Assembly: GCA_938041455.1 (NCBI GenBank)
Contig: CALITO010000007.1
Coordinates: 1 to 64,000, forward strand
DNA from: an uncultured bacterium
GTDB taxonomy: Bacteria > Armatimonadota > JACIXR01
Reading direction: 5' to 3'
DNA length: 64,000 bases
The position numbers and the translations under genes are program-made. Within the stretch, counting starts at the first letter, position 1; each line of letters begins with the position of its first letter. Under the pieces are notes generated by a model. It searched no databases. It was given only the letters and a program-made list of their open reading frames with translations, and was not told the origin of the DNA. Below, one piece after another: positions 1 to 64,000 of the stretch.

Positions 1-484
1 CCTTTTCCTCCAACTTCCCCCTCTCAGATAGCAACTCCCCCAAACTCCTCCCCTCCAAAAACTCCATAACCATATAGGCTGTGTTGTTCTCCTCAAAGAA
101 GTCGTAAACATCTACTATTGAGGGATGATTGAGCCTAGCCAGTAGCCTCGCTTCCTCAAGGAACCTATATCTCATCCGGGAGAAATTAACCTGCAGTATG
201 GGGTTTGTTGGCTGGACGGTTTTCCCCCGCCTAGTGCACCCTGTTGGAAATAACTCCTTTATCGCCACAGCCCTCTTCAAAATGGCGTCCCCTCCCTTAT
301 AGGTTATGCCGAAGCCCCCCTCACCGAGAACCCTCCCCACGCTGTATCTCCCATCTCTGAGCTTTGTTCCCAGGGGAAGGTGGAGAGGAACACCTACCAA
401 GGGAGCCCCGCAGAACTTACAGTTTGCGCTCCCCGGCGGATTCACTTGCCCACAAACAGAACAGACACTCTCCTGTACAGGCTT
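1..484 (-). CDS. Serine/threonine protein kinase with N-terminal zinc ribbon (partial at left edge; start codon uncertain)
   Basis: Reverse-strand reading gives CSVCGQVNPPGSANCKFCGAP (two CxxC), GEGGFGITYKG (Gly-rich loop), AVAIKELFP, RFLEEARLLARLNHPSIVDVYDFFEENNTAYMVMEFLEG. No canonical start codon lies upstream of the first CxxC in this frame before the stop near 485. Confidence 0.75.
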
Positions 485-649
485 TCACTCCTAAATAAGC
501 GATTTTGTTGAATAAACATCCCTGTTTAAAAATTATAGCCAACTTATCTCCTTTGTCAAAGTCAAATTTTATATAAGGTTTATTTCCTCGAGTATCCTCC
601 CGCATCTCCTTGACTTTGGGAGATTTTGGAGGTTATTATTTATCTTGTT

Positions 650-1975
650 ATGTTGAAGCGTTATACCTTGCCCCCAATGGATAGAATCTGGAGCGAGGAA
701 TATAAAATCCAAAAATGGCTCCAGGTGGAGATCGCTATCCTCAATGCTTGGGCTCAAATTGGGAAGATCCCCCAGGAAGTGGTTCAAGAGGTGAGGGAGA
801 AGGCGAGCGTGGATTTGAAAAGGATGAGAGAGATAGAGGACCAAGTGGGGCACGATGTTATAGCATTCGTGAAAACTGCTACGGAGAACCTCTCCAAGAA
901 TGCGAGGCGCTTCTTCCACTATGGCGCTACCTCCTACGATGTAGTTGACACCGCCCTCTCCCTCCTATTGAGGGAATCATCTGAAGTCATAATTGGGGAA
1001 ATCCGCTCCACATTGGCTCTCCTCTGGCAAAAGGCTTTGCAGTTCAAATACACGCCTATGATGGGAAGGACGCACGGTATGTTCGCCGAACCGATAACTT
1101 TGGGCTTCAAGTTCGCCCTTTGGTTCACCGAGATGAAAAGGAACCTGGAGAGAATGGAAGAGGCGAAGGGAGTTGTATCCTTCGGCAAGGTATCGGGAGC
1201 AGTGGGGGTCTTCGGCAATTCTTCTCCAGAGGTGGAGGAAATCGCCTTAAAGGAGCTGGGGCTCAAACCCGCCCCGGTCTCAACCCAGGTCCTCCAGAGG
1301 GATAGGCACGCTCAGTATATGTTCGCACTTGCTGTCCTCGCCTCTTCCCTAGAGAAGTTCGCCACGGAAATAAGAAACCTTCAAAGGAGCAATATAGAGG
1401 AACTGGAGGAGCCTTTTGGAGAGGGACAGAGGGGTTCATCCGCTATGCCACACAAGAGAAATCCCATCGTCTGTGAGCGGATATGTAGCCTGGCAAGGGT
1501 TATAAGGGGATACCTCCTGCCCGCTTTGGAGAATATCCCCCTGTGGGGGGAAAGGGATTTGACCAATTCCGCAGGTGAGAGGGTGATACTGCCCGATGCT
1601 ACCATCCTCACCCATTATATCCTCGTCAAGTTCCAGGATTTGCTCAAGGGATTGGTTGTCTTTGAGGAGAGGATGAAGGAGAACATAGAGAAAACTTTGG
1701 GCACCTGGGCATCGGAGAATCTTATGCTCAGGTTAATTGATAAGGGATTGACGAGGGATGAAGCTTATGATTTAGTGCAGAGGCTTTCTTTCAGGGCGAT
1801 GGAGGGGGGAAGACATTTGAGGGATATAGTTCTGGAGGACAAGAGAACGAGAGAACTTCTTTCCCCAGGGGAAATTGAGAAATGTTTTGACCTCGATGAG
1901 CATCTCAGATGGATAGATCATATATTCAGAAGGGCAGGTATAGAGGATGAGAGCCAGGATATTCATTCGTCTTAA
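650..1975 (+). CDS. purB: Adenylosuccinate lyase
   Basis: MLKRYTLPPMDRIWSEEYKIQKWL and the fumarase/ASL signature GSSAMPHKRNP; first gene of a pur cluster. Confidence 0.95.
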   Translation: MLKRYTLPPMDRIWSEEYKIQKWLQVEIAILNAWAQIGKIPQEVVQEVREKASVDLKRMREIEDQVGHDVIAFVKTATENLSKNARRFFHYGATSYDVVDTALSLLLRESSEVIIGEIRSTLALLWQKALQFKYTPMMGRTHGMFAEPITLGFKFALWFTEMKRNLERMEEAKGVVSFGKVSGAVGVFGNSSPEVEEIALKELGLKPAPVSTQVLQRDRHAQYMFALAVLASSLEKFATEIRNLQRSNIEELEEPFGEGQRGSSAMPHKRNPIVCERICSLARVIRGYLLPALENIPLWGERDLTNSAGERVILPDATILTHYILVKFQDLLKGLVVFEERMKENIEKTLGTWASENLMLRLIDKGLTRDEAYDLVQRLSFRAMEGGRHLRDIVLEDKRTRELLSPGEIEKCFDLDEHLRWIDHIFRRAGIEDESQDIHSS

Positions 1976-2186
1976 GGAAGGAGTTTTGGATGTGCAGGGA
2001 CAAGTTGTTCAAAGGGCTCTGCGCAACCTCGGCTTTGAGGAAGTGGAGAATGTCCGCATAGGGAAGTTAATAGAGATGGAACTTTCCAATGGGGAGGAAG
2101 GACGGATAAGGGATATGTGCGAGCGAATGCTCGCCAATCCCGTGGTTGAGGATTACGAGATAGTTATTGAAGATGGGGAAGGTTAA
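1947..2186 (+). CDS. purS: Phosphoribosylformylglycinamidine synthase subunit PurS
   Basis: Small (79 aa) PurS-like protein between purB and purQ; overlaps the purB end. Confidence 0.92.
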   Translation: MRARIFIRLKEGVLDVQGQVVQRALRNLGFEEVENVRIGKLIEMELSNGEEGRIRDMCERMLANPVVEDYEIVIEDGEG

Positions 2187-2880
2187 GTTCGCCGTCGTCG
2201 TTTTCCCCGGCACCAACTGCGATATGGATTGTTATTATGTTGTGAAGGAGGTGCTGGGGGAAGAAGCGGATTATGTATGGCATAGGGAGGAGGACCTATC
2301 CCCTTATCACTGCATTATATTGCCGGGCGGTTTCTCCTACGGCGATTATCTTCGCACGGGCGCCATTGCCAAGCTCTCTCCGGTTATGGAGGGGGTTAGA
2401 AGGGAAGCGGAGAAGGGGAAACTCGTGATAGGCATTTGCAATGGTTTCCAAATCCTTGTTGAGGCGGGGCTCCTTCCGGGGGCGCTTTTGAAGAACACTA
2501 ACCTTCGCTTTCTATGCAAGTTCGTCCACCTCCGCGTGGAGAACAACCAGACACCTTTCACCCATCTCTATAAAGAGGGTGAGGTCCTGCGAATGCCCAT
2601 AGCCCACTACGAGGGCAGATACTTCGCTCCTCCCCCCCTGCTCCAATCTCTGGAGAAAAATAAACAGGTCCTTCTCCGCTACAGCGACCCCGAAGGAAAA
2701 CTCAAGGAGGAAGCAAATCCAAATGGTTCCCTCAATTTCATAGCGGGTATAGTCAATGAGAAAGGGAATGTATTCGGCTTAATGCCTCACCCCGAGAGAT
2801 GCTCAGAGGAGGTCCTTTCCTCCGAAGACGGCTTTCGCATATTCAAATCAATGGCTGATTGGATGAAAGCTCAGTTGTGA
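2167..2880 (+). CDS. purQ: Phosphoribosylformylglycinamidine synthase subunit PurQ (glutaminase)
   Basis: FPGTNCDMDCYYV, GGFSYGDYLRTGAIAK, GICNGFQIL, GLMPHPER. Confidence 0.95.
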   Translation: MKMGKVKFAVVVFPGTNCDMDCYYVVKEVLGEEADYVWHREEDLSPYHCIILPGGFSYGDYLRTGAIAKLSPVMEGVRREAEKGKLVIGICNGFQILVEAGLLPGALLKNTNLRFLCKFVHLRVENNQTPFTHLYKEGEVLRMPIAHYEGRYFAPPPLLQSLEKNKQVLLRYSDPEGKLKEEANPNGSLNFIAGIVNEKGNVFGLMPHPERCSEEVLSSEDGFRIFKSMADWMKAQL

Positions 2881-2892
2881 GGATGAGCGAGA

Positions 2893-5565
2893 ATGAAGAG
2901 ACCAACTTATAAGGAATTAGGCTTAACGAGATATGAATATGAGAGAATAAAGAGAGCCTTGGGACGAGAGCCCAATCTCGTGGAGTTGGGCATGTTTTCC
3001 GTCCTTTGGTCTGAGCACTGCGGGTATAAGCATTCCCGGAGGTTCCTCAAGCTCTTCCCTACTCAAGCACCCTGGGTAATCCAGGGACCGGGGGAGAACG
3101 CGGGTGTAGTTGACATAGGGGATGGACTGTGCATCGCTATGAAGATGGAATCCCACAACCATCCCTCAGCGGTTGAACCCTTCCAGGGGGCAGCAACGGG
3201 AATAGGTGGTATAGTTAGGGATATTTTGGCGATGGGCACCCGCCCCATCGCCCTGTTAGATTCCCTCCGCTTTGGCTCCCTTTCCTCCCCTCGTGTCAAG
3301 TATCTATTCCAAGGGGTAGTCTCGGGGATATCCTTCTATGGTAATTGCCTACCAGCGGAGGAGAAGGTCGTCCTCAAAATAAAGGGAAATATGGAATGCA
3401 TATCCATAGAGGAACTGGCGAATCGCTTCATACCTATAAAGGAGGATTTTCCCCAAGCAGCCGAGATGGAGGATGTGCAAATCCTCTCCTTTGATATGAA
3501 GACCCGTTCCATATGCTGGAGGAGGGCATTAAAGGTCTTCCGCAGGAAAGCTCCCTCCTTTATGGAGGTCACTACTACCTCGGGGAGGAAGATTCTCGCT
3601 ACTCCCGAGCATCCCCTACTCGCCTTTCGGGAAGGCTTGCGCTTCGTCAATGTCGGTGAGTTGGAGCAAGGGGATACAGTTTTCCTCTTCCAGGACCTTT
3701 CCTACCCCCGCCCTACAAGGGTGCTGAGGGTGAGAGATATAAAGGAGGAAAGATGGGTATTTGATGTGGAAGTGGAGGATACCCACCTGTTCCTCACTCA
3801 AGCGGGATTCGCCGTTCACAACTGCATAGGGGTTCCCACTGTAGCGGGGGAGATATACTTTGAGGAATCCTACGAGGACAATCCCTTAGTGAATGTTATG
3901 TGCGTAGGCTTGGGCAGAATAGAAGAACTTCAAAGGGGGAGAGCAGAGGGAGTGGGCAACTTAGCTGTCTTGGTGGGTTCAAGCACAGGAAGAGATGGAA
4001 TAGCCGGTGCCGCTTTCGCCTCAGTTGAGTTGGGACCGGAATCAGAGACCAAAAGACCCCAGGTGCAGATAGGCGACCCCTTCAGCGAGAAGCTGCTGAT
4101 AGAGGCTGTGCTGGAGGCAATCAAGACAGGTGCCATTGTGGGCGTGCAGGATATGGGAGCGGCGGGGATAACTTCCTCAACAAGTGAGACCGCCGCAAGA
4201 GCGGGGAGGGGAATGGAATTGGATTTGGACAAGGTTCCCCTCAGGGAAAAGGGGATGACGCCCTTTGAGATAATGCTCTCAGAATCCCAGGAGCGAATGC
4301 TCCTCATAGTCAGGAAGGGCGAGGAGGGGAAAGTGAAGAAGGTGATGGAAAAATGGGGGCTTAATTACGCTCCCATAGGTGTTGTTACTCCCGATGGGGT
4401 TCTGAGAGTAAAACATAGGGGAGAGGTTGTTGCGGAGGTTCCCGCCAAACTCTTAGCCGAGGCGCCTCGCTATCGCCCAAAACCTGTGAAACCTGCTTAT
4501 GTAGATGAGCTCACCTCGTTCCCCACGGACAATCTGCCCGAACCAGAGGACTACCAGGGTGTTTTCCTCCAACTCCTCGCCTCCCCAAACATAGCAAGCA
4601 AGGAATGGGTTTATGAGCAATACGACCATATGGTGCTCCTGAACACGGTGATCTACCCAGGTGGGGACGCTTCGCTTTTGAGGATAAAGGGAACGAGAAA
4701 AGGGATAGCGGTGAAGACGGATGGCAACGGAAGATATGTTTATCTAAACCCCTATAGGGGCGGGATGATAGCGGTCGCTGAGGCGGCTCGCAACATCTCC
4801 GCCACTGGTGCACAACCGCTCGCAATAACTGACTGCTTGAATTTCGGTTCACCTGAGAAAGGAGAGGTTATCTGGCAGTTCAGTGAGGCGGTAAGGGGAA
4901 TGGCAAAGGCTGCCTCTTATCTCAACATCCCCATCATATCTGGTAATGTTTCCTTCTATAACGAGAGCCCCCAAAGAAGGGTTTTCCCTACCCCTGTTGT
5001 GGGAATGCTCGGTTTGATCGAGGACATAGATAATAGGTTGACTACAGGTTTCAAGAAGGAGGGAGATTTAATTGCTCTGGTGGGGGAGACTTTTCCCGAG
5101 ATTGGGGCTTCAGAATATTTGAAGGAAATCTTCGGCAAAGTGGCGGGGGAACCTCCCTTGGTTGACCTGGAGAGGGAATGGCGAGCAAATAAACTCTGTA
5201 TAGAGGGGGCGAGGATGAAGTTATTCTCCTCCGCTCATGACATATCGGAAGGCGGACTGGCTGTGGCATTAGCGGAATCCTCTATATTGGGCAAGATCGG
5301 GGCGAGCCTGAGACTGCCAACCTCTATGCCTCCTTCTTACTATCTTTTCAGTGAAAGCCAGGCTCGTTTCCTCGTTTCTCTATCGCCTGAGAATCTTCAC
5401 CGCTTGGAAGGGTTGGCGGAAGAATTGGGTGTGCCCATAACTGTTATAGGAGAAGTGGGAGGTAAAAGGCTCTACATCGAGGGGGAGAGAGAACTGATAA
5501 ACCTCTCTCTGAAAGATATAGAAAAAATTTTCCGCTTCGCCATTCAAAGGGCGATAGAGGAATAA
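2893..5565 (+). CDS. purL: Phosphoribosylformylglycinamidine synthase subunit PurL, containing an in-frame intein
   Basis: SVLWSEHCGYKHSR, KMESHNHPSAVEPFQGAATGIGGI, GVQDMGAAGITSS, SGNVSFYNE; the GN-CIGVPTVAGE motif is interrupted by 159 residues. Confidence 0.95.
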   Translation: MKRPTYKELGLTRYEYERIKRALGREPNLVELGMFSVLWSEHCGYKHSRRFLKLFPTQAPWVIQGPGENAGVVDIGDGLCIAMKMESHNHPSAVEPFQGAATGIGGIVRDILAMGTRPIALLDSLRFGSLSSPRVKYLFQGVVSGISFYGNCLPAEEKVVLKIKGNMECISIEELANRFIPIKEDFPQAAEMEDVQILSFDMKTRSICWRRALKVFRRKAPSFMEVTTTSGRKILATPEHPLLAFREGLRFVNVGELEQGDTVFLFQDLSYPRPTRVLRVRDIKEERWVFDVEVEDTHLFLTQAGFAVHNCIGVPTVAGEIYFEESYEDNPLVNVMCVGLGRIEELQRGRAEGVGNLAVLVGSSTGRDGIAGAAFASVELGPESETKRPQVQIGDPFSEKLLIEAVLEAIKTGAIVGVQDMGAAGITSSTSETAARAGRGMELDLDKVPLREKGMTPFEIMLSESQERMLLIVRKGEEGKVKKVMEKWGLNYAPIGVVTPDGVLRVKHRGEVVAEVPAKLLAEAPRYRPKPVKPAYVDELTSFPTDNLPEPEDYQGVFLQLLASPNIASKEWVYEQYDHMVLLNTVIYPGGDASLLRIKGTRKGIAVKTDGNGRYVYLNPYRGGMIAVAEAARNISATGAQPLAITDCLNFGSPEKGEVIWQFSEAVRGMAKAASYLNIPIISGNVSFYNESPQRRVFPTPVVGMLGLIEDIDNRLTTGFKKEGDLIALVGETFPEIGASEYLKEIFGKVAGEPPLVDLEREWRANKLCIEGARMKLFSSAHDISEGGLAVALAESSILGKIGASLRLPTSMPPSYYLFSESQARFLVSLSPENLHRLEGLAEELGVPITVIGEVGGKRLYIEGERELINLSLKDIEKIFRFAIQRAIEE
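3346..3822 (+). other. Mini-intein (159 aa, no homing endonuclease) within PurL
   Basis: Starts Cys1 (CLPAEEKVVLKIKG, block A), block B GRKILATPEHPLL with TxxH, block F VFDVEVEDTHLFLTQAGF, ends VHN (block G), then Cys+1 resuming CIGVPTVAGE. Confidence 0.95.
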
Positions 5566-5608
5566 TTGTCCCGAAGAGGGCGAGATATATTGGGAGGGTG
5601 TATTTGAA

Positions 5609-8600
5609 ATGAAGGAACTCCGCAAGTGCGTATTCTTGCTCTTTTCTCTCTTGAGTTTCTCCTTTGCCCAAGATTACACTGCCCCAATTATTGTAGAAGA
5701 TTTCTCCGAGACATCTTTAGTTAAACTGGGACTACCTGGCATTAGAACAGAGAATGGCTACCTCCCTGTCAGGGGCGAGATTCCTCTCCCCATATTCATC
5801 TTTCAAGATGCGATAATAGAGGCGGATGTGCTTGTGGAGGGCGAGGGTATAATTAATGTCAAATTCAGAGTGGATGAGGAAAGCGGTAAATTCTATATGT
5901 TCAGGGTGGATACGAGACCAGAACCCAATTACAAGAGCGGATTCCTAAAATGGGACCCAGAAATCGCGTGGAGAATGGTAGGGGAACAGTATGGTCCAAA
6001 GCAGAAGCCCAACACTTGGTATCGTATAAAAGTGGTGATATCAGGGAGCAGGTTCATAGGTTACATCAATGGGGAGGAAACTGCTTCCTACGAAGACGAG
6101 GAATTAAAAGAGGGCTACTTTGCCTTTAGGAACGAGATTTGCCCAGCAAGGGTTGACAACCTCAAGATAATTTTCCCTAAGGGTGTGAGATATATCCGAC
6201 CTCCCATTCCTCCAAGCGAAAGAGAAGGGGAAGCTTTTTGGAGAGGCTATATGATATGGGCGGAGGAACCCGCTAAGGAAGTATACTTTCGCAAAACGAT
6301 AGAAATCCCCGAAGAAATCCTTCAAGCAAGCCTCTTCATAACCGCAGACAACGAATTTGTCCTCTATATCAACGGTAGAGAAGCAGGAAGACACAACGAT
6401 TGGTATACGCCTCAAACTTATTCCATTAGCGATTTTCTTCATAAGGGAAAAAATGTCCTCGCGATAAAAGCAATAAATTTTGAACCACCTGGTGAAGGTG
6501 CCGCGGGTCTGTTAGTAGAGGGAGCAATTTACACTGAAAAGGAATACATCCCCATAATATCTGATGAGGGTTTCCGCTATTCCCTCAGGGAAGAGAAGGG
6601 GTGGGAAAAGGGCGAGTTCGACGACTCTTCTTGGAGGAAGGCTCACATCATTGGGAAGTTCCCCTGCCCCCCTTGGGCAGAGCAAGTTAAATGGTCTCCG
6701 CCAGATTTCGGGCCCAAGAAAAAGCTTCGCTGGGATTGGGAAAAAGTAGCTTTGCCCCAAAGCATTGTAATAGGGAAACCATTGGTTTTGGAAGCGAACT
6801 TGAGAATTACCGAGGAGATAAAGGAAGATATCCCCCTCGCTGTCAAGTTGAGAAGGGGTGCCAAAGAGATAGTATATGGGGAGGCTTTCCCCTCGCCCCC
6901 AACAAGTAAATGGACAGTTGGCAAAACCTTAAAGGTATCCCTAAAAATTTCTCCCTCCTTTCCCTCCCACTATTTACTTGCCCCCGGAAATTATAAATTA
7001 GTTCTCAGTCTGCCCGGATATTATACAGACTTCGTTTCTAAAGAGGTTACCTTGGAAGAAAGAAAAGCCGAGGTTCCCAAATTGCCTATGCCATCCTCTA
7101 AATTTTCAACCCCTAAAAAGGGTTTTTTGAGGGAAGGGATTTTCACAGACTTATGGGGCAACGAACATCACTGGGGCTTAACCTCTGACTATGAGTTCCT
7201 CTACGATGGGGAAGGGCTCGTCCCTATAAGGGGCAGCGAGGGGGTATATTTTTGCAAAACAGATGTTAAAGAAGAATGGAAGAAGGCCATCTTGGAGTTA
7301 AAAGACGAAGAAAAGCTAAGGGAGATCGCAGAATACGGTATAACAGATGACATCGTCGTTTGTGAGCTTGTTGACTACATAGATTGTAGTAAGGAGGACC
7401 ATGGCTTTAGCGAAGACGGAGGATTAGGGGGTAAATCACGGGTTATAGAGGTCAACGGTAAGAGGTTCCGTGTGACATCAAAAAGAAACAAACTTTCCTA
7501 CTTTATATACAGGGCGAGAGTAGAAAGGCCGGGGTATCCCCACCTATTAGTAGCAGAAAGCATCAATGATATAGAGCGTTACACCACCATTAGAATCCAA
7601 CCTCCTTGGGATAATGTAGGAGGCGGCGTTTTTACGGGAGGTGAGTATCCCTGCGATGGGAAACCTTTTAATTTTATGTTCATTTTCTACCCTCGGGATA
7701 AAGAAATAACCCTTACTGTTTCCCGCTTGCCTTGCGAAGCGAATATAGAAGAGAACTCGGGAGGAGCAGTCTCCCAAATCTGGATATTGGATATCTTGGA
7801 CAACCTTTATGAGAAACCGGTGGTCGTCCCTACAGAGAGAAGACTTCCCCAACGTTCCATAGGATTGTATTACTCCCATCCCCCCTATATGTGGCAACTT
7901 TACGGGTTAAGAGAACCCGAGGGAATAAAGAGCTTCCTTGACTATATGAAATTTGTGGGTATGAACTGCCTTATCTTCAACGCTATAGACGGAGGAGATA
8001 ACACAAGCACCGCATTTTACGATTCCAAATATTTCCCGAAAGCAGAGGTGAACCTTTTCAGAGTCCTTTTACCCCTAATGGAGAAAGAAGGTATAGAAGT
8101 GATACCCATAGTAACTTCCTTAACTGGGACTAATCGCTCTAAAGAACTTTATAGGAAGTCCAGGCAGTATGACCCCTCCCTTGACCATCCCGGCTGGTCT
8201 CGGGATTCCTATCAACTGAGAAGAGATGGAGAACTTACCACTTTCTTCGGTTACCCATTACCAGACCCCTTAAGACCCGAGGTTCAAGAACTGATGCTCA
8301 ATTTGCTGAGGGAGATAGGGGAACAAACCAAGGGATTCAAATGTGTTAGGGGTGTAGGGTTCAGGGTCAATGGTAAGATAGGGCTATGTTATGCGGGTTC
8401 ACCTGAGGCTCTTTCGGCGGAGGAATCGGGATACAGCGAATGGGATTTGAGAGAATTCCAAAGAGATACAGGTATCCTCATTCCATCCAAAGAGCCCGAA
8501 GTTGCCTTTGACTGGTTGAAGAAAAATGCCTGGGAACAGTGGATTAACTGGAGGTGTGAAAGGACAAAGGATTTTTGGCTCAGGTGTAGGGATTTAATCC

Positions 8601-9445
8601 TATCTTTCAGAAAGGACTGGAAACTTTGGTTGAGCACGGATTTGCCCAGCGAAAGCCCGGGTAGGAACATAGAGTGGGTGGAGGGAAATAGGAAACCTCT
8701 GGATATTTTGCGGTGCCACGGGTTCGACCCGAGAATGTATGGGAAGGAAAAAGGCATAGTAATCCAACGGGGAATGTTCGTAGCTGGTGGTGAATATTTC
8801 GGAGGAATGGATAGAGGAGGGCTTTATGGGAGGAACCGTTGGGCGTGGAAAGCCTGGGACTACCTTCCCGAAGTTGCCGATTTTTACACCACAACCGAGG
8901 GCAGCGCCTGCGAGGTTTATCATAACTACTGGGAAGAGTGGGGATTTGTTGGGAGTGGGGCAAGCGAATTAGGCATTGCTTGGGCAGACTTTTGGGGCGC
9001 TGCTACTATGTTCCCCTTAGGACGCTATTATTTCCAGCCTTTGACCTACTCCATCCGAAAGACAAACCCCCATACACTCATTTTATTCTCTTGGGAAAGG
9101 GGAAGCTTTGCGCAGGAGCATAGTTTGCGAGCATTTTGCCGTGCTTTTAGAGCGTTACCGGCAGTAGAGCCCAAGGATTTTGAGGGCGAGATTTCCCCTA
9201 CCCCGGATGAGACTTTGTGGGTAAAATGGTTTGGCGACCGTTTAGGAATAGTGAACGATTCACCTCAAACAAGGGAGATAGAACTCTTAATCCCAAAAAG
9301 CCTGAAAAAGGGAGAAGCCATTGTGGATTTGGCCACCAATCGTGTTCTGGTCAGGAATAATGGCGAAGACACCTTCAAGCAAATAAAAGTTAAGATAAAA
9401 CTCAAGCCATTTGACCTTCATACTCTTGCGATATTTGTTAAATAA
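5609..9445 (+). CDS. Large secreted protein, glycoside-hydrolase-like, with N-terminal LamG/DUF1080-like and carbohydrate-binding-like regions
   Basis: Signal peptide MKELRKCVFLLFSLLSFSFAQ; ITADNEFVLYINGREAG (rhamnosidase-type lectin-like module); central TIM-barrel-like region with Trp-rich segments. Confidence 0.6.
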   Translation: MKELRKCVFLLFSLLSFSFAQDYTAPIIVEDFSETSLVKLGLPGIRTENGYLPVRGEIPLPIFIFQDAIIEADVLVEGEGIINVKFRVDEESGKFYMFRVDTRPEPNYKSGFLKWDPEIAWRMVGEQYGPKQKPNTWYRIKVVISGSRFIGYINGEETASYEDEELKEGYFAFRNEICPARVDNLKIIFPKGVRYIRPPIPPSEREGEAFWRGYMIWAEEPAKEVYFRKTIEIPEEILQASLFITADNEFVLYINGREAGRHNDWYTPQTYSISDFLHKGKNVLAIKAINFEPPGEGAAGLLVEGAIYTEKEYIPIISDEGFRYSLREEKGWEKGEFDDSSWRKAHIIGKFPCPPWAEQVKWSPPDFGPKKKLRWDWEKVALPQSIVIGKPLVLEANLRITEEIKEDIPLAVKLRRGAKEIVYGEAFPSPPTSKWTVGKTLKVSLKISPSFPSHYLLAPGNYKLVLSLPGYYTDFVSKEVTLEERKAEVPKLPMPSSKFSTPKKGFLREGIFTDLWGNEHHWGLTSDYEFLYDGEGLVPIRGSEGVYFCKTDVKEEWKKAILELKDEEKLREIAEYGITDDIVVCELVDYIDCSKEDHGFSEDGGLGGKSRVIEVNGKRFRVTSKRNKLSYFIYRARVERPGYPHLLVAESINDIERYTTIRIQPPWDNVGGGVFTGGEYPCDGKPFNFMFIFYPRDKEITLTVSRLPCEANIEENSGGAVSQIWILDILDNLYEKPVVVPTERRLPQRSIGLYYSHPPYMWQLYGLREPEGIKSFLDYMKFVGMNCLIFNAIDGGDNTSTAFYDSKYFPKAEVNLFRVLLPLMEKEGIEVIPIVTSLTGTNRSKELYRKSRQYDPSLDHPGWSRDSYQLRRDGELTTFFGYPLPDPLRPEVQELMLNLLREIGEQTKGFKCVRGVGFRVNGKIGLCYAGSPEALSAEESGYSEWDLREFQRDTGILIPSKEPEVAFDWLKKNAWEQWINWRCERTKDFWLRCRDLILSFRKDWKLWLSTDLPSESPGRNIEWVEGNRKPLDILRCHGFDPRMYGKEKGIVIQRGMFVAGGEYFGGMDRGGLYGRNRWAWKAWDYLPEVADFYTTTEGSACEVYHNYWEEWGFVGSGASELGIAWADFWGAATMFPLGRYYFQPLTYSIRKTNPHTLILFSWERGSFAQEHSLRAFCRAFRALPAVEPKDFEGEISPTPDETLWVKWFGDRLGIVNDSPQTREIELLIPKSLKKGEAIVDLATNRVLVRNNGEDTFKQIKVKIKLKPFDLHTLAIFVK

Positions 9446-9498
9446 ATGGTAAACACAGTTTCCTTTACTTTTCCTTTTTGTAGTTTATAATTTTTAAT

Positions 9499-10893
9499 GT
9501 GGTGATGAGAGAAAGCTGTGGAGTTTTTGGAATATACGCACCTGGTGAGGATGTAGCACGCCTCGCCTATTTCGGTCTTTTCGCCCTCCAACATAGAGGG
9601 CAGGAAGCTGCGGGCATAGCTGTTGCCAATGGAGAACGCATCTTCCTTCATAAAGGTTTGGGACTACTTAATAACATCTTCACCGAGGAGATGCTTCAAT
9701 CATTAGAGGGACATTGTGCCATTGGACATACTCGCTACTCCACTACCGGCTCAAACATAATCCTCAATGCCCAGCCCATCTTCATTTCCCATAGGGGCGA
9801 AAAGTTGGCACTCGCCCATAATGGCAACATAACTAACTCCCTTTTCCTCGCCTCTTATCTCAGCGACCAGGGATTGACCCTCCATTCCACTTCCGATAGC
9901 GAGCTCATCGGGTTCCTTATCACCCTACAGGATGGAGCTAACATAGAGGAGAAGATTGCCAAGGCTATGAGGTCCCTCAAAGGCGCCTATTCCCTCACCG
10001 TGCTCACCCCTAACAAGGTTCTCGCCGTGCGGGACCCCTACGGCATCCGTCCCCTCTGTATCGGTAAACTAAACGGTGAGAGATGGGTCTTCGCCTCGGA
10101 GAGCTGTGCTTTGTCTTTGGTGGATGCTGAGTTCGTAAGGGAGGTTGATCCAGGGGAAATCGTTGTTGCGAGCGAAGAAGGGTTGAGAAGTTATAAGGCG
10201 ATTTCTTCCCCTCGTAAGGCGGTATGCATTTTTGAATTCATTTATTTCGCCCGACCCGATTCCGATATAGAAGGGGTGAACATCCATCGGGCAAGGAGGA
10301 GGATGGGTGCTATCCTCTCCCAGGAAGGGGCAGTGGAAGCGGATGTCGTCATAGGTGTTCCCGACACAGGCACAACCGCAGCTATCGGGTTCAGCGAAGC
10401 GTCAGGCATCCCCTATGGCGAAGGGCTTTTGAAGAACAAATATATCGGCAGAACCTTCATCCTTCCCGACCAGAGGATAAGGGATATGGGCATAAAATTG
10501 AAGCTCACTCCCCTCCTGGAGACGGTAAAGAGTAAGCGAGTCGTCCTCGTAGACGACTCCATTGTGAGAGGAACGACAACGGGCAAGATAGTGAGGATGC
10601 TTTTCGAGGCAGGAGCTAAGGAAGTCCATGTGCGTATTTCCTCACCACCAATATCCTACCCTTGCTTCTTCGGCATAGACACCGCTGTCCGCTCCGAGTT
10701 AATTGCCTCCCGCCTCTCCGTGGAGGAGATAAGGGAATATATCGGCGCTACCTCCCTTAAATATCTCAGTTTGGGAGGATTGATAAGAGCTATCGGGTTG
10801 CCGAGAGAGAACTTCTGCACCGCTTGTCTCACTGGTGCCTATCCTGAGGAAATACCCTCCGATTTTCACAAGCTTTTGCTGGAACAAAGATAG
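9499..10893 (+). CDS. purF: Amidophosphoribosyltransferase (start GTG 9499 or ATG 9505)
   Basis: ESCGVFGIYAPGEDVARLAYFGLFALQHRGQEAAGIA; VVLVDDSIVRGTT PRPP motif. Confidence 0.96.
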   Translation: MVMRESCGVFGIYAPGEDVARLAYFGLFALQHRGQEAAGIAVANGERIFLHKGLGLLNNIFTEEMLQSLEGHCAIGHTRYSTTGSNIILNAQPIFISHRGEKLALAHNGNITNSLFLASYLSDQGLTLHSTSDSELIGFLITLQDGANIEEKIAKAMRSLKGAYSLTVLTPNKVLAVRDPYGIRPLCIGKLNGERWVFASESCALSLVDAEFVREVDPGEIVVASEEGLRSYKAISSPRKAVCIFEFIYFARPDSDIEGVNIHRARRRMGAILSQEGAVEADVVIGVPDTGTTAAIGFSEASGIPYGEGLLKNKYIGRTFILPDQRIRDMGIKLKLTPLLETVKSKRVVLVDDSIVRGTTTGKIVRMLFEAGAKEVHVRISSPPISYPCFFGIDTAVRSELIASRLSVEEIREYIGATSLKYLSLGGLIRAIGLPRENFCTACLTGAYPEEIPSDFHKLLLEQR

Positions 10894-10907
10894 AAGGGAA
10901 GGAATTT

Positions 10908-11942
10908 ATGGTGAAAAGGGATTGGCCACTTTTCAAGGGCAATCCAATGAGGCAGAGCCGTTGGGAGGGGGAATGTTACCTTCCCCTCACTCCCCTATGG
11001 CGTTTCAATGGAGGATACCGCATTCGCTCCTCGCCCGTTGTGGCAGGTGATAAGGTCTTCACCTGTCTATGGAACGGGGAGGTAATCGCTTTAGATATAG
11101 AGAAGGGAACCCCTATATGGCGAACCGACCTTCCGGGTCCCATTTTTTCCACCCCCTGCGTAGGAGGGGGAAAGGTTTTCCTCGGCACAGCTCTCCGCAC
11201 ATTTTACGCCCTTGACGAGCTTAGCGGGAAAGTCCTCTGGAGCCTCGCCTTCGGAGGGGCTGTGGACTCATCACCTCTATATATAAGGGGCAAGGTCTAT
11301 TTTGGCAGCGATGATAAGTATCTTTACTGTATCTCTGCGGATAAGGGAGATGTCCTCTGGCGCTTCTTTGCCGGGATGTGGATTTTCTCCTCTCCCGCCG
11401 CAGCGGAAGGCAAGATTTTCTTCGGTTCGCAAAACGGCTTCTTCTATGCTTTAAGTGAGGAGGGAAAGCTCATCTGGCAGACGAGAATAGGGGGATTGAT
11501 AAGGTCAACCCCAGCGATTGACAAAGGGAGAATCTTTGTGGGCTCTAATAATGGGCGTTTGTTCTGCTTAGATGCTTCAAGTGGGGAGATAATCTGGTCA
11601 GCCCGTGCCTACGACGCCATAGAGAGCTCGCCGGCAGTGGGGGAAGACAGGGTCTTCTTCGGCGCAGATGATGGTTATTTCTACTGCGTTGATGTTCACT
11701 CCGGACGCACCCTCTTAAGATTGAAGGTGGGCAGTCCCATCAAATCCACCCCCTTGCTCATAGGGAGGAATGTCCTCTTCGCCACCCTCAATGGCATTTT
11801 CTATGGGGTGGACATATACACGGGAGGGGTGAAATGGGAGATGAAGACGGGTAGTGAGGTGCACTCTTCTTTCGCCGCCTCCCCCTATGGTATCTTTATT
11901 GGCGCCGATAACGGCTTCTTATATGCCTTCAGCTATTCCTGA
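10908..11942 (+). CDS. PQQ-type beta-propeller repeat protein
   Basis: Repeated blades such as VYFGSDDKYLYCISADKGDVLWRF, IFFGSQNGFFYALSEEGKLIWQ, IFVGSNNGRLFCLDASSGEIIW. Confidence 0.9.
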   Translation: MVKRDWPLFKGNPMRQSRWEGECYLPLTPLWRFNGGYRIRSSPVVAGDKVFTCLWNGEVIALDIEKGTPIWRTDLPGPIFSTPCVGGGKVFLGTALRTFYALDELSGKVLWSLAFGGAVDSSPLYIRGKVYFGSDDKYLYCISADKGDVLWRFFAGMWIFSSPAAAEGKIFFGSQNGFFYALSEEGKLIWQTRIGGLIRSTPAIDKGRIFVGSNNGRLFCLDASSGEIIWSARAYDAIESSPAVGEDRVFFGADDGYFYCVDVHSGRTLLRLKVGSPIKSTPLLIGRNVLFATLNGIFYGVDIYTGGVKWEMKTGSEVHSSFAASPYGIFIGADNGFLYAFSYS

Positions 11943-11982
11943 GACCCTTGTAAGCTGTGGAAAGGAAAGGGGGTTCGCCACA

Positions 11983-12624
11983 TTGGAGAGAACAAAGATA
12001 AGGATCGGCGTTCTCGCCTCAGGAAGGGGTTCCAATCTCCAAGCAATAATTGACGCTTGTAAGAGAGGATATATACCGGGTGATGTAGTCTGCGTAATAT
12101 CGGATAGAAAGGACGCATTCGCACTGGAAAGGGCGAGAAGTGAAGAGATACCCGCCATCTTCCTCGACCCCGCTCAGTATCCGAGTAGGGAAGAATACGA
12201 TGCCAAGCTCGTTGAAATCCTCAAGAAGCACGATGTGGACCTTGTCTGTCTGGCAGGCTTTATGCGCATCCTCACCCCTACTTTTATAGATGCCTTTCGC
12301 AACAGGATAATGAACATCCATCCCGCACTTATCCCATCTTTCTGTGGGAAAGGAATGTACGGACTTAAGGTGCATCAGGCTGTTTTAGACTTCGGAGCGA
12401 AGGTAACGGGCTGTACCGTGCATTTCGTCACGGAGGAAGTCGATTTGGGGCCGATAATCATCCAAATTCCCGTTATGGTGAGGGAGAATGACACGCCCGA
12501 GACGCTTTCCCAGAGGGTTCTGAAGAGGGAGCATAGAGCATATCCCTTGGCGATAAAATTATTCGCTGAAGGAAGATTGACAATTGAAGGAAGAAGAGTT
12601 CGCATCCTCCCCAAGTATCCTTGA
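11983..12624 (+). CDS. purN: Phosphoribosylglycinamide formyltransferase
   Basis: KIRIGVLASGRGSNLQAIIDA, LAGFMRILTPTFI, NIHPALIPSF, TGCTVHFVTEEVDLGPII; the ORF-track start at 11854 is too far upstream, probable TTG start at 11983. Confidence 0.93.
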   Translation: MERTKIRIGVLASGRGSNLQAIIDACKRGYIPGDVVCVISDRKDAFALERARSEEIPAIFLDPAQYPSREEYDAKLVEILKKHDVDLVCLAGFMRILTPTFIDAFRNRIMNIHPALIPSFCGKGMYGLKVHQAVLDFGAKVTGCTVHFVTEEVDLGPIIIQIPVMVRENDTPETLSQRVLKREHRAYPLAIKLFAEGRLTIEGRRVRILPKYP

Positions 12625-12647
12625 TTTTCCCGGAAGGAGGCCCTTAT

Positions 12648-13688
12648 ATGCGGGAGAGAAAAGCAAGAATCGCCTTCGTAGGATGTGGCGCTCATTCCAC
12701 ATCTGCTCTATATCCTACCATCCATACCATACCAATTATGGAGCTGGTAGCGGTTTGCGATTTAAAAGAAGAATTAGCAAGGAGAAACGCACGCTACTTT
12801 GGAGCTCTTCGCTGGTATACTGATGTTGAGGAACTGCTCTCTAAGGAAGAGCTTGACGGAGCAATCATCGTTGGCACCCCCCAGATGCATTGTGAGGTGG
12901 GAAAACGGTGTCTTGATGCGGGCATACCCATCCTCGTGGAGAAGCCTTCCGCTGTATCATACAAAGAAGCTGTAGAACTCGCCCAATACGCTGAGGCGCG
13001 TGGCTTATGGGGGGCAGTTGCCTATATGAAGCGTTACGCGGTTTGCTACCAACTGGCTAAGAGAATTGCTGATAGCGAGGAATTCGGAGGTATACACTCT
13101 CTGGAGGCGAGGTTCTCCAATGGTCCCTACCCCGCTATCTGGGGGATTGAAGAACCTGCTAAGGCGTTTTTAATTGGGCAGGTCGTCCACATCTTTAACC
13201 TCGCCCGATTCTTCTGCGGAGAGATGAAAGAGATCTATGCCAAACTTTATCTCCTCACTCCAAATATGTTCGCCTATGCCATCGCAGGTGAGTTCCAAAG
13301 CGGCGTTCCATTCGTTATGAACCTCAACGCTTTGGAGGCAAGCGATTGGAAGATAAGCGAAAGGCTCGCCCTCTCGGGCAATGGATGTCTGCTTGAGGTG
13401 ACAGATATGCTCCACCTCCGCTATCGCCCAAGGACTCTCCCTTACCAAGAGTTCAACATAGGGGGAAGGACACAAACGATAGAATGGAATCCCGAGTGGA
13501 CGGAGTTGATGGCGACGAAGGCGGAAGGATCTTTCGGATATAGGGGCGAAATAGAATCCTTCGCCCGCGCCTGCCTAGGAGAAGATAAACCGAGAAGCAC
13601 CCTTTGGGATGGTGCCAAAGACCTCCAAATATCAGAGGCGGTATGGGAGAGCGCCAGTTTAAATAAGCCGGTCAAGATAAATCCCTGA
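12648..13688 (+). CDS. Gfo/Idh/MocA family oxidoreductase
   Basis: RIAFVGCGAHS Rossmann start, DGAIIVGTPQMHCEVGKRCLDAGIPILVEKPSA. Confidence 0.88.
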   Translation: MRERKARIAFVGCGAHSTSALYPTIHTIPIMELVAVCDLKEELARRNARYFGALRWYTDVEELLSKEELDGAIIVGTPQMHCEVGKRCLDAGIPILVEKPSAVSYKEAVELAQYAEARGLWGAVAYMKRYAVCYQLAKRIADSEEFGGIHSLEARFSNGPYPAIWGIEEPAKAFLIGQVVHIFNLARFFCGEMKEIYAKLYLLTPNMFAYAIAGEFQSGVPFVMNLNALEASDWKISERLALSGNGCLLEVTDMLHLRYRPRTLPYQEFNIGGRTQTIEWNPEWTELMATKAEGSFGYRGEIESFARACLGEDKPRSTLWDGAKDLQISEAVWESASLNKPVKINP

Positions 13689-13702
13689 GGAGGTGTTCCC
13701 AG

Positions 13703-14587
13703 GTGATTAGAATAGGAATGGTGGGAGGAGCTAAATCGTGGCATGCCAAGAGTTTCTCCGAGATGTTCAATGGCTACGATGAAGCTTTAGCCCGCCAGCA
13801 TAACTTCCCCCTCTACAAGGCAAGAGTTGAGGGAGCGCGAGTGACTCACATTTGGGACCCCGATAGAGAAGCTGGGGAACTAATCGCTAAAATCTGCGGA
13901 ATAGAGAATGTCGTCCCCTATATGGAAGAGATGATCGGTAAAGTGGATGGTGTAATAATAGCAGATGACACAACTATGAAGCATCAGCGCAGAGCCATCC
14001 CCTTCCTTCGAGCGGGACTGCCCACATTCGTTGATAAACCCTTATCCCCTTCAATAGAGGAAGCGGAGGAATTGATAAGTTTCGCGAAAGAAAACAACAC
14101 TCCCTTTATGTCCTGCTCCGCCCTACGCTATGCCAAGGAGGTAGAGGAGTTCCTTTCCCAAAAGGAGGAAATCGGGGAAATTCTTACAGGAAACAGCATC
14201 TGCAGTGGAGACCTTATCTTCTACGGCATCCACGCCTTGGAACAATTATATGTATGTATAGGTCCGGGTATAAAATGTGTGCAGAATGTTGGCGAGGAGG
14301 GAAAGGATATCGTAGTTATAACCAAGGGAGACGGAAGGAAATTCATTCTAACGGTTTACAAAGAAATCTCTTATTTATTTCAGATGAACCTCTATGGAAG
14401 TAAGGGCTGGAGGGAGGTTAGAGTTGAGGATAGCGACTATTTCTACTCCAATATGCTCCGGGCATTCGTTAGGATGGTAGAGACAAGGGAGCCTCCCTTC
14501 CCAGTTGAGGAAACGCTGGAGATAATAAAAACGCTCGTCCTCGCCCGCCGCTCAGCCCAAAGGGGAGGGGAGGTAATCTACCTTTAA
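13703..14587 (+). CDS. Gfo/Idh/MocA family oxidoreductase
   Basis: RIGMVGGAKSWHA, DGVIIADDTTMKHQRRAIPFLRAGLPTFVDKPLSPS. Confidence 0.85.
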   Translation: MIRIGMVGGAKSWHAKSFSEMFNGYDEALARQHNFPLYKARVEGARVTHIWDPDREAGELIAKICGIENVVPYMEEMIGKVDGVIIADDTTMKHQRRAIPFLRAGLPTFVDKPLSPSIEEAEELISFAKENNTPFMSCSALRYAKEVEEFLSQKEEIGEILTGNSICSGDLIFYGIHALEQLYVCIGPGIKCVQNVGEEGKDIVVITKGDGRKFILTVYKEISYLFQMNLYGSKGWREVRVEDSDYFYSNMLRAFVRMVETREPPFPVEETLEIIKTLVLARRSAQRGGEVIYL

Positions 14588-14633
14588 TTTAAAGTGTCTA
14601 TCCCGATGTCCATTCAAAATTAAACTTCTTACC

Positions 14634-17156
14634 TCATCCCGAGAGTAAAGAGGGGGTAAGTGGTTCAACCATAGGGGGAGATTTGAGCCGTGCAAGGATC
14701 TCTGCCGCTGCCTGGCGGACAAACCGTGCCTCATCCTCCAGCGCAGGGATAAGTAGTTCAACTGCACGGGGGTCTTTAAACCCCCCAAGTGCCCTCACCG
14801 CTGCCTCGCGGACATATGGATCCTTATCCTTCAGCGCAGAGATAAACTTACGAACCGCCCTCTTTGCTTCCCTCGTCTCATACCATTTTGGGTTGATCCT
14901 TTCAAGTGCTTGTGCTGCCTGCCAGTGGACACACCTATCCATCAGTAGAGAGATGAGTGGTTTAATTGCACGGGGGTCTTTAAGCTCTCCAAGCGCCCAC
15001 ACTACTGCATACCAGACCTCCATAAACTCAGTATCCGCACACTTAATAAACTCGTTCTTGAAGGTAGAGATAGGCTTACGAAGTGCCCTCTTTACCTCAC
15101 TTATCCTATATAATTTTGGGTCTATCTTTGCAAGTGTTTTTACTACCTCGTAGTGGATATACTCCTTTTCCTTCTGGAGTAGCTCCAGTAGAGAGATAAG
15201 TGGTTCAACCGCACGGCGGTCCTTAAGCTCTCCAAGTGCCTCGGCTGCTGCCTTGCAGACCCACACAAACTCTCTAATCACAAGCTCACTCTCCGACTCA
15301 GGGATAGAATTAGGAAGTGCCTCCTTTCCCTCCTCTATCCTCCATAGTTTTATGTTGATCCTTTCAATTGCTTTCGCTACCTCGTGGATATGTTCCTCTT
15401 GCTTCTTCAGTAGAGAGATAATTGGTTCAACTGCACGGCGGTCCTTGAGCTTTCCAAGTGCCTCTACCGCTGCCTCGCGGACATATGGATCCTTCAGCGC
15501 AGAGATAAGTGGTTCAACTGCACGGGGATCCTTGAGCTCTCCAAGTAGCCTCGCCACTGCCCTGCGGACACTTGGCTCCTTATCCTTCAGCGCAGAGATA
15601 ATTGGTTCAACTGCACGGGGATCCTTGAGCTCTCCAAGTGCCCTCAATACCATATAGCGGACAAATGAATTTTTTTCCCTCTTTAAGAGGGAGGTAAGTG
15701 GCTCAAATGCACGGGGGTCTTTGATATTCTTAAGAGCTATTATTGCTTCAATGCGGATATTTCGGTCCTCATCTTTTAGTAGAGAGATGAGTAATTCAAC
15801 CGCGGGGGAGGCTTGGAGCTCTCCAAGTGCCTCTACCGCTGCCCCGCGGACCTCTGGGTCCTTATCCTTCAGCGCAGAGATAAGTGGTTCAACTGCACGG
15901 GGATCTTTAAGCTTTCCAAGTGCCAACGCCGCTGCCCTGCGGACTTCCCCGAAACCGCTCTTCAGCGCAAGGATAAAGTAAGTAACTGCCCACTTTGCCT
16001 CCCTCGTCTCATACCACCTTGGATTGATCATCTTGAGTTTTTCTGCTATTTCCTCGCGGATATATGGGTCGTCCCGGAATTGAGAGACTAAATAGAATAG
16101 AAAGATAAACTTACAAATTGCCCACTTTGCCTCCCTTGTCTCATACCACTTGGGATTAATCTTTTTGAGTGCTTCTTCTGCTGCCTCGCGGATATCGTGG
16201 TAATCACTCCCCAACGCAGAGATAAACTTAGGAACTGCCCTCTTCGCCTCCCTCGTCTCATACCATTTTGGGTTAATCTTTTCAAGTGCTTCTTCTGCTG
16301 CCTCGCGGACATCGGAGTAATCATCCTTTAGTAGAGAAATGAGCGGTTTAATTGCACGGGGATCTTTAAGCTCTCCAAGTGCCCTCACCGCTGCCTCGGG
16401 GAAATGTAGGTAATCATTCTTCAGTGCAGAAATAAAATTAGGAACTGCCCTCTTTGCCTCCCTCGTCTCGTATAATTTTGGATCGATTTTCTGGAGCGCC
16501 TGAGCTGCTGCCCACTGGACAGCATTGCTCTCATCCCTCAGTGCAAAGGCAAGTAGTTTAATTACACGGGGGTCTTTGAGCTCCCCAACCGTTCTTACTG
16601 CTGCTTTGCGGACATATTGGTCATTATCCCTCAATGCGGATTTCAGGGGAGATATCCCCCTTAAATCTGCAATAAGCGAAAATAGGGCCGGTAGAAAACC
16701 CTCATAGAATGTCTCTTGGAAAGGTGCCTCGTTAGGAGTTAGATATAGTTCGGCATGTGAAAAGCAGGGTTCCTCCTCATATGAAAATTCTCGGGAGAAT
16801 ATTTTATCCTCTGTGGAAAGCGATATTTTTCCTTTGAGGGTGGCAGATGTCCAGAACCAGCCCATCCTATATCCATAATATATACGCCTCGGGATACCCT
16901 TTGCCTCAATCTTAAGGGTGGCATTATAATCTCTCGCACCCTCTTCAACCACCCTGTAGCCAGCATGCCTTTCCAATATCTTTTTGGTATATTCAAAGAA
17001 GGGCAGGCTTACCTTATCTGCCTTTTCATACTTCTGCTCCACTATGATGCGAACAACTCTTCCTTCTCTCCCCCTTGTCAGAGTCCATAAAACTAAAAGG
17101 GTAAGAACCATCAAAGGAAAAACTAAAAAACTTAAAACTTTAATTCTTCTCATCAC
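14634..17156 (-). CDS. HEAT-repeat (PBS-lyase-like) protein with N-terminal membrane anchor
   Basis: Hydrophobic N-terminus; many tandem LGELKDPRAVEPLISALKDKDPxVREAAVEA units. Confidence 0.9.
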   Translation of the reverse strand: MMRRIKVLSFLVFPLMVLTLLVLWTLTRGREGRVVRIIVEQKYEKADKVSLPFFEYTKKILERHAGYRVVEEGARDYNATLKIEAKGIPRRIYYGYRMGWFWTSATLKGKISLSTEDKIFSREFSYEEEPCFSHAELYLTPNEAPFQETFYEGFLPALFSLIADLRGISPLKSALRDNDQYVRKAAVRTVGELKDPRVIKLLAFALRDESNAVQWAAAQALQKIDPKLYETREAKRAVPNFISALKNDYLHFPEAAVRALGELKDPRAIKPLISLLKDDYSDVREAAEEALEKINPKWYETREAKRAVPKFISALGSDYHDIREAAEEALKKINPKWYETREAKWAICKFIFLFYLVSQFRDDPYIREEIAEKLKMINPRWYETREAKWAVTYFILALKSGFGEVRRAAALALGKLKDPRAVEPLISALKDKDPEVRGAAVEALGELQASPAVELLISLLKDEDRNIRIEAIIALKNIKDPRAFEPLTSLLKREKNSFVRYMVLRALGELKDPRAVEPIISALKDKEPSVRRAVARLLGELKDPRAVEPLISALKDPYVREAAVEALGKLKDRRAVEPIISLLKKQEEHIHEVAKAIERINIKLWRIEEGKEALPNSIPESESELVIREFVWVCKAAAEALGELKDRRAVEPLISLLELLQKEKEYIHYEVVKTLAKIDPKLYRISEVKRALRKPISTFKNEFIKCADTEFMEVWYAVVWALGELKDPRAIKPLISLLMDRCVHWQAAQALERINPKWYETREAKRAVRKFISALKDKDPYVREAAVRALGGFKDPRAVELLIPALEDEARFVRQAAAEILARLKSPPMVEPLTPSLLSG

Positions 17157-17297
17157 GGCTTACCTCTTTAAATCTCCCTCTTGCGTCCATTGTCTTTTAG
17201 CTCTCACCAGTTAGTATTATAACCCAGACCTAAAATTATGTAAAGAGGGGAGAAAGTTGACAAATTCCCTATATGAGTTCATAATTATTGTAATCTT

Positions 17298-18131
17298 ATG
17301 AGGCTGAAGCTGGGTTGTTTCACCGATGAAATATCTCAGGACCTGGATGAAGCGATAGAGGTAATGCGGGAGTTCGGCGTTCAATATGCCGAACTGCGCT
17401 CTATATGGGGGCGTAACATCCTGGATATGGAGAGGGATGAACTGGAGAAGGCGCAAGGGATACTCCAGAGGGCAGGTATAAAGGTCGCTTGTATAGCCTC
17501 GCCCCTTTTCAAATGCCATCTTTTCCAGGAGGAGAAGCCGAGGGGGGATCTCCATCTCGCCAGGGAGCGCTCCTTGGAAGAGCAGTGGGCAACCCTCCGC
17601 CGTTCCCTACAGCTCGCCCATTTCTTCCACGCCCCCATAGTGAGGACCTTCTCTTTCTGGAGGGTATGTGAACCGAATGAGGAGATATTTCGGAGGATAG
17701 CTCCATATCTTTCCCAGGCGGCGGAGGAAGCACATAAGGAGGGCGTTATCCTTGCGCTTGAAAACGAACATTCCTGCTTTGCCGGTTCAGGGGAAGAAAC
17801 CGCCCTTCTCCTATCCCTCGTGGGTTCCCCTTACCTCAAGGTCATCTGGGACCCGGGGAACGCCTTCTTCGCTGGCGAAGTCCCCTATCCCCACGGCTAT
17901 GAGAAAATAAAAAACCACATAGTTCATATCCACATCAAGGACGCCCGCTTAAACGAAAAAACAATGGAACCGGAGTGGACGCTGATAGGTGAGGGAGAGA
18001 TAGACTTCCCAGCCCAACTTAGGTCACTCGAGGAGGAGGGATTTGAAGGCGTCATCTCGCTTGAGACCCATGTCTCTCCCCCCAAGGAAGCGTCTCGCTT
18101 ATCCCTCCAAAGGTTATCTTCTATGATTTGA
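17298..18131 (+). CDS. Sugar phosphate isomerase/epimerase (xylose-isomerase-like TIM barrel)
   Basis: MRLKLGCFTDEISQDLDEAIEVMREFGVQYAELRS; VIWDPGNAFFAGE; HIHIKDA. Confidence 0.85.
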   Translation: MRLKLGCFTDEISQDLDEAIEVMREFGVQYAELRSIWGRNILDMERDELEKAQGILQRAGIKVACIASPLFKCHLFQEEKPRGDLHLARERSLEEQWATLRRSLQLAHFFHAPIVRTFSFWRVCEPNEEIFRRIAPYLSQAAEEAHKEGVILALENEHSCFAGSGEETALLLSLVGSPYLKVIWDPGNAFFAGEVPYPHGYEKIKNHIVHIHIKDARLNEKTMEPEWTLIGEGEIDFPAQLRSLEEEGFEGVISLETHVSPPKEASRLSLQRLSSMI

Positions 18132-18144
18132 AAAGGAGGTATCT

Positions 18145-19539
18145 ATGTCTATAAGTAAATTGAGGAAAACTGTGCAAAAGAGGATAAAGGTAATAGGCTG
18201 GATAATGGCGGGGCTCTTCTTCCTTTCCATCCCAGCCTATTTCTCCTGGGGAGGCGGCGGACTCTTCGGGGGGAGAGGTGAGGAAGGGGATATAGCCAAA
18301 ATAGACGGGGTAAGGATAAGTAGGGCGACATTTGAGCTGATGATTTCCGACGCCGAGAGAAGGTATCCCTTCGCTACCAGTCCCGATTCCCGGATATTTC
18401 TCCGTTTGCAAGTTTTAAATGAAATCATTGAGGATGTAATCCTTTCCCAAGCCTTGAAACAAGAGAAGATAAAAGTTTCTGATAAAGATGTGGATAAATA
18501 TATTCAAGAGATTATAGAAAAGGAAGTTGAACGAGCTAAAGAGGAAGCCAAGGGGAAGACCGTGGATGAGAAGACATTGAGGGAAAACCTCAAAAGGGAA
18601 CTCGAGGAGCAGAAGGAAGCAGTAAAGCGGGAATTGATGGTGAAGAAACTAAGGGAGAAATTGGAGGCAAGGGTAATGGTAACGGAGGAGGACCTCAGGT
18701 CCTCCTACAAGGAGGTTCATCTAAGGGGGATAAAGGTAGCCAATGAAAAGGAGGCTCAGGAACTTTTGGAGAAGGCTAAGACGCAAGATTTCGCCACCTT
18801 AGTGGAGCAGTTCGCTACCTCCCCCAGCGAGAAGCAAAAAGGAGGCGATATGGGGTGGCTTCCCCTGGAGATACTTCCCCTCAATCTTCGGCAAAAGTTG
18901 GAGGGGATGAAGAAGGGGGATGTAGCAATCGCCCAGTTGGGCGGCTCCTATTTCCTCATCAAACTCGAGGAAGAGCGACTTAACCTGCCAAAGGACTACG
19001 AGAAGAAAAAGGCGGAGCTCCTCAAATCCTACGAGGAGCGAGAAAAGCAAAGAGCACTGAGAGATTACTTAGATGATCTTAGAAACAAGGTGGAAATTAA
19101 AATATATGACCCCTTGATAAAAACCGCCGAGGCTTTCCAAAGGGAGGATTGGAAGAAGGCGCAGGAATATATCACCGAAGGATTGAAGGTCAACCAAAAC
19201 GACCCCGTTCTTCTTTATCTCGCGGGGTTAATATATGAGAAGTTGGGAAAGGAAGAAGAGGCGATGAAGGCTTATCAAAGAGTAGCTTTAGAGACATATA
19301 TGGGACAGGCTTACTATAGATGGGGGCTCCTCTTGGAGAAGAAAGGGAAGAAAAGGGAAGCGATAGACGCTTATAAGAAAGCGGCGCAATACGGGGGGCA
19401 GGATATACTTCTTTACAGTTCTCTTAAAGAAAAGTTCTCCTCTTATGGGCTTTCCAAAGAAGCGAAGGAGGCAGAGGAGAGGATAGAGCGTATCTCCCTT
19501 TCTCAAAGGACGATTTTAGGAGGTGGCAATGCTCCCTAA
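18145..19539 (+). CDS. Peptidyl-prolyl cis-trans isomerase (SurA/PpiC-type) with C-terminal TPR
   Basis: Transmembrane N-terminus, SurA_N-like region, parvulin segment VEQFATSPSEKQKGGDMGWLP, TPR-like WKKAQEYITEGLKVNQNDPVLLYLAGLIYEKLGKEEEAMKAYQ. Confidence 0.85.
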   Translation: MSISKLRKTVQKRIKVIGWIMAGLFFLSIPAYFSWGGGGLFGGRGEEGDIAKIDGVRISRATFELMISDAERRYPFATSPDSRIFLRLQVLNEIIEDVILSQALKQEKIKVSDKDVDKYIQEIIEKEVERAKEEAKGKTVDEKTLRENLKRELEEQKEAVKRELMVKKLREKLEARVMVTEEDLRSSYKEVHLRGIKVANEKEAQELLEKAKTQDFATLVEQFATSPSEKQKGGDMGWLPLEILPLNLRQKLEGMKKGDVAIAQLGGSYFLIKLEEERLNLPKDYEKKKAELLKSYEEREKQRALRDYLDDLRNKVEIKIYDPLIKTAEAFQREDWKKAQEYITEGLKVNQNDPVLLYLAGLIYEKLGKEEEAMKAYQRVALETYMGQAYYRWGLLLEKKGKKREAIDAYKKAAQYGGQDILLYSSLKEKFSSYGLSKEAKEAEERIERISLSQRTILGGGNAP

Positions 19540-21052
19540 GAAGTTATCCACATTGAGGGAAGAAACGATAACCGACAATATGGAGGAACTACTCGCCGTC
19601 CTTCCTCCCGACATAAGGGAGTGGCTTCAGGGTTTCTCCAATTTGGAGGACCTCCTCGAAGTTATATTGGACTATGGGAGGGAAGTGGAGGCTCGCTTTC
19701 CCGATATGAGCATTATCTGGAAGGAGCGGAGGAAGGTATCAAGGGAGGACATAGAGTGGGTGGTCTCAAGGATAGGAGCTTTCGGTAAGGATAACCGAGC
19801 GGGGATAAACGGCACCCTTCACAGGATTTCCGCCATTAGAAATAGGGACGGGGAGATAACAGGGCTTACAGTGAGGGTGGGGAGAGCGGTATATGGCACA
19901 TTAGACATAATAAGGGATGTGATAGAGACGGGGAAGAATATCCTTCTTTTAGGGCGTCCTGGGGTGGGCAAAACGACGAAGTTGAGGGAGGTGGCGAGGG
20001 TCCTCTCAGACGAACTTCATAAGAGGGTCATCGTGGTTGATACTTCAAACGAGATAGCGGGAGACGGCGACATTCCCCACCCTGCTATTGGTAGTGCACG
20101 CCGAATGCAGGTCCCCTCCCCAGAACTTCAGCACGCAGTTATGATAGAGGCTGTGGAGAACCATATGCCGGAGGTGATAGTTATAGATGAAATAGGGACG
20201 GAGCAGGAAGCCTATGCTGCTCGCACCATAGCGGAGAGGGGCGTCCAATTGATTGCCACCGCCCATGGCAATACTCTCGAGAACCTCCTTCTTAACCCCA
20301 CTCTCTCCGACCTCGTTGGGGGGGTGCAGGTGGTAACCCTAAGCGATGAGGAGGCAAAGCGGAGAGGCACCCAGAAGACGATAATGGAGCGCAAGGCTCC
20401 CCCCACATTTGACATAGTTATTGAGATAATGGATATGGACAGGCTCGCCATTCATCACGATGTAGCAAAGACTGTGGATATGATGCTGAAAGGCGTTCCC
20501 CCTCAGCCCGAGATCAGAATGAGGAACCCCGAGGGGAAGATAGAAGTCCTACAAGCTCCCCGCTTAAAGGAGGAAGAGATTGCCCCTTCACCTGCCGGTC
20601 CCACCCGCCCAAAGAGAATATTCCCTTATGGGGTAAGCAGGAACAAACTGGAAAAGGCTTTGAGGGACCTCCATCTTCCCGCCCATATTACTAAGAACAT
20701 AAGGGAAGCAGATGTGGTGCTCTCCTTGAGCGCTCATCAGAGGAAGGGAAGGCTCGGCGAGGCGGATAAACTGGGCCTGCCCGTTTATACATTGAAATCG
20801 AACACCTATTCCCAAATAGCCAGCAAACTCAAGGAAATCTTCCAAGCAGACGAGTTAGCAGCAGAAGAAAAAGCAATCCGGGAAACAGAGCAAGCTATAG
20901 CCCATGTGCTCGCCACAGGTGAGGCAGTGGAACTCTCCCCTCAGAACGCCTATATCCGCCATCTCCAACATCAACTCGCCCAAGCCTACGGTCTCCACTC
21001 CGAGAGCAGCGGAGTTGAACCTTATAGAAGAGTGAGAATTTGGAAAGAATAG
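19523..21052 (+). CDS. AAA ATPase with R3H domain (Ycf45/SpoIIIAA-like)
   Basis: GRPGVGKTTKLREVARVLSDELHKRVIVVDTSNEIAGDGDIPHPAIGSARRMQ; C-terminal R3H-like tail. Confidence 0.85.
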   Translation: MAMLPKKLSTLREETITDNMEELLAVLPPDIREWLQGFSNLEDLLEVILDYGREVEARFPDMSIIWKERRKVSREDIEWVVSRIGAFGKDNRAGINGTLHRISAIRNRDGEITGLTVRVGRAVYGTLDIIRDVIETGKNILLLGRPGVGKTTKLREVARVLSDELHKRVIVVDTSNEIAGDGDIPHPAIGSARRMQVPSPELQHAVMIEAVENHMPEVIVIDEIGTEQEAYAARTIAERGVQLIATAHGNTLENLLLNPTLSDLVGGVQVVTLSDEEAKRRGTQKTIMERKAPPTFDIVIEIMDMDRLAIHHDVAKTVDMMLKGVPPQPEIRMRNPEGKIEVLQAPRLKEEEIAPSPAGPTRPKRIFPYGVSRNKLEKALRDLHLPAHITKNIREADVVLSLSAHQRKGRLGEADKLGLPVYTLKSNTYSQIASKLKEIFQADELAAEEKAIRETEQAIAHVLATGEAVELSPQNAYIRHLQHQLAQAYGLHSESSGVEPYRRVRIWKE

Positions 21053-21063
21053 AAATTTCTCCC

Positions 21064-21091
21064 TTGACTTTATTTTCTTTTGTTCTATAAT
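21064..21091 (+). promoter_or_regulatory. sigma70-type promoter of tRNA-Ala
   Basis: TTGACT-N16-TATAAT ending 12 nt before the tRNA. Confidence 0.8.
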
Positions 21092-21103
21092 TATTTAACT
21101 GGT

Positions 21104-21178
21104 GGGGCTGTAGCTCAGGGGGAGAGCGTTTCCTTGGCATGGAAAAGGTCGTGGGTTCAAGTCCCACCAGCTCCACCA
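21104..21178 (+). tRNA. tRNA-Ala (anticodon GGC), CCA encoded
   Basis: Acceptor GGGGCTG/CAGCTCC, D-arm GCTC..GAGC, anticodon loop TTGGCAT, T-arm GTGGG TTCAAGT CCCAC, ACCA end. Confidence 0.97.
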
Positions 21179-21189
21179 TTTTTATCAAA

Positions 21190-21711
21190 ATGAAGAAGAA
21201 AAACATAATGATATCCGGTATGCCCGGTGTGGGTAAAACTTCTCTCCTTAAAGCGGTTCTTTCCCAGTTATCCTTATCGGCGGGAGGGTTTATAAGTGAG
21301 GAACTGCGAGAAAAGGGGGAAAGAGTTGGCTTCTCTCTTAAAACTCTGGATGGGGAAAAAGGTATCCTCGCCCATAAAGGTAGGCCCACACCCCACCGCT
21401 TCGGCAAATACTATATTAATATAGATGACCTTGAAAAAATTGCCGTGAAGTCAATAGAAGAAGCTATAGAGAGCAAGGAAATCATAGTGATAGACGAGAT
21501 AGGCAAAATGGAGCTTGTTTCCCCTCTCTTTCGTCAGGCAACTTTGAGGGCATTGGATAGTCCAAAACCCCTTTTAGCCACCCTCCATCGTGCGGATGAG
21601 CCCTTCCTCAACTCCATAAGGCAAAGGGCAGACACAATAGTCTTTTGGCTAACTCCCCATAATAGAGAAGAAATCCTCGAGGAAATCCTCTCCCTGCTCA
21701 CCGAGAGATGA
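21190..21711 (+). CDS. THEP1-type nucleoside-triphosphatase
   Basis: MISGMPGVGKTSLLKAVL, GGFISEELREKGERVGFSL, EIIVIDEIGKMEL; start corrected to MKKKNIM downstream of the tRNA. Confidence 0.85.
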   Translation: MKKKNIMISGMPGVGKTSLLKAVLSQLSLSAGGFISEELREKGERVGFSLKTLDGEKGILAHKGRPTPHRFGKYYINIDDLEKIAVKSIEEAIESKEIIVIDEIGKMELVSPLFRQATLRALDSPKPLLATLHRADEPFLNSIRQRADTIVFWLTPHNREEILEEILSLLTER

Positions 21712-22289
21712 TAATTCCACTCCCCTTGCTCCTTTTTCTTCTCTCCCTACCCTCTCTTCCCCAAAAACCTCCTCCCGACCTCGTCATAGTAGCATCTCTT
21801 CTCCCCGAGGGGGAGGATGTGGGCATCGCCTTCTCCCATACCATTCCCAGGGAAAAGGTGGAAAGCTATATCCGAAACCTCGCCAAGCTGGGTAACAGGG
21901 AAGTTAAAAACCTCACCATAAGGGAAGAGGAGGGCAAGACAAGCGCCCATTTTCTCCTTATAGGGGGGAAGCGATGGGGAGATGATAAGCCCTATGTTCA
22001 ACTATTCATCAACGCTTTCTCGGATATAGACTCTCTTTTCCTGGTGCTTTTCCCCTCTCGGCAAATAGGGAGCACCCTCCCCTTGCATTTTGAGAACGAA
22101 GATATTATCATAAAGAATTTAGGAGTGAAAAGTTTCAATTATGAGATAAGACATAAAAGGAAGATGGCATCACCCACCTCCCTTTACTCCAGTTGGGAGA
22201 AGTGGCGTTTCTCCCTTATCCCCCTTGCGTTTGTCCTATCCCTAATATTTGTCATCTTCTTACGGGAAAGGAGGAAAGGCAGAAAATGA
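21708..22289 (+). CDS. Hypothetical secreted/membrane protein (N-terminal signal, C-terminal TM)
   Basis: Hydrophobic N- and C-termini; ATGA overlaps with both neighbours. Confidence 0.55.
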   Translation: MIIPLPLLLFLLSLPSLPQKPPPDLVIVASLLPEGEDVGIAFSHTIPREKVESYIRNLAKLGNREVKNLTIREEEGKTSAHFLLIGGKRWGDDKPYVQLFINAFSDIDSLFLVLFPSRQIGSTLPLHFENEDIIIKNLGVKSFNYEIRHKRKMASPTSLYSSWEKWRFSLIPLAFVLSLIFVIFLRERRKGRK

Positions 22290-23356
22290 CAACTATTAGA
22301 GCGTTTGACATTTTAGGGCTTGGGGTGGAAAGGAAGGCATCGGATATCTATATAAAAGAAGGAACTCCTCCCGCCCTTCGCGTCACGGGCACGGTTCAAT
22401 TCCTGGAGAACGCCCCCGTTTTAACCTCGGAGGACACAGCTCGCTTCGCCCGAGAGATTATGAGCGATGAGCAATGGGAGGAGTTGAATCGGGCCCACGA
22501 GATAGACATGGCTTTCACCTGGGAGGGGAAGGCAAGGTTCAGGGTGAACGGCTACTTCCAAAGGGGAAGCATTGGATTGGTTATTCGTGTCATCCCTTTG
22601 AAGGTGCCCTCTATTGAGGAGCTTATGTTGCCCCCCGTTCTAAAGGACATCGCCCTCACTCGTCAGGGGCTTGTTTTGGTAACGGGACCTACAGGATGTG
22701 GTAAATCCACAACACTTGCTGCGATGATAGATTATATCAATCAGACGAGACCCTGTGCCATCGTGACAATTGAGGAACCGATAGAGTATGTGTATGAGGA
22801 TAAGAAGGCGGTGATAAGCCAGAGGGAGGTGGGGATAGATACTGCTTCCTTTCAGGAAGCCTTGCGTCGTGTCGTTCGCCAGAACCCCGATGTGATACTC
22901 ATCGGTGAGATGAGAGACATAGAATCGTTCAATGTTGCCCTCACCGCCTCCGAGACCGGACACCTCGTCTTCTCAACCGTTCACACCGCCTCCGCTGTGG
23001 AGACACTTGATAGGGTAGTTAATATGTTTCCTCCACCGGATAAACCTCAGATATCAATGCGCCTGGCTGGCTCCTTGAGGGCAATTTTATCCCAAAAGCT
23101 CATTCCCACAGTTGATAAATCCCGCCTCGTTCCCGCCGTGGAGGTGTTGATCTGCACACCCACCGTATCAAAATACATAGAGGAGAGCAGATTCGGACAC
23201 ATCTACGAACTTATGAGCGAGGGGGGCTTTTGGGGAATGCAGACGATGAATCAAGCTCTTTACAAGCTCTACAAAGAGGGATATATTAGTGAGGAAGAAG
23301 CTCTCGCAAATGCGGGGGTCCTTTCCGAGATGCGACAAATCATCAGAAGAGGCTAA
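22286..23356 (+). CDS. PilT-family twitching motility ATPase (paralogue 1)
   Basis: ASDIYIKEGTPPALRV, GPTGCGKSTTLAAMIDYIN, ASP-box-like LRRVVRQNPDVILIGEMRD, TGHLVFSTVHT. Confidence 0.93.
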   Translation: MTTIRAFDILGLGVERKASDIYIKEGTPPALRVTGTVQFLENAPVLTSEDTARFAREIMSDEQWEELNRAHEIDMAFTWEGKARFRVNGYFQRGSIGLVIRVIPLKVPSIEELMLPPVLKDIALTRQGLVLVTGPTGCGKSTTLAAMIDYINQTRPCAIVTIEEPIEYVYEDKKAVISQREVGIDTASFQEALRRVVRQNPDVILIGEMRDIESFNVALTASETGHLVFSTVHTASAVETLDRVVNMFPPPDKPQISMRLAGSLRAILSQKLIPTVDKSRLVPAVEVLICTPTVSKYIEESRFGHIYELMSEGGFWGMQTMNQALYKLYKEGYISEEEALANAGVLSEMRQIIRRG

Positions 23357-23374
23357 AAAGGAGGTGCCATAGTT

Positions 23375-24460
23375 TTGGCTTATCCCTATTCCTTGGACGA
23401 TTTATTGAAGATGACGGCGGAGAGGGACGCTTCCGACCTTCACTTGAAGGTGGGACGCCCACCCATCATCCGGGTCTACGGCGACTTGCTTGAAACGAAT
23501 CTCCCCCCTTTGGGTCCCGAGGATGCAGAGGACCTCATCTATTCCATTCTCTCCCCCGAGCAAAGAAAGCGATTTGAGAGCCAATGGGAACTCGACCTCT
23601 CCTATCATGTCCCGGGATTGGCAAGGTTTAGGATTAATGTATATCGGCAAAGGGGCTACATCGCCGCCGCTCTACGGTTAATTCCCTTCCACATCAAGAC
23701 AATAGACGAGCTCCTTCTCCCCCAGGTTCTCAAGCAGATAGCGATGCGACCTCGTGGTCTTGTCCTCGTTACAGGACCCACAGGTTGTGGTAAATCCACA
23801 ACCCTCGCCGCTATGCTCCAGCATATTAATTTGAATAAGCGCGCCCATATAATAACCATAGAAGAACCAATAGAATTCCTTTTCCAGGACAGGTTCAGTT
23901 TCTTTGAGCAGAGGGAAGTGGGGCAGGATACTAAATCCTATGCCCACGCTCTCCGTCATATCCTCCGTCAGAACCCTGACATCATCCTCGTGGGCGAGAT
24001 GAGAGACCTTGAGACTATAAGCCTCGCCATAAGAGCAGCTGAGACGGGACATCTCGTCCTTTCCACACTCCACACAATTGATACTCCCCAAACGGTGGAC
24101 AGGATAATAGATGTATTTCCCCCTGAACAGCAGGAGCAAATAAGGACCCAGCTCTCTATGACCCTCGTAGCCTGCATCTCCCAATCCCTTCTCCCCCGTG
24201 CTGATAGGCCGGGAAGGATAGCGGCGGTTGAGGTGCTCATCGCTATTCCTTCCATCCGGGCTCTGATAAGGGAGGGGAAAACCCATCAAATATACTCTTT
24301 GCTTCAAACGGGAACGGAATATGGTATGTTCTCAATGGATATGCATCTTTTGGAACTTTACAAGGCTGGACTTGTGACCTATGAGGCGGCCTATGCGAGG
24401 GCGCAGAACCCGGCTGAGTTTGAGCAAAGGGCGAGGGCGCTTCGCCCCGCAAGAGCATAG
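23375..24460 (+). CDS. PilT-family twitching motility ATPase (paralogue 2)
   Basis: ASDLHLKVGRPPIIRVYGDL, GPTGCGKSTTLAAMLQHIN, LRHILRQNPDIILVGEMRD, TGHLVLSTLHT. Confidence 0.94.
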   Translation: MAYPYSLDDLLKMTAERDASDLHLKVGRPPIIRVYGDLLETNLPPLGPEDAEDLIYSILSPEQRKRFESQWELDLSYHVPGLARFRINVYRQRGYIAAALRLIPFHIKTIDELLLPQVLKQIAMRPRGLVLVTGPTGCGKSTTLAAMLQHINLNKRAHIITIEEPIEFLFQDRFSFFEQREVGQDTKSYAHALRHILRQNPDIILVGEMRDLETISLAIRAAETGHLVLSTLHTIDTPQTVDRIIDVFPPEQQEQIRTQLSMTLVACISQSLLPRADRPGRIAAVEVLIAIPSIRALIREGKTHQIYSLLQTGTEYGMFSMDMHLLELYKAGLVTYEAAYARAQNPAEFEQRARALRPARA

Positions 24461-24488
24461 AATATAAACAGAGGGAGGTAATGGAGCT

Positions 24489-25556
24489 ATGAGAGCATTG
24501 GATAGAATGCACAACCTTCTCCAGCAGGTAAAGGAGCGAGATGCTTCCGACCTCATATTGAAAGCGGATACCCCTCCCATCTTCCGCATCTATGGTGACC
24601 TTGTGACCAACGAGGAAGCCCCTCTATCACCTGAAGAGGTGAGGGAGCTCGCCTTCTCCATCCTCACTGAGGAACAGAGGCGAAGGTTTGAGGACGAATG
24701 GGAACTTGACCTCGCCTATGAGGCACCGGGCATCGCGCGCTTCCGCGTCAACCTCTTCATCCAGAGGGGAAATGTTGGTATTGCCTTCCGCCTCATCCCT
24801 TACCGCATTATGTCTATGGAGGAGATAGGCATCCCCGAGGTGGTGAGGAGCTTTTGCGAGCGTCCCAGAGGAATAGTAATTGTCACGGGACCCGCCGGCT
24901 CAGGCAAATCCACTACCCTCGCCGCTATGATAGACTATATAAACAGCAATTTCCCTCTCCACATCGTTACAGTTGAGGACCCCATAGAATTTCTCCACGA
25001 GGACAAGAAGGGATTAATCACCCAGAGGGAAGTGGGCACCGACACCCTCTCCTTCCCTAACGCCCTCAAGTATGTCCTCCGTCAGGACCCCGATGTGATA
25101 ATGGTGGGTGAGATGAGAGACCTCGAGACAATAGCCCTCTCCTTAATAGCGGCGGAGACGGGACACCTCGTATTCTCCACCCTCCATACTCCCGACGCAG
25201 TGCAGACAGTGGACAGGGTGATAGATATATTCCCACCTTCCCAGCAACCCCAGATAAGAACCCAGCTTGCTTCCAACCTTATCGGGGTCATCTGCCAGAC
25301 GCTTGTGAAGCGGGCGGATGGTAGAGGAAGGGTCGCTGCCTTTGAAGTGCTGGTGGGCACCCCTGGTGTGAGGGGACTTATAAGGGACCAGAAGAACTAC
25401 CAAATAAACTCGCTCCTCCAAACGGGGATGAAGCAGGGGATGATGACCCTTGACCAGCATTTAGCTCAACTTGTGAAGAGGGGAATAATAACGAAGGAGG
25501 AGGCACTGAGCAGGGTTAAGGAGCCGAAGGAATTTGAGGCGATGATAAAGGGTTAA
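24489..25556 (+). CDS. PilT-family twitching motility ATPase (paralogue 3)
   Basis: ASDLILKADTPPIFRIYGDL, GPAGSGKSTTLAAMIDYIN, LKYVLRQDPDVIMVGEMRD, TGHLVFSTLHT. Confidence 0.94.
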   Translation: MRALDRMHNLLQQVKERDASDLILKADTPPIFRIYGDLVTNEEAPLSPEEVRELAFSILTEEQRRRFEDEWELDLAYEAPGIARFRVNLFIQRGNVGIAFRLIPYRIMSMEEIGIPEVVRSFCERPRGIVIVTGPAGSGKSTTLAAMIDYINSNFPLHIVTVEDPIEFLHEDKKGLITQREVGTDTLSFPNALKYVLRQDPDVIMVGEMRDLETIALSLIAAETGHLVFSTLHTPDAVQTVDRVIDIFPPSQQPQIRTQLASNLIGVICQTLVKRADGRGRVAAFEVLVGTPGVRGLIRDQKNYQINSLLQTGMKQGMMTLDQHLAQLVKRGIITKEEALSRVKEPKEFEAMIKG

Positions 25557-25562
25557 GGATAT

Positions 25563-25589
25563 GGGGCGAGCCCCTTTGGGGCTCGCCCC
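25563..25589. terminator. GC-rich hairpin between convergent genes (bidirectional terminator candidate)
   Basis: GGGGCGAGCCCC-TTT-GGGGCTCGCCCC perfect 12-bp stem just after the pilT3 stop and the stop of the 25593 minus-strand gene. Confidence 0.7.
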
Positions 25590-25592
25590 CCC

Positions 25593-26564
25593 TTAAATCA
25601 TCAATCTCCTCACCATTTCTTCACTTGCCTTGTTCACCTCTATGAACCTCTCCCCACCGTTCCTTACCTTCACCCTCAATCTCTCACCTTCCCCTAAATC
25701 GGAATATCTCGCCACAATCCTTCCCCCAAGTTCTATATCCTCCCCCTTTGTTTCTCCTCTCAAGAGGGCATTGGGTCCCTTATGGCTATAGGCAATGAGA
25801 AAAACATCCCCTTCTTTAAGCAACGCGCTTAACTTTTCGTTTTCGCTTTTATTTCTACCAACAACAAGCCTCACGCCCTCCCGCAGACGAAAGTGCCTAC
25901 CCAGTTTCAATAATTCCACATTCTCCCTTTTCAGTTCCTCGTTATTTATCAAATCGCGGAGGCGCCTGGCAAACTGGGGGTCGGTGAGGAGACATCCTCC
26001 CGCAGGGGTGGGATAATCCCTTATCCCCCACTTCTCTGCCAACTCCATCTGCCTCTTCCTGCTCCTTCCCCTTATATCCAACATCTTTTCCCTATCAACC
26101 CATCCCTCCTTTTCGGGGATGGTAGGAGGGAGAAGTTTAGCAGAAAGGGGGCGAAGGAGGAGACCTTCTAATCCGCTCTCCCTCTCCACTATTCGGAGAG
26201 CCCCTTTGTTCTGGGACATAGGACGCTCCTCAAGGACCTCCCCTGTGGCGATGAAGCTCGCACCCACATCCGCCATAACTTCCTTCGCCTTCCTTAACAT
26301 AAGGATGTGGCAGTCAACGCAGGGATTCATCTGGGAGCCAAAGCCATGAGGGGGGGATTTGAGAAGTTGGAGGATTTCCTCCGTTATGTCCACTTCAAGA
26401 AGCGGAACTTCCCATTCCCTGGCGATTTTCACTGCCCAGGGCGAGCGGAAGAAGGGACTCACAAAGTGGACGCCCATAACCTCCACTCCCTGCTCCATCA
26501 ACAGGCGCAGGGCAAGAGCGCTATCCAATCCACCAGAAAGAAGAACAAGTGCCTTCTTTCTCAT
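25593..26564 (-). CDS. PP-loop ATPase (MnmA/ThiI-like) with C-terminal NFACT-R/DUF814-like region
   Basis: ALVLLSGGLDSALALRLLMEQGVEVMGVHF; NPCVDCHILMLRKAKEVM; TPAGGCLLTDPQFARRLRDL. Confidence 0.8.
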   Translation of the reverse strand: MRKKALVLLSGGLDSALALRLLMEQGVEVMGVHFVSPFFRSPWAVKIAREWEVPLLEVDITEEILQLLKSPPHGFGSQMNPCVDCHILMLRKAKEVMADVGASFIATGEVLEERPMSQNKGALRIVERESGLEGLLLRPLSAKLLPPTIPEKEGWVDREKMLDIRGRSRKRQMELAEKWGIRDYPTPAGGCLLTDPQFARRLRDLINNEELKRENVELLKLGRHFRLREGVRLVVGRNKSENEKLSALLKEGDVFLIAYSHKGPNALLRGETKGEDIELGGRIVARYSDLGEGERLRVKVRNGGERFIEVNKASEEMVRRLMI

Positions 26565-26620
26565 TTTGTATAATTTTACTCATAAAATGGGAAGAAGACA
26601 ATTTGGAGGATGGACAAGAG

Positions 26621-26648
26621 TTGACAAATGTTATGAATGCTGTATAAA
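26621..26648 (+). promoter_or_regulatory. sigma70-type promoter upstream of the 26681 gene
   Basis: TTGACA-N16-TATAAA, followed by AGGAGG before ATG 26681. Confidence 0.75.
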
Positions 26649-26680
26649 ATAGGAGGAATACGGCAAAAGGAGGTTAGGAT

Positions 26681-27358
26681 ATGGAGGATATATTCGTCCC
26701 AGACGAAGAACTGGGTAAAGCGCCCGTTGTGAAGATAACGGGGAAGGGGAAAGAACGGGGGAAGATAGAGGTCAGCATAACTCCAAAGGCTATATATGTC
26801 AAGGCTCTGGCAAAAAACGAGCTCTTCCTTAATTTTCGGATAGAGGAGATAAGGCTTTTTCAAGGAAAATACACGGCAGTCCTCAAACCCATAGGGTTTC
26901 GCAAATCTCCCTTGTTGATAACCCGCCAATATCGTGGGGATATAGCCTTGGACAATGTGGTTATCCCCGAGCGATATAGGGAAAGAGTGGAAAATATGTT
27001 AGAAATGGAGGAGGAGGTTGCTACTACTCGTTCAAAGGGTGGGCGAGGAAGGGGGGAGCACTTGCTGATAGAAGAATATTACCTTCCCATACTGGAATCA
27101 CTTGCAGAGAAGGGAGGGAGGGGGGTAGCAAGGGAGGTGATAGATAGAGTTTACGAGAAGATAAAGGACAAGCTTAAAGAAGAAGATAAGAGCTTCCTTA
27201 AAAGTGGGCAACGTTTTTGGATTAATCGGACACAGTGGGCGCGTTTGCGCCTTGTCCATAAGGGGTATTTGCGGGATGATTCTCCAACTGGGATTTGGGA
27301 ACTATCGGAGGAAGGTTGGAGTTATTTGAAGGAGTTAAAGAGGGGCAGGTCTTATTAA
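26681..27358 (+). CDS. Uncharacterised protein with C-terminal Mrr_N-like winged helix, no nuclease domain visible
   Basis: LLIEEYYLPILESLAEKGGRGVAREVIDRVYEKIKDKLKEEDKSFLKSGQRFWINRTQWARLRLVHKGYLRDDSPTGIWELSEEG matches the pattern of Mrr N-terminal domains. Confidence 0.65.
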   Translation: MEDIFVPDEELGKAPVVKITGKGKERGKIEVSITPKAIYVKALAKNELFLNFRIEEIRLFQGKYTAVLKPIGFRKSPLLITRQYRGDIALDNVVIPERYRERVENMLEMEEEVATTRSKGGRGRGEHLLIEEYYLPILESLAEKGGRGVAREVIDRVYEKIKDKLKEEDKSFLKSGQRFWINRTQWARLRLVHKGYLRDDSPTGIWELSEEGWSYLKELKRGRSY

Positions 27359-27360
27359 CT

Positions 27361-27392
27361 TCTGAGGCGTGCCCATATGGGCACGCCTCAGA
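27361..27392. repeat. Perfect 32-bp palindrome (hairpin/terminator candidate)
   Basis: TCTGAGGCGTGCCCAT|ATGGGCACGCCTCAGA immediately after the 27358 stop. Confidence 0.85.
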
Positions 27393-27502
27393 GGGGCAAA
27401 ACCCTAAACCAGAAAGGAGGTGAATTGTAGCAAGCAAGCGAGGAGACGCTTGCCATAGTTTAGACGAACTAAGGCGCGGAGATGTTCCCTACTTTTCTCC
27501 CT

Positions 27503-29584
27503 TTATTTGATAGATTGGGGGGTGAAAATGAGGAGGGGAATGCACATCTCCCAAAGGGAGATTCCCCCATGAACAGCTATCTTAGACCCAGATGTCCTCC
27601 CGCTGAACATAAAATAGCCGTAAGCTATAAGATAGTGATTCCCTGGCAAACCCCAATTAGGAGCTTCGCTTTCCGATAGATAAAGGGCATCTTTAATTTT
27701 CTCTTTTGGTCTATTTGCAAGTTCATAGAAGCGATTGCTCCTGCCCTTCGCTTCCTCATGTTCTTCCCTCCCTATGCGCTCCGCCCTCTGCACCCATATG
27801 CTACCGTGGTCCGAGGTTATCACCAGCACCGCTCCCTCACCCCTCACAGCGGAGAGAAGTTGGGAGAAGGGACGAAAACGATAGGCTGTTTCCACCAAAG
27901 CCAATAGTTCTTCCTCCGACTCCGCTACCTTCCCCGTCAAATGGGTTATCTCATCTGCGAAATTCAAAATGAAAACTTTTAAATCCCCTTCCTCCTTTAT
28001 AGCCTTATCCCAATCCCTGCCCTTGCAGTATATGACTTTCTTACCTCTACCAGCATTCCTCTCTATCCAGTCCTTTAACATCTCTTCCTCTCCCTCGTTA
28101 TCCCGTAGATATCCCCTCCCATATTTCTCAGCGATTTCACGGGGTAAAGCACCAGCGAATAGGGCATTGCGGGAGAAGATTGTGGCGGAGGGAAGAATGG
28201 AAAAACAGCCTCCATCTTGGCAATTGTAACCACTCATCTCCCCTCTTATCCAATCCTCCATAACCGCCCACTGGGCGTAGGTCATACCGTCAATTACAAG
28301 GAGATATACGGGCAATCCCTCCCCGAGATAAGGCAGAACCGCCTGAGAAAGAACATCGCAGGAAAGGGTGGGACGGGGTTTCCCCTTAATCCACTGGGGA
28401 TAATTTCGGAGCACGAAGTTAACGAACTCCCTATTCGCGCGGTCTAAAAGGGTCTCCCACTCCTCACGGAGGGGAGAATCACGAAGGGGGGAGTTAGCGG
28501 GCATACTCTTCATTACATTCCTCCACTGGAGGGCTATCTTCCTGCCCAATTCCAACCATTTTTGAGATACTTTAGGGATGTCCTCGCTCTCCTGAGGAAG
28601 GGAGAACTCTTTAGCAAGGAAATCGACGATAGCAAGGATTCTCCCCAGTTCCTCCGAAGCTTTATCCTCCCTCTTCAATGCCCGAGCCGATTCTAATGCG
28701 GATGAATCCCTCCTGTTTTTGCTCAACTGTTCAATTATTTTTCCGCTTATAAAAGAATGGAAATCCTGAGGGAGAAGGGGGGAGAGCAGGGAGGGAATGG
28801 ATGGGAGGGGGATTTTCTCCCCTATCCTTCGCCAATCCAACCGTTCCCAAACTTCGCTCGTTAACCTATTCGGTTCAAGTTTTATATAAGGGTAAATCTT
28901 TCTCGCCCTTTCTTCTATCCCCCATTCCTCGAGCCTTATATTTGCCCTCTCTTCCACCCACAAGAGGAGGAGTTGACGAAGGACCTCCAGTAAATTTTCT
29001 CTATCAAACAACTCATCGGGGGAAAAGCCCACTCCCTCAAGGGAGCCCAAATAAGGGCGGAGGAAATTCCTGGGTAACCCTTCGCCCCTTAGGTGATAAT
29101 TCATAAGGATGGCGAAGGCTTCTCCCGGGGAGGGTGAGGTAGGAATGGGGACTTCGAGAACCGCCCTGAGAACGAAGCCGAGGGTTTCCTCACGCCCCCT
29201 TGGAAGATCGTCATAGGAAGGAGCAAATTGCTCCACCAACTTCCTGCTAACCAGAATTTCGTCAACGATGGGGTGAAGTGAGGGGAAAATTTGGGAAGGT
29301 TTGATGATGAGAGGGAGGGAGTATCTTTTGACATCGGGAGGGATTTGCTTTTCGCTCTCCGAAACGATGATGGCATTAGCCGGCTTGTCCTCTTCCATTC
29401 TCTCCCTCAAAGGTTCATAGAAGATACGGAAATCTATGGGATTGGAATATCGGTGGATTGCCAGGTTGGGGAATAGGTTTCGAAGATAAGGGGAAGCGAT
29501 GCCAAAGGGGTCCACTACCCAAAGAAAGCGATGACGGTCGAAAAACTTCCTCTCTATCACCTGCTTGATGCGCTCCGCTAGCAA
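27503..29584 (-). CDS. pglZ: PglZ-domain protein (BREX alkaline-phosphatase superfamily)
   Basis: VYLLVIDGMTYAQWAVMEDW, SILPSATIFSRNALFAGALPREI, LVITSDHGSIWV, AVHGGISLWEMCIPLLIF. Confidence 0.88.
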   Translation of the reverse strand: MLAERIKQVIERKFFDRHRFLWVVDPFGIASPYLRNLFPNLAIHRYSNPIDFRIFYEPLRERMEEDKPANAIIVSESEKQIPPDVKRYSLPLIIKPSQIFPSLHPIVDEILVSRKLVEQFAPSYDDLPRGREETLGFVLRAVLEVPIPTSPSPGEAFAILMNYHLRGEGLPRNFLRPYLGSLEGVGFSPDELFDRENLLEVLRQLLLLWVEERANIRLEEWGIEERARKIYPYIKLEPNRLTSEVWERLDWRRIGEKIPLPSIPSLLSPLLPQDFHSFISGKIIEQLSKNRRDSSALESARALKREDKASEELGRILAIVDFLAKEFSLPQESEDIPKVSQKWLELGRKIALQWRNVMKSMPANSPLRDSPLREEWETLLDRANREFVNFVLRNYPQWIKGKPRPTLSCDVLSQAVLPYLGEGLPVYLLVIDGMTYAQWAVMEDWIRGEMSGYNCQDGGCFSILPSATIFSRNALFAGALPREIAEKYGRGYLRDNEGEEEMLKDWIERNAGRGKKVIYCKGRDWDKAIKEEGDLKVFILNFADEITHLTGKVAESEEELLALVETAYRFRPFSQLLSAVRGEGAVLVITSDHGSIWVQRAERIGREEHEEAKGRSNRFYELANRPKEKIKDALYLSESEAPNWGLPGNHYLIAYGYFMFSGRTSGSKIAVHGGISLWEMCIPLLIFTPQSIK

Positions 29585-29595
29585 CCTCTTTCCTC

Positions 29596-32500
29596 CTATA
29601 TCAACCTTATCTTTATCCTTACATTCTCCCCTCTTTCCGCACCCCTTAAAGCTTCCCTTATCCTCTCCATAAACTCCTCAACCCTGTAGATTCCTCCATC
29701 CCTTATATAGGGGGTTAAGTTTACCTCAATTATCTTCAGTTTCCCCAAAGCCCGCCTTAATCTCTCCTTCATCTCTTCGGAAAGGGGGACAGGTTCGCCC
29801 TTGAGAAGTTTCTCCATCCCCTCACTTGCGGCTGATGTCGCCCCCTCAAACGCCCGCCTTATATCTTCCTCCTTCCTCCTGAGTTCCTCAACCGTCCTAC
29901 CCCATTCCTCATTTACCATCCTCCTAACCCTTTCTATCTCCCCCTTTAAATCCGGCGGATGAGCGGGCTTAAATTCGCAATGGGGACATAAAGGGTAGTT
30001 TTTAAGGCTATCCTTGTAAAGCCTATCGCACTTTCTCCCCAGCAAATCCTCAACCTTCCTCCCTATCACATCCCCTGGATTGGATACCCCTACCCCTCCT
30101 ATTATTCCCCAAACCTCTTTAAGAGTTCGAAGTAGCGCATCCTTCTTTATTCCCTCCAGTTCTTCCCACCAGGGAGCATTATTGCCCACCACCTCTTCGT
30201 GAAGAGCGGTATATCTCTCTATATACTGTTGCTTGAGGAAATTAACCCGTTCCAGCCAATTCCTAAGAAAATTCTCATCCTCCACCCTACTGCCCACCAA
30301 CTCGGCAAGCAATTCATTCCCTTCCCCCGAAAGCCTTTCCCCAGGAGGTAGAGAAATCCCTTGGAGATAATCTATTTCCCTATTGAGCGCCCCTTGGAGT
30401 TCTCCTATCCCTTCAAGTGATTTGAGCCCCTTCCAAGCTTCTATGTAATCTCTATACTTTTCCTCCACCAATTCCCCAAGTTTTCTGAAGCCCTCCTCAG
30501 GAGAGACATTCTCCCTGATAACTTGGAAAAGATCCTCCACCAACCCCTTCACCTTTCCCAAATTATTCAAAAGCAAGTCCTTATTGAAAGGGGAATGGAA
30601 ACCCCTTAATCTCTCCCCCAGTTGCTGGAGGTTATACTGCTCCAGGAGCTTCCTCAGTTCCTCCCAAAGAGAGGATCTCTCCTCCTGAGTTTCCGTCTTG
30701 ACCTTGCTACCAAATATCTCTCGCAACAGTTCAATAACCTCGGGCGTTACTTCTATCTCCAACTTATGAAGATAATAATGGGGTAAGAAGAAATTAAAAC
30801 CTACCAGTTCCTCAAGGTTGTGGCGGAAGAATTCCCTTCCCATTCCCTTAACACTCAGCAATCCCTTGCTCACAAGGGCGAGGATGAGGAACTCCACTAT
30901 ATCCTCTGTGAGACCATAGGGCTTCTCCCTTAACTTTTTGTAAACCTCTTCTACACTCGCGAAATCCCTAACTTTTAGGGCATCCATTATGAGTTGGTAA
31001 TATTCCAAATCCTCCCTTATGTAATACTCCCCCTCCCCTTCTTTGAGGAGAAGTCCAGTGGAGGAGAGATCCTCAGCGTAATCCTCCAGAGTTGGAGTAG
31101 GGGGAGAGAGTTTGCTTAGATAACGGATTAAATCTCTCGCCGTTTTCCTGCCTATCTTGCGGGGGAACTGAGGATGGCGGGGATAGAGGCGGGCGAGTAA
31201 CTCCTCCAGGCATTTGTGCAAGGTCTCGGCAAAAGGTTTGGGCAAAGGCGTTAGGAGAAAGGGAAGGCTTCCTCTTCTCCAATATACCTCTTCCACCAAT
31301 TGCTCCACTTCCTCGGAGGCACGGATGGCCATTGCCTGGAGCCTCTCCATCACCTCCTTCGGTTGCCCCCCCTCCAAAAGGCGCCTTATGGCAAGCCTCC
31401 TTTTAAGCCTATGCAACTCCTCCCCACCCAATTCCTCCGGACGCCAGACGAGGATTCTCTCATCCCTGAGTTCCTTCTGGGAGAGGTAATCGGCTGGCAG
31501 ATTGGGACGAAGTATTAGAAGGAGGAAATCTACATCCCCCTCTTTGAGTCTATCATTTGCTTCCTCGGGAAGATATGGGTCCGCTTCACTAATAAATCTA
31601 CCCTCTCCTTTTCTCTCCGTCCCCCGCCACTCCACCCTCAAACCACACCATCCTTTTATCTCCATCTCCCTCGGCACCCCCATTTCTCTCAAACCCCTCA
31701 AAACCTCGTTCCATAACCCTGGGTCATCATCCCTTATCTTCCCAGCCTCGCTTTCCACAAGGATTTCAACTGGAATTCCTTCCGTCTGAATTACATATAC
31801 CGCATCAATGTCCATCCCCTCGGCAAGGTAGATGTAAGTTCCCTGCTGGAATAGTTTCTCCATAAGATGGGCAAAGAATTGGTAGTTCACATCCTCAATT
31901 ACCCGATAGAGGATGAACTCCGCCAGTTCCCGGCATTTTCTCTTCTCCCCAACTATGTGGAGTATAGCGAGCGCCTTTATCGCCTTCAAAGCCCATTCCC
32001 TTTCCTCTTCCTCCATCCAAAGGGGAATGCCCTCCCGGAAGTAGGGGACTATATCCCTTACCAAAACCCCATAATTCGTATGGGAGGCGAGTTCACCTTC
32101 CAGATGATCATAGAGTTCGGAAAGGGTAACGAGTGTATCATAATCTTGCTCTTCGATCTCCTTGGCGCTTTGGGAGAGGAAGGAGATGATGCTCCTCGGA
32201 CCAACTTCCCTAACCACCCGCTCGTAGAAGTGGAGGATTGCGGGATGGACAGGATAAAGGTCCACGAAGGAGCGTTCATCAAAGGCGAGGGAGGGGAAAT
32301 AATTCTTCCGAAGAAGGGAATAGAGTTTTCGCAATTCCTCCACCTGCGCCTCGCTCTTCTTCAGCACCCTCTCCCTGGCTACCTTCTGTAGGTTGAAATA
32401 GGGAATTTGGAAGTTCTCATATCTTTGACGGATGCGGTTGAGGTTTTCCCTCTCCGCCCCCATTTTCTCGGGGTCAAGTATATCCTCTTGAAGGGAGGCG

Positions 32501-33291
32501 AGGACGAAGAAATTATAGTGGGCGGAAGCCTCGCCTAAATCCCTAAGGAAGGCAATGTCCCTGGCGAACTCAGCTGTCCCCCCTCCTTTACCCCTTAGGA
32601 AATCGTAAAGTTCGTCAACTATGAGGACAAGGGCATTATACCCACCAAATTTATCATTGAGGAGGCTCAGCGCCCTTTCCATAACCCCCTCCACTTCCTC
32701 TTCTATCTCCGGGCGAGTGCCTATCTTAGAAAAGAACTGCCTCCCTAAATCTAATGCCTCCTCAGGATGAGATGATTTGAGATACTCCCAACTTTCCCTT
32801 GTCCGTTCCTTCTCCCTTAAGAAGCTCTCAAAGCGGGGGTCCTCCTCAGCTTTTCTGATGTATTGAGCGGGGGCGAGATAAACTGGCTCCCCTAAAATAT
32901 CGCTTAACTGCCTCTCCAATTCCAACCAGATGTAATCCTGAAGATCCACCCTCCCCGGGGAAAGGTGAATCCAGATGGGATGGAATCGCTTCCCTTGAAA
33001 TTCGGGGGCAAATGAGCGTATCCGCTCGTTCCTAACCTTTTCCCAGAGGTGAGGGTGCTGGAAGAGATCGCCGAGGAAAGCGAGTAGGTGGCTTTTGCCA
33101 GTGCCATAACCGCCGATGATGAAGAAGGAGTTCTTCTCCCTCCTCTGGAGGAAGCGCTCCAGAAGAAAGCAAATTTGCCCCTCCAATCTCTCATCAGCAA
33201 CGAATGTTTCAACTATCTTCCCCGGATCGTGGTGGGTTATCTTGACAACTTCCTCAACTTCCTCTATTTGGACGAGTTCTTTAACCTTCAT
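29596..33291 (-). CDS. BrxC/PglY-like large P-loop ATPase (DUF6079-like)
   Basis: FFIIGGYGTGKSHLLAFLGDLF Walker A, ALVLIVDELYDFLRGKG Walker B, 1231 aa, 11 nt from pglZ; C-terminal CPHCEFKP zinc-like pair. Confidence 0.75.
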   Translation of the reverse strand: MKVKELVQIEEVEEVVKITHHDPGKIVETFVADERLEGQICFLLERFLQRREKNSFFIIGGYGTGKSHLLAFLGDLFQHPHLWEKVRNERIRSFAPEFQGKRFHPIWIHLSPGRVDLQDYIWLELERQLSDILGEPVYLAPAQYIRKAEEDPRFESFLREKERTRESWEYLKSSHPEEALDLGRQFFSKIGTRPEIEEEVEGVMERALSLLNDKFGGYNALVLIVDELYDFLRGKGGGTAEFARDIAFLRDLGEASAHYNFFVLASLQEDILDPEKMGAERENLNRIRQRYENFQIPYFNLQKVARERVLKKSEAQVEELRKLYSLLRKNYFPSLAFDERSFVDLYPVHPAILHFYERVVREVGPRSIISFLSQSAKEIEEQDYDTLVTLSELYDHLEGELASHTNYGVLVRDIVPYFREGIPLWMEEEEREWALKAIKALAILHIVGEKRKCRELAEFILYRVIEDVNYQFFAHLMEKLFQQGTYIYLAEGMDIDAVYVIQTEGIPVEILVESEAGKIRDDDPGLWNEVLRGLREMGVPREMEIKGWCGLRVEWRGTERKGEGRFISEADPYLPEEANDRLKEGDVDFLLLILRPNLPADYLSQKELRDERILVWRPEELGGEELHRLKRRLAIRRLLEGGQPKEVMERLQAMAIRASEEVEQLVEEVYWRRGSLPFLLTPLPKPFAETLHKCLEELLARLYPRHPQFPRKIGRKTARDLIRYLSKLSPPTPTLEDYAEDLSSTGLLLKEGEGEYYIREDLEYYQLIMDALKVRDFASVEEVYKKLREKPYGLTEDIVEFLILALVSKGLLSVKGMGREFFRHNLEELVGFNFFLPHYYLHKLEIEVTPEVIELLREIFGSKVKTETQEERSSLWEELRKLLEQYNLQQLGERLRGFHSPFNKDLLLNNLGKVKGLVEDLFQVIRENVSPEEGFRKLGELVEEKYRDYIEAWKGLKSLEGIGELQGALNREIDYLQGISLPPGERLSGEGNELLAELVGSRVEDENFLRNWLERVNFLKQQYIERYTALHEEVVGNNAPWWEELEGIKKDALLRTLKEVWGIIGGVGVSNPGDVIGRKVEDLLGRKCDRLYKDSLKNYPLCPHCEFKPAHPPDLKGEIERVRRMVNEEWGRTVEELRRKEEDIRRAFEGATSAASEGMEKLLKGEPVPLSEEMKERLRRALGKLKIIEVNLTPYIRDGGIYRVEEFMERIREALRGAERGENVRIKIRLI

Positions 33292-33324
33292 TCTTCACCA
33301 CTCCATTGGAAAGCGTTCTTTTCA

Positions 33325-33353
33325 AGTGTAGGATGAATTCCGCTTTAAGTCAA
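33325..33353 (-). promoter_or_regulatory. Minus-strand promoter for the brxC-like/pglZ unit
   Basis: Reverse complement: TTGACT-N17-TACACT. Confidence 0.55.
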
Positions 33354-33367
33354 GATTTACAACTTTA

Positions 33368-33396
33368 TAGACGAGGTTTCCCAAAAATCATATAAT
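33368..33396 (+). promoter_or_regulatory. Plus-strand promoter for the MTase/BrxF-like unit
   Basis: TAGACG-N17-TATAAT, 13 nt before ATG 33410; no Shine-Dalgarno. Confidence 0.55.
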
Positions 33397-33409
33397 ACTG
33401 TAGAGAAAG

Positions 33410-35731
33410 ATGGATAAGGAGAAACTTTTTTCCTGGGAGGAGAATCCTTATCTCGGCGATTTCGTCAGGGAGTTCGCCAAGCCATACGACCCAAATAACG
33501 ATGACTATAACCCCTCACTCTATACCGAGGACATAAAATCGGGCAAGAATGACCCGATCTATAATGTCCATACATATTGGACGAAGGTCCCTCCCCAGGG
33601 AATAGCCAAGTTAATTCAGAACTTCACCTCGCCGGGGGATATTGTCATAGATCCCTTTTGCGGTTCGGGAATGACGGGCGTAGCTGGTCTTATGACGGGA
33701 AGGCATACCATCCTGATAGACCTCTGCCCCGCCGCCACTTTCATAGCCAAGAACTACACCACCCCTATCGATCCCTATGACCTAAAGAGAGCGGTGAGGG
33801 AGATAGAGGAGAATGTAAGGGAGGAGATGGAGTGGCTATATGAGACGATTTGCAGGCGGTGTGGAGGTAAGGCGATAATAAATTACACCATTTGGAGCGA
33901 TGTTTACCAGTGCCCAATTTGTGAGACGAGGATGGGCTTCTGGGAAGTTGCGGTGAAGGATGGGAAGGTGTTGAGAGAATGGGAATGCCCAGGTTGTGGC
34001 TACGAACTGAACAAATTAAGGGCTAAGTTAGTGGGGACGGAGCCGGTGAGGGTGAATTACAACTGCCCTCGCTGTGGGAGGAGGGAGGATGAGATAAGCA
34101 GGTTTGACTTGAGGAAATTGGAGGAGATAGAGGGGCGGGAAATTCCCTACTGGTATCCGAGAAACGAGTTCCCCCAAGGCCAGGAAACGCAGAGGCTTAT
34201 AAGGAGGGGCATTCGACGGGTTGACCAATTCTTCACGAGGCGCAATCTCTGGGCTCTCGCCCGCCTCTGGAAAGAGGCGGAGGCATACCCTTCAGAAATA
34301 GAAGATAAACTAAAATTCGTTATTACGAGCATTTTGTTTGGTTCTTCTAAAAAGGAGATCTACCGTCCAAAATACCAGGCAGTAGCCAGAGGATGTATCT
34401 CTCATAACCTTTATTTACCGAGCACATTTCCAGAAACAAACTGCTTAAATTTCTTTCTCCGTAAATCTTCTGGGATTTGTCAAGCTTTTTCTGGATTATC
34501 TTTTCTCTCCCAGGTCCTTATCTCAACTCAATCTGCTACTAATTTAGGGCAAATTCCCGATAGTTCAATTGACTACTGCTTCACCGACCCGCCCTACGGC
34601 GCCAATATAAACTACTCCGAACTCAACTTCGTCTGGGAAGCGTGGCTCGGCCACTTTACAAAAATAGAGGAAGAGGCAGTGGTAAATCCTGTCCAGAAAA
34701 AGGGATCGGAGGAATACAGGGAATTGATGGAGAGGTCTTTCAGGGAAATCTTTCGGGTATTAAAGCCGGGGAGGTTCATATCGCTCATCTTCCACAATTC
34801 CCAGACATCCGTCTGGAACGCCATCCAATCCGCCCTCCAAAATGCCGGCTTCCAGATAGCCTTCATCGGCGCCTTTGACAAAGTGCAGAGGACATTCAAC
34901 CAGGTGACGACTACGAGGAGGGCGGTGGGCTACGATGTCCTCGTCCACGCCTATAAGCCCAAACTGACCAATCATATAAGAAGGGAGAGAAAGGTTGATT
35001 TGGAGGAAATATTGGACTGGCTTGAGGAGAGGTTGAGGATTCTTCCCATTGGGAAGAACGAGGAACGAACTGCGGGGAAATTACACAGCGATTTTATCCG
35101 TTGGTGCCTATCCCAAGAAATTTCCCTCGGTAGTGTAGAGAAGGTGGGGATAAAGGATTTTGATGCTTTTCAAGGGCTTTTGAGGGACAACTTCCACGAC
35201 ATAGATGGCTACTATTTTCTCCCCGGGCAAATTCCCCAACCGCCCCAGGGCTCTCTCTTCGCCACGATAAAGGATGTCGCCAGCGCTCTCAATTTTCTAA
35301 GTGAACTCTTAAAGGAGCCGAAGAGTTACAGCGATATACAACCCGCCTTCCTCCAGGCTTTGGGAGGGAGGAAATTGGAGAGGAGTTTAGAGGATTTACT
35401 GGATGAGAACTTCGTTTTTATTGAAGAGGAGGGGAAGTGGCGGGCGCCTACGGAGAAGGAGTTGGAAGAGTGGGGGAAGATAAAGAGGCTGAAGCAGGTG
35501 AAGAAGTTTGAGAGTTGGTGGAGGAGGTTCAAGAAAGGGGAGGAGAAGCGGTTGCCCCCTGAGGAGATAATGGTAAGTGGGTTAAGGGAATGGTGGCGGG
35601 CGGGAAGGCACTGGGCTATGGTTGAGGTAAAGGAGATGTTGGAGAGGAGGGGGCTATGGAGGGATACGCCATATAAGGCTCGCGAACTTATGACGATAGC
35701 GGAAGGGGTTATTAGGAGAGGGAATGAGTAA
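33410..35731 (+). CDS. Adenine-specific DNA methyltransferase, PglX/PglXI (DUF1156)-like, with zinc-ribbon insertions
   Basis: VIDPFCGSGMTGVAGL (motif I), DYCFTDPPYGANINYSEL (motif IV); CRRCGG..CPIC and CPGC..CPRC pairs. Confidence 0.85.
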   Translation: MDKEKLFSWEENPYLGDFVREFAKPYDPNNDDYNPSLYTEDIKSGKNDPIYNVHTYWTKVPPQGIAKLIQNFTSPGDIVIDPFCGSGMTGVAGLMTGRHTILIDLCPAATFIAKNYTTPIDPYDLKRAVREIEENVREEMEWLYETICRRCGGKAIINYTIWSDVYQCPICETRMGFWEVAVKDGKVLREWECPGCGYELNKLRAKLVGTEPVRVNYNCPRCGRREDEISRFDLRKLEEIEGREIPYWYPRNEFPQGQETQRLIRRGIRRVDQFFTRRNLWALARLWKEAEAYPSEIEDKLKFVITSILFGSSKKEIYRPKYQAVARGCISHNLYLPSTFPETNCLNFFLRKSSGICQAFSGLSFLSQVLISTQSATNLGQIPDSSIDYCFTDPPYGANINYSELNFVWEAWLGHFTKIEEEAVVNPVQKKGSEEYRELMERSFREIFRVLKPGRFISLIFHNSQTSVWNAIQSALQNAGFQIAFIGAFDKVQRTFNQVTTTRRAVGYDVLVHAYKPKLTNHIRRERKVDLEEILDWLEERLRILPIGKNEERTAGKLHSDFIRWCLSQEISLGSVEKVGIKDFDAFQGLLRDNFHDIDGYYFLPGQIPQPPQGSLFATIKDVASALNFLSELLKEPKSYSDIQPAFLQALGGRKLERSLEDLLDENFVFIEEEGKWRAPTEKELEEWGKIKRLKQVKKFESWWRRFKKGEEKRLPPEEIMVSGLREWWRAGRHWAMVEVKEMLERRGLWRDTPYKARELMTIAEGVIRRGNE

Positions 35732-36236
35732 GGGTTTCTTAAAAAAGCGGGATTGGGCTGTTGAGGCGATGAGGGCTTTTCTTCAATCCCCCTTCCATAG
35801 GAGGGCGGTGTTCATCCTCCTTGGTAAATGGGGAACGGGTAAGACCAGCGCCCTCAAAAAACTTGCCAGGGAGATGGGGAAGAAAATAGTTAATGCCAAT
35901 CTTTATTTGGCTAATTATGTTAAGGAGAGGAAGGCAGAGAAGTATATGTGGAGGGATTTGATAGAGGAGGGATGGAGGAAACTTTTTCAGGAGCTTCCTG
36001 AAGGGGATTTCCTAATCATAGATAAGGTGGAGATATTCTATGATTTCCCCGATATCAATTTTCTTAAGATAGCGGAGGAGGAATGTCTTTTACAAAAGAG
36101 GAAGAAGGCGGTAATTGGGATAGGGGGATATATTGTAGGAGGGATAATCTATTTTTGCGACGATGATTATCGCCTGGCTGGGGCGAGCGACTGGAAAGGA
36201 AGGCTCTACGATTTAAACAGCGAATTCTATGGGTAA
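35724..36236 (+). CDS. Small P-loop ATPase, BrxF-like
   Basis: VFILLGKWGTGKTSALKKLAREMGKKIVNANLYLANY; GDFLIIDKVEIFYDFPDINFLK; overlaps the upstream MTase and the downstream MTase. Confidence 0.65.
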   Translation: MSKGFLKKRDWAVEAMRAFLQSPFHRRAVFILLGKWGTGKTSALKKLAREMGKKIVNANLYLANYVKERKAEKYMWRDLIEEGWRKLFQELPEGDFLIIDKVEIFYDFPDINFLKIAEEECLLQKRKKAVIGIGGYIVGGIIYFCDDDYRLAGASDWKGRLYDLNSEFYG

Positions 36237-37395
36237 GAAAATAAGAGATAGGAAAATATCCACATACAATCCCCAACAGTTAGCGTTTGATTACTTGGGG
36301 AGCGGAGCTCCTTTGCCTAAGAGGCAGGTTATTTTGAATAAGGAGAAATTTAGAGAAACCCTCTCCACCATCGTTAACTTGCACGATTTATCATCTATAA
36401 AGGAGAGGGTGCTGTTTCTAAAAGGTATAGTAGAAGGCTATCAGGAGGACAAGATAGGCATCCTAAATATAGAGGCGGAAGGGGACACGCTCACTCGCCG
36501 AAGGGATGTCCTTTTCTCTGAACTCGCCCAAATATTGGAATCCCAAACCACAGAGAGGGCAAAGTATTACCTCAAGAGATTGTTACGAAGTGTGGAGGAG
36601 GCAAAGACTTCAAAGATCAACGACATAGACCTCTCCCGTTGGAAGGAATATGACGAAATCATAACCGATAGCCTCTGGCTACTGGGGAAAAGGGACACAT
36701 CGGGCGCTCATTTAGGTTGGTATTGGGGAAATTTCATTCCTCAGATACCCCATCAGATGATTTTGAGATACACTAAGAAGGGGGAATGGGTTTTAGATGC
36801 ATTTGTGGGTAGTGGAACGACCTTAATAGAGTGTAGGAGATTAGGGAGAAATGGGATAGGAATAGAACTAAATCCCGCTGTGGCAGAGCGAGCAAGGGAA
36901 TTAATCGCTGAGGAGCCCAACAAGCAGGGCGTGGCCTCGGAAGTAGTTATAGGTGATAGCAGGAAGATAGACATAAAGGCTATTCTTAGTAAATATGGGC
37001 TCAACAGCGTTCAACTTCTTATAATGCATCCCCCCTACCACGATATAATTAAATTTTCCCAGGACCCGAGGGACCTCTCCAATGCGCAAAGCGTTGAGGA
37101 TTTCCTAAGGATGTTTGGTGAGGTCGTTGATAATCTAAGCCCCTGCTTAGAAAGAGGAAGATATCTTGTTTTAGTAATTGGGGATAAGTATTCAAAGGGC
37201 GAGTGGATACCTTTGGGGTTTCATTGTATGCAGGAGGTGTTGAGGAGGAATTTTAAATTAAAAAGCATAATAGTTAAAAATTTTGAGGAGACGCGAGCCA
37301 AAAGGAACCAGAAGGAGTTGTGGCGCTATAGGGCATTGGTAGGGGGGTTCTATGTATTTAAGCACGAGTATATCTTTTTGTTTAAGAAAAAGTAA
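36229..37395 (+). CDS. DNA methyltransferase (motif I before a non-canonical MHPPY motif IV)
   Basis: WVLDAFVGSGTTLIECRRLGRNGIGIELNP; QLLIMHPPYHDIIKF. Confidence 0.85.
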   Translation: MGKKIRDRKISTYNPQQLAFDYLGSGAPLPKRQVILNKEKFRETLSTIVNLHDLSSIKERVLFLKGIVEGYQEDKIGILNIEAEGDTLTRRRDVLFSELAQILESQTTERAKYYLKRLLRSVEEAKTSKINDIDLSRWKEYDEIITDSLWLLGKRDTSGAHLGWYWGNFIPQIPHQMILRYTKKGEWVLDAFVGSGTTLIECRRLGRNGIGIELNPAVAERARELIAEEPNKQGVASEVVIGDSRKIDIKAILSKYGLNSVQLLIMHPPYHDIIKFSQDPRDLSNAQSVEDFLRMFGEVVDNLSPCLERGRYLVLVIGDKYSKGEWIPLGFHCMQEVLRRNFKLKSIIVKNFEETRAKRNQKELWRYRALVGGFYVFKHEYIFLFKKK

Positions 37396-37396
37396 G

Positions 37397-38236
37397 ATGC
37401 CCCTCCTAAGTCCAGAAGAAGTCCAAAATCTAAAACTGAAATGCATTCCCTTACCCCAACTAAAGGAACTTGCTACTCTTCTTGGTTGCCCAAAGGAAGG
37501 GCGCGCGGCGGAAATTATAAGGAGGATTTCGGAAAAGGAAGTGGATACCGGAATAATAGACAAATTTATGAGGCAGAAATACCTAATGGTAAAAGTAAAG
37601 AGAAGACAAGAAGTCATCCCCGATGAAGAACTTAAGCAAGAACTCCTAAAGGTCCAAACTTTTTCCTGGGGTGTTATTCAAGGACAATTAGACCCTAAAA
37701 TCCAGACCCAATATGTGAGGCAAATAGCCAAATATGATGAACTATTGGCGAGGGTGAGAGCAAGGCTTCACGAGGAGATAACAAACTATGTTGTTTGCAC
37801 TTGGTATAACTATTGGACCACTTGCTTGATTGAAGAACACATAGGTCTTCACCCCAAGGTAATTCCCGCGCTTAAAAACATCAAGGGAATAGATATCTTC
37901 TTTGAGGGTCAACCTTTTGATTTGAAGGTTTCTTATGTGCCGCGAGGGTATGACCCAAAGAAAGCGGTAGAAAATCCGAAGGATTTAGCCATCTGGATGT
38001 ATGAACATCAAGGAACACAAAGGTTTGGAGCAGATAACAGGGTGTTCGTTATCCTTTTAGATAAAGAGCATCCCGAGAGGAGTTGGGAAGTGAAAAGGGA
38101 TTTCGATCTGGTTTTCAGGAGGATAGACGAGTTTCTCCATAGGGAAAGCGTTTCCCCAAAGGACGAGGTGACTTTTTCCTTCCGCCAAAGGACATATAAG
38201 GCTATAGCGAAAGTATTGTTGGTCACAAAACCCTAA
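37397..38236 (+). CDS. Putative PD-(D/E)XK restriction endonuclease with SAP-like N-terminus
   Basis: ALKNIKGIDIFFEGQPFDLKVSYVP (D-Xn-DLK); LKLKCIPLPQLKELATLLGCPKEGRAAEIIRRI (SAP-like); starts 1 nt after the MTase stop. Confidence 0.65.
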   Translation: MPLLSPEEVQNLKLKCIPLPQLKELATLLGCPKEGRAAEIIRRISEKEVDTGIIDKFMRQKYLMVKVKRRQEVIPDEELKQELLKVQTFSWGVIQGQLDPKIQTQYVRQIAKYDELLARVRARLHEEITNYVVCTWYNYWTTCLIEEHIGLHPKVIPALKNIKGIDIFFEGQPFDLKVSYVPRGYDPKKAVENPKDLAIWMYEHQGTQRFGADNRVFVILLDKEHPERSWEVKRDFDLVFRRIDEFLHRESVSPKDEVTFSFRQRTYKAIAKVLLVTKP

Positions 38237-38248
38237 CTCAATTTCCCC

Positions 38249-39730
38249 TTACTGTTGTATTTGGATCTCGCCCTTTTGTTCTGGTGGAAGGGGGCGAATG
38301 GGAGGGAGTGAAGGAGCGGGGCGAAGGGTTATGTATTCGTATTTTAACTCCGCTTTCCCACCAGCCGGCACCTTGATGCTCCAAAAGAGCCTATTCCTGG
38401 GATTAAATTCATCCGCTGATATAAGGGTGACCTTCGCCTGGGGCGAGGAGGAAACTACCTCCCCAACCACCGTCCTATTAACCTCCACCTCCACTTCCTT
38501 GTTCCCATAATTCGTCAACTCTAATCTCCCCGTTATCCTCGTTTTTGTATAGGCTCTCGGCTCCTTATCCTTTATCTCCATTATCTCCCGTGAGATCTCC
38601 GTCTCTTCAACCTGCCCTTTTAATTCGCTGGCGAGCCCCAAAGTCACCCTCGCCTCTCCTCCCACAGGGACGAGAGAAGATAGCCTGTCCTGTCCCAGAG
38701 GATTGCCCTCCTCAACTGCTAAAATGCTCCCCCCAACCAGAGGGCTATCCGTCTTGTTTGTGAAGGATATGAGGTGGTTTATCCTCCCTCCGTCCGCATC
38801 CCATACATAGATGTGCTTATAGGGTAGGGAAACATTGAAGAGGGTAACCGCTCCCGCATCGCCCTTCTTAAGGGAAAATCCCTCCTTTTTGTAAAGGTAA
38901 ACGGTGGCGAGTTCCTCCCCGGGGGCGAGAAATGGCGGCGGTGCGTAGCCAGCCGCCGCTTCCCCCTTCCCAAGGGGGACAGCCTCCATTGCCCTTAACG
39001 CTCCATCCGTAAACACCACCAAACTCCTCGTTATAAAGGGGTCTATCACACCCTTAAAGGGGAATTGGGGCATCCCCACAGCGAAATAGCAGGTTATATT
39101 CTCCCAATCCTCAAGGTTGTTGAACACCGTCGCCCGTAGGGAAAGCATAGCCTCCTTCTCCCCCCTAATATAAAGAAGATAATTCGGCTCCCAACCTAAA
39201 CCGCCTTGCAGGTAACTCATCTTTATTCCGACCTTTTCATTTCCCCCAATACCACCCACCTTGAGCTTCAGGGGATAACCAAGGAGGACTACCTTCTTCA
39301 CCTTATCCGGATTTATGGCGAAAACCTGTCCCTTATCCCCTTCCAAAAGGATGAGGTCAGCAAGTATATGAGTTAGTTTCCCCTCCGAGACACCTTCCTC
39401 CGTCGCTATCTTGAACCTCTCTCCTATCTTACCCTGTAGAGAAGCCATGAGTTGGGCTTTATCCTTGAACTCTATGATGTTCTCCTGGGGATTAATAAGG
39501 GCATCGGGATAGGCTTCCTTCTGCTTTAGATATATCCAGAAGGAACCACCGCTCGCTTGGGGAAGGTAATCGAGGGAAACATAGCCATTTTCCAGTTGTC
39601 CTTCTCCTTCCCTCGTGAAATAACCGAAGCCCACATTGTAAATGATGAGGGAGGTGAGCTTCGTCTTCACCAAGCCGACCTCGGCGAACGCCAATATTGG
39701 CAGAATTAATAGAAGTGCTAATTTCTTCAT
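38249..39730 (-). CDS. Secreted DUF4139-like protein
   Basis: Signal peptide MKKLALLLILPILAFA; SLIIYNVGFGYFTREGEGQLENG; beta-rich NLEDWENITCYFAVGMPQFPF. Confidence 0.7.
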   Translation of the reverse strand: MKKLALLLILPILAFAEVGLVKTKLTSLIIYNVGFGYFTREGEGQLENGYVSLDYLPQASGGSFWIYLKQKEAYPDALINPQENIIEFKDKAQLMASLQGKIGERFKIATEEGVSEGKLTHILADLILLEGDKGQVFAINPDKVKKVVLLGYPLKLKVGGIGGNEKVGIKMSYLQGGLGWEPNYLLYIRGEKEAMLSLRATVFNNLEDWENITCYFAVGMPQFPFKGVIDPFITRSLVVFTDGALRAMEAVPLGKGEAAAGYAPPPFLAPGEELATVYLYKKEGFSLKKGDAGAVTLFNVSLPYKHIYVWDADGGRINHLISFTNKTDSPLVGGSILAVEEGNPLGQDRLSSLVPVGGEARVTLGLASELKGQVEETEISREIMEIKDKEPRAYTKTRITGRLELTNYGNKEVEVEVNRTVVGEVVSSSPQAKVTLISADEFNPRNRLFWSIKVPAGGKAELKYEYITLRPAPSLPPIRPLPPEQKGEIQIQQ

Positions 39731-39775
39731 TTTTCCCTCCTTATTTAAAATTAGATTGATTAACGGAAGAGAGAG

Positions 39776-41647
39776 TTACTCCCACATTGCTTGGGGATAA
39801 AGGGGCATCCAAACCTTCATCCCTCGTGGCTCTCTATTATCCCAGGCATAATAGGGGATGGCCCTCACTTTCACCTTCTTCACCCGAATGGAAGCCGGCT
39901 TATAGAGTTCATCCTTCCAATCAACCCCATCGCTCGCCAATCCCTCCCCTTCCAAAACCACTACCCCTCCCAGTAAATCGCTCTCCCATTTGGGCTTGAA
40001 CTCGCCATCCAAAGCGAGATATATTAATTGGAGGGGAGCATGCTGGTCCTCTTCCTCAAAGCAATATACAAGCGGGCCCCTCTGCAGAGCTATTTTCCCC
40101 ACATCCTCCTTAACCTCGGGATGAGCCACGATCTTCTCCACAGGCATCAATAAATCAAGCTCCACTTTGTCCCCTTCCTTCCAGGTTCTTTTGATGAGTA
40201 TATAACCCTTTTCAACGCTCGGTTTTTCCTGGACCTTTCCATTAATCCTCACCTCCGCCTTCTTGCACCAGCCCGGCACCCTAAGATAGAGGGAGAACTC
40301 AAATGGTTGAGAAGGATGAAGGGAGAGCAGTATATGTCCATCCCAGGGATAATCCCCTATGAGTTCCAAGTTCACTTTCCCCCCTTTAAGTTCTACATTT
40401 GCCTTACCCTGGACATAGAGATTGACCCAGATGCTATCTTCGGATTGAGCGTAGATATAATTGCCGAGGGAGGCGAGCAAGCGTGCTATGTTTGGGGGAC
40501 AGCAGGCGCAGCCGAACCATTCCTCCCTTTTGTATCCGCCCTTGCTTTCCAGAGGATTGACATAGAAGAAGCGGTCTCCCTTGAGGGATATACCAGCCAG
40601 AGCCCCGTTGTAAAGCGCCCTTTCCAGGACATCAACATATTTAGCGTCGCCATAAAGCAGGGCGAGTCGATGAGCCCAGAAGACAACGGCACAGGAGGCG
40701 CAAGTCTCTTGGTAAGCGGTAAGGTTAGGGAGGTCATAGTCCCTGGTGAAGCCCTCGTTATGGGAGGAACTACCCATTCCTCCCGTGATGAACATCCTCC
40801 TCTCGGTGGCGTTGCGCCACACCCTTTGAACCATCTGGAGGAGTTCCTCATCTCCACTCTCCCTCCCTATATCGGTAGCTCCCGCCATTAGATAGAGCGC
40901 CCTAACAGCGTGCCCCACTATCTCCTTTTGCTCCTTTATCGGCACATTGTCCTGCAAGGTTGTCCCATCATACTCTTCCGGAGGGATGTTATGCTCCTGG
41001 GCGAAAAATTTTGTGCCTCTTTTAAGGATGAAGAAGCGAGCAAGGTCAAGGTAGCGTTTTTCACCCGTTACCTTCCAGAGTTTAACTAAAGCGAGTTCTA
41101 TCTCGGGATGCCCGGGATAGCCGAGTCTCTTGCCTTCCCCGAAGATGGAATCTATATGGTCGGCGAAACGGATCGCTACATCTAAGAGGTTCCTCTTTCC
41201 CGTGGCTTCGTAGTAAGCCACCGCCGCCTCAATTAGATGCCCAGCGCAGTAGAGTTCATGGCAATCCCTGAGGTTTGTCCAGCGTCTCTCGGGCTCAACT
41301 ACCTGAAAATAGGTATTTAGATAGCCGTCCGGCATCTGGGCGGATGCAATGAGGGATATCACCTCGTCCACCTGCTTCTCCAAAGCAGGGTCGGGATGCT
41401 TAGCGAGGACATAGGCTGATGCCTCAATCACTTTATATAGGTCCGAATCCATCCAAAAGGTTCCGCTGTAGCCCTCCCGAGCTTTATCCCTTGCCAATTT
41501 GAAATTGTTGAAATAACCATGCTTCTCCAGCATATTGAAGAGGTGGGGGATGGTTATATCCCTCAGCCTCTCCAAGCGAGGTGCCCAGAAGCGGTCGCTA
41601 ACTTCCACATCTTTAAGGGGAACCGCTCTCAGATATTCCTTCGCCAT
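39776..41647 (-). CDS. Glycoside hydrolase family 127-like (beta-L-arabinofuranosidase, DUF1680)
   Basis: PLKDVEVSDRFWAPRLERLRDITIPHLFNMLEKHGYF; YQETCASCAVVFWAHRLALLYGDAKYVDVLERALYNGALAGISLKGDRFFYVNPL; WFGCACCPPNIARLLASLGNYIYA; SD upstream of MAKEYL. Confidence 0.92.
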   Translation of the reverse strand: MAKEYLRAVPLKDVEVSDRFWAPRLERLRDITIPHLFNMLEKHGYFNNFKLARDKAREGYSGTFWMDSDLYKVIEASAYVLAKHPDPALEKQVDEVISLIASAQMPDGYLNTYFQVVEPERRWTNLRDCHELYCAGHLIEAAVAYYEATGKRNLLDVAIRFADHIDSIFGEGKRLGYPGHPEIELALVKLWKVTGEKRYLDLARFFILKRGTKFFAQEHNIPPEEYDGTTLQDNVPIKEQKEIVGHAVRALYLMAGATDIGRESGDEELLQMVQRVWRNATERRMFITGGMGSSSHNEGFTRDYDLPNLTAYQETCASCAVVFWAHRLALLYGDAKYVDVLERALYNGALAGISLKGDRFFYVNPLESKGGYKREEWFGCACCPPNIARLLASLGNYIYAQSEDSIWVNLYVQGKANVELKGGKVNLELIGDYPWDGHILLSLHPSQPFEFSLYLRVPGWCKKAEVRINGKVQEKPSVEKGYILIKRTWKEGDKVELDLLMPVEKIVAHPEVKEDVGKIALQRGPLVYCFEEEDQHAPLQLIYLALDGEFKPKWESDLLGGVVVLEGEGLASDGVDWKDELYKPASIRVKKVKVRAIPYYAWDNREPRGMKVWMPLYPQAMWE

Positions 41648-41780
41648 ATCTCCTCCTTCTCCAATAGCAGTTTGGAAGGGACAGAATAAAAGAAGAAATC
41701 CCAAAAATGGGCTAAATTTAAATTGCCTCTTCGTTTTTAACCACGCTCCTTTTCAATTATATCCTATATGGGAGGCTAAA

Positions 41781-44700
41781 TCAACGCATAGTGGGGGATG
41801 GGGGGAGGAGAAGGGGTAGGGAGGAAACCCATCTTTGTAGTTCTTGCCATTCCCCTAAAATCTCCTCCCTTGAGATAGGAAGTTGAGGAAGCGAGCCTCT
41901 TAAGGATTTCCGTCGCACCAATATCCCCCATTTTTTCACCCTGTAGGATAATTCACCCTCTCGCCAACTTCCCCTTATGAGGGAGGAAAGCCGGGATAGA
42001 GGGATATCGCTCTTTTCCGAAATCTCCTCCAAATCGACCCCTTTCGTCCTTTTATCGCTTATCCCTGCTTCTTCAAGAATTCCCCTCAATTTCTTATCCC
42101 CGATATAGCCCAATCTTATCATTTCCACCTCTCGCTCAACCATTGCCCAATCTGCCTTGCCCTCCTCAAATAGCAGATGGAGAATCCTCAGCGCGCGGAG
42201 AGTGCTGGAATCCCCTTCTAAGAGAAACTCCTCCCTGCTTTCTAACCGCTCCATCATTTCCTCTATGTTTTTTTCATCAGGAAACATTGAATTTATCATC
42301 TCGCTGGTGTAGGTTTCCCTATCCCAGCAGGAAAGGGCATAACCTCCTCCATCCTCCCCTCCCGCTTGGGAAGCCTCCATAAGATAGGAGAGTTTATCAC
42401 CTATCGGTGGATAATGAATGACGAGCCCTATCCCCTCTTTATCCGCCTTCTGCCCGGGAGGAAGTATGAGGATGGGGAACTCGTCTTTTTGGAAAAGGGG
42501 GAGCAAATCCTCACCCCACCTAGCGAGGAAACCCATCTTGTTGAGTTCTTCTTCTAATTTTTGTCCATCCCATGGCTTATAAATGAGCGCATTTTTCCCC
42601 ACCTCCTGGGCCCAAATTAACAAGGGGAAAATATCCTTCGTTCGTCCGAAAGTAAGGGAAGGGACGCTCTCCCCTAAGGAAATGAACTCCATTTCTTTAA
42701 GGAATGGCGGTTCACCATCAAGATGTTCTCTCAATAATGGGGGTAGCAAGAATATCTTTCTCTTTATCTGGGGAATATTCTTCCTCAAAAGGGGGTCGAA
42801 GAAGGTGCTGGAATATTGGAGGGAAAGGACATTGGGCACTATAATTGCATCCGCATCTTTTAGGCTCTCCTTCATATCTTCAAATTCCAGCCAATAGGGG
42901 TGGAGGGCAACCGCCTTTATCTTCCCCCTATGCCAACCCTGCAGTAATTTCTTCACACCCCCTATGGGGGGTGTGGATAAATAGACGAGTTCTTCTTTAA
43001 AAGGGGTATCGAAGTTGAGGAAGGGATCGGTGCGCGAGATTATGGCGACTTTTCTATCTTGCTGAAGGAAGAAATGCACGAGAAGCGATAAATCCGTAGT
43101 TTCCAAGAGGAAGGAGCCTTCCCCCTCCAATCTCTGGAGAAGGGGAAATTTTTCGGGAGGGATAAACACGGGCTTATGCTCCACTTCCTTTACTCTTTCC
43201 AGTTTTTCCTCCCAGGGGAAATTGGGGGCTACCCTTTGCTTGTAATACTCTGCCATATGGTCTCTCACTTTCTCATAGAGCGCTTTTCTGCTCATTTCTA
43301 TCTCCTCTAACCTTGTGAAACCCGGCAGTGTCCCAAGCGCCATTTCCCTTGTGGCTACATCCGCACGCAAGCGTCTGTCCAAGAAGAGGACAACTCCCCT
43401 GTCACTACGGGACCTTATTAACCGCCCGAACCCCTGCTTGAAGAGAATGAGGCTCAAGGGAAGTAGGTAATGGGCGAATTCGTCTTCCCCCCTTCTCCTA
43501 ACATCCTCTCGCCTCGCTTGAATGAGGGGGTCCCCAAGAGAGGGGAAGGGCAACTTTTCCACAATTAGATAACAAAGAGAGGCTCCCGGCACATCTACCC
43601 CTTCCCAGAGTGAGCGCAGCCCCATAAGGGTGGCTTCCTCCACCTCCTTGAATTCCTTGAGCATCTGTCTTTTAGAGAAGCCCGTCCTTTGCCAGTAAAG
43701 GGGCAACTTCCTATCGGTCAAAATTGGCTCCAGTGCCTCACCTACCCATTCCAACCTATCCCTTGCCGCGAAAAGGACCAGCGTCCTACCTTCAACATAA
43801 CTTATGAATTCCGCCAGTTCCTCCAAGACATCTCTCTTGAATTGTTCTATGTTTCGTTGGGAAGCATCACTGGGTAGATAATAGGGAAGAGCCAAGAGGA
43901 CATTTTCCTTGTAGTTGAACACGGGTGGCAAAGATATGAGATACTCATCAGTGATGTGTCCCTCTAATCCCAATCTATCCAAGAAGAAGCGGAAGCCTTT
44001 CTCCGCTACTGTTAAGGTCGCAGAAGTCAGCACTACGGAGCGGAACACTTGGTAAAGCCTTTCCTCCAAGTCCTCGCCCACCCTCACGGGAGCATCCCTC
44101 ACTGACCAGTTTAAGAACTTGCCCTGAAGTTCGGAGGGAGATAGGGTAACCAGTTCTTCCGGATTTAAGCCCTCAACTTCTACCTCCTCCCTCAATAGGT
44201 TAACCTCTATCCAACGCACTCTTCTCTCCTTATCATAATCCCAGTTCAAAAGCTTCTTTAATTGGGAGGCTCTCTCAGAAAGATTTTTGACCGCTGTGTC
44301 TAATTCTTCATAAAGGCGAGGGGCTATGGCTCTTAGGAATTCTCCCAGCGTATCTTTATATCTCTCCAATTTCTCAAGACCTCGCTGGAACTCCCCTACC
44401 TTTTTAATTACCCCCCACCATTTCCTCCTTTTCCCTGGGGGAATCCTCAGCCAAAGGGAAGCTCCGTATAGTTGATGGAGACGCTTGCCCTCGCTCAAAA
44501 GGAAAGCATACAGGGTTTTGCCCATTTCATCGTTAACCTCCCATAAATCCTTCACACCAGCATACATTCCCCTTACCTCCGGCGTATTTCCTACCACCCT
44601 CGCAATTTTGGGGAGGAGCCCTCGCCTCCCATCCTCGCTTAAAAGGAGGGCGAGGAAGGTAGCGAACATTCCCTTGTTTACCTCCTCGCTGAAAGCATCG

Positions 44701-46163
44701 GTGGCGGATTCCTCAAGGTTATGTGCTTCGTCTATGACGAGATTATGATTTCCCTGGCTCTCCCACTTCCCCTTCAAAAGACGCCAATGGTTGGTAATCA
44801 CTATGTCCGCCTCTTTAGCTGCGTTTCTCGCCCTATAGAAGAAACAATTGTTGTAATAGGGACATTTCTTGTATTGACATATCTCCCTATTGGATTTTAT
44901 GTTTTCCTTTAAGGTAGCAAGGAAGGGAAACTTTTTGCTTAATAGATAAGGAATAGCATCCAAATCTTCTATTTTTTCTTTCACTTCCTCAAGGAAGCGG
45001 AAAAGGTAAACGATGAGGAACTTCTCCTCATCACCCGTTTGTTCGGGAAAATTGAGGAAAGCGTCCTCCATTCTCCCAAACAATGAGCGCAGACATATAT
45101 AATTCCCCTGTCCCTTTAAAAGGACATACTTTATTGGCCTCTCAAAGGGGAGATATCCAGCTAATTTATTCTCAAGGTCGGAGAGAACCTGGTTTTGTAG
45201 ATGTTTAGTATAGGTAGCCACTATCACTTTCCCTCCACCGCGGCGCACCAAAAAGACGGAAGGAAGGAGGTAGGCAAGTGTCTTGCCTGTTCCAGTAGGG
45301 GCTTCTATCATTCCTATCACGCCGTTGTGGAATATTTCCCAAACTTTTTCCACCATCTCCCTTTGGGATGCCCTCCTCTCACTTCTCGTCATCTCCACCC
45401 ATTTATCGTAAAATTTCAAGACTTCGGACTTTTGAAAGTTATACTCTTCCTCCCTGATCTCCCCCTGTTCGGGAATTAAGGGAGGGGGAAGGAGAGAAGA
45501 GAGTTTTTCCATGGACGGCTTAGATAATCCCAGATGCTGGGAGAATATGGGGGCAAGGAAATGCAAAAGGGAGGCGGAATGACTGTTCTTCAACCTCTCA
45601 ACTGCTTTTCTGAGGAGGGAGTAGAGGGCGAGGCAATCATAAAGGGCGTCGTGGGGGAAGAGTTTTTTCAATCCAAGTTCTCTCTGGAGAAGAGAAATCT
45701 CCCCTTCAACGCCCTCCTGCTTTGAGAGTTCCTCAAGGGCATAGGAAGTTAGGAGGGGAAAGGCAAGGAAGAAGAGTTCAATACTGTCAAGGAAGGGATT
45801 GGATAAATCTGGTTGGAATCGGCGAAGGAATTCTATGTCGAACCAAACATTGTGGGCTATGATGGGGAAGTCGGATATGAAGGAGAGGAAGTCTTTCGCC
45901 ACTTCCTCCACTGGCGGGGCGGATAGTATCTTCTCCTCTACCTCCTCAAGGTGTAACTTTTTTCTAAGGGAAAAAGGGATATCCTTAAGGGGAGCATTGG
46001 CATAGCGGTTGAAATATTCTAATATTTGCCAATCCTCTACCTTTATGCCAGCGAACTGGAAGGGTTGAGCTTCCTCGTCTAATCCCGTTGTTTCTATGTC
46101 CAAAATGACGAAGCGCTTGAGGGAAGGAAAACGAAAAAGAGTGGGAAAGGGCTCCTTATCCAT
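41781..46163 (-). CDS. Exonuclease-DinG-type helicase fusion with C-terminal degenerate RecQ-like region
   Basis: FVILDIETTGLDEEAQPFQFAGIKVE...HNVWFDIEFLRRF (DEDD exonuclease); GMIEAPTGTGKTLAYLLP; FeS Cys set ICLRS..ICQYKKCPYYNNC; NLVIDEAHNLEE; QGFGRLIRSRSDRGVVLFLDRR (DinG motif VI). Confidence 0.92.
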   Translation of the reverse strand: MDKEPFPTLFRFPSLKRFVILDIETTGLDEEAQPFQFAGIKVEDWQILEYFNRYANAPLKDIPFSLRKKLHLEEVEEKILSAPPVEEVAKDFLSFISDFPIIAHNVWFDIEFLRRFQPDLSNPFLDSIELFFLAFPLLTSYALEELSKQEGVEGEISLLQRELGLKKLFPHDALYDCLALYSLLRKAVERLKNSHSASLLHFLAPIFSQHLGLSKPSMEKLSSLLPPPLIPEQGEIREEEYNFQKSEVLKFYDKWVEMTRSERRASQREMVEKVWEIFHNGVIGMIEAPTGTGKTLAYLLPSVFLVRRGGGKVIVATYTKHLQNQVLSDLENKLAGYLPFERPIKYVLLKGQGNYICLRSLFGRMEDAFLNFPEQTGDEEKFLIVYLFRFLEEVKEKIEDLDAIPYLLSKKFPFLATLKENIKSNREICQYKKCPYYNNCFFYRARNAAKEADIVITNHWRLLKGKWESQGNHNLVIDEAHNLEESATDAFSEEVNKGMFATFLALLLSEDGRRGLLPKIARVVGNTPEVRGMYAGVKDLWEVNDEMGKTLYAFLLSEGKRLHQLYGASLWLRIPPGKRRKWWGVIKKVGEFQRGLEKLERYKDTLGEFLRAIAPRLYEELDTAVKNLSERASQLKKLLNWDYDKERRVRWIEVNLLREEVEVEGLNPEELVTLSPSELQGKFLNWSVRDAPVRVGEDLEERLYQVFRSVVLTSATLTVAEKGFRFFLDRLGLEGHITDEYLISLPPVFNYKENVLLALPYYLPSDASQRNIEQFKRDVLEELAEFISYVEGRTLVLFAARDRLEWVGEALEPILTDRKLPLYWQRTGFSKRQMLKEFKEVEEATLMGLRSLWEGVDVPGASLCYLIVEKLPFPSLGDPLIQARREDVRRRGEDEFAHYLLPLSLILFKQGFGRLIRSRSDRGVVLFLDRRLRADVATREMALGTLPGFTRLEEIEMSRKALYEKVRDHMAEYYKQRVAPNFPWEEKLERVKEVEHKPVFIPPEKFPLLQRLEGEGSFLLETTDLSLLVHFFLQQDRKVAIISRTDPFLNFDTPFKEELVYLSTPPIGGVKKLLQGWHRGKIKAVALHPYWLEFEDMKESLKDADAIIVPNVLSLQYSSTFFDPLLRKNIPQIKRKIFLLPPLLREHLDGEPPFLKEMEFISLGESVPSLTFGRTKDIFPLLIWAQEVGKNALIYKPWDGQKLEEELNKMGFLARWGEDLLPLFQKDEFPILILPPGQKADKEGIGLVIHYPPIGDKLSYLMEASQAGGEDGGGYALSCWDRETYTSEMINSMFPDEKNIEEMMERLESREEFLLEGDSSTLRALRILHLLFEEGKADWAMVEREVEMIRLGYIGDKKLRGILEEAGISDKRTKGVDLEEISEKSDIPLSRLSSLIRGSWREGELSYRVKKWGILVRRKSLRGSLPQLPISREEILGEWQELQRWVSSLPLLLPPSPTMR

Positions 46164-46172
46164 CTCTATAAG

Positions 46173-46178
46173 ATTATA
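46173..46178 (-). promoter_or_regulatory. -10 element TATAAT of the helicase gene, 9 nt from its ATG
   Basis: Reverse complement GATATAATCTTATAGAG-ATG; weak TTTAAA -35 at 17 nt. Confidence 0.5.
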
Positions 46179-46208
46179 TCAAAACCAACGATTTTTTTAA
46201 AAAAATTA

Positions 46209-46236
46209 TTGACGGATTTTCCTACCCTTCTAAAAT
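46209..46236 (+). promoter_or_regulatory. Promoter of the pseudopilin gene
   Basis: TTGACG-N16-TAAAAT; AGGAGG before ATG 46272. Confidence 0.5.
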
Positions 46237-46271
46237 TTGAGGTATAAAATATTTTAAGAGGAGGTGTTTTT

Positions 46272-47009
46272 ATGAAAAGGCGCGGGTTTACCCTAATTGA
46301 ACTACTTGTAGTCATAGCTATCATCGCTATTCTGGCGGCGATACTCTTCCCCGTATTCTCAAGAGCTCGGGAACAGGCGAAGAAGGCGGCATGTGGGAGC
46401 AATATGCGGCAGATAGCGATGGGCTTAATGATGTATGTTCAAGATTGGGACGAGACCTTCCCGATGGGCGACCCACAGGCTTGGGGTGATCCTTTCATTT
46501 TCAACTATCCCCAGGACGCCTGTTGTATGGGATGGTCAGCCAATCCTCGGTGGAGCGCTTCCGCCCGCTTGATGCCCTACATAAAGAATGCCGGGCTCTG
46601 GCATTGCCCAAGTGCTCCCGATTTGGGGCACCAGGCCGGCTGGCCGGAAGCCTGGCCGGGAGCTTTTGCCGTCAACTATGCCTATAGGCACTGCGTGGCA
46701 GCGGGTCCGGCAACAGGCGTCAAGTGGACGATGTCCCGCATAGCTCGCCCCTCTCAAACCATGATAATCCACGAGAGAGGGGATAACCACGAGACGAAAG
46801 CTTGTATGTGCGGAGACCCCCGCTCCATTAACGCAGCCTATAATATGATCTTCGCCGATGGACACGCTAAGTTTATCAAAGCGGGAACCCTTCGCTGGGT
46901 GAGATTCGGCAACCAATACTGGGGCTATCCCGCCTATGACCCCAACTGGATACCCTATGGTCCAGGAGCTTGGGGTGCGGACCCCGCTTTAGGTTGGGAT
47001 ATAGACTAA
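46272..47009 (+). CDS. DUF1559-type pseudopilin (prepilin N-terminal cleavage/methylation)
   Basis: MKRRGFTLIELLVVIAIIAILAAILFPVFSRAREQAKKAACGSNMRQIAMGLMMYVQDWDETFP. Confidence 0.93.
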   Translation: MKRRGFTLIELLVVIAIIAILAAILFPVFSRAREQAKKAACGSNMRQIAMGLMMYVQDWDETFPMGDPQAWGDPFIFNYPQDACCMGWSANPRWSASARLMPYIKNAGLWHCPSAPDLGHQAGWPEAWPGAFAVNYAYRHCVAAGPATGVKWTMSRIARPSQTMIIHERGDNHETKACMCGDPRSINAAYNMIFADGHAKFIKAGTLRWVRFGNQYWGYPAYDPNWIPYGPGAWGADPALGWDID

Positions 47010-47032
47010 AGGGTTTGTAAAATTTAACAAAT

Positions 47033-47071
47033 TTTTGGGGGGCGGGGAGCAGAGCTCCCCGCCCCCCAAAA
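47033..47071. terminator. Strong hairpin, terminator candidate
   Basis: TTTTGGGGGGCGGGGAGC-AGA-GCTCCCCGCCCCCCAAAA, perfect 18-bp stem. Confidence 0.8.
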
Positions 47072-47083
47072 GATTTTAATCAC

Positions 47084-50000
47084 TTGAGGGTCCTTCTCTA
47101 CCTCCTAAGTTGGCTTCTCACAACCGCTTGGGGCATAAATCCTTTAGAACCTGGCTTCCGCCAACCCCCCGATTGGGCTAAACCCTGGGTCTACTGGTTC
47201 TGGCTCAACGGCTATATAACTAAAGAGGGGATAACCGCTGACTTAGAAGCTATGAAACGGGTGGGTATAGGAGGTGTCCTAATTATGGAAGTTGACCAAG
47301 GGACCCCTCCAGGTGCCGTCTCCTTCGCCAGCCCAAAATGGCGTGAATTCTTCAAATCCATCGTCTCCCAGGCTCACAGGCTCGGCTTGAAAGTGAATAT
47401 GAATAACGACGCTGGCTGGACAGGAAGCGGCGGTCCCTGGATACCACCAGAACTCGCTATGCAAAGGCTCACTTGGAGCGAAATAATCGTTGAAGGTCCT
47501 AAACATATAGAATTAAACCTCCCCCAACCACCGACCAACTTTAACTTCTACCGTGATATAGCGGTTTTAGCCTTCCCTTATCTTGAGGAGCCCGCCCTAA
47601 TACCCACTTGGGATAGCAAAGCGGTGTTCAACTTCTATCCCAAACCCTTCTCTCCGCCAGTTCATTATCCCGATGTCTTTAAAGGGAAAGCGATTCCCTT
47701 AAATCAAATACTATGCCTTACCGCTCAAATGGACTCTGAGGGGAAATTATCGTGGGATGTCCCCGGGGGTAAGTGGACGATTGTCCGTTTCGGCTACACA
47801 CCTACAGGTCAGCAAAATCACCCTTCTCCTATCTCCGGCAGGGGCTTGGAATGCGATAAACTGAGCAGGGAAGCTGCGGAGTTTCATTTCAATTCCTTTA
47901 TCAAAAATTTGATAGAGGATGTGGGACCTTTAGCGGGGAAAACGCTTGTCGCTACCCATATAGATAGTTGGGAAGTAGGCCTGCAAAACTGGACAGCGAG
48001 ATTGAGGGAAGAATTTATTAAAAGGAGAGGTTATGACCTCCTTTCCTTTCTTCCTGTTTTAATAGGGCGGGTTGTTGAGAATAGGGAAATATCGGAGAGA
48101 TTCCTTTGGGATTTCCGCCAAACTATCTCCGAGATGGTGTTGGAAAATTACGCTGGAGGTATGAGGGAATTAGCGAATAGGTATGAGCTCCGCCTCACTA
48201 TTGAGGGTTATAGCACCTCCATAACCGACGAGTTCGCCTACGGTGGAGAAGCGGATGAACCGATGGGTGAGTTCTGGTCCTGGCCAAAGTATGGTGCTGC
48301 TTCCTCCTGCACGGAAATGGCATCCGCGGGACACACTCAGGGCAGGAGGGTAATTGGTGCGGAAGCCTTCACTGCGGATAACAACGAGCGCTGGCTCGGC
48401 TATCCGGGAAATATCAAAGAAATAGCCGATTGGGCCTTCTGTGAAGGGATAAACCGCTTAGTCGTTCACCGCTACGCTTTCCAACCCTGGCTTAATGTTA
48501 AGCCCGGAATGAGTATGGGTCCCTGGGGGCTCCACTACGAGAGAACGCAGACCTGGTGGGAACAGTCCAAAGCCTGGCACGATTACCTTGCCCGCTGTCA
48601 ATACCTCCTTCAGCAAGGGCTTTTCGTCGCAGACATCTGTATGCTCGTGCCTGAGGGGGCACCCCAATCCCTCGGTGGTCAACCCGTTCTCCAAAGGATG
48701 ACATCCCCAGGACGCCCTTTTGAGCGTCCCGGTTACAACTTCGACTTCTGTCCAGCCAATGTGGTCTACAGGATGAAGGTTAAAGATGGCAAGATATTGC
48801 TTCCCGATGGTATGAACTACCGTGTCCTCGTCCTCCCCCGCTTCCCAAGAATGAGCCCTAACCTCCTCAGAAAGATAGGGGAATTGATAGAGGAGGGGGC
48901 AATTGTCATAGGTGCCCCTCCCCTCAGTTCTCCAAGTTTGGAAGGTTACCCAAGGTGTGATGAGGAGGTGCAGAGTTTGGCTAAAACGATATGGGGGAGC
49001 CTCGCGCCCCCCTCACAATTGAAGGAGAGGAGGTATGGCAAGGGCAGGATATTCTGGGGTGGACATTTTTCACTACCAAAGGGAAGCGAGATATCCTCAG
49101 TGGTTGAGAGTGCCCGATGGATTTGGTATCCCGAGGGTAATCCCCTTCAGGGAGTTTCCCCGGGTATAACTCGCTGGTTCAGAAAGGGTTTTGTGGTCAG
49201 AGGCGACTCCCCCCTCTCTTCAGCCCAACTCGTCGTTACCGCAGATAACGATTTCAGATGTCTCATAAATGGTCAATTTGTAGGAGAGGGCAATAAATGG
49301 GAGAATCTTTATAGTTTTGATATCAAGCAAAACTTGAAACCAGGGGAGAACGAGATACTCATATCCGCCCATAATGGGGGGGACATACCAAACCCCGCCG
49401 GCTTGATATGTGCCTTGCTTATCCGCTACGCTGATGGAAGCCTCCAATACATAACTACTGAGGGAAGTTGGCAAACCGCTTCGGAAAAAGATGGCGAGGA
49501 ATGGATACCCGCTATGGAGCTCGGCTATTATGGAATAGGTCCTTGGGGAGATGTAATTTATCCCTCCATTTACTACGATATTGAAGAAGTGTGTGACCTT
49601 CTCGCTAAAATGAGGGTTCCCCCAGATTTTTCCTATGAGCCCCGTAGGTCCCCAGGAAGCATTCGCTATATCCATAGGACGCTTCCCGAGGCTGAGGTAT
49701 ATTTTATAGCCAATCAGGAGGCGGAAGCAGTAGATATAAACTGTTCTTTTAGAGTGAAGGAAAGGCTCCCCGAGATATGGCTTCCCGAAACGGGGGAGAT
49801 CAAGCGGCCGAGAAATTATAGGGAAATAGGCGACCGCATCCTCCTTTCCCTTCACTTAGAACCCTATGGATCTATTTTCGTTGTTTTCCCCAAACAAAGA
49901 GCTCGGGTAGAATGGCAGGCACTTAAAATTTATGAGAAGCCGAAAGTGGAGAAGGAGATACTTATAGGAGGGGGGTGGGAGGTTCGTTTTCCCAAGGGTT

Positions 50001-50518
50001 GGGGAGCCCCAGAGCAGATAACCCTGCCAAAACTTATATCCTGGTCCGAACACCCCGAAGAAGGTGTCAGGTATTTCTCAGGGACCGCTCTTTACCTGAA
50101 AGATTTTGAATTTCCCGTAGGTCTTTATGGGAAAGGTAAACGATATATCCTTGATTTAGGGCGAGTGGAGGTTATTGCGGAGGTTATGCTAAACGGTAAG
50201 TATCTTGGCACTTTATGGAAGCCCCCCTATCGCATAAATGTGACGGAAGCTATAAAACCGGGGAAGAATAGGTTGTTAATAAGGGTGACGAATTTATGGG
50301 TCAATAGGATGATAGGGGATGAGCGGTTACCGGAGGATAGCGAGCGCAATCCCGATGGGTCGTTAAGGAGTTGGCCTCAATGGTTATTAAAAAGTGAGCC
50401 GAACCCCACAGGACGCTTCACCTTCACCACCTGGAGGCTCTGGCGTAAAGATGAACCACTTCAGCCTTCAGGGCTCTTGGGTCCCGTCCACTTACAAATT
50501 GTGAGAGAGGAAAAGTAA
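47084..50518 (+). CDS. Secreted GH106-like alpha-L-rhamnosidase (TTG start)
   Basis: FRQPPDWAKPWVYWFWLNGYITKEGITADLEAMKRVGIGGVLIMEVDQGTPPG; NNDAGWTGSGGPWIPPELAMQRLTWSE; C-terminal jelly-roll module. Confidence 0.88.
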   Translation: MRVLLYLLSWLLTTAWGINPLEPGFRQPPDWAKPWVYWFWLNGYITKEGITADLEAMKRVGIGGVLIMEVDQGTPPGAVSFASPKWREFFKSIVSQAHRLGLKVNMNNDAGWTGSGGPWIPPELAMQRLTWSEIIVEGPKHIELNLPQPPTNFNFYRDIAVLAFPYLEEPALIPTWDSKAVFNFYPKPFSPPVHYPDVFKGKAIPLNQILCLTAQMDSEGKLSWDVPGGKWTIVRFGYTPTGQQNHPSPISGRGLECDKLSREAAEFHFNSFIKNLIEDVGPLAGKTLVATHIDSWEVGLQNWTARLREEFIKRRGYDLLSFLPVLIGRVVENREISERFLWDFRQTISEMVLENYAGGMRELANRYELRLTIEGYSTSITDEFAYGGEADEPMGEFWSWPKYGAASSCTEMASAGHTQGRRVIGAEAFTADNNERWLGYPGNIKEIADWAFCEGINRLVVHRYAFQPWLNVKPGMSMGPWGLHYERTQTWWEQSKAWHDYLARCQYLLQQGLFVADICMLVPEGAPQSLGGQPVLQRMTSPGRPFERPGYNFDFCPANVVYRMKVKDGKILLPDGMNYRVLVLPRFPRMSPNLLRKIGELIEEGAIVIGAPPLSSPSLEGYPRCDEEVQSLAKTIWGSLAPPSQLKERRYGKGRIFWGGHFSLPKGSEISSVVESARWIWYPEGNPLQGVSPGITRWFRKGFVVRGDSPLSSAQLVVTADNDFRCLINGQFVGEGNKWENLYSFDIKQNLKPGENEILISAHNGGDIPNPAGLICALLIRYADGSLQYITTEGSWQTASEKDGEEWIPAMELGYYGIGPWGDVIYPSIYYDIEEVCDLLAKMRVPPDFSYEPRRSPGSIRYIHRTLPEAEVYFIANQEAEAVDINCSFRVKERLPEIWLPETGEIKRPRNYREIGDRILLSLHLEPYGSIFVVFPKQRARVEWQALKIYEKPKVEKEILIGGGWEVRFPKGWGAPEQITLPKLISWSEHPEEGVRYFSGTALYLKDFEFPVGLYGKGKRYILDLGRVEVIAEVMLNGKYLGTLWKPPYRINVTEAIKPGKNRLLIRVTNLWVNRMIGDERLPEDSERNPDGSLRSWPQWLLKSEPNPTGRFTFTTWRLWRKDEPLQPSGLLGPVHLQIVREEK

Positions 50519-50526
50519 GACTTCCA

Positions 50527-51603
50527 ATGACATCAAGGGAATTGGTTATCTCCGCTATAGAACATAGGCACACACCACGCCCACCCTTCACTTTCTCTGC
50601 TATGCCGGAACTTTATAAACGCCTCAAAGAAGACCTTCAAATGAACGACGAGGAAATGCGTGAGAGGTTCGGAGGGGATATAGTGGGTGTGGGTCCCATA
50701 CCTAAAAGACAAGCGAGTTCCATCGCCTATGCTGACCCCACGATAGAGGTTACACCCGAGGGATTCTATAGGGATATTTGGGGAGTAGATTTCCGCCTTG
50801 TGGAACACTCTGCGGGTAGATATGTTGATTTAGCCCGCCATCCCTTGCGGGATGTTTCCTCTGGCCGGGATATAGAAAACTATCCCTATTGGCCATCTGC
50901 TGACCTCTGGGATTATTCAACAATTAAGGCTCAATGCCTCGCCAATATCAACTATGCTACTATTGGGCATAGCAGAGGTTTCTTTGAGATAAGTTGGTTC
51001 CTACGAGGGATGGACAATTTCCTGAGCGATTTGCTCCTTAATCCTCCTCTTGCCTGTTGGTTGATGGATAAAGTTTTGGAATACCTTCTGGAAAGGATGG
51101 AAAGGGTTCTCAGTTCGGCAGAGGGCGAACTTACGATGTTTGAACTGAACGACGATGTGGGTGGGCAAAATGCGCTTCTTGTGAGCCCTGAGCACTGGCG
51201 GAAATACATAAAGCCTCGCTTGAAGGAGCAGGTGGAACTTTGTAAGAAATATGGGGTCAAAGTGCAATATCATTCCTGCGGAAGTGTGCGGGCAATTTTG
51301 CCCGACTTAATAGATATAGGTGTAGATGTGCTCAATCCTGTTCAGCCAAAAGCTCGGGGGATGGACCCATTTGAACTTAAGCGGGAGTTCGGTAGATACA
51401 TCACTTTCCACGGTGGGGTCGATGAGCAGGAGCTCCTGCCAAGAGGGAAGCCCGAGGAAGTGAGGAACTATGTAAAGAGATTAATAGAAGAAGTAGGGAA
51501 GGACGGAGGATTAATAGTAGCTCCCTGCCACACCCTTCAACCTGATACCCCAACGGAGAACATCCTCGCTCTTTATGAGCCAATTTGGGAAATGGAGAGT
51601 TGA
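50527..51603 (+). CDS. Uroporphyrinogen decarboxylase (URO-D) family protein
   Basis: MTSRELVISAIEHRHTPRPP; YGVKVQYHSCGSVRAILPDLIDIGVDVLNPVQPKARGMDPFELKREFG. Confidence 0.88.
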   Translation: MTSRELVISAIEHRHTPRPPFTFSAMPELYKRLKEDLQMNDEEMRERFGGDIVGVGPIPKRQASSIAYADPTIEVTPEGFYRDIWGVDFRLVEHSAGRYVDLARHPLRDVSSGRDIENYPYWPSADLWDYSTIKAQCLANINYATIGHSRGFFEISWFLRGMDNFLSDLLLNPPLACWLMDKVLEYLLERMERVLSSAEGELTMFELNDDVGGQNALLVSPEHWRKYIKPRLKEQVELCKKYGVKVQYHSCGSVRAILPDLIDIGVDVLNPVQPKARGMDPFELKREFGRYITFHGGVDEQELLPRGKPEEVRNYVKRLIEEVGKDGGLIVAPCHTLQPDTPTENILALYEPIWEMES

Positions 51604-51762
51604 AAAGAATGAACCGGAACAAAAGAGATTGCTTGGGGAGGGTAAGGCGCCTATAATTTTTAAATGAAAGTGTTTATTAAACAAAATTTGTGCTTTTCCC
51701 CCTTTCTGGGGAAAAGAAGTGGCATTTACTCCACCAAGGGGGTCAAAAAGGAGGTGTTCCCT

Positions 51763-51972
51763 GTGAAGAAGAGAGGAAGAACAGAGTATTGGATAAAAAG
51801 GTTAGGAGATAGGAGTTGGTATGTGCGCCGAGAGGCTTGAGAGGTATTGAGTAAGATAGGGGACCCTCGCGCTGTAGAGCATTTGAGAGAAAAGTTGAAG
51901 GATGAGAGCCTATCTGTGCGGGAGGCTGCTGAGGAGGTATTGGAAAAATTCAGACTAACTTCACATCCGTAG
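51763..51972 (+). pseudogene. Short HEAT-repeat ORF interrupted by in-frame TGA
   Basis: SD AAGGAGG then GTG: VKKRGRTEYWIKRLGDRSWYVRREA*EVLSKIGDPRAVEHLREKLKDESLSVREAAEEVLEKFRLTSHP*; TGA at 51838-51840. Confidence 0.7.
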
Positions 51973-51996
51973 AAGAGTGGAAAGGGGAAGAGGGAT

Positions 51997-53562
51997 ATGG
52001 CGAAGGTGACGATTTTGGATGGAGCTCGCTCAATCGGCGGCTCAAAAATACATCTCCAAGCGGGGGAGAGGGGACTTCTGCTCGATTTCGGAATCAATTT
52101 TAAGAGATGGGCACTTTATTACGAGGAGTTCCTCGGACCTCGCACCGCAAGAGGTATAAACGACCTACTCGTCCTCGGGATCCTCCCTCCCCTTAAGAAC
52201 CTCTATCGTAGGGACATCTTCCCCTCCGACTTCAACTTCTCCCCCCTGGATAAGGAACTACCTTTGGAGGCTGTTTTCATCAGCCACGCCCATCTCGACC
52301 ATTGCGGACATATAGGTCTTCTAAGGGGAGATATACCCATCTACACCTCCTCTTTGACCGCTCTTTTTATGAAGGCTATACAGGATACCGGTAAGAGCGG
52401 GCTTTTCAGCGAAATGGTTTATATAACTAAAAGGCAATCTTCCGAGGACCAAAGATTATTGGAATCAACTAAAAATAGGGAAGGGAAAACCTTTTTCCTA
52501 TTCGGGGATATAAAAGAAACTATGAAGGAGTTTTGGAGGAGGTCTCCCTACAGCGAGGGAACTCCTTTTGCTATGAAGCCTTTGTGTCCCGCGGAAAATA
52601 AGATAGGGGGTATGGAAATTCGCCATTATCCTGTTGACCACTCCATCTTGGGTGCCTCAGCATATGCCTTTCAAACCGAGGAAGGATGGATAGTATATAC
52701 GGGAGACCTTCGCCTTGGGGGTAGTTTGGGTAAATCCACAGAGAAATTTGTGGAGGAGGTCGCTAACCTCCATCCCCTCGCCCTGCTCATAGAAGGAACG
52801 AACCTACAAGAGGAAGAAGCGGGGAAGATAAGGGAAATAGATGTTTACGAGAATTGCCTCAAAGAGGTAAAGGAAGCAGATGGCAAGATGGTGGTGGCGG
52901 ACTTCGCCTCTCGCAATCTGGAACGCCTTCAATCCTTCCTCCAAATCGCTAAGGATACCAATCGGAAGTTGCTCATCTTGACCAAGGATATGTATCTCTT
53001 AGAAGCTCTGGACAGCGTTGAAGGGACCAACTTACATAATGACGAGAACATATATATGTTTGAGGAAATGGAGGAAGCTCGTCGCGCCTGGGAAAAAGGA
53101 CTTATAGAGAATTATAAAGAGAAGTTTATTGAACCGGCTGAAGTTAAGAGGAACCCCGGCGACTATATCTTGTGCTTGAGTTTTTTGGATATAAAGCATC
53201 TCACTGATACGGCTTCCGAGAGAGGAGGAATTTACATCTACTCCTCAAGCGAGGCATTCACGGAGGAGCAGGAGATAGATTTCAGGCGCCTCAACAACTG
53301 GCTGAAGTTTCTCAATCTTAAACCTATTGGTTTTTACCTGGATGAAAACTATAGACCCCATTTTACTCCCGGCTATCACTGCTCAGGGCACGCCAGCAGG
53401 GAAGAACTTTTTGAAATGGTGAGATGTATTCGCCCGAAGTTCCTCCTACCCCTTCACACGGAAGCCCCTCAGGCTTACCAGGATTTGAGCGATATAACAC
53501 ATATATTATTAGATGATAAACGGACAAGGGAATTGGAGGTGAACTTCCTTGAGAAGCCTTAA
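51997..53562 (+). CDS. MBL-fold / beta-CASP metallohydrolase
   Basis: LEAVFISHAHLDHCGHIGLL; GWIVYTGDLRLGG; YHCSGHASREELFEMVRCIRPKFLLPLHTE. Confidence 0.88.
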   Translation: MAKVTILDGARSIGGSKIHLQAGERGLLLDFGINFKRWALYYEEFLGPRTARGINDLLVLGILPPLKNLYRRDIFPSDFNFSPLDKELPLEAVFISHAHLDHCGHIGLLRGDIPIYTSSLTALFMKAIQDTGKSGLFSEMVYITKRQSSEDQRLLESTKNREGKTFFLFGDIKETMKEFWRRSPYSEGTPFAMKPLCPAENKIGGMEIRHYPVDHSILGASAYAFQTEEGWIVYTGDLRLGGSLGKSTEKFVEEVANLHPLALLIEGTNLQEEEAGKIREIDVYENCLKEVKEADGKMVVADFASRNLERLQSFLQIAKDTNRKLLILTKDMYLLEALDSVEGTNLHNDENIYMFEEMEEARRAWEKGLIENYKEKFIEPAEVKRNPGDYILCLSFLDIKHLTDTASERGGIYIYSSSEAFTEEQEIDFRRLNNWLKFLNLKPIGFYLDENYRPHFTPGYHCSGHASREELFEMVRCIRPKFLLPLHTEAPQAYQDLSDITHILLDDKRTRELEVNFLEKP

Positions 53563-55387
53563 ATTTCTCGCCTTCTTCCTTATGGCACTTCCTTTATCCG
53601 GTGCAGTCTATTATGTTGACATTCAGAATCCCAGCGCCTCCGATGATAACCCTGGCACAGCCCAATTGCCTTTTAGGAGCATAAATAAGGCAGCGCAGAT
53701 AGTGGAGCCTGGCGATACCGTGGTTGTAAAGCCGGGAATCTATAGAGAACATATAAGGTTAGTGAAGAGTGGCAAATTGGGCGCGCCCATAACCTTCGTC
53801 GCCGACCCGCCCCATTCAGTGGTAGTGAGTGGGGCAGATATAATAAAGGGGTGGCAAAAAGCGGAGGGCAACGAGCCGATATATTTTGTAAGATGGCCTC
53901 ATCGCTTCGTAATAAATGTGCGTCCCGACGGCTCCCTTGTTGAGCACCATCCTGATGACGAAGAGCACAAACTGTGGGGTAGAGCGGAGTTGGCTGTTGT
54001 AGACGGCAAACTTTGCCTCCCTGCTCTTACCATTGAGGATTTAAGGAAACTCTGGCGCCTTCACGAAGAAGCTATGAAAGAAGGCAAACCTTCCCCCTCT
54101 CTCAAGCCTCCCCTACCTGATCTTGGCGGTCCTTTCGGGGGGATGTTCTGTGCTGATACTGAAAATCAACTCCTTTATATCTGGCTGGCAGATGGCTCCG
54201 ACCCAAATGAACACCAGGTGGAATGCGCCACCAGAGGTGCAGTATTTGGGCTGAGCCCTTGGGAAAATAAGGAAGGGGTGAAGTTCGTCTATGTCCGAGG
54301 ATTCGTCTTCCGTCACGCAGCCACTTTCCCCCAGAGAGCGGGTATCTGGCTTCTCGGGGCGCAAAACCTACTTGAAGATTGCATAATTGAGGAAATGGCG
54401 GGAGGAGGTGTAGCAGTGAATGGGACTGTTCGCAGATGTATCATTCGCCGTTGTGGTCATACTGGTGGAGGAGCAATCGGCGAGAATTTCTCCAATGAGG
54501 ACACCATTTGGGAGGATAACTGCTGGAAACCTATAGACAGGGGTTGGGATGCAGGCGGTTTCAAGTTAGCATTGGCCAAAAACGGGGTTTTCCGCAACTG
54601 TATCTTCAAGCATAACGGTGGTCCAGGGCTTTGGTTTGACATAGATGTGAGAAATGTAGTAGTTACCAATTGCCTCTTCTATGGGAACGAGCACCAGGGA
54701 CTTTTCATAGAGATAAGCAGAAATATAACAGTCCTTGATAGCCTTTTCGCCTACAATGGGGTAGGAGTAGTGGGAGAAGTAGGAGAATGGGGCTGGGGAA
54801 TAGCGGGGCTTACAATAGCGGAAAGCCAAGATTGCCTCGTTGCTCGCAACACCTTTTATGGAAATAAAGATGGTATAGCCTTTAGGGAACAGGGACCTCG
54901 TCCCCTTCAAACGGAGGATGGAGAGATAGCCTATCACAATCAGGGCAATATAATTGTGAGGAATGTGCTGGCAAATAATAAAGGTTACCAATTGGCGCTT
55001 TGGTATGATAACCCGTTCTTCGGTTGGCATCCCGCTGAAAGGGAGAAATTCAAGGAGGAATCTGCTTATGAAGAGTGGGCGAAGGCTCATCCCCACCTCG
55101 TTTACGACCCCAAAGAAGCAGGAATGTTGATAGATTATAATCTATATTATGCTGGAGAAGGTGAGAAGTTGTTCCTCTACGGGGCTCCCTGGCGCCCGAG
55201 ATATAAAGAGTTGGGAAATTTAGCCACTTGGAATGAAGGAACCGGTTTTGACGCTCATAGTAAATTCGCTGACCCAATGTTCATCAATCCCCGAGGGGGT
55301 GATTTTCGCTTTCAAACAGCCAGCCCCGCCCTTCAACTCCACGCCGGATGCCTACACCCCCCATCTATCCCAGGGGAAAGTGAATAA
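53549..55387 (+). CDS. Secreted right-handed parallel beta-helix protein (DUF1565-like)
   Basis: Signal peptide; YYVDIQNPSASDDNPGTAQLPFRSINKAAQIVEPGDTVVVKPGIYREHI; NVVVTNCLFYGNEHQGLFIEISRNITVLDSLFAYNG. Confidence 0.88.
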   Translation: MRSLKFLAFFLMALPLSGAVYYVDIQNPSASDDNPGTAQLPFRSINKAAQIVEPGDTVVVKPGIYREHIRLVKSGKLGAPITFVADPPHSVVVSGADIIKGWQKAEGNEPIYFVRWPHRFVINVRPDGSLVEHHPDDEEHKLWGRAELAVVDGKLCLPALTIEDLRKLWRLHEEAMKEGKPSPSLKPPLPDLGGPFGGMFCADTENQLLYIWLADGSDPNEHQVECATRGAVFGLSPWENKEGVKFVYVRGFVFRHAATFPQRAGIWLLGAQNLLEDCIIEEMAGGGVAVNGTVRRCIIRRCGHTGGGAIGENFSNEDTIWEDNCWKPIDRGWDAGGFKLALAKNGVFRNCIFKHNGGPGLWFDIDVRNVVVTNCLFYGNEHQGLFIEISRNITVLDSLFAYNGVGVVGEVGEWGWGIAGLTIAESQDCLVARNTFYGNKDGIAFREQGPRPLQTEDGEIAYHNQGNIIVRNVLANNKGYQLALWYDNPFFGWHPAEREKFKEESAYEEWAKAHPHLVYDPKEAGMLIDYNLYYAGEGEKLFLYGAPWRPRYKELGNLATWNEGTGFDAHSKFADPMFINPRGGDFRFQTASPALQLHAGCLHPPSIPGESE

Positions 55388-55388
55388 A

Positions 55389-56480
55389 TTAAAGGGCGAG
55401 GACACCGTATTTGTAGTGGGCAGCGCAGGTGCCCTCTGAGGAAACCATACAGGGTCCTATCGGGTAGGAAGGAGTGCAAACCTTTCTGAATAGGGGACAT
55501 TCACTTGGCTCCTTCACCCCTCTTATAACCTCCCCACACTTGCACAGGGGATTTTCCTCTACCTGGGGAATGTCCAGTCCTTCTAAGAGCCTTTCCGCAT
55601 CATAGTTTTTGTATTCCTCCTTTATTCCCAAGGCAGTGGAAGGGAGATATCCCAGCCCCCGCCACAGGGCGTCCCTCCTCTCAAAGACACGCCACATAAT
55701 ATCCAATGCCTGGGGATTCCCCTCCTCCCTAACCGCCCTCCTATATTGGATTTTCACATCCGCTTCCCCCTTGTCCAGCATATCCAAAAGCATATATATT
55801 GATTGAAGGATATCTAATGGTTCAAACCCCGCTATTACGCAGGGGATACCATATTCCTCGGGAATGAATCTATAGGGCTTGGCACCTATTATGGTGGAAA
55901 CATGACCGGGGCAGATAAAGCCTTTTATATTTATCTCGCCCATTTCAAGGAGGGCTCTCATAGCGGGAGGAATGAGCTTGTGCAAACTGAAGACCTTGAA
56001 ATTGTCCATTTTTTCCTCCCTTGCTCTCAATATAACGGATGCTACACCGGGAGCGGTTGTCTCAAAGCCCACTGCCAAGAAGATGGAGAGTTTATGAGGA
56101 TTTTCCCTTGCTATTTTCAGGGCATCAAGAGGGGAATAGACGACCCTTATATCCGCTCCCTCCGCCCGCTTTTTCTCCAGGCTTCCCGTTTTCGCTGGCA
56201 CTTTCATCATATCGCCGAATGTAAGTAAGATGGAATCGGGAAGTCCAGCAAGGGCAAGTGCTCGCTCTATATCCTGCTGAGCAGTTACGCAAACGGGACA
56301 GCCAGGACCAGATATAACTTTTATGTTGGGAGGAAGCATCCCCCGTATGCCGAAACGGAAAAGGGAAACAGTATGCGTTCCACATACCTCCATAAATAGA
56401 GCGGGGAAATCATAAGCGGATATCCTTTTTAATAGCCCCTGAACAAGCTCTTTATTTCTGAATTCCTCTATGAATTTCAT
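55389..56480 (-). CDS. hypD: Hydrogenase maturation protein HypD
   Basis: MEVCGTHTVSLFRFGIRGMLPPNIKVISGPGCPVCVT; CGEVIRGVKEPSECPLF. Confidence 0.96.
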   Translation of the reverse strand: MKFIEEFRNKELVQGLLKRISAYDFPALFMEVCGTHTVSLFRFGIRGMLPPNIKVISGPGCPVCVTAQQDIERALALAGLPDSILLTFGDMMKVPAKTGSLEKKRAEGADIRVVYSPLDALKIARENPHKLSIFLAVGFETTAPGVASVILRAREEKMDNFKVFSLHKLIPPAMRALLEMGEINIKGFICPGHVSTIIGAKPYRFIPEEYGIPCVIAGFEPLDILQSIYMLLDMLDKGEADVKIQYRRAVREEGNPQALDIMWRVFERRDALWRGLGYLPSTALGIKEEYKNYDAERLLEGLDIPQVEENPLCKCGEVIRGVKEPSECPLFRKVCTPSYPIGPCMVSSEGTCAAHYKYGVLAL

Positions 56481-56692
56481 TCTTCGGGTAGATGGGCGAG
56501 GATGTTAAGCATTATATCCGCTTCTTCCTCGTCTATCTTGGAAATGGCGAAGCCGGCGTGGATTATCACATAATCCCCCTCTTTGACATCTTTCAAAAGT
56601 TCAAGGGAAACTTCCCTCTGTATCCCCCCTACCTCCGCTATCGCCTCTCTTCCCTCTATCTTCACTATTTTAGCCGGGGTGCCCAGACACAT
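56477..56692 (-). CDS. hypC: Hydrogenase maturation chaperone HypC
   Basis: MCLGTPAKIVKIEGREAIAEVGGIQREVSLELLKDVKEGDYVIIHAGFAISKI; start placed so that Cys2 is exposed. Confidence 0.95.
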   Translation of the reverse strand: MCLGTPAKIVKIEGREAIAEVGGIQREVSLELLKDVKEGDYVIIHAGFAISKIDEEEADIMLNILAHLPEE

Positions 56693-59015
56693 CTTCAATA
56701 CACCTCCTTCTCAGTGTTCGTGCTATAACTACCTGCCCAAGGGCTATCCCCCCGTCATTTGTAGGCACCTTTCTATGAGCCAGGATATAGAAACCCTCTT
56801 CCTCCAATCTTCTTTTAGTCATTCCTAAAAGTAGAGAATTTTGAAAAACTCCACCGCTTAAAGCGACGGTATTTACCCCCGTTCTTCGTCGGAGAATTTT
56901 CAGAACCTCGACCAGCATCTCCACAACACTTCTGTGAAAGCGTGAGGCTATGTATCCCTTTGATTTTCCCCGCTTTAAATCTCCCAATATTTCCTCTATC
57001 ACTGGTAAAGGGTTAATTATTATGGGGGCATCTTCCTCAAATTTGAATTGGTAGAAATCCTCGCATTCCTCAGCAACAGCCTCAAGTTCGCTTGCCGATT
57101 GCCCCTCATAGGTATTTATCTGGCTTATGCCTATCAAGGAGGATACCGCATCGAAAAGTCTCCCCATACTGGAGGCAGGGGGTGAATTGAAGCCTCTCTT
57201 AATCATCTTCCTTATCGCCTCTACCTTCTCCTTCCCTATCTCAGATAGAGAGTGGGCGAATTCCCCGGGAAGTTTTCCCCAATCATCCAGCCATTCCTCT
57301 TTTCCCAACAGAACCAAGTAGGCGATAGCTACTCTCCAGGGTTCCCTCACCGCCCTCTCGCTCCCCGGTAAGGGTATATAGAGGAGGTGCGCCAATCTTT
57401 GGAATCCCTCGTAATTCGTGAGCATTATCTCCCCTCCCCAAATCTTGCCATCCGTTCCGTATCCCGTGCCATCCCAGGCAATACCCAGGACTTTCTCTCC
57501 TAATGGAACCTCGTTCTCCACCATACAGGAGGCTATATGGGCGAAGTGATGTTGGATGGGGATGGCAGGAAGCCCAAGGGAGCGGGCATATATCGAAGAA
57601 TGATAGGCTGGATGAAGGTCATAAGCCACTAACTTCGGCTTTATATTGAGAAGATGCGAGAGATGTTTTATCGCCTTTCTGTAAGCCTCCAACCCTTCAG
57701 CGGTCTCCAAATCCCCTATATGTTGGCTAAGGAAAGCCCACCTATCCTTAGCGAGGCAAAAGGTGTTCTTCAAATCCCCTCCGCAGGCGAGGATTTCCTC
57801 ACCATTAACAGGTAGAGAAATCGGCAGGGGAACATAGCCCCTGGAACGCCTCACTATTCTCGCTTCGTCTTCAATGACTACTGCTACGCTATCATCGCAT
57901 CTCGCCACGATATCGCGGTTATGGAAGAGGAAGGCATCCGCCATATTCTTCAAATCCCGCCTCGCTTCCTCGTTGGAAGCGCAGATGGGGTTATCGCTTA
58001 TATTCCCGCTCGTCATAATGAGGGGGACATCACATTTCCTCAAAATGATATGATGGAGAGGTGTATAGGGGAGGAAAAGCCCGATGAATTTGTTGTTAGG
58101 AGCCACGGATGGCGCCATCCCGAAAGGCTCCCTCTTTCTGAGAAGGAGAATAGGTGCCTGGGGGGAAAGGAGCAATTCCTCCTCTTTAAGGGATAGATGA
58201 GCGAAAAGGCGAGCGGTGTGGACATCCTTTACCATCACCGCAAAGGGTTTAAAAGGGCGATTTTTCCGCTCCCTAAGCCTTTGAACCACTCCCTCGTCCA
58301 AAGCGTTGCAGGCGAGATGGAAACCCCCTAATCCCTTAATCGCTATAATCTTTCCCTCTAAAAGGAGCCGAACTGCTTCATCAATCGCATTTTTATATCT
58401 TCTTTTACCGCCTATTTCCAACCATATCCGGGGACCGCACTTTGGACAAGCGATGGGCTGGGCGTGATATCTTCTGTCCTTTATATCCTCGTATTCCATA
58501 TGACAATCCTCGCACATTTGAAATTTCTTCATACTCGTTCGTTCCCTATCATAGGGAAGGGCACGAATGATGGTGAAGCGTGGACCGCATCTCGTGCAGT
58601 TAGTGAAAGGATAAAGGTAGCGTCTCTCCTCGGGAGAGAAGGTTTCCTCAAGACAGAGTTGGCAGGTGGCGATATCGGGAAGGGGAAATAAGATTTCCAC
58701 CTTCCCCTCTTCGCTTCTCTCTATGCGAAAATCAGTATAACCCACGGGAGCAAGATATGTTATCAGGAGCGACTCCAGCATAACGAAGGGAGGCGGGGAG
58801 TCCTTCAAGGAATCCAGAAATCTTCGCAAATGGTCTTCCTGTCCCTCTACTTCAACGACGATTCCTTCTGGACTATTGCGAACAAATCCTTTGAGAGCAA
58901 AAGACGAAGCAAGGCGGTGGATAAAGGGGCGAAAACCCATTCCCTGAACTGCCCCTTTAACTAAGAGCCTTGCTCTGGATATTCCCCTCGTCGGGGCTCG
59001 CTGAAGAGAGCTCAT
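56670..59015 (-). CDS. hypF: Carbamoyltransferase HypF
   Basis: Acylphosphatase-like VKGAVQGMGFRPFIHRLASS; zinc motifs CQLC/CTRC/CEDC/CPKC; YrdC-like region; Kae1-like HHFAHIASCMVENE; ALSGGVFQNSLL. Confidence 0.95.
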   Translation of the reverse strand: MSSLQRAPTRGISRARLLVKGAVQGMGFRPFIHRLASSFALKGFVRNSPEGIVVEVEGQEDHLRRFLDSLKDSPPPFVMLESLLITYLAPVGYTDFRIERSEEGKVEILFPLPDIATCQLCLEETFSPEERRYLYPFTNCTRCGPRFTIIRALPYDRERTSMKKFQMCEDCHMEYEDIKDRRYHAQPIACPKCGPRIWLEIGGKRRYKNAIDEAVRLLLEGKIIAIKGLGGFHLACNALDEGVVQRLRERKNRPFKPFAVMVKDVHTARLFAHLSLKEEELLLSPQAPILLLRKREPFGMAPSVAPNNKFIGLFLPYTPLHHIILRKCDVPLIMTSGNISDNPICASNEEARRDLKNMADAFLFHNRDIVARCDDSVAVVIEDEARIVRRSRGYVPLPISLPVNGEEILACGGDLKNTFCLAKDRWAFLSQHIGDLETAEGLEAYRKAIKHLSHLLNIKPKLVAYDLHPAYHSSIYARSLGLPAIPIQHHFAHIASCMVENEVPLGEKVLGIAWDGTGYGTDGKIWGGEIMLTNYEGFQRLAHLLYIPLPGSERAVREPWRVAIAYLVLLGKEEWLDDWGKLPGEFAHSLSEIGKEKVEAIRKMIKRGFNSPPASSMGRLFDAVSSLIGISQINTYEGQSASELEAVAEECEDFYQFKFEEDAPIIINPLPVIEEILGDLKRGKSKGYIASRFHRSVVEMLVEVLKILRRRTGVNTVALSGGVFQNSLLLGMTKRRLEEEGFYILAHRKVPTNDGGIALGQVVIARTLRRRCIEDVSGHPG

Positions 59016-59041
59016 TATAAAGGCTTGTTTATCTCCTGCTT

Positions 59042-59377
59042 TTATTCCAATTTACCCAAGGCCCAATCCTCTATCAAGGACAACTCCACCTCAGCGCTAC
59101 CGCAACTTGGGCAGGTGTCAAAGGGAGAATTGAGGAGGAAAACCGTTCCACACTCTTTGCAAGTAGCCTGCATTTCCATCTCTTTTAATTCAAAGGAGGT
59201 CTCCTTAAGGAATGTGTTTTGTTTGATTTCGTCTATTATTTCCAGAAGCTCCTCCTTATCCACCCCCGCAGTGGGATTTACCAAAACCTCCACTTTGCTC
59301 AGGATGGGCAGATTCTCCTTTTGTGCCCTCTCCAAGACAGCTCTCAATATGCTTTGTGCTCTTGCGGTTTCATGCAT
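59042..59377 (-). CDS. hypA: Hydrogenase nickel incorporation protein HypA
   Basis: MHETARAQSIL; CKECGTVF..CPSCGS. Confidence 0.93.
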   Translation of the reverse strand: MHETARAQSILRAVLERAQKENLPILSKVEVLVNPTAGVDKEELLEIIDEIKQNTFLKETSFELKEMEMQATCKECGTVFLLNSPFDTCPSCGSAEVELSLIEDWALGKLE

Positions 59378-59894
59378 CTTCTAATCCGCTCTCCTTTCTT
59401 AAGGCAGAAAGGATTTCCTCAGGGGGTATCTGTTCCTCCCTCTCATAGGCAACCTTCTTGGGAAGGAGTCCCAATGCTAAGGCAACGCCGTAGATTATCG
59501 CTTCCGGGCGAGGGGGACAGCCAGGGACGAAGAGGTCGACGGGTATGACCTTATCTAAGCCACCCACTACATTATATGTATCGAACCAGATGCTGCCTCC
59601 CGTAGCGCAGGAACCAATAGCCAAAACGACCTTTGGGTCAGGGGTAGAGTCGTATAGGCGTTTTAAAGGTTCGACCATCGGGCGAGTAACAGGACCGGCA
59701 ACTATAAGCACATCCGCGTGCCTCGGTGAGCCAACAAGTTTTATCCCGAAGCGCTCCACATCGAAATAGGGAGTAAGGACATCCAATATCTCTATATCGC
59801 AGGCATTACAGCCACCAGTATTGGTATGGAATACCCATAACGACCTTCCGAACGCTTTCGCTGAATATCTTCTAACTATTCCTTCTCTGAACAT
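59370..59894 (-). CDS. Group 4 [NiFe] hydrogenase small subunit (NuoB/HycG-like)
   Basis: TGGCNACDIEILDVLTPYFDVERFGIKLVGSPRHADVLIVAGPVTRPM; AIGSCATGG; VPGCPPRPEAIIYG. Confidence 0.93.
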   Translation of the reverse strand: MFREGIVRRYSAKAFGRSLWVFHTNTGGCNACDIEILDVLTPYFDVERFGIKLVGSPRHADVLIVAGPVTRPMVEPLKRLYDSTPDPKVVLAIGSCATGGSIWFDTYNVVGGLDKVIPVDLFVPGCPPRPEAIIYGVALALGLLPKKVAYEREEQIPPEEILSALRKESGLEDA

Positions 59895-59931
59895 TTTCTA
59901 ACTTTCACTCCTTTTTATGAATTATACACCT

Positions 59932-61425
59932 TTATTTAAAGGGAGCCAAAAGGGAGAGGGAATTAAGCAGGGGATGAAGGATTTGAGGATAGAGACCGAG
60001 GAGGAAGGATAGAATGGTGAGAAGGAGGATGGGGAAAAGGATAGTTAAAGGTGCTTCCCTTGTCCCTTTTATTGTCTTGCTTTTCTCCTCACCCCAAAAT
60101 ACGGTATAGGCGGCGCGGACGGCATAGAAAATGGTGAGGATGCTGGTAAGGAGGAGGATGATAAGGAGCCACCATAGACGAGCATCGGCTGAAGCGATTA
60201 TCAAAGTTAACTTGCTCATAAATCCAACAAAGGGAGGTAACCCGCTCAAGGAGAGAGCGCCGATGAAAAAGCAGGTCATCGTTATAGGCATATACTTTCC
60301 CACTCCACCCAATTCCTCTATGTTCCTTAGAGCAATGGAATATATTATCGCCCCAACGCACATAAAGAGAAGGGGTTTGGCAAGTATATGGCTTACCAAT
60401 TGATAAAATGCCCCGTAATATCCCAGATAGGTGCCCAGGCTCAAACCCATAGCAATGTATCCTATCTGGCTGATGCTGGAGTAGGCTAATAGCCTCTTTA
60501 GGTCCCCCTGCACCATTGCCAAAAGTGCGCCCAAGATCATGCTGAAAATAGCAAGCACCAAAAGGGAAGAGGCAACAGCTCCGTAAAAGGGGAAAAAGAG
60601 ACCCAAAGTGCGAAGGAGAGCATAAAGTCCCATCTCCGTCATAATGCCTGATAGGAGCACACTTATAGGTGTGGGCGCTTCCGCGTAAGCATCCGGTAGC
60701 CAGGGGTGGAAGGGGGCAAGCCCTGCCTTGGTGCCGAAGCCGACTATGAAGAGCACGGCGGATAAGAGGATTATATTAGCGGGAATTTGGGGTATGACAT
60801 CCTTTATATGAGTGAAGAGAAGAGGAGAACCCCGTGGGACAAGGGGAGCGGAAGCGGAATAGATGAGAACACAACCAAAAAGGGAGAAAGTGACGCCCAC
60901 AGTCAGGAGGAGAATATATTTATAGCCCGCCTCCAGAGCCCTCTTATCCCAATAGAAGGAGACCAAAAGGGCGGAGGTGATGGTTGTCGCCTCTATGGCA
61001 ACCCAAAGGATGATGATGTTGTTTGTGCTCACACTCCAAAGCATTGAGGATAGGAAAAAGAGGAAAAGGCTGTAGAAGATGCCCAACCGCCGCTCAAATA
61101 TCTCCGCCCCTACTCTGGCGATTAGGGGTTCCTGCCTCATATATCTCGTTGCAAAAAGGGCGGCAAGGAAACCTATGAAGCTTACGCCTACCACAAATAG
61201 AACACTTATCGGGTCTATAAGGAATTCCTGCCCAAAGGCGCTTATGTATCCCTCGTCAAGAACCCTCTGGAGAATGGGTAGTGAGAGGGCAAGGGGAATG
61301 AAGGAACCGATGATCGTTAATGGCTCTTTAGCGAGGGGGGAACGACGAAGGAGAAGAACTGCAAAGGAAAAAGGAATAGGGGAAAGAATCAGCAATAATA
61401 TCAGGTTAGCATTTGTGCAGACCAT
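59932..61425 (-). CDS. Hydrogenase membrane antiporter-like subunit (HyfF/NuoN-like)
   Basis: Polytopic; LFFLSSMLWSVSTNNIIILWVAIEATTITSALLVSFYW; GFGTKAGLAPFHPWLPDAYAEAPTPISVLLSGIMTEMGLYALLR. Confidence 0.92.
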   Translation of the reverse strand: MVCTNANLILLLILSPIPFSFAVLLLRRSPLAKEPLTIIGSFIPLALSLPILQRVLDEGYISAFGQEFLIDPISVLFVVGVSFIGFLAALFATRYMRQEPLIARVGAEIFERRLGIFYSLFLFFLSSMLWSVSTNNIIILWVAIEATTITSALLVSFYWDKRALEAGYKYILLLTVGVTFSLFGCVLIYSASAPLVPRGSPLLFTHIKDVIPQIPANIILLSAVLFIVGFGTKAGLAPFHPWLPDAYAEAPTPISVLLSGIMTEMGLYALLRTLGLFFPFYGAVASSLLVLAIFSMILGALLAMVQGDLKRLLAYSSISQIGYIAMGLSLGTYLGYYGAFYQLVSHILAKPLLFMCVGAIIYSIALRNIEELGGVGKYMPITMTCFFIGALSLSGLPPFVGFMSKLTLIIASADARLWWLLIILLLTSILTIFYAVRAAYTVFWGEEKSKTIKGTREAPLTILFPILLLTILSFLLGLYPQILHPLLNSLSLLAPFK

Positions 61426-61436
61426 CTTTCACCTCT

Positions 61437-62111
61437 TCACCAGTGGAGTTCCGTCAGATGGTAAGTATCGGTGGTGCCTACCACCTCCCTCAAGCCCCTG
61501 ATGATGAATAGTAGCATATACACCGCTAGGACAACATCGGTGACGATGCCGATGATGACGGTTTCCTTAAGTCCCGGGGCAAGGCTGACGAGGGAGAGGT
61601 GGGCACCATTTTCCAAAAGACACAGCGCAATAGCGGTCTTGAAAGCATCCCTACGGGTGAGAATGCCATAAAGACCAAGGGAAAACACCGTTAGGGAAAC
61701 CGCCACATTTGTGCGGAATGGTTCCTCTGTTGCCAAGGGGGTAGGGGCAAGGAAGTGAACATATTTATGCGTTAACTCATAGAGCAATATTGCTAAAACT
61801 GTGACGATGGCAACGGAGGGAGCAAAGGGGATTATCGCCTTCACTTCATACTCGGGCATTCCCTTTATGAAGCTTAAGAGGAGCCAGGTAACGATGAGGA
61901 ACTTGGTGACGAAAGCGACAGCTGACCAGATGAAAAGGGTTGGTGCCTGGGTGGCGAAGAGGGATATCACGCTAGTCATAATCAGAGCTTGAATGGCATA
62001 GATATACGCAGCATAGCGGAGGTTACGAGCTGTCACCGCTCCGAAGGATGACACAATCATAGCGAAAGATAGGGAGGCTAACAGGCTTCGTATAGTCTCG
62101 CTATATTCCAT
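61437..62111 (-). CDS. Hydrogenase-4 component E-like membrane subunit (HyfE/NuoK-like)
   Basis: Polytopic 224 aa; position between the HyfF-like and ferredoxin subunits. Confidence 0.82.
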   Translation of the reverse strand: MEYSETIRSLLASLSFAMIVSSFGAVTARNLRYAAYIYAIQALIMTSVISLFATQAPTLFIWSAVAFVTKFLIVTWLLLSFIKGMPEYEVKAIIPFAPSVAIVTVLAILLYELTHKYVHFLAPTPLATEEPFRTNVAVSLTVFSLGLYGILTRRDAFKTAIALCLLENGAHLSLVSLAPGLKETVIIGIVTDVVLAVYMLLFIIRGLREVVGTTDTYHLTELHW

Positions 62112-62553
62112 TTATCTCCTCATCCTTCCTAAAACCGATTGTCATATGTCTATCAAGGACGCTGAAGGGCTCATAACAGCGCCCGCAGCGCTTGCAAGTC
62201 CCCATATAAATTTTCTGTTCTATTAGGAGGTCGTGCTTATCAGGGGTGGCGTTCTCAAATTCCAGGGACATCTCCACCGCCCGCTCCGAGCAAGCCTCGG
62301 CGCATCTCCCACACTGGATACAACGCTCCAAGTGTCTCCTTATTATCCGCCATTCAGGGGAGATATCCGTGACTTTTATAAGACGGGCGGGGCACACGGT
62401 GGCACAGCCACCACAACCCGTGCACCTCTCAGCGTTTATCGTTACCTTCCCCCTATAACCAGGGGGAGTGGGATGGGGCTCGAAAGGGTATTTCAAAGTT
62501 ACCCTTCCTGCCTTTAAGCCTACTAATAGCTGCTTGAACTTGCTTCTTATCAT
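62101..62553 (-). CDS. 4Fe-4S ferredoxin subunit (HyfH/NuoI-like)
   Basis: CTGCGGCATVCPARL, CIQCGRCAEACSERAVEM, CKRCGRC. Confidence 0.92.
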   Translation of the reverse strand: MIRSKFKQLLVGLKAGRVTLKYPFEPHPTPPGYRGKVTINAERCTGCGGCATVCPARLIKVTDISPEWRIIRRHLERCIQCGRCAEACSERAVEMSLEFENATPDKHDLLIEQKIYMGTCKRCGRCYEPFSVLDRHMTIGFRKDEEINGI

Positions 62554-62557
62554 AGCG

Positions 62558-63406
62558 TTACACCCCCAGGGTGGAGAATGCTATTGCCATAAAGGAAGCT
62601 GCTATCAAAACTCTGGCATAGAAGCCCAGTGCCTGGTCTATGCGCAGACGGGGGAAAAGCGCCTCCGCTGTGACCGCAAGGATAATGATGATGAACGTTT
62701 TGATAAGTGTATAAAGGAACAACAAAGCCCCTGAGACCATGGGCCAGGGAATGAAGACAAAGGCTATCAGATAAGCTATGAGAAACTGGCGGAGGGCGAG
62801 ACCCCATTTGAAGAGGGCAAGGGTGGAACCTGAAGCTTCAAGGAACACCCCTCCTATCAGCTCCTGTTCAGCCTCAGCCAGGTCGAAAGGTAGTTTGCCC
62901 ATCTGCGCCTGCATGGCGAGGAACATCGCCACGATGGCGAATATCGTTGAGATATTGACGCCGCTCCAAACTATTAGATGGGAAATAATGAAACTCCCCG
63001 CTTTTATAGCATAGGAAAGGAAAGCAGCTGCCATCACCGGCTCTACGATGACGAACATCATAACCTCCCTTGCACCACCCGCCGCAGCGAAGGGATTGCC
63101 CATAAGTAGGGAATATAAGACGAGGCAGACCGAGGAAGCGGTAAGCAGATAGATGAAAGAGATGAGGTCACCTTGGAGGGCGAGGACAAAGGTGGCGGAT
63201 GCTATGCAGGATATGTAAAGGACAGCCAAAGGCGACCTCGTTATATCCTCTTTGCCAAACAGCTTAAATAGGTCAATGTAGGTCTGATAAATAGGCGGTC
63301 CCATTCGGGAATGTATCCTTGCCCGCCATTTCCTCATAATTCCATCAAATAGGGGAGCGGAAATTATGCAAAGAATGGTGATTATCCCTGCCTCAAGGTA
63401 GCTCAT
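62558..63406 (-). CDS. Hydrogenase membrane subunit (HyfC/HycD/NuoH-like)
   Basis: GIMRKWRARIHSRMGPPIYQTYIDLFKLFGKEDI; PFDLAEAEQELIGG. Confidence 0.94.
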   Translation of the reverse strand: MSYLEAGIITILCIISAPLFDGIMRKWRARIHSRMGPPIYQTYIDLFKLFGKEDITRSPLAVLYISCIASATFVLALQGDLISFIYLLTASSVCLVLYSLLMGNPFAAAGGAREVMMFVIVEPVMAAAFLSYAIKAGSFIISHLIVWSGVNISTIFAIVAMFLAMQAQMGKLPFDLAEAEQELIGGVFLEASGSTLALFKWGLALRQFLIAYLIAFVFIPWPMVSGALLFLYTLIKTFIIIILAVTAEALFPRLRIDQALGFYARVLIAASFMAIAFSTLGV

Positions 63407-64000
63407 TTCCTCCCTCCTCGCCGAGATATCTCATACATCTCCTTTTGGGAGAGGAATTTACTCTCCCCTGTTGAGCGGTCTATTATCTCCAACCGCTCCG
63501 TGCAGGATATACAGGGGTCAATGCTTCCAATCGTTATGGGGGCGTCTGCGATCGTTGTCCCCGGCTTGAACATCCAAAGAATTGAGGGTATGTTCATATA
63601 AGAGGGAGCCCTAACCTTCCATCGGTAGGGACGATTGTTCTCACCTAACATAATATAATGGAAATCTTCCCCTCGGGGTGACTCAGTAGCTGACATATAC
63701 TCCCTATAGGGGGGCAATTCCTCCTCTACCTTCACCAGTGTCGGTCCCTCGGGAAGCTCCTTAAGAATCTGGCGCATCATTTTCAAGGATTCTATCGTCT
63801 CGTAGACTCTAACCAAAGCCCTTGATAACACATCGCAACCATCAAGAACTATGACTTCAAAGTCTAAATAGGGATATGCAGCATATGGGTGGTCCCTTCT
63901 AACATCTATATCCACTCCCGAGGCACGGGCAGTAGGACCTAAGGCACCTGTTAGTCTCACCTCTTCAGGTGTTAGAATACCCACCTCTTTTGTGCGAGCG
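63403..64000 (-). CDS. Group 4 [NiFe] hydrogenase large subunit (HycE/HyfG-like), N-terminus beyond the window
   Basis: GALGPTARASGVDIDVRRDHPYAAY; C-terminal DPCISCTER; frame stays open to the window edge (ARTKEVGIL). Confidence 0.92.
   Translation of the reverse strand, partial: ARTKEVGILTPEEVRLTGALGPTARASGVDIDVRRDHPYAAYPYLDFEVIVLDGCDVLSRALVRVYETIESLKMMRQILKELPEGPTLVKVEEELPPYREYMSATESPRGEDFHYIMLGENNRPYRWKVRAPSYMNIPSILWMFKPGTTIADAPITIGSIDPCISCTERLEIIDRSTGESKFLSQKEMYEISRRGGRK

What the first reader, a model, noticed from the sequence alone, without database searches (positions are those of the whole stretch)
26621..38236. Composite BREX-3-like locus with embedded methylase/nuclease pair and a Mrr_N-only protein, with no helicase visible
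Seen in sequence: PglZ and a 1231-aa BrxC/PglY-like ATPase on minus; divergently a PglX(I)-like MTase, a 170-aa BrxF-like P-loop protein, a second MTase and a PD-(D/E)XK-like protein, all with overlapping or 1-nt junctions; a Mrr_N-like winged-helix gene on the flank. Established knowledge: BREX type 3 is described as BrxF, BrxC, PglXI, BrxHII, PglZ and BrxA. Here I recognise no BrxHII-type helicase and no BrxA, while a complete MTase+REase candidate pair is fused into the same operon. Inference: a non-canonical BREX variant, or a BREX/R-M hybrid in which the nuclease replaces or supplements the missing effectors.
Basis: partly seen in the sequence, partly recalled or inferred. Interest (0 to 1): 0.85.

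Follow-up and report, generated by a model that had tools for sequence, protein, structure and literature searches.

The report
Helicase-free BREX-3-like locus plus R-M cassette
The locus is a real phage-defence system related to BREX type 3 that lacks the usual helicase anywhere in this genome assembly, belongs to a deep side branch of that family, and carries next to it an ordinary restriction-modification gene pair that in other genomes stands alone.

Summary
The gene content is confirmed: PglZ, BrxC (DUF6079), PglXI and BrxF form a BREX-3-like core, followed by an orphan-type methyltransferase and a PD-(D/E)XK-type nuclease, with an Mrr_N winged-helix gene on the flank. Two congeners carry the same quartet, again with no BrxHII in the neighbourhoods read. 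The own genome (97% complete) has no SNF2-family helicase and no BrxL. BrxA is not missing: a homologue lies unlinked on another contig, and in one congener it directly follows PglZ. The methyltransferase-nuclease pair is not BREX core: absent from one congener, unlinked and damaged in the other, standing alone in further genomes. So 'BREX/R-M hybrid' is not supported beyond co-location. A BREX-3 operon without helicase is not new in itself (15 of 49 loci here; a 2026 survey finds BrxHII in 77% of type 3). Unusual is the position: PglXI, BrxC and PglZ all fall outside the canonical type-3 clade, no sampled PglXI row outside it has BrxHII, and three such relatives carry BrxL instead. The Mrr_N gene recurs beside BREX genes in a congener and inside one distant BrxL-type operon, a candidate component. 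Verdict: new variant of a known kind.

The parts
26681..27358 (+). 225-aa protein: N-terminal domain of unknown kind (about 1-110, mostly strands in the model) plus C-terminal Mrr_N winged helix; candidate DNA-binding component (linkage suggestive, not proven)
   Evidence: PF14338 E=2.4e-14, residues 132-217; homologues in both congeners, directly upstream of PglXI in G001; model pLDDT 74, weak winged-helix fold matches
27503..29584 (-). PglZ, 693 aa, BREX-3-like; predicted metal-dependent phosphodiesterase/nuclease effector; DGMT, SDHG and VHGG motifs intact
29596..33291 (-). BrxC/PglY-like ATPase, 1231 aa (DUF6079); Walker A GGYGTGKS at residue 60, Walker B VLIVDEL at 222, C-terminal CPHC
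33410..35731 (+). PglXI (BrxXI) adenine methyltransferase, 773 aa; DPFCGSG and DPPY motifs and four CxxC pairs in the insert
35724..36236 (+). BrxF-like P-loop protein, 170 aa, Walker A GKWGTGKT intact
36229..37395 (+). second DNA methyltransferase, 388 aa, with HPPY in place of DPPY; modification half of a separable R-M cassette, not BREX core
   Evidence: PADLOC PDLC03351 5e-151; homologues in 44 of 292 genomes of the phylum; pair stands alone elsewhere
37397..38236 (+). PD-(D/E)XK-type nuclease with SAP-like N-terminus (279 aa from ATG 37397; longer ORF from 37352); restriction half of the cassette
   Evidence: conserved IE ... ID ... FDLK in six homologues; no library hit; AlphaFold model unusable, pLDDT 41

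Best explanation
This is a BREX-3-like defence system of a deep, BrxHII-free side branch. Inferred mechanism: PglXI, a zinc-ribbon-bearing adenine methyltransferase, marks host DNA at its target sites. BrxC (large AAA+ ATPase), BrxF (small P-loop protein), the unlinked BrxA and possibly the Mrr_N winged-helix protein assemble on unmodified incoming DNA. PglZ then nicks or hydrolyses nucleic acid or nucleotides and blocks phage DNA replication without a dedicated SNF2 or BrxL motor. The downstream methylase-nuclease pair is an independent, acquired type II-like R-M cassette that shares the transcript and adds a second, separate barrier. Shown here: gene identities, motif integrity, genome-wide absence of SNF2 and BrxL, unlinked BrxA, conservation in three species, separability of the R-M pair. 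Inferred: the mechanism, complex formation, co-transcription and the role of Mrr_N.
For: Families. Quartet conserved in G001 and G002 at 49-73% identity with the same PglXI-BrxF and BrxC-PglZ pairs, comparable with the unlinked housekeeping-type DinG (52-53%), so compatible with vertical descent. BrxA homologue in all three genomes. No SNF2 in G000, no BrxL in any of the three. Trees: window trio outside the 72-row canonical PglXI clade (support 100) and, with type-1 rows added, sister to canonical type 3 for BrxC (93). Outside the canonical clade 0 of 7 complete loci have BrxHII versus 40 of 52 rows inside (Fisher p=1.5e-4; p=1.3e-3 with related rows merged). R-M pair separable; low GC 0.425-0.433 versus 0.499 +/- 0.022 in 29 other genes of the window. 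[quoted passage not shown]
Against: No functional data. Assemblies are drafts (50 contigs, 97% complete), so a helicase in the missing 3% cannot be excluded. A helicase of another superfamily (for example DinG) could serve. Only three congeners were available, and the deep tree nodes have long branches and modest support in places. The longest-branch rows (L066, L095, G013) may be misplaced. The BrxA assignment rests on weak similarity plus gene position.
Confidence: 0.68

Rival explanations
1. A BREX/R-M hybrid: the methylase-nuclease pair is an integral effector module that replaces BrxHII.
For: Overlapping start of the methylase with the BrxF stop and 1-nt junction to the nuclease; embedded PD-(D/E)XK auxiliary nucleases are common in BREX loci (PMC12839542).
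Against: Pair absent from congener G001, unlinked and with a damaged nuclease in G002, standing alone in G284 and G286; lower GC; none of the 84 PglXI loci scanned has a Nuc homologue.
Confidence: 0.1
2. A decayed BREX-3 system: BrxHII has been lost and what remains is a non-restricting relic, perhaps only methylating.
For: No helicase genome-wide; genes scattered over the chromosome; methylation in type 1 BREX needs only a subset of the genes (PMC13326643 abstract).
Against: All core ORFs open with catalytic motifs conserved between species at 49-73% identity, which is not expected of relics; no sampled member outside the canonical clade has BrxHII.
Confidence: 0.15
3. An ordinary secondary loss: a canonical BREX-3 locus that simply lost its helicase, like those of Bacillus, Syntrophaceae or Atribacteria.
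For: 15 of 49 complete loci here lack BrxHII; the 2026 survey reports BrxHII in 77% of type 3 systems (PMC12839542).
Against: PglXI, BrxC and PglZ of the window trio all lie outside the clade that holds those losses.
Confidence: 0.2

Closest known systems
BREX type 3 (BrxF, BrxC, PglXI, BrxHII, PglZ, BrxA)
   Same: Five of the six components by profile or homology: BrxF, BrxC/DUF6079, PglXI and BREX-3-type PglZ in the window, BrxA elsewhere in the genome
   Different: No BrxHII; BrxA unlinked; two divergent transcription units; all three large proteins outside the canonical clade; an Mrr_N protein beside it
Halorarius halobius plasmid BREX (NZ_CP101162, PglXI-BrxA-BrxF-BrxC-PglZ)
   Same: Helicase-free PglXI-type BREX outside the canonical clade
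   Different: One operon, BrxA linked, a metallophosphoesterase follows; only 21-34% identity
BrxL-bearing PglXI operons L123, L138, L088
   Same: PglXI-type methylase outside the canonical clade; L088 PglXI is the nearest outside the genus (44%); L123 has an Mrr_N gene in the operon
   Different: They carry BrxL (PF13337) and a longer PglZ; the window genome has no BrxL
Type II restriction-modification pair (methylase + SAP-like/PD-(D/E)XK nuclease)
   Same: Second methylase and nuclease adjacent, same strand, as in G284, G286 and (damaged) G002
   Different: Here it overlaps the end of a BREX operon; nuclease family not in Pfam, PADLOC or NCBIfam

Membership tests
BREX type 3 | PglZ of the type-3 class | tested here: met
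   NF033449 BREX_PglZ_3 1.7e-36, best among the BREX PglZ models, though 126 bits is below the curated cut-off of 250
BREX type 3 | BrxC/DUF6079 ATPase | tested here: met
   PF19557 229.7 bits, cut-off 23
BREX type 3 | PglXI (BrxXI) methyltransferase | tested here: met
   PADLOC PglXI 2e-171
BREX type 3 | BrxF | tested here: met
   PADLOC BrxF 1.3e-9; NF033453 26 bits, under its cut-off of 50
BREX type 3 | BrxHII helicase | tested here: not met
   no significant hit in the window; no SNF2 match in the whole genome assembly
BREX type 3 | BrxA in the locus | tested here: not met
   homologue present but on another contig; homology to BrxA is weak: 22% to an annotated haloarchaeal BrxA, E=0.001, position after PglZ in G001
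BREX type 3 | phylogenetic placement in the canonical clade | tested here: not met
   outside it for PglXI (100), BrxC (98/94) and PglZ (100/99)
BREX type 1 or 4 (BrxL-bearing) | BrxL | tested here: not met
   PF13337 absent from G000, G001, G002
DUF499-centred BR systems | DUF499 ATPase plus helicase | tested here: not met
   BrxC matches DUF499 only at 0.046; no helicase
Type II R-M (embedded pair) | adjacent methylase and endonuclease found as a unit | tested here: met
   pair recurs in G002, G284, G286; nuclease beside another methylase in G088
Type II R-M (embedded pair) | sequence-specific cleavage and protection | not testable with these tools
   needs biochemistry

The most novel reading that the evidence does not exclude
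A separate, old branch of PglXI-type BREX never used BrxHII. It works either with BrxL (L088, L123, L138) or, as in this genus, with no dedicated motor, with an Mrr_N winged-helix protein as an extra DNA-binding component and its genes scattered over the chromosome.
Probability: 0.3. Interest if true: 0.65.

Novelty: new variant of a known kind. Interest (0 to 1): 0.45.

Why it matters
I know of no test of whether BREX type 3 needs its SNF2 helicase. A lineage that keeps every other component, and in which no SNF2 helicase or BrxL can be found genome-wide, gives a natural test of what the motor does. It also warns that BREX components can be unlinked, so operon-based callers will report 'missing' genes that are present elsewhere, and that R-M genes next to BREX can be passengers.

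Tried and rejected
(1) Single-protein scan of genome contigs with BrxC found nothing; an alignment of PglXI was needed. (2) Reading DinG (41781-46163) as the substitute helicase: it is unlinked to BREX in both congeners and two unrelated genes lie between, so not adopted. (3) SNF2 proteins of G001 and G002 as dispersed BrxHII: they sit in other neighbourhoods (DUF499/DUF1156-type genes, a large methylase-like gene) and are not shared. (4) AlphaFold of the nuclease was unusable (pLDDT 41), so the PD-(D/E)XK call rests on motif conservation only. (5) Fold search with the Mrr_N model gave only weak winged-helix matches, none at E<=0.001; the N-terminal domain stays unassigned. (6) Promoter and terminator scans found no more than chance.

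Full report
Observation. The ORFs described are present. Profile scans identify PglZ, BrxC (DUF6079), PglXI and BrxF; the best PglZ model among the BREX types is the BREX-3 one. The next two genes are an N6/N4 methylase and a protein without family hits. The flanking 225-aa protein matches Mrr_N only in its C-terminal half. Catalytic motifs are intact: PglXI DPFCGSG/DPPY, BrxC GGYGTGKS and VLIVDEL, BrxF GKWGTGKT, PglZ DGMT/SDHG/VHGG. A profile of five PglZ proteins, the window's among them, matches PorX-type structures at 1e-48.

Own genome and congeners. Two genomes of the same genus carry the BrxC at 55-58% identity. In G002 the order is BrxF-PglXI, a 317-aa gene, then BrxC-PglZ, the same divergent plan as in the window. 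In G001 BrxC-PglZ is followed by a 243-aa gene, and BrxF-PglXI lies about 5 kb further on with the Mrr_N gene directly upstream of PglXI on the same strand. The 243-aa gene is BrxA-like by position and weak similarity. Its homologues lie at G000:C4:17641-18345 and G002:C96, so BrxA is present but unlinked in two of three species.

Helicase. A genome-wide search for SNF2 (PF00176) finds nothing in G000 at E<=0.1, while all 14 control genomes give matches. BrxL (PF13337) is absent from all three. The SNF2 proteins of G001 and G002 belong to other neighbourhoods and are not shared. The DinG gene 3.5 kb downstream is conserved but unlinked to BREX elsewhere.

The R-M pair. The nuclease is found in only 8 of 292 genomes of the phylum. 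In G002 the methylase-nuclease pair is on a different contig, and the nuclease reading frame is interrupted near its end. In G284 and G286 the pair is adjacent and stands alone; in G088 the nuclease follows another methylase. Related methylases occur in 44 of 292 genomes, and two strong matches outside the genus, G102 and G208, have no nuclease homologue nearby. A viral contig carries the methylase (65%) next to a different nuclease-like protein. Both window genes are lower in GC than every one of 29 background genes. Six nuclease homologues keep IE, [I/V]D and FDxK. I conclude it is a passenger R-M cassette. Its overlap with BrxF may give co-expression, which is inference.

Position among BREX systems. 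A scan of GTDB genomes with a PglXI alignment gave 80 named loci. Of 49 loci with BrxC, PglXI and PglZ, including four added reference loci, 34 have BrxHII and 15 do not, in line with 77% in a published survey (PMC12839542). Hence a helicase-free type-3 operon is not new. In the PglXI tree, however, the canonical clade (72 rows, support 100) contains every helicase-bearing row, and the window trio lies outside it with a Halobacteria archaeon locus, solitary methylases, a haloarchaeal plasmid system and two further BrxL-bearing operons. BrxC and PglZ trees make the same split. With type-1 rows added, the window BrxC is sister to canonical type 3 (93). Three outside loci (L088, L123, L138) carry BrxL with a PglXI-type methylase, whereas the survey describes BrxL as specific to types 1 and 4. 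Long branches limit confidence in the deep nodes.

The Mrr_N gene. It occurs in all three congeners, beside PglZ here, beside PglXI in G001, and away from BREX in G002, where it keeps the same ThiI-like neighbour as in the window. One of the BrxL operons (L123) has an Mrr_N-bearing gene between PglXI and PglZ, with a different overall architecture. This is suggestive of a DNA-binding role in BREX but not proof.

Conclusion. The finding is a real, intact, helicase-free BREX-3-like system from a deep side branch, with an acquired R-M cassette behind it. The claim 'works like BREX' is supported by its parts, though no function was tested; 'is a BREX type 3' fails on BrxHII, on BrxA linkage and on clade membership. 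The hybrid reading is not supported.

Noticed in passing
L034:8402-12226, L041:8755-12504, L032:9277-13293, L040:8554-12258: Orphan DUF6079/BrxC-like ATPases among unrelated genes in genomes of the same phylum that have no PglZ match; the four form one clade in the BrxC tree. Role unknown.
   Followed up: partly
L123:3898-17232, L138:4593-17827, L088:4979-16073: BREX operons that combine BrxL with a PglXI-type methyltransferase (BrxA-like, BrxF-like, BrxC, PglXI, PglZ, BrxL); the 2026 survey describes BrxL as specific to types 1 and 4.
   Followed up: partly
L102:12584-15551: Nitrosomonas BREX-3 locus in which a 641-aa AAA/OLD-like gene and a 349-aa gene occupy the place of BrxHII; names by eye.
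   Followed up: no
window 36229-37395 (residues 267-270): The second methylase has HPPY instead of the usual D/N/SPPY motif IV, also in the G002 copy.
   Followed up: no
window 27362-27390: Near-perfect palindrome GAGGCGTGCCCATATGGGCACGCCTC between the convergent Mrr_N and PglZ genes, perhaps a two-way terminator.
   Followed up: no
window 22193-25556: Three PilT-like ATPase genes in a row, judged by eye from the translations.
   Followed up: no
L082:2-12606: G002 carries a DUF499/DUF1156/SNF2-type BR-like system next to a repeat array with GFEPTYKGLK in translation, possibly a CRISPR array; names by eye.
   Followed up: no
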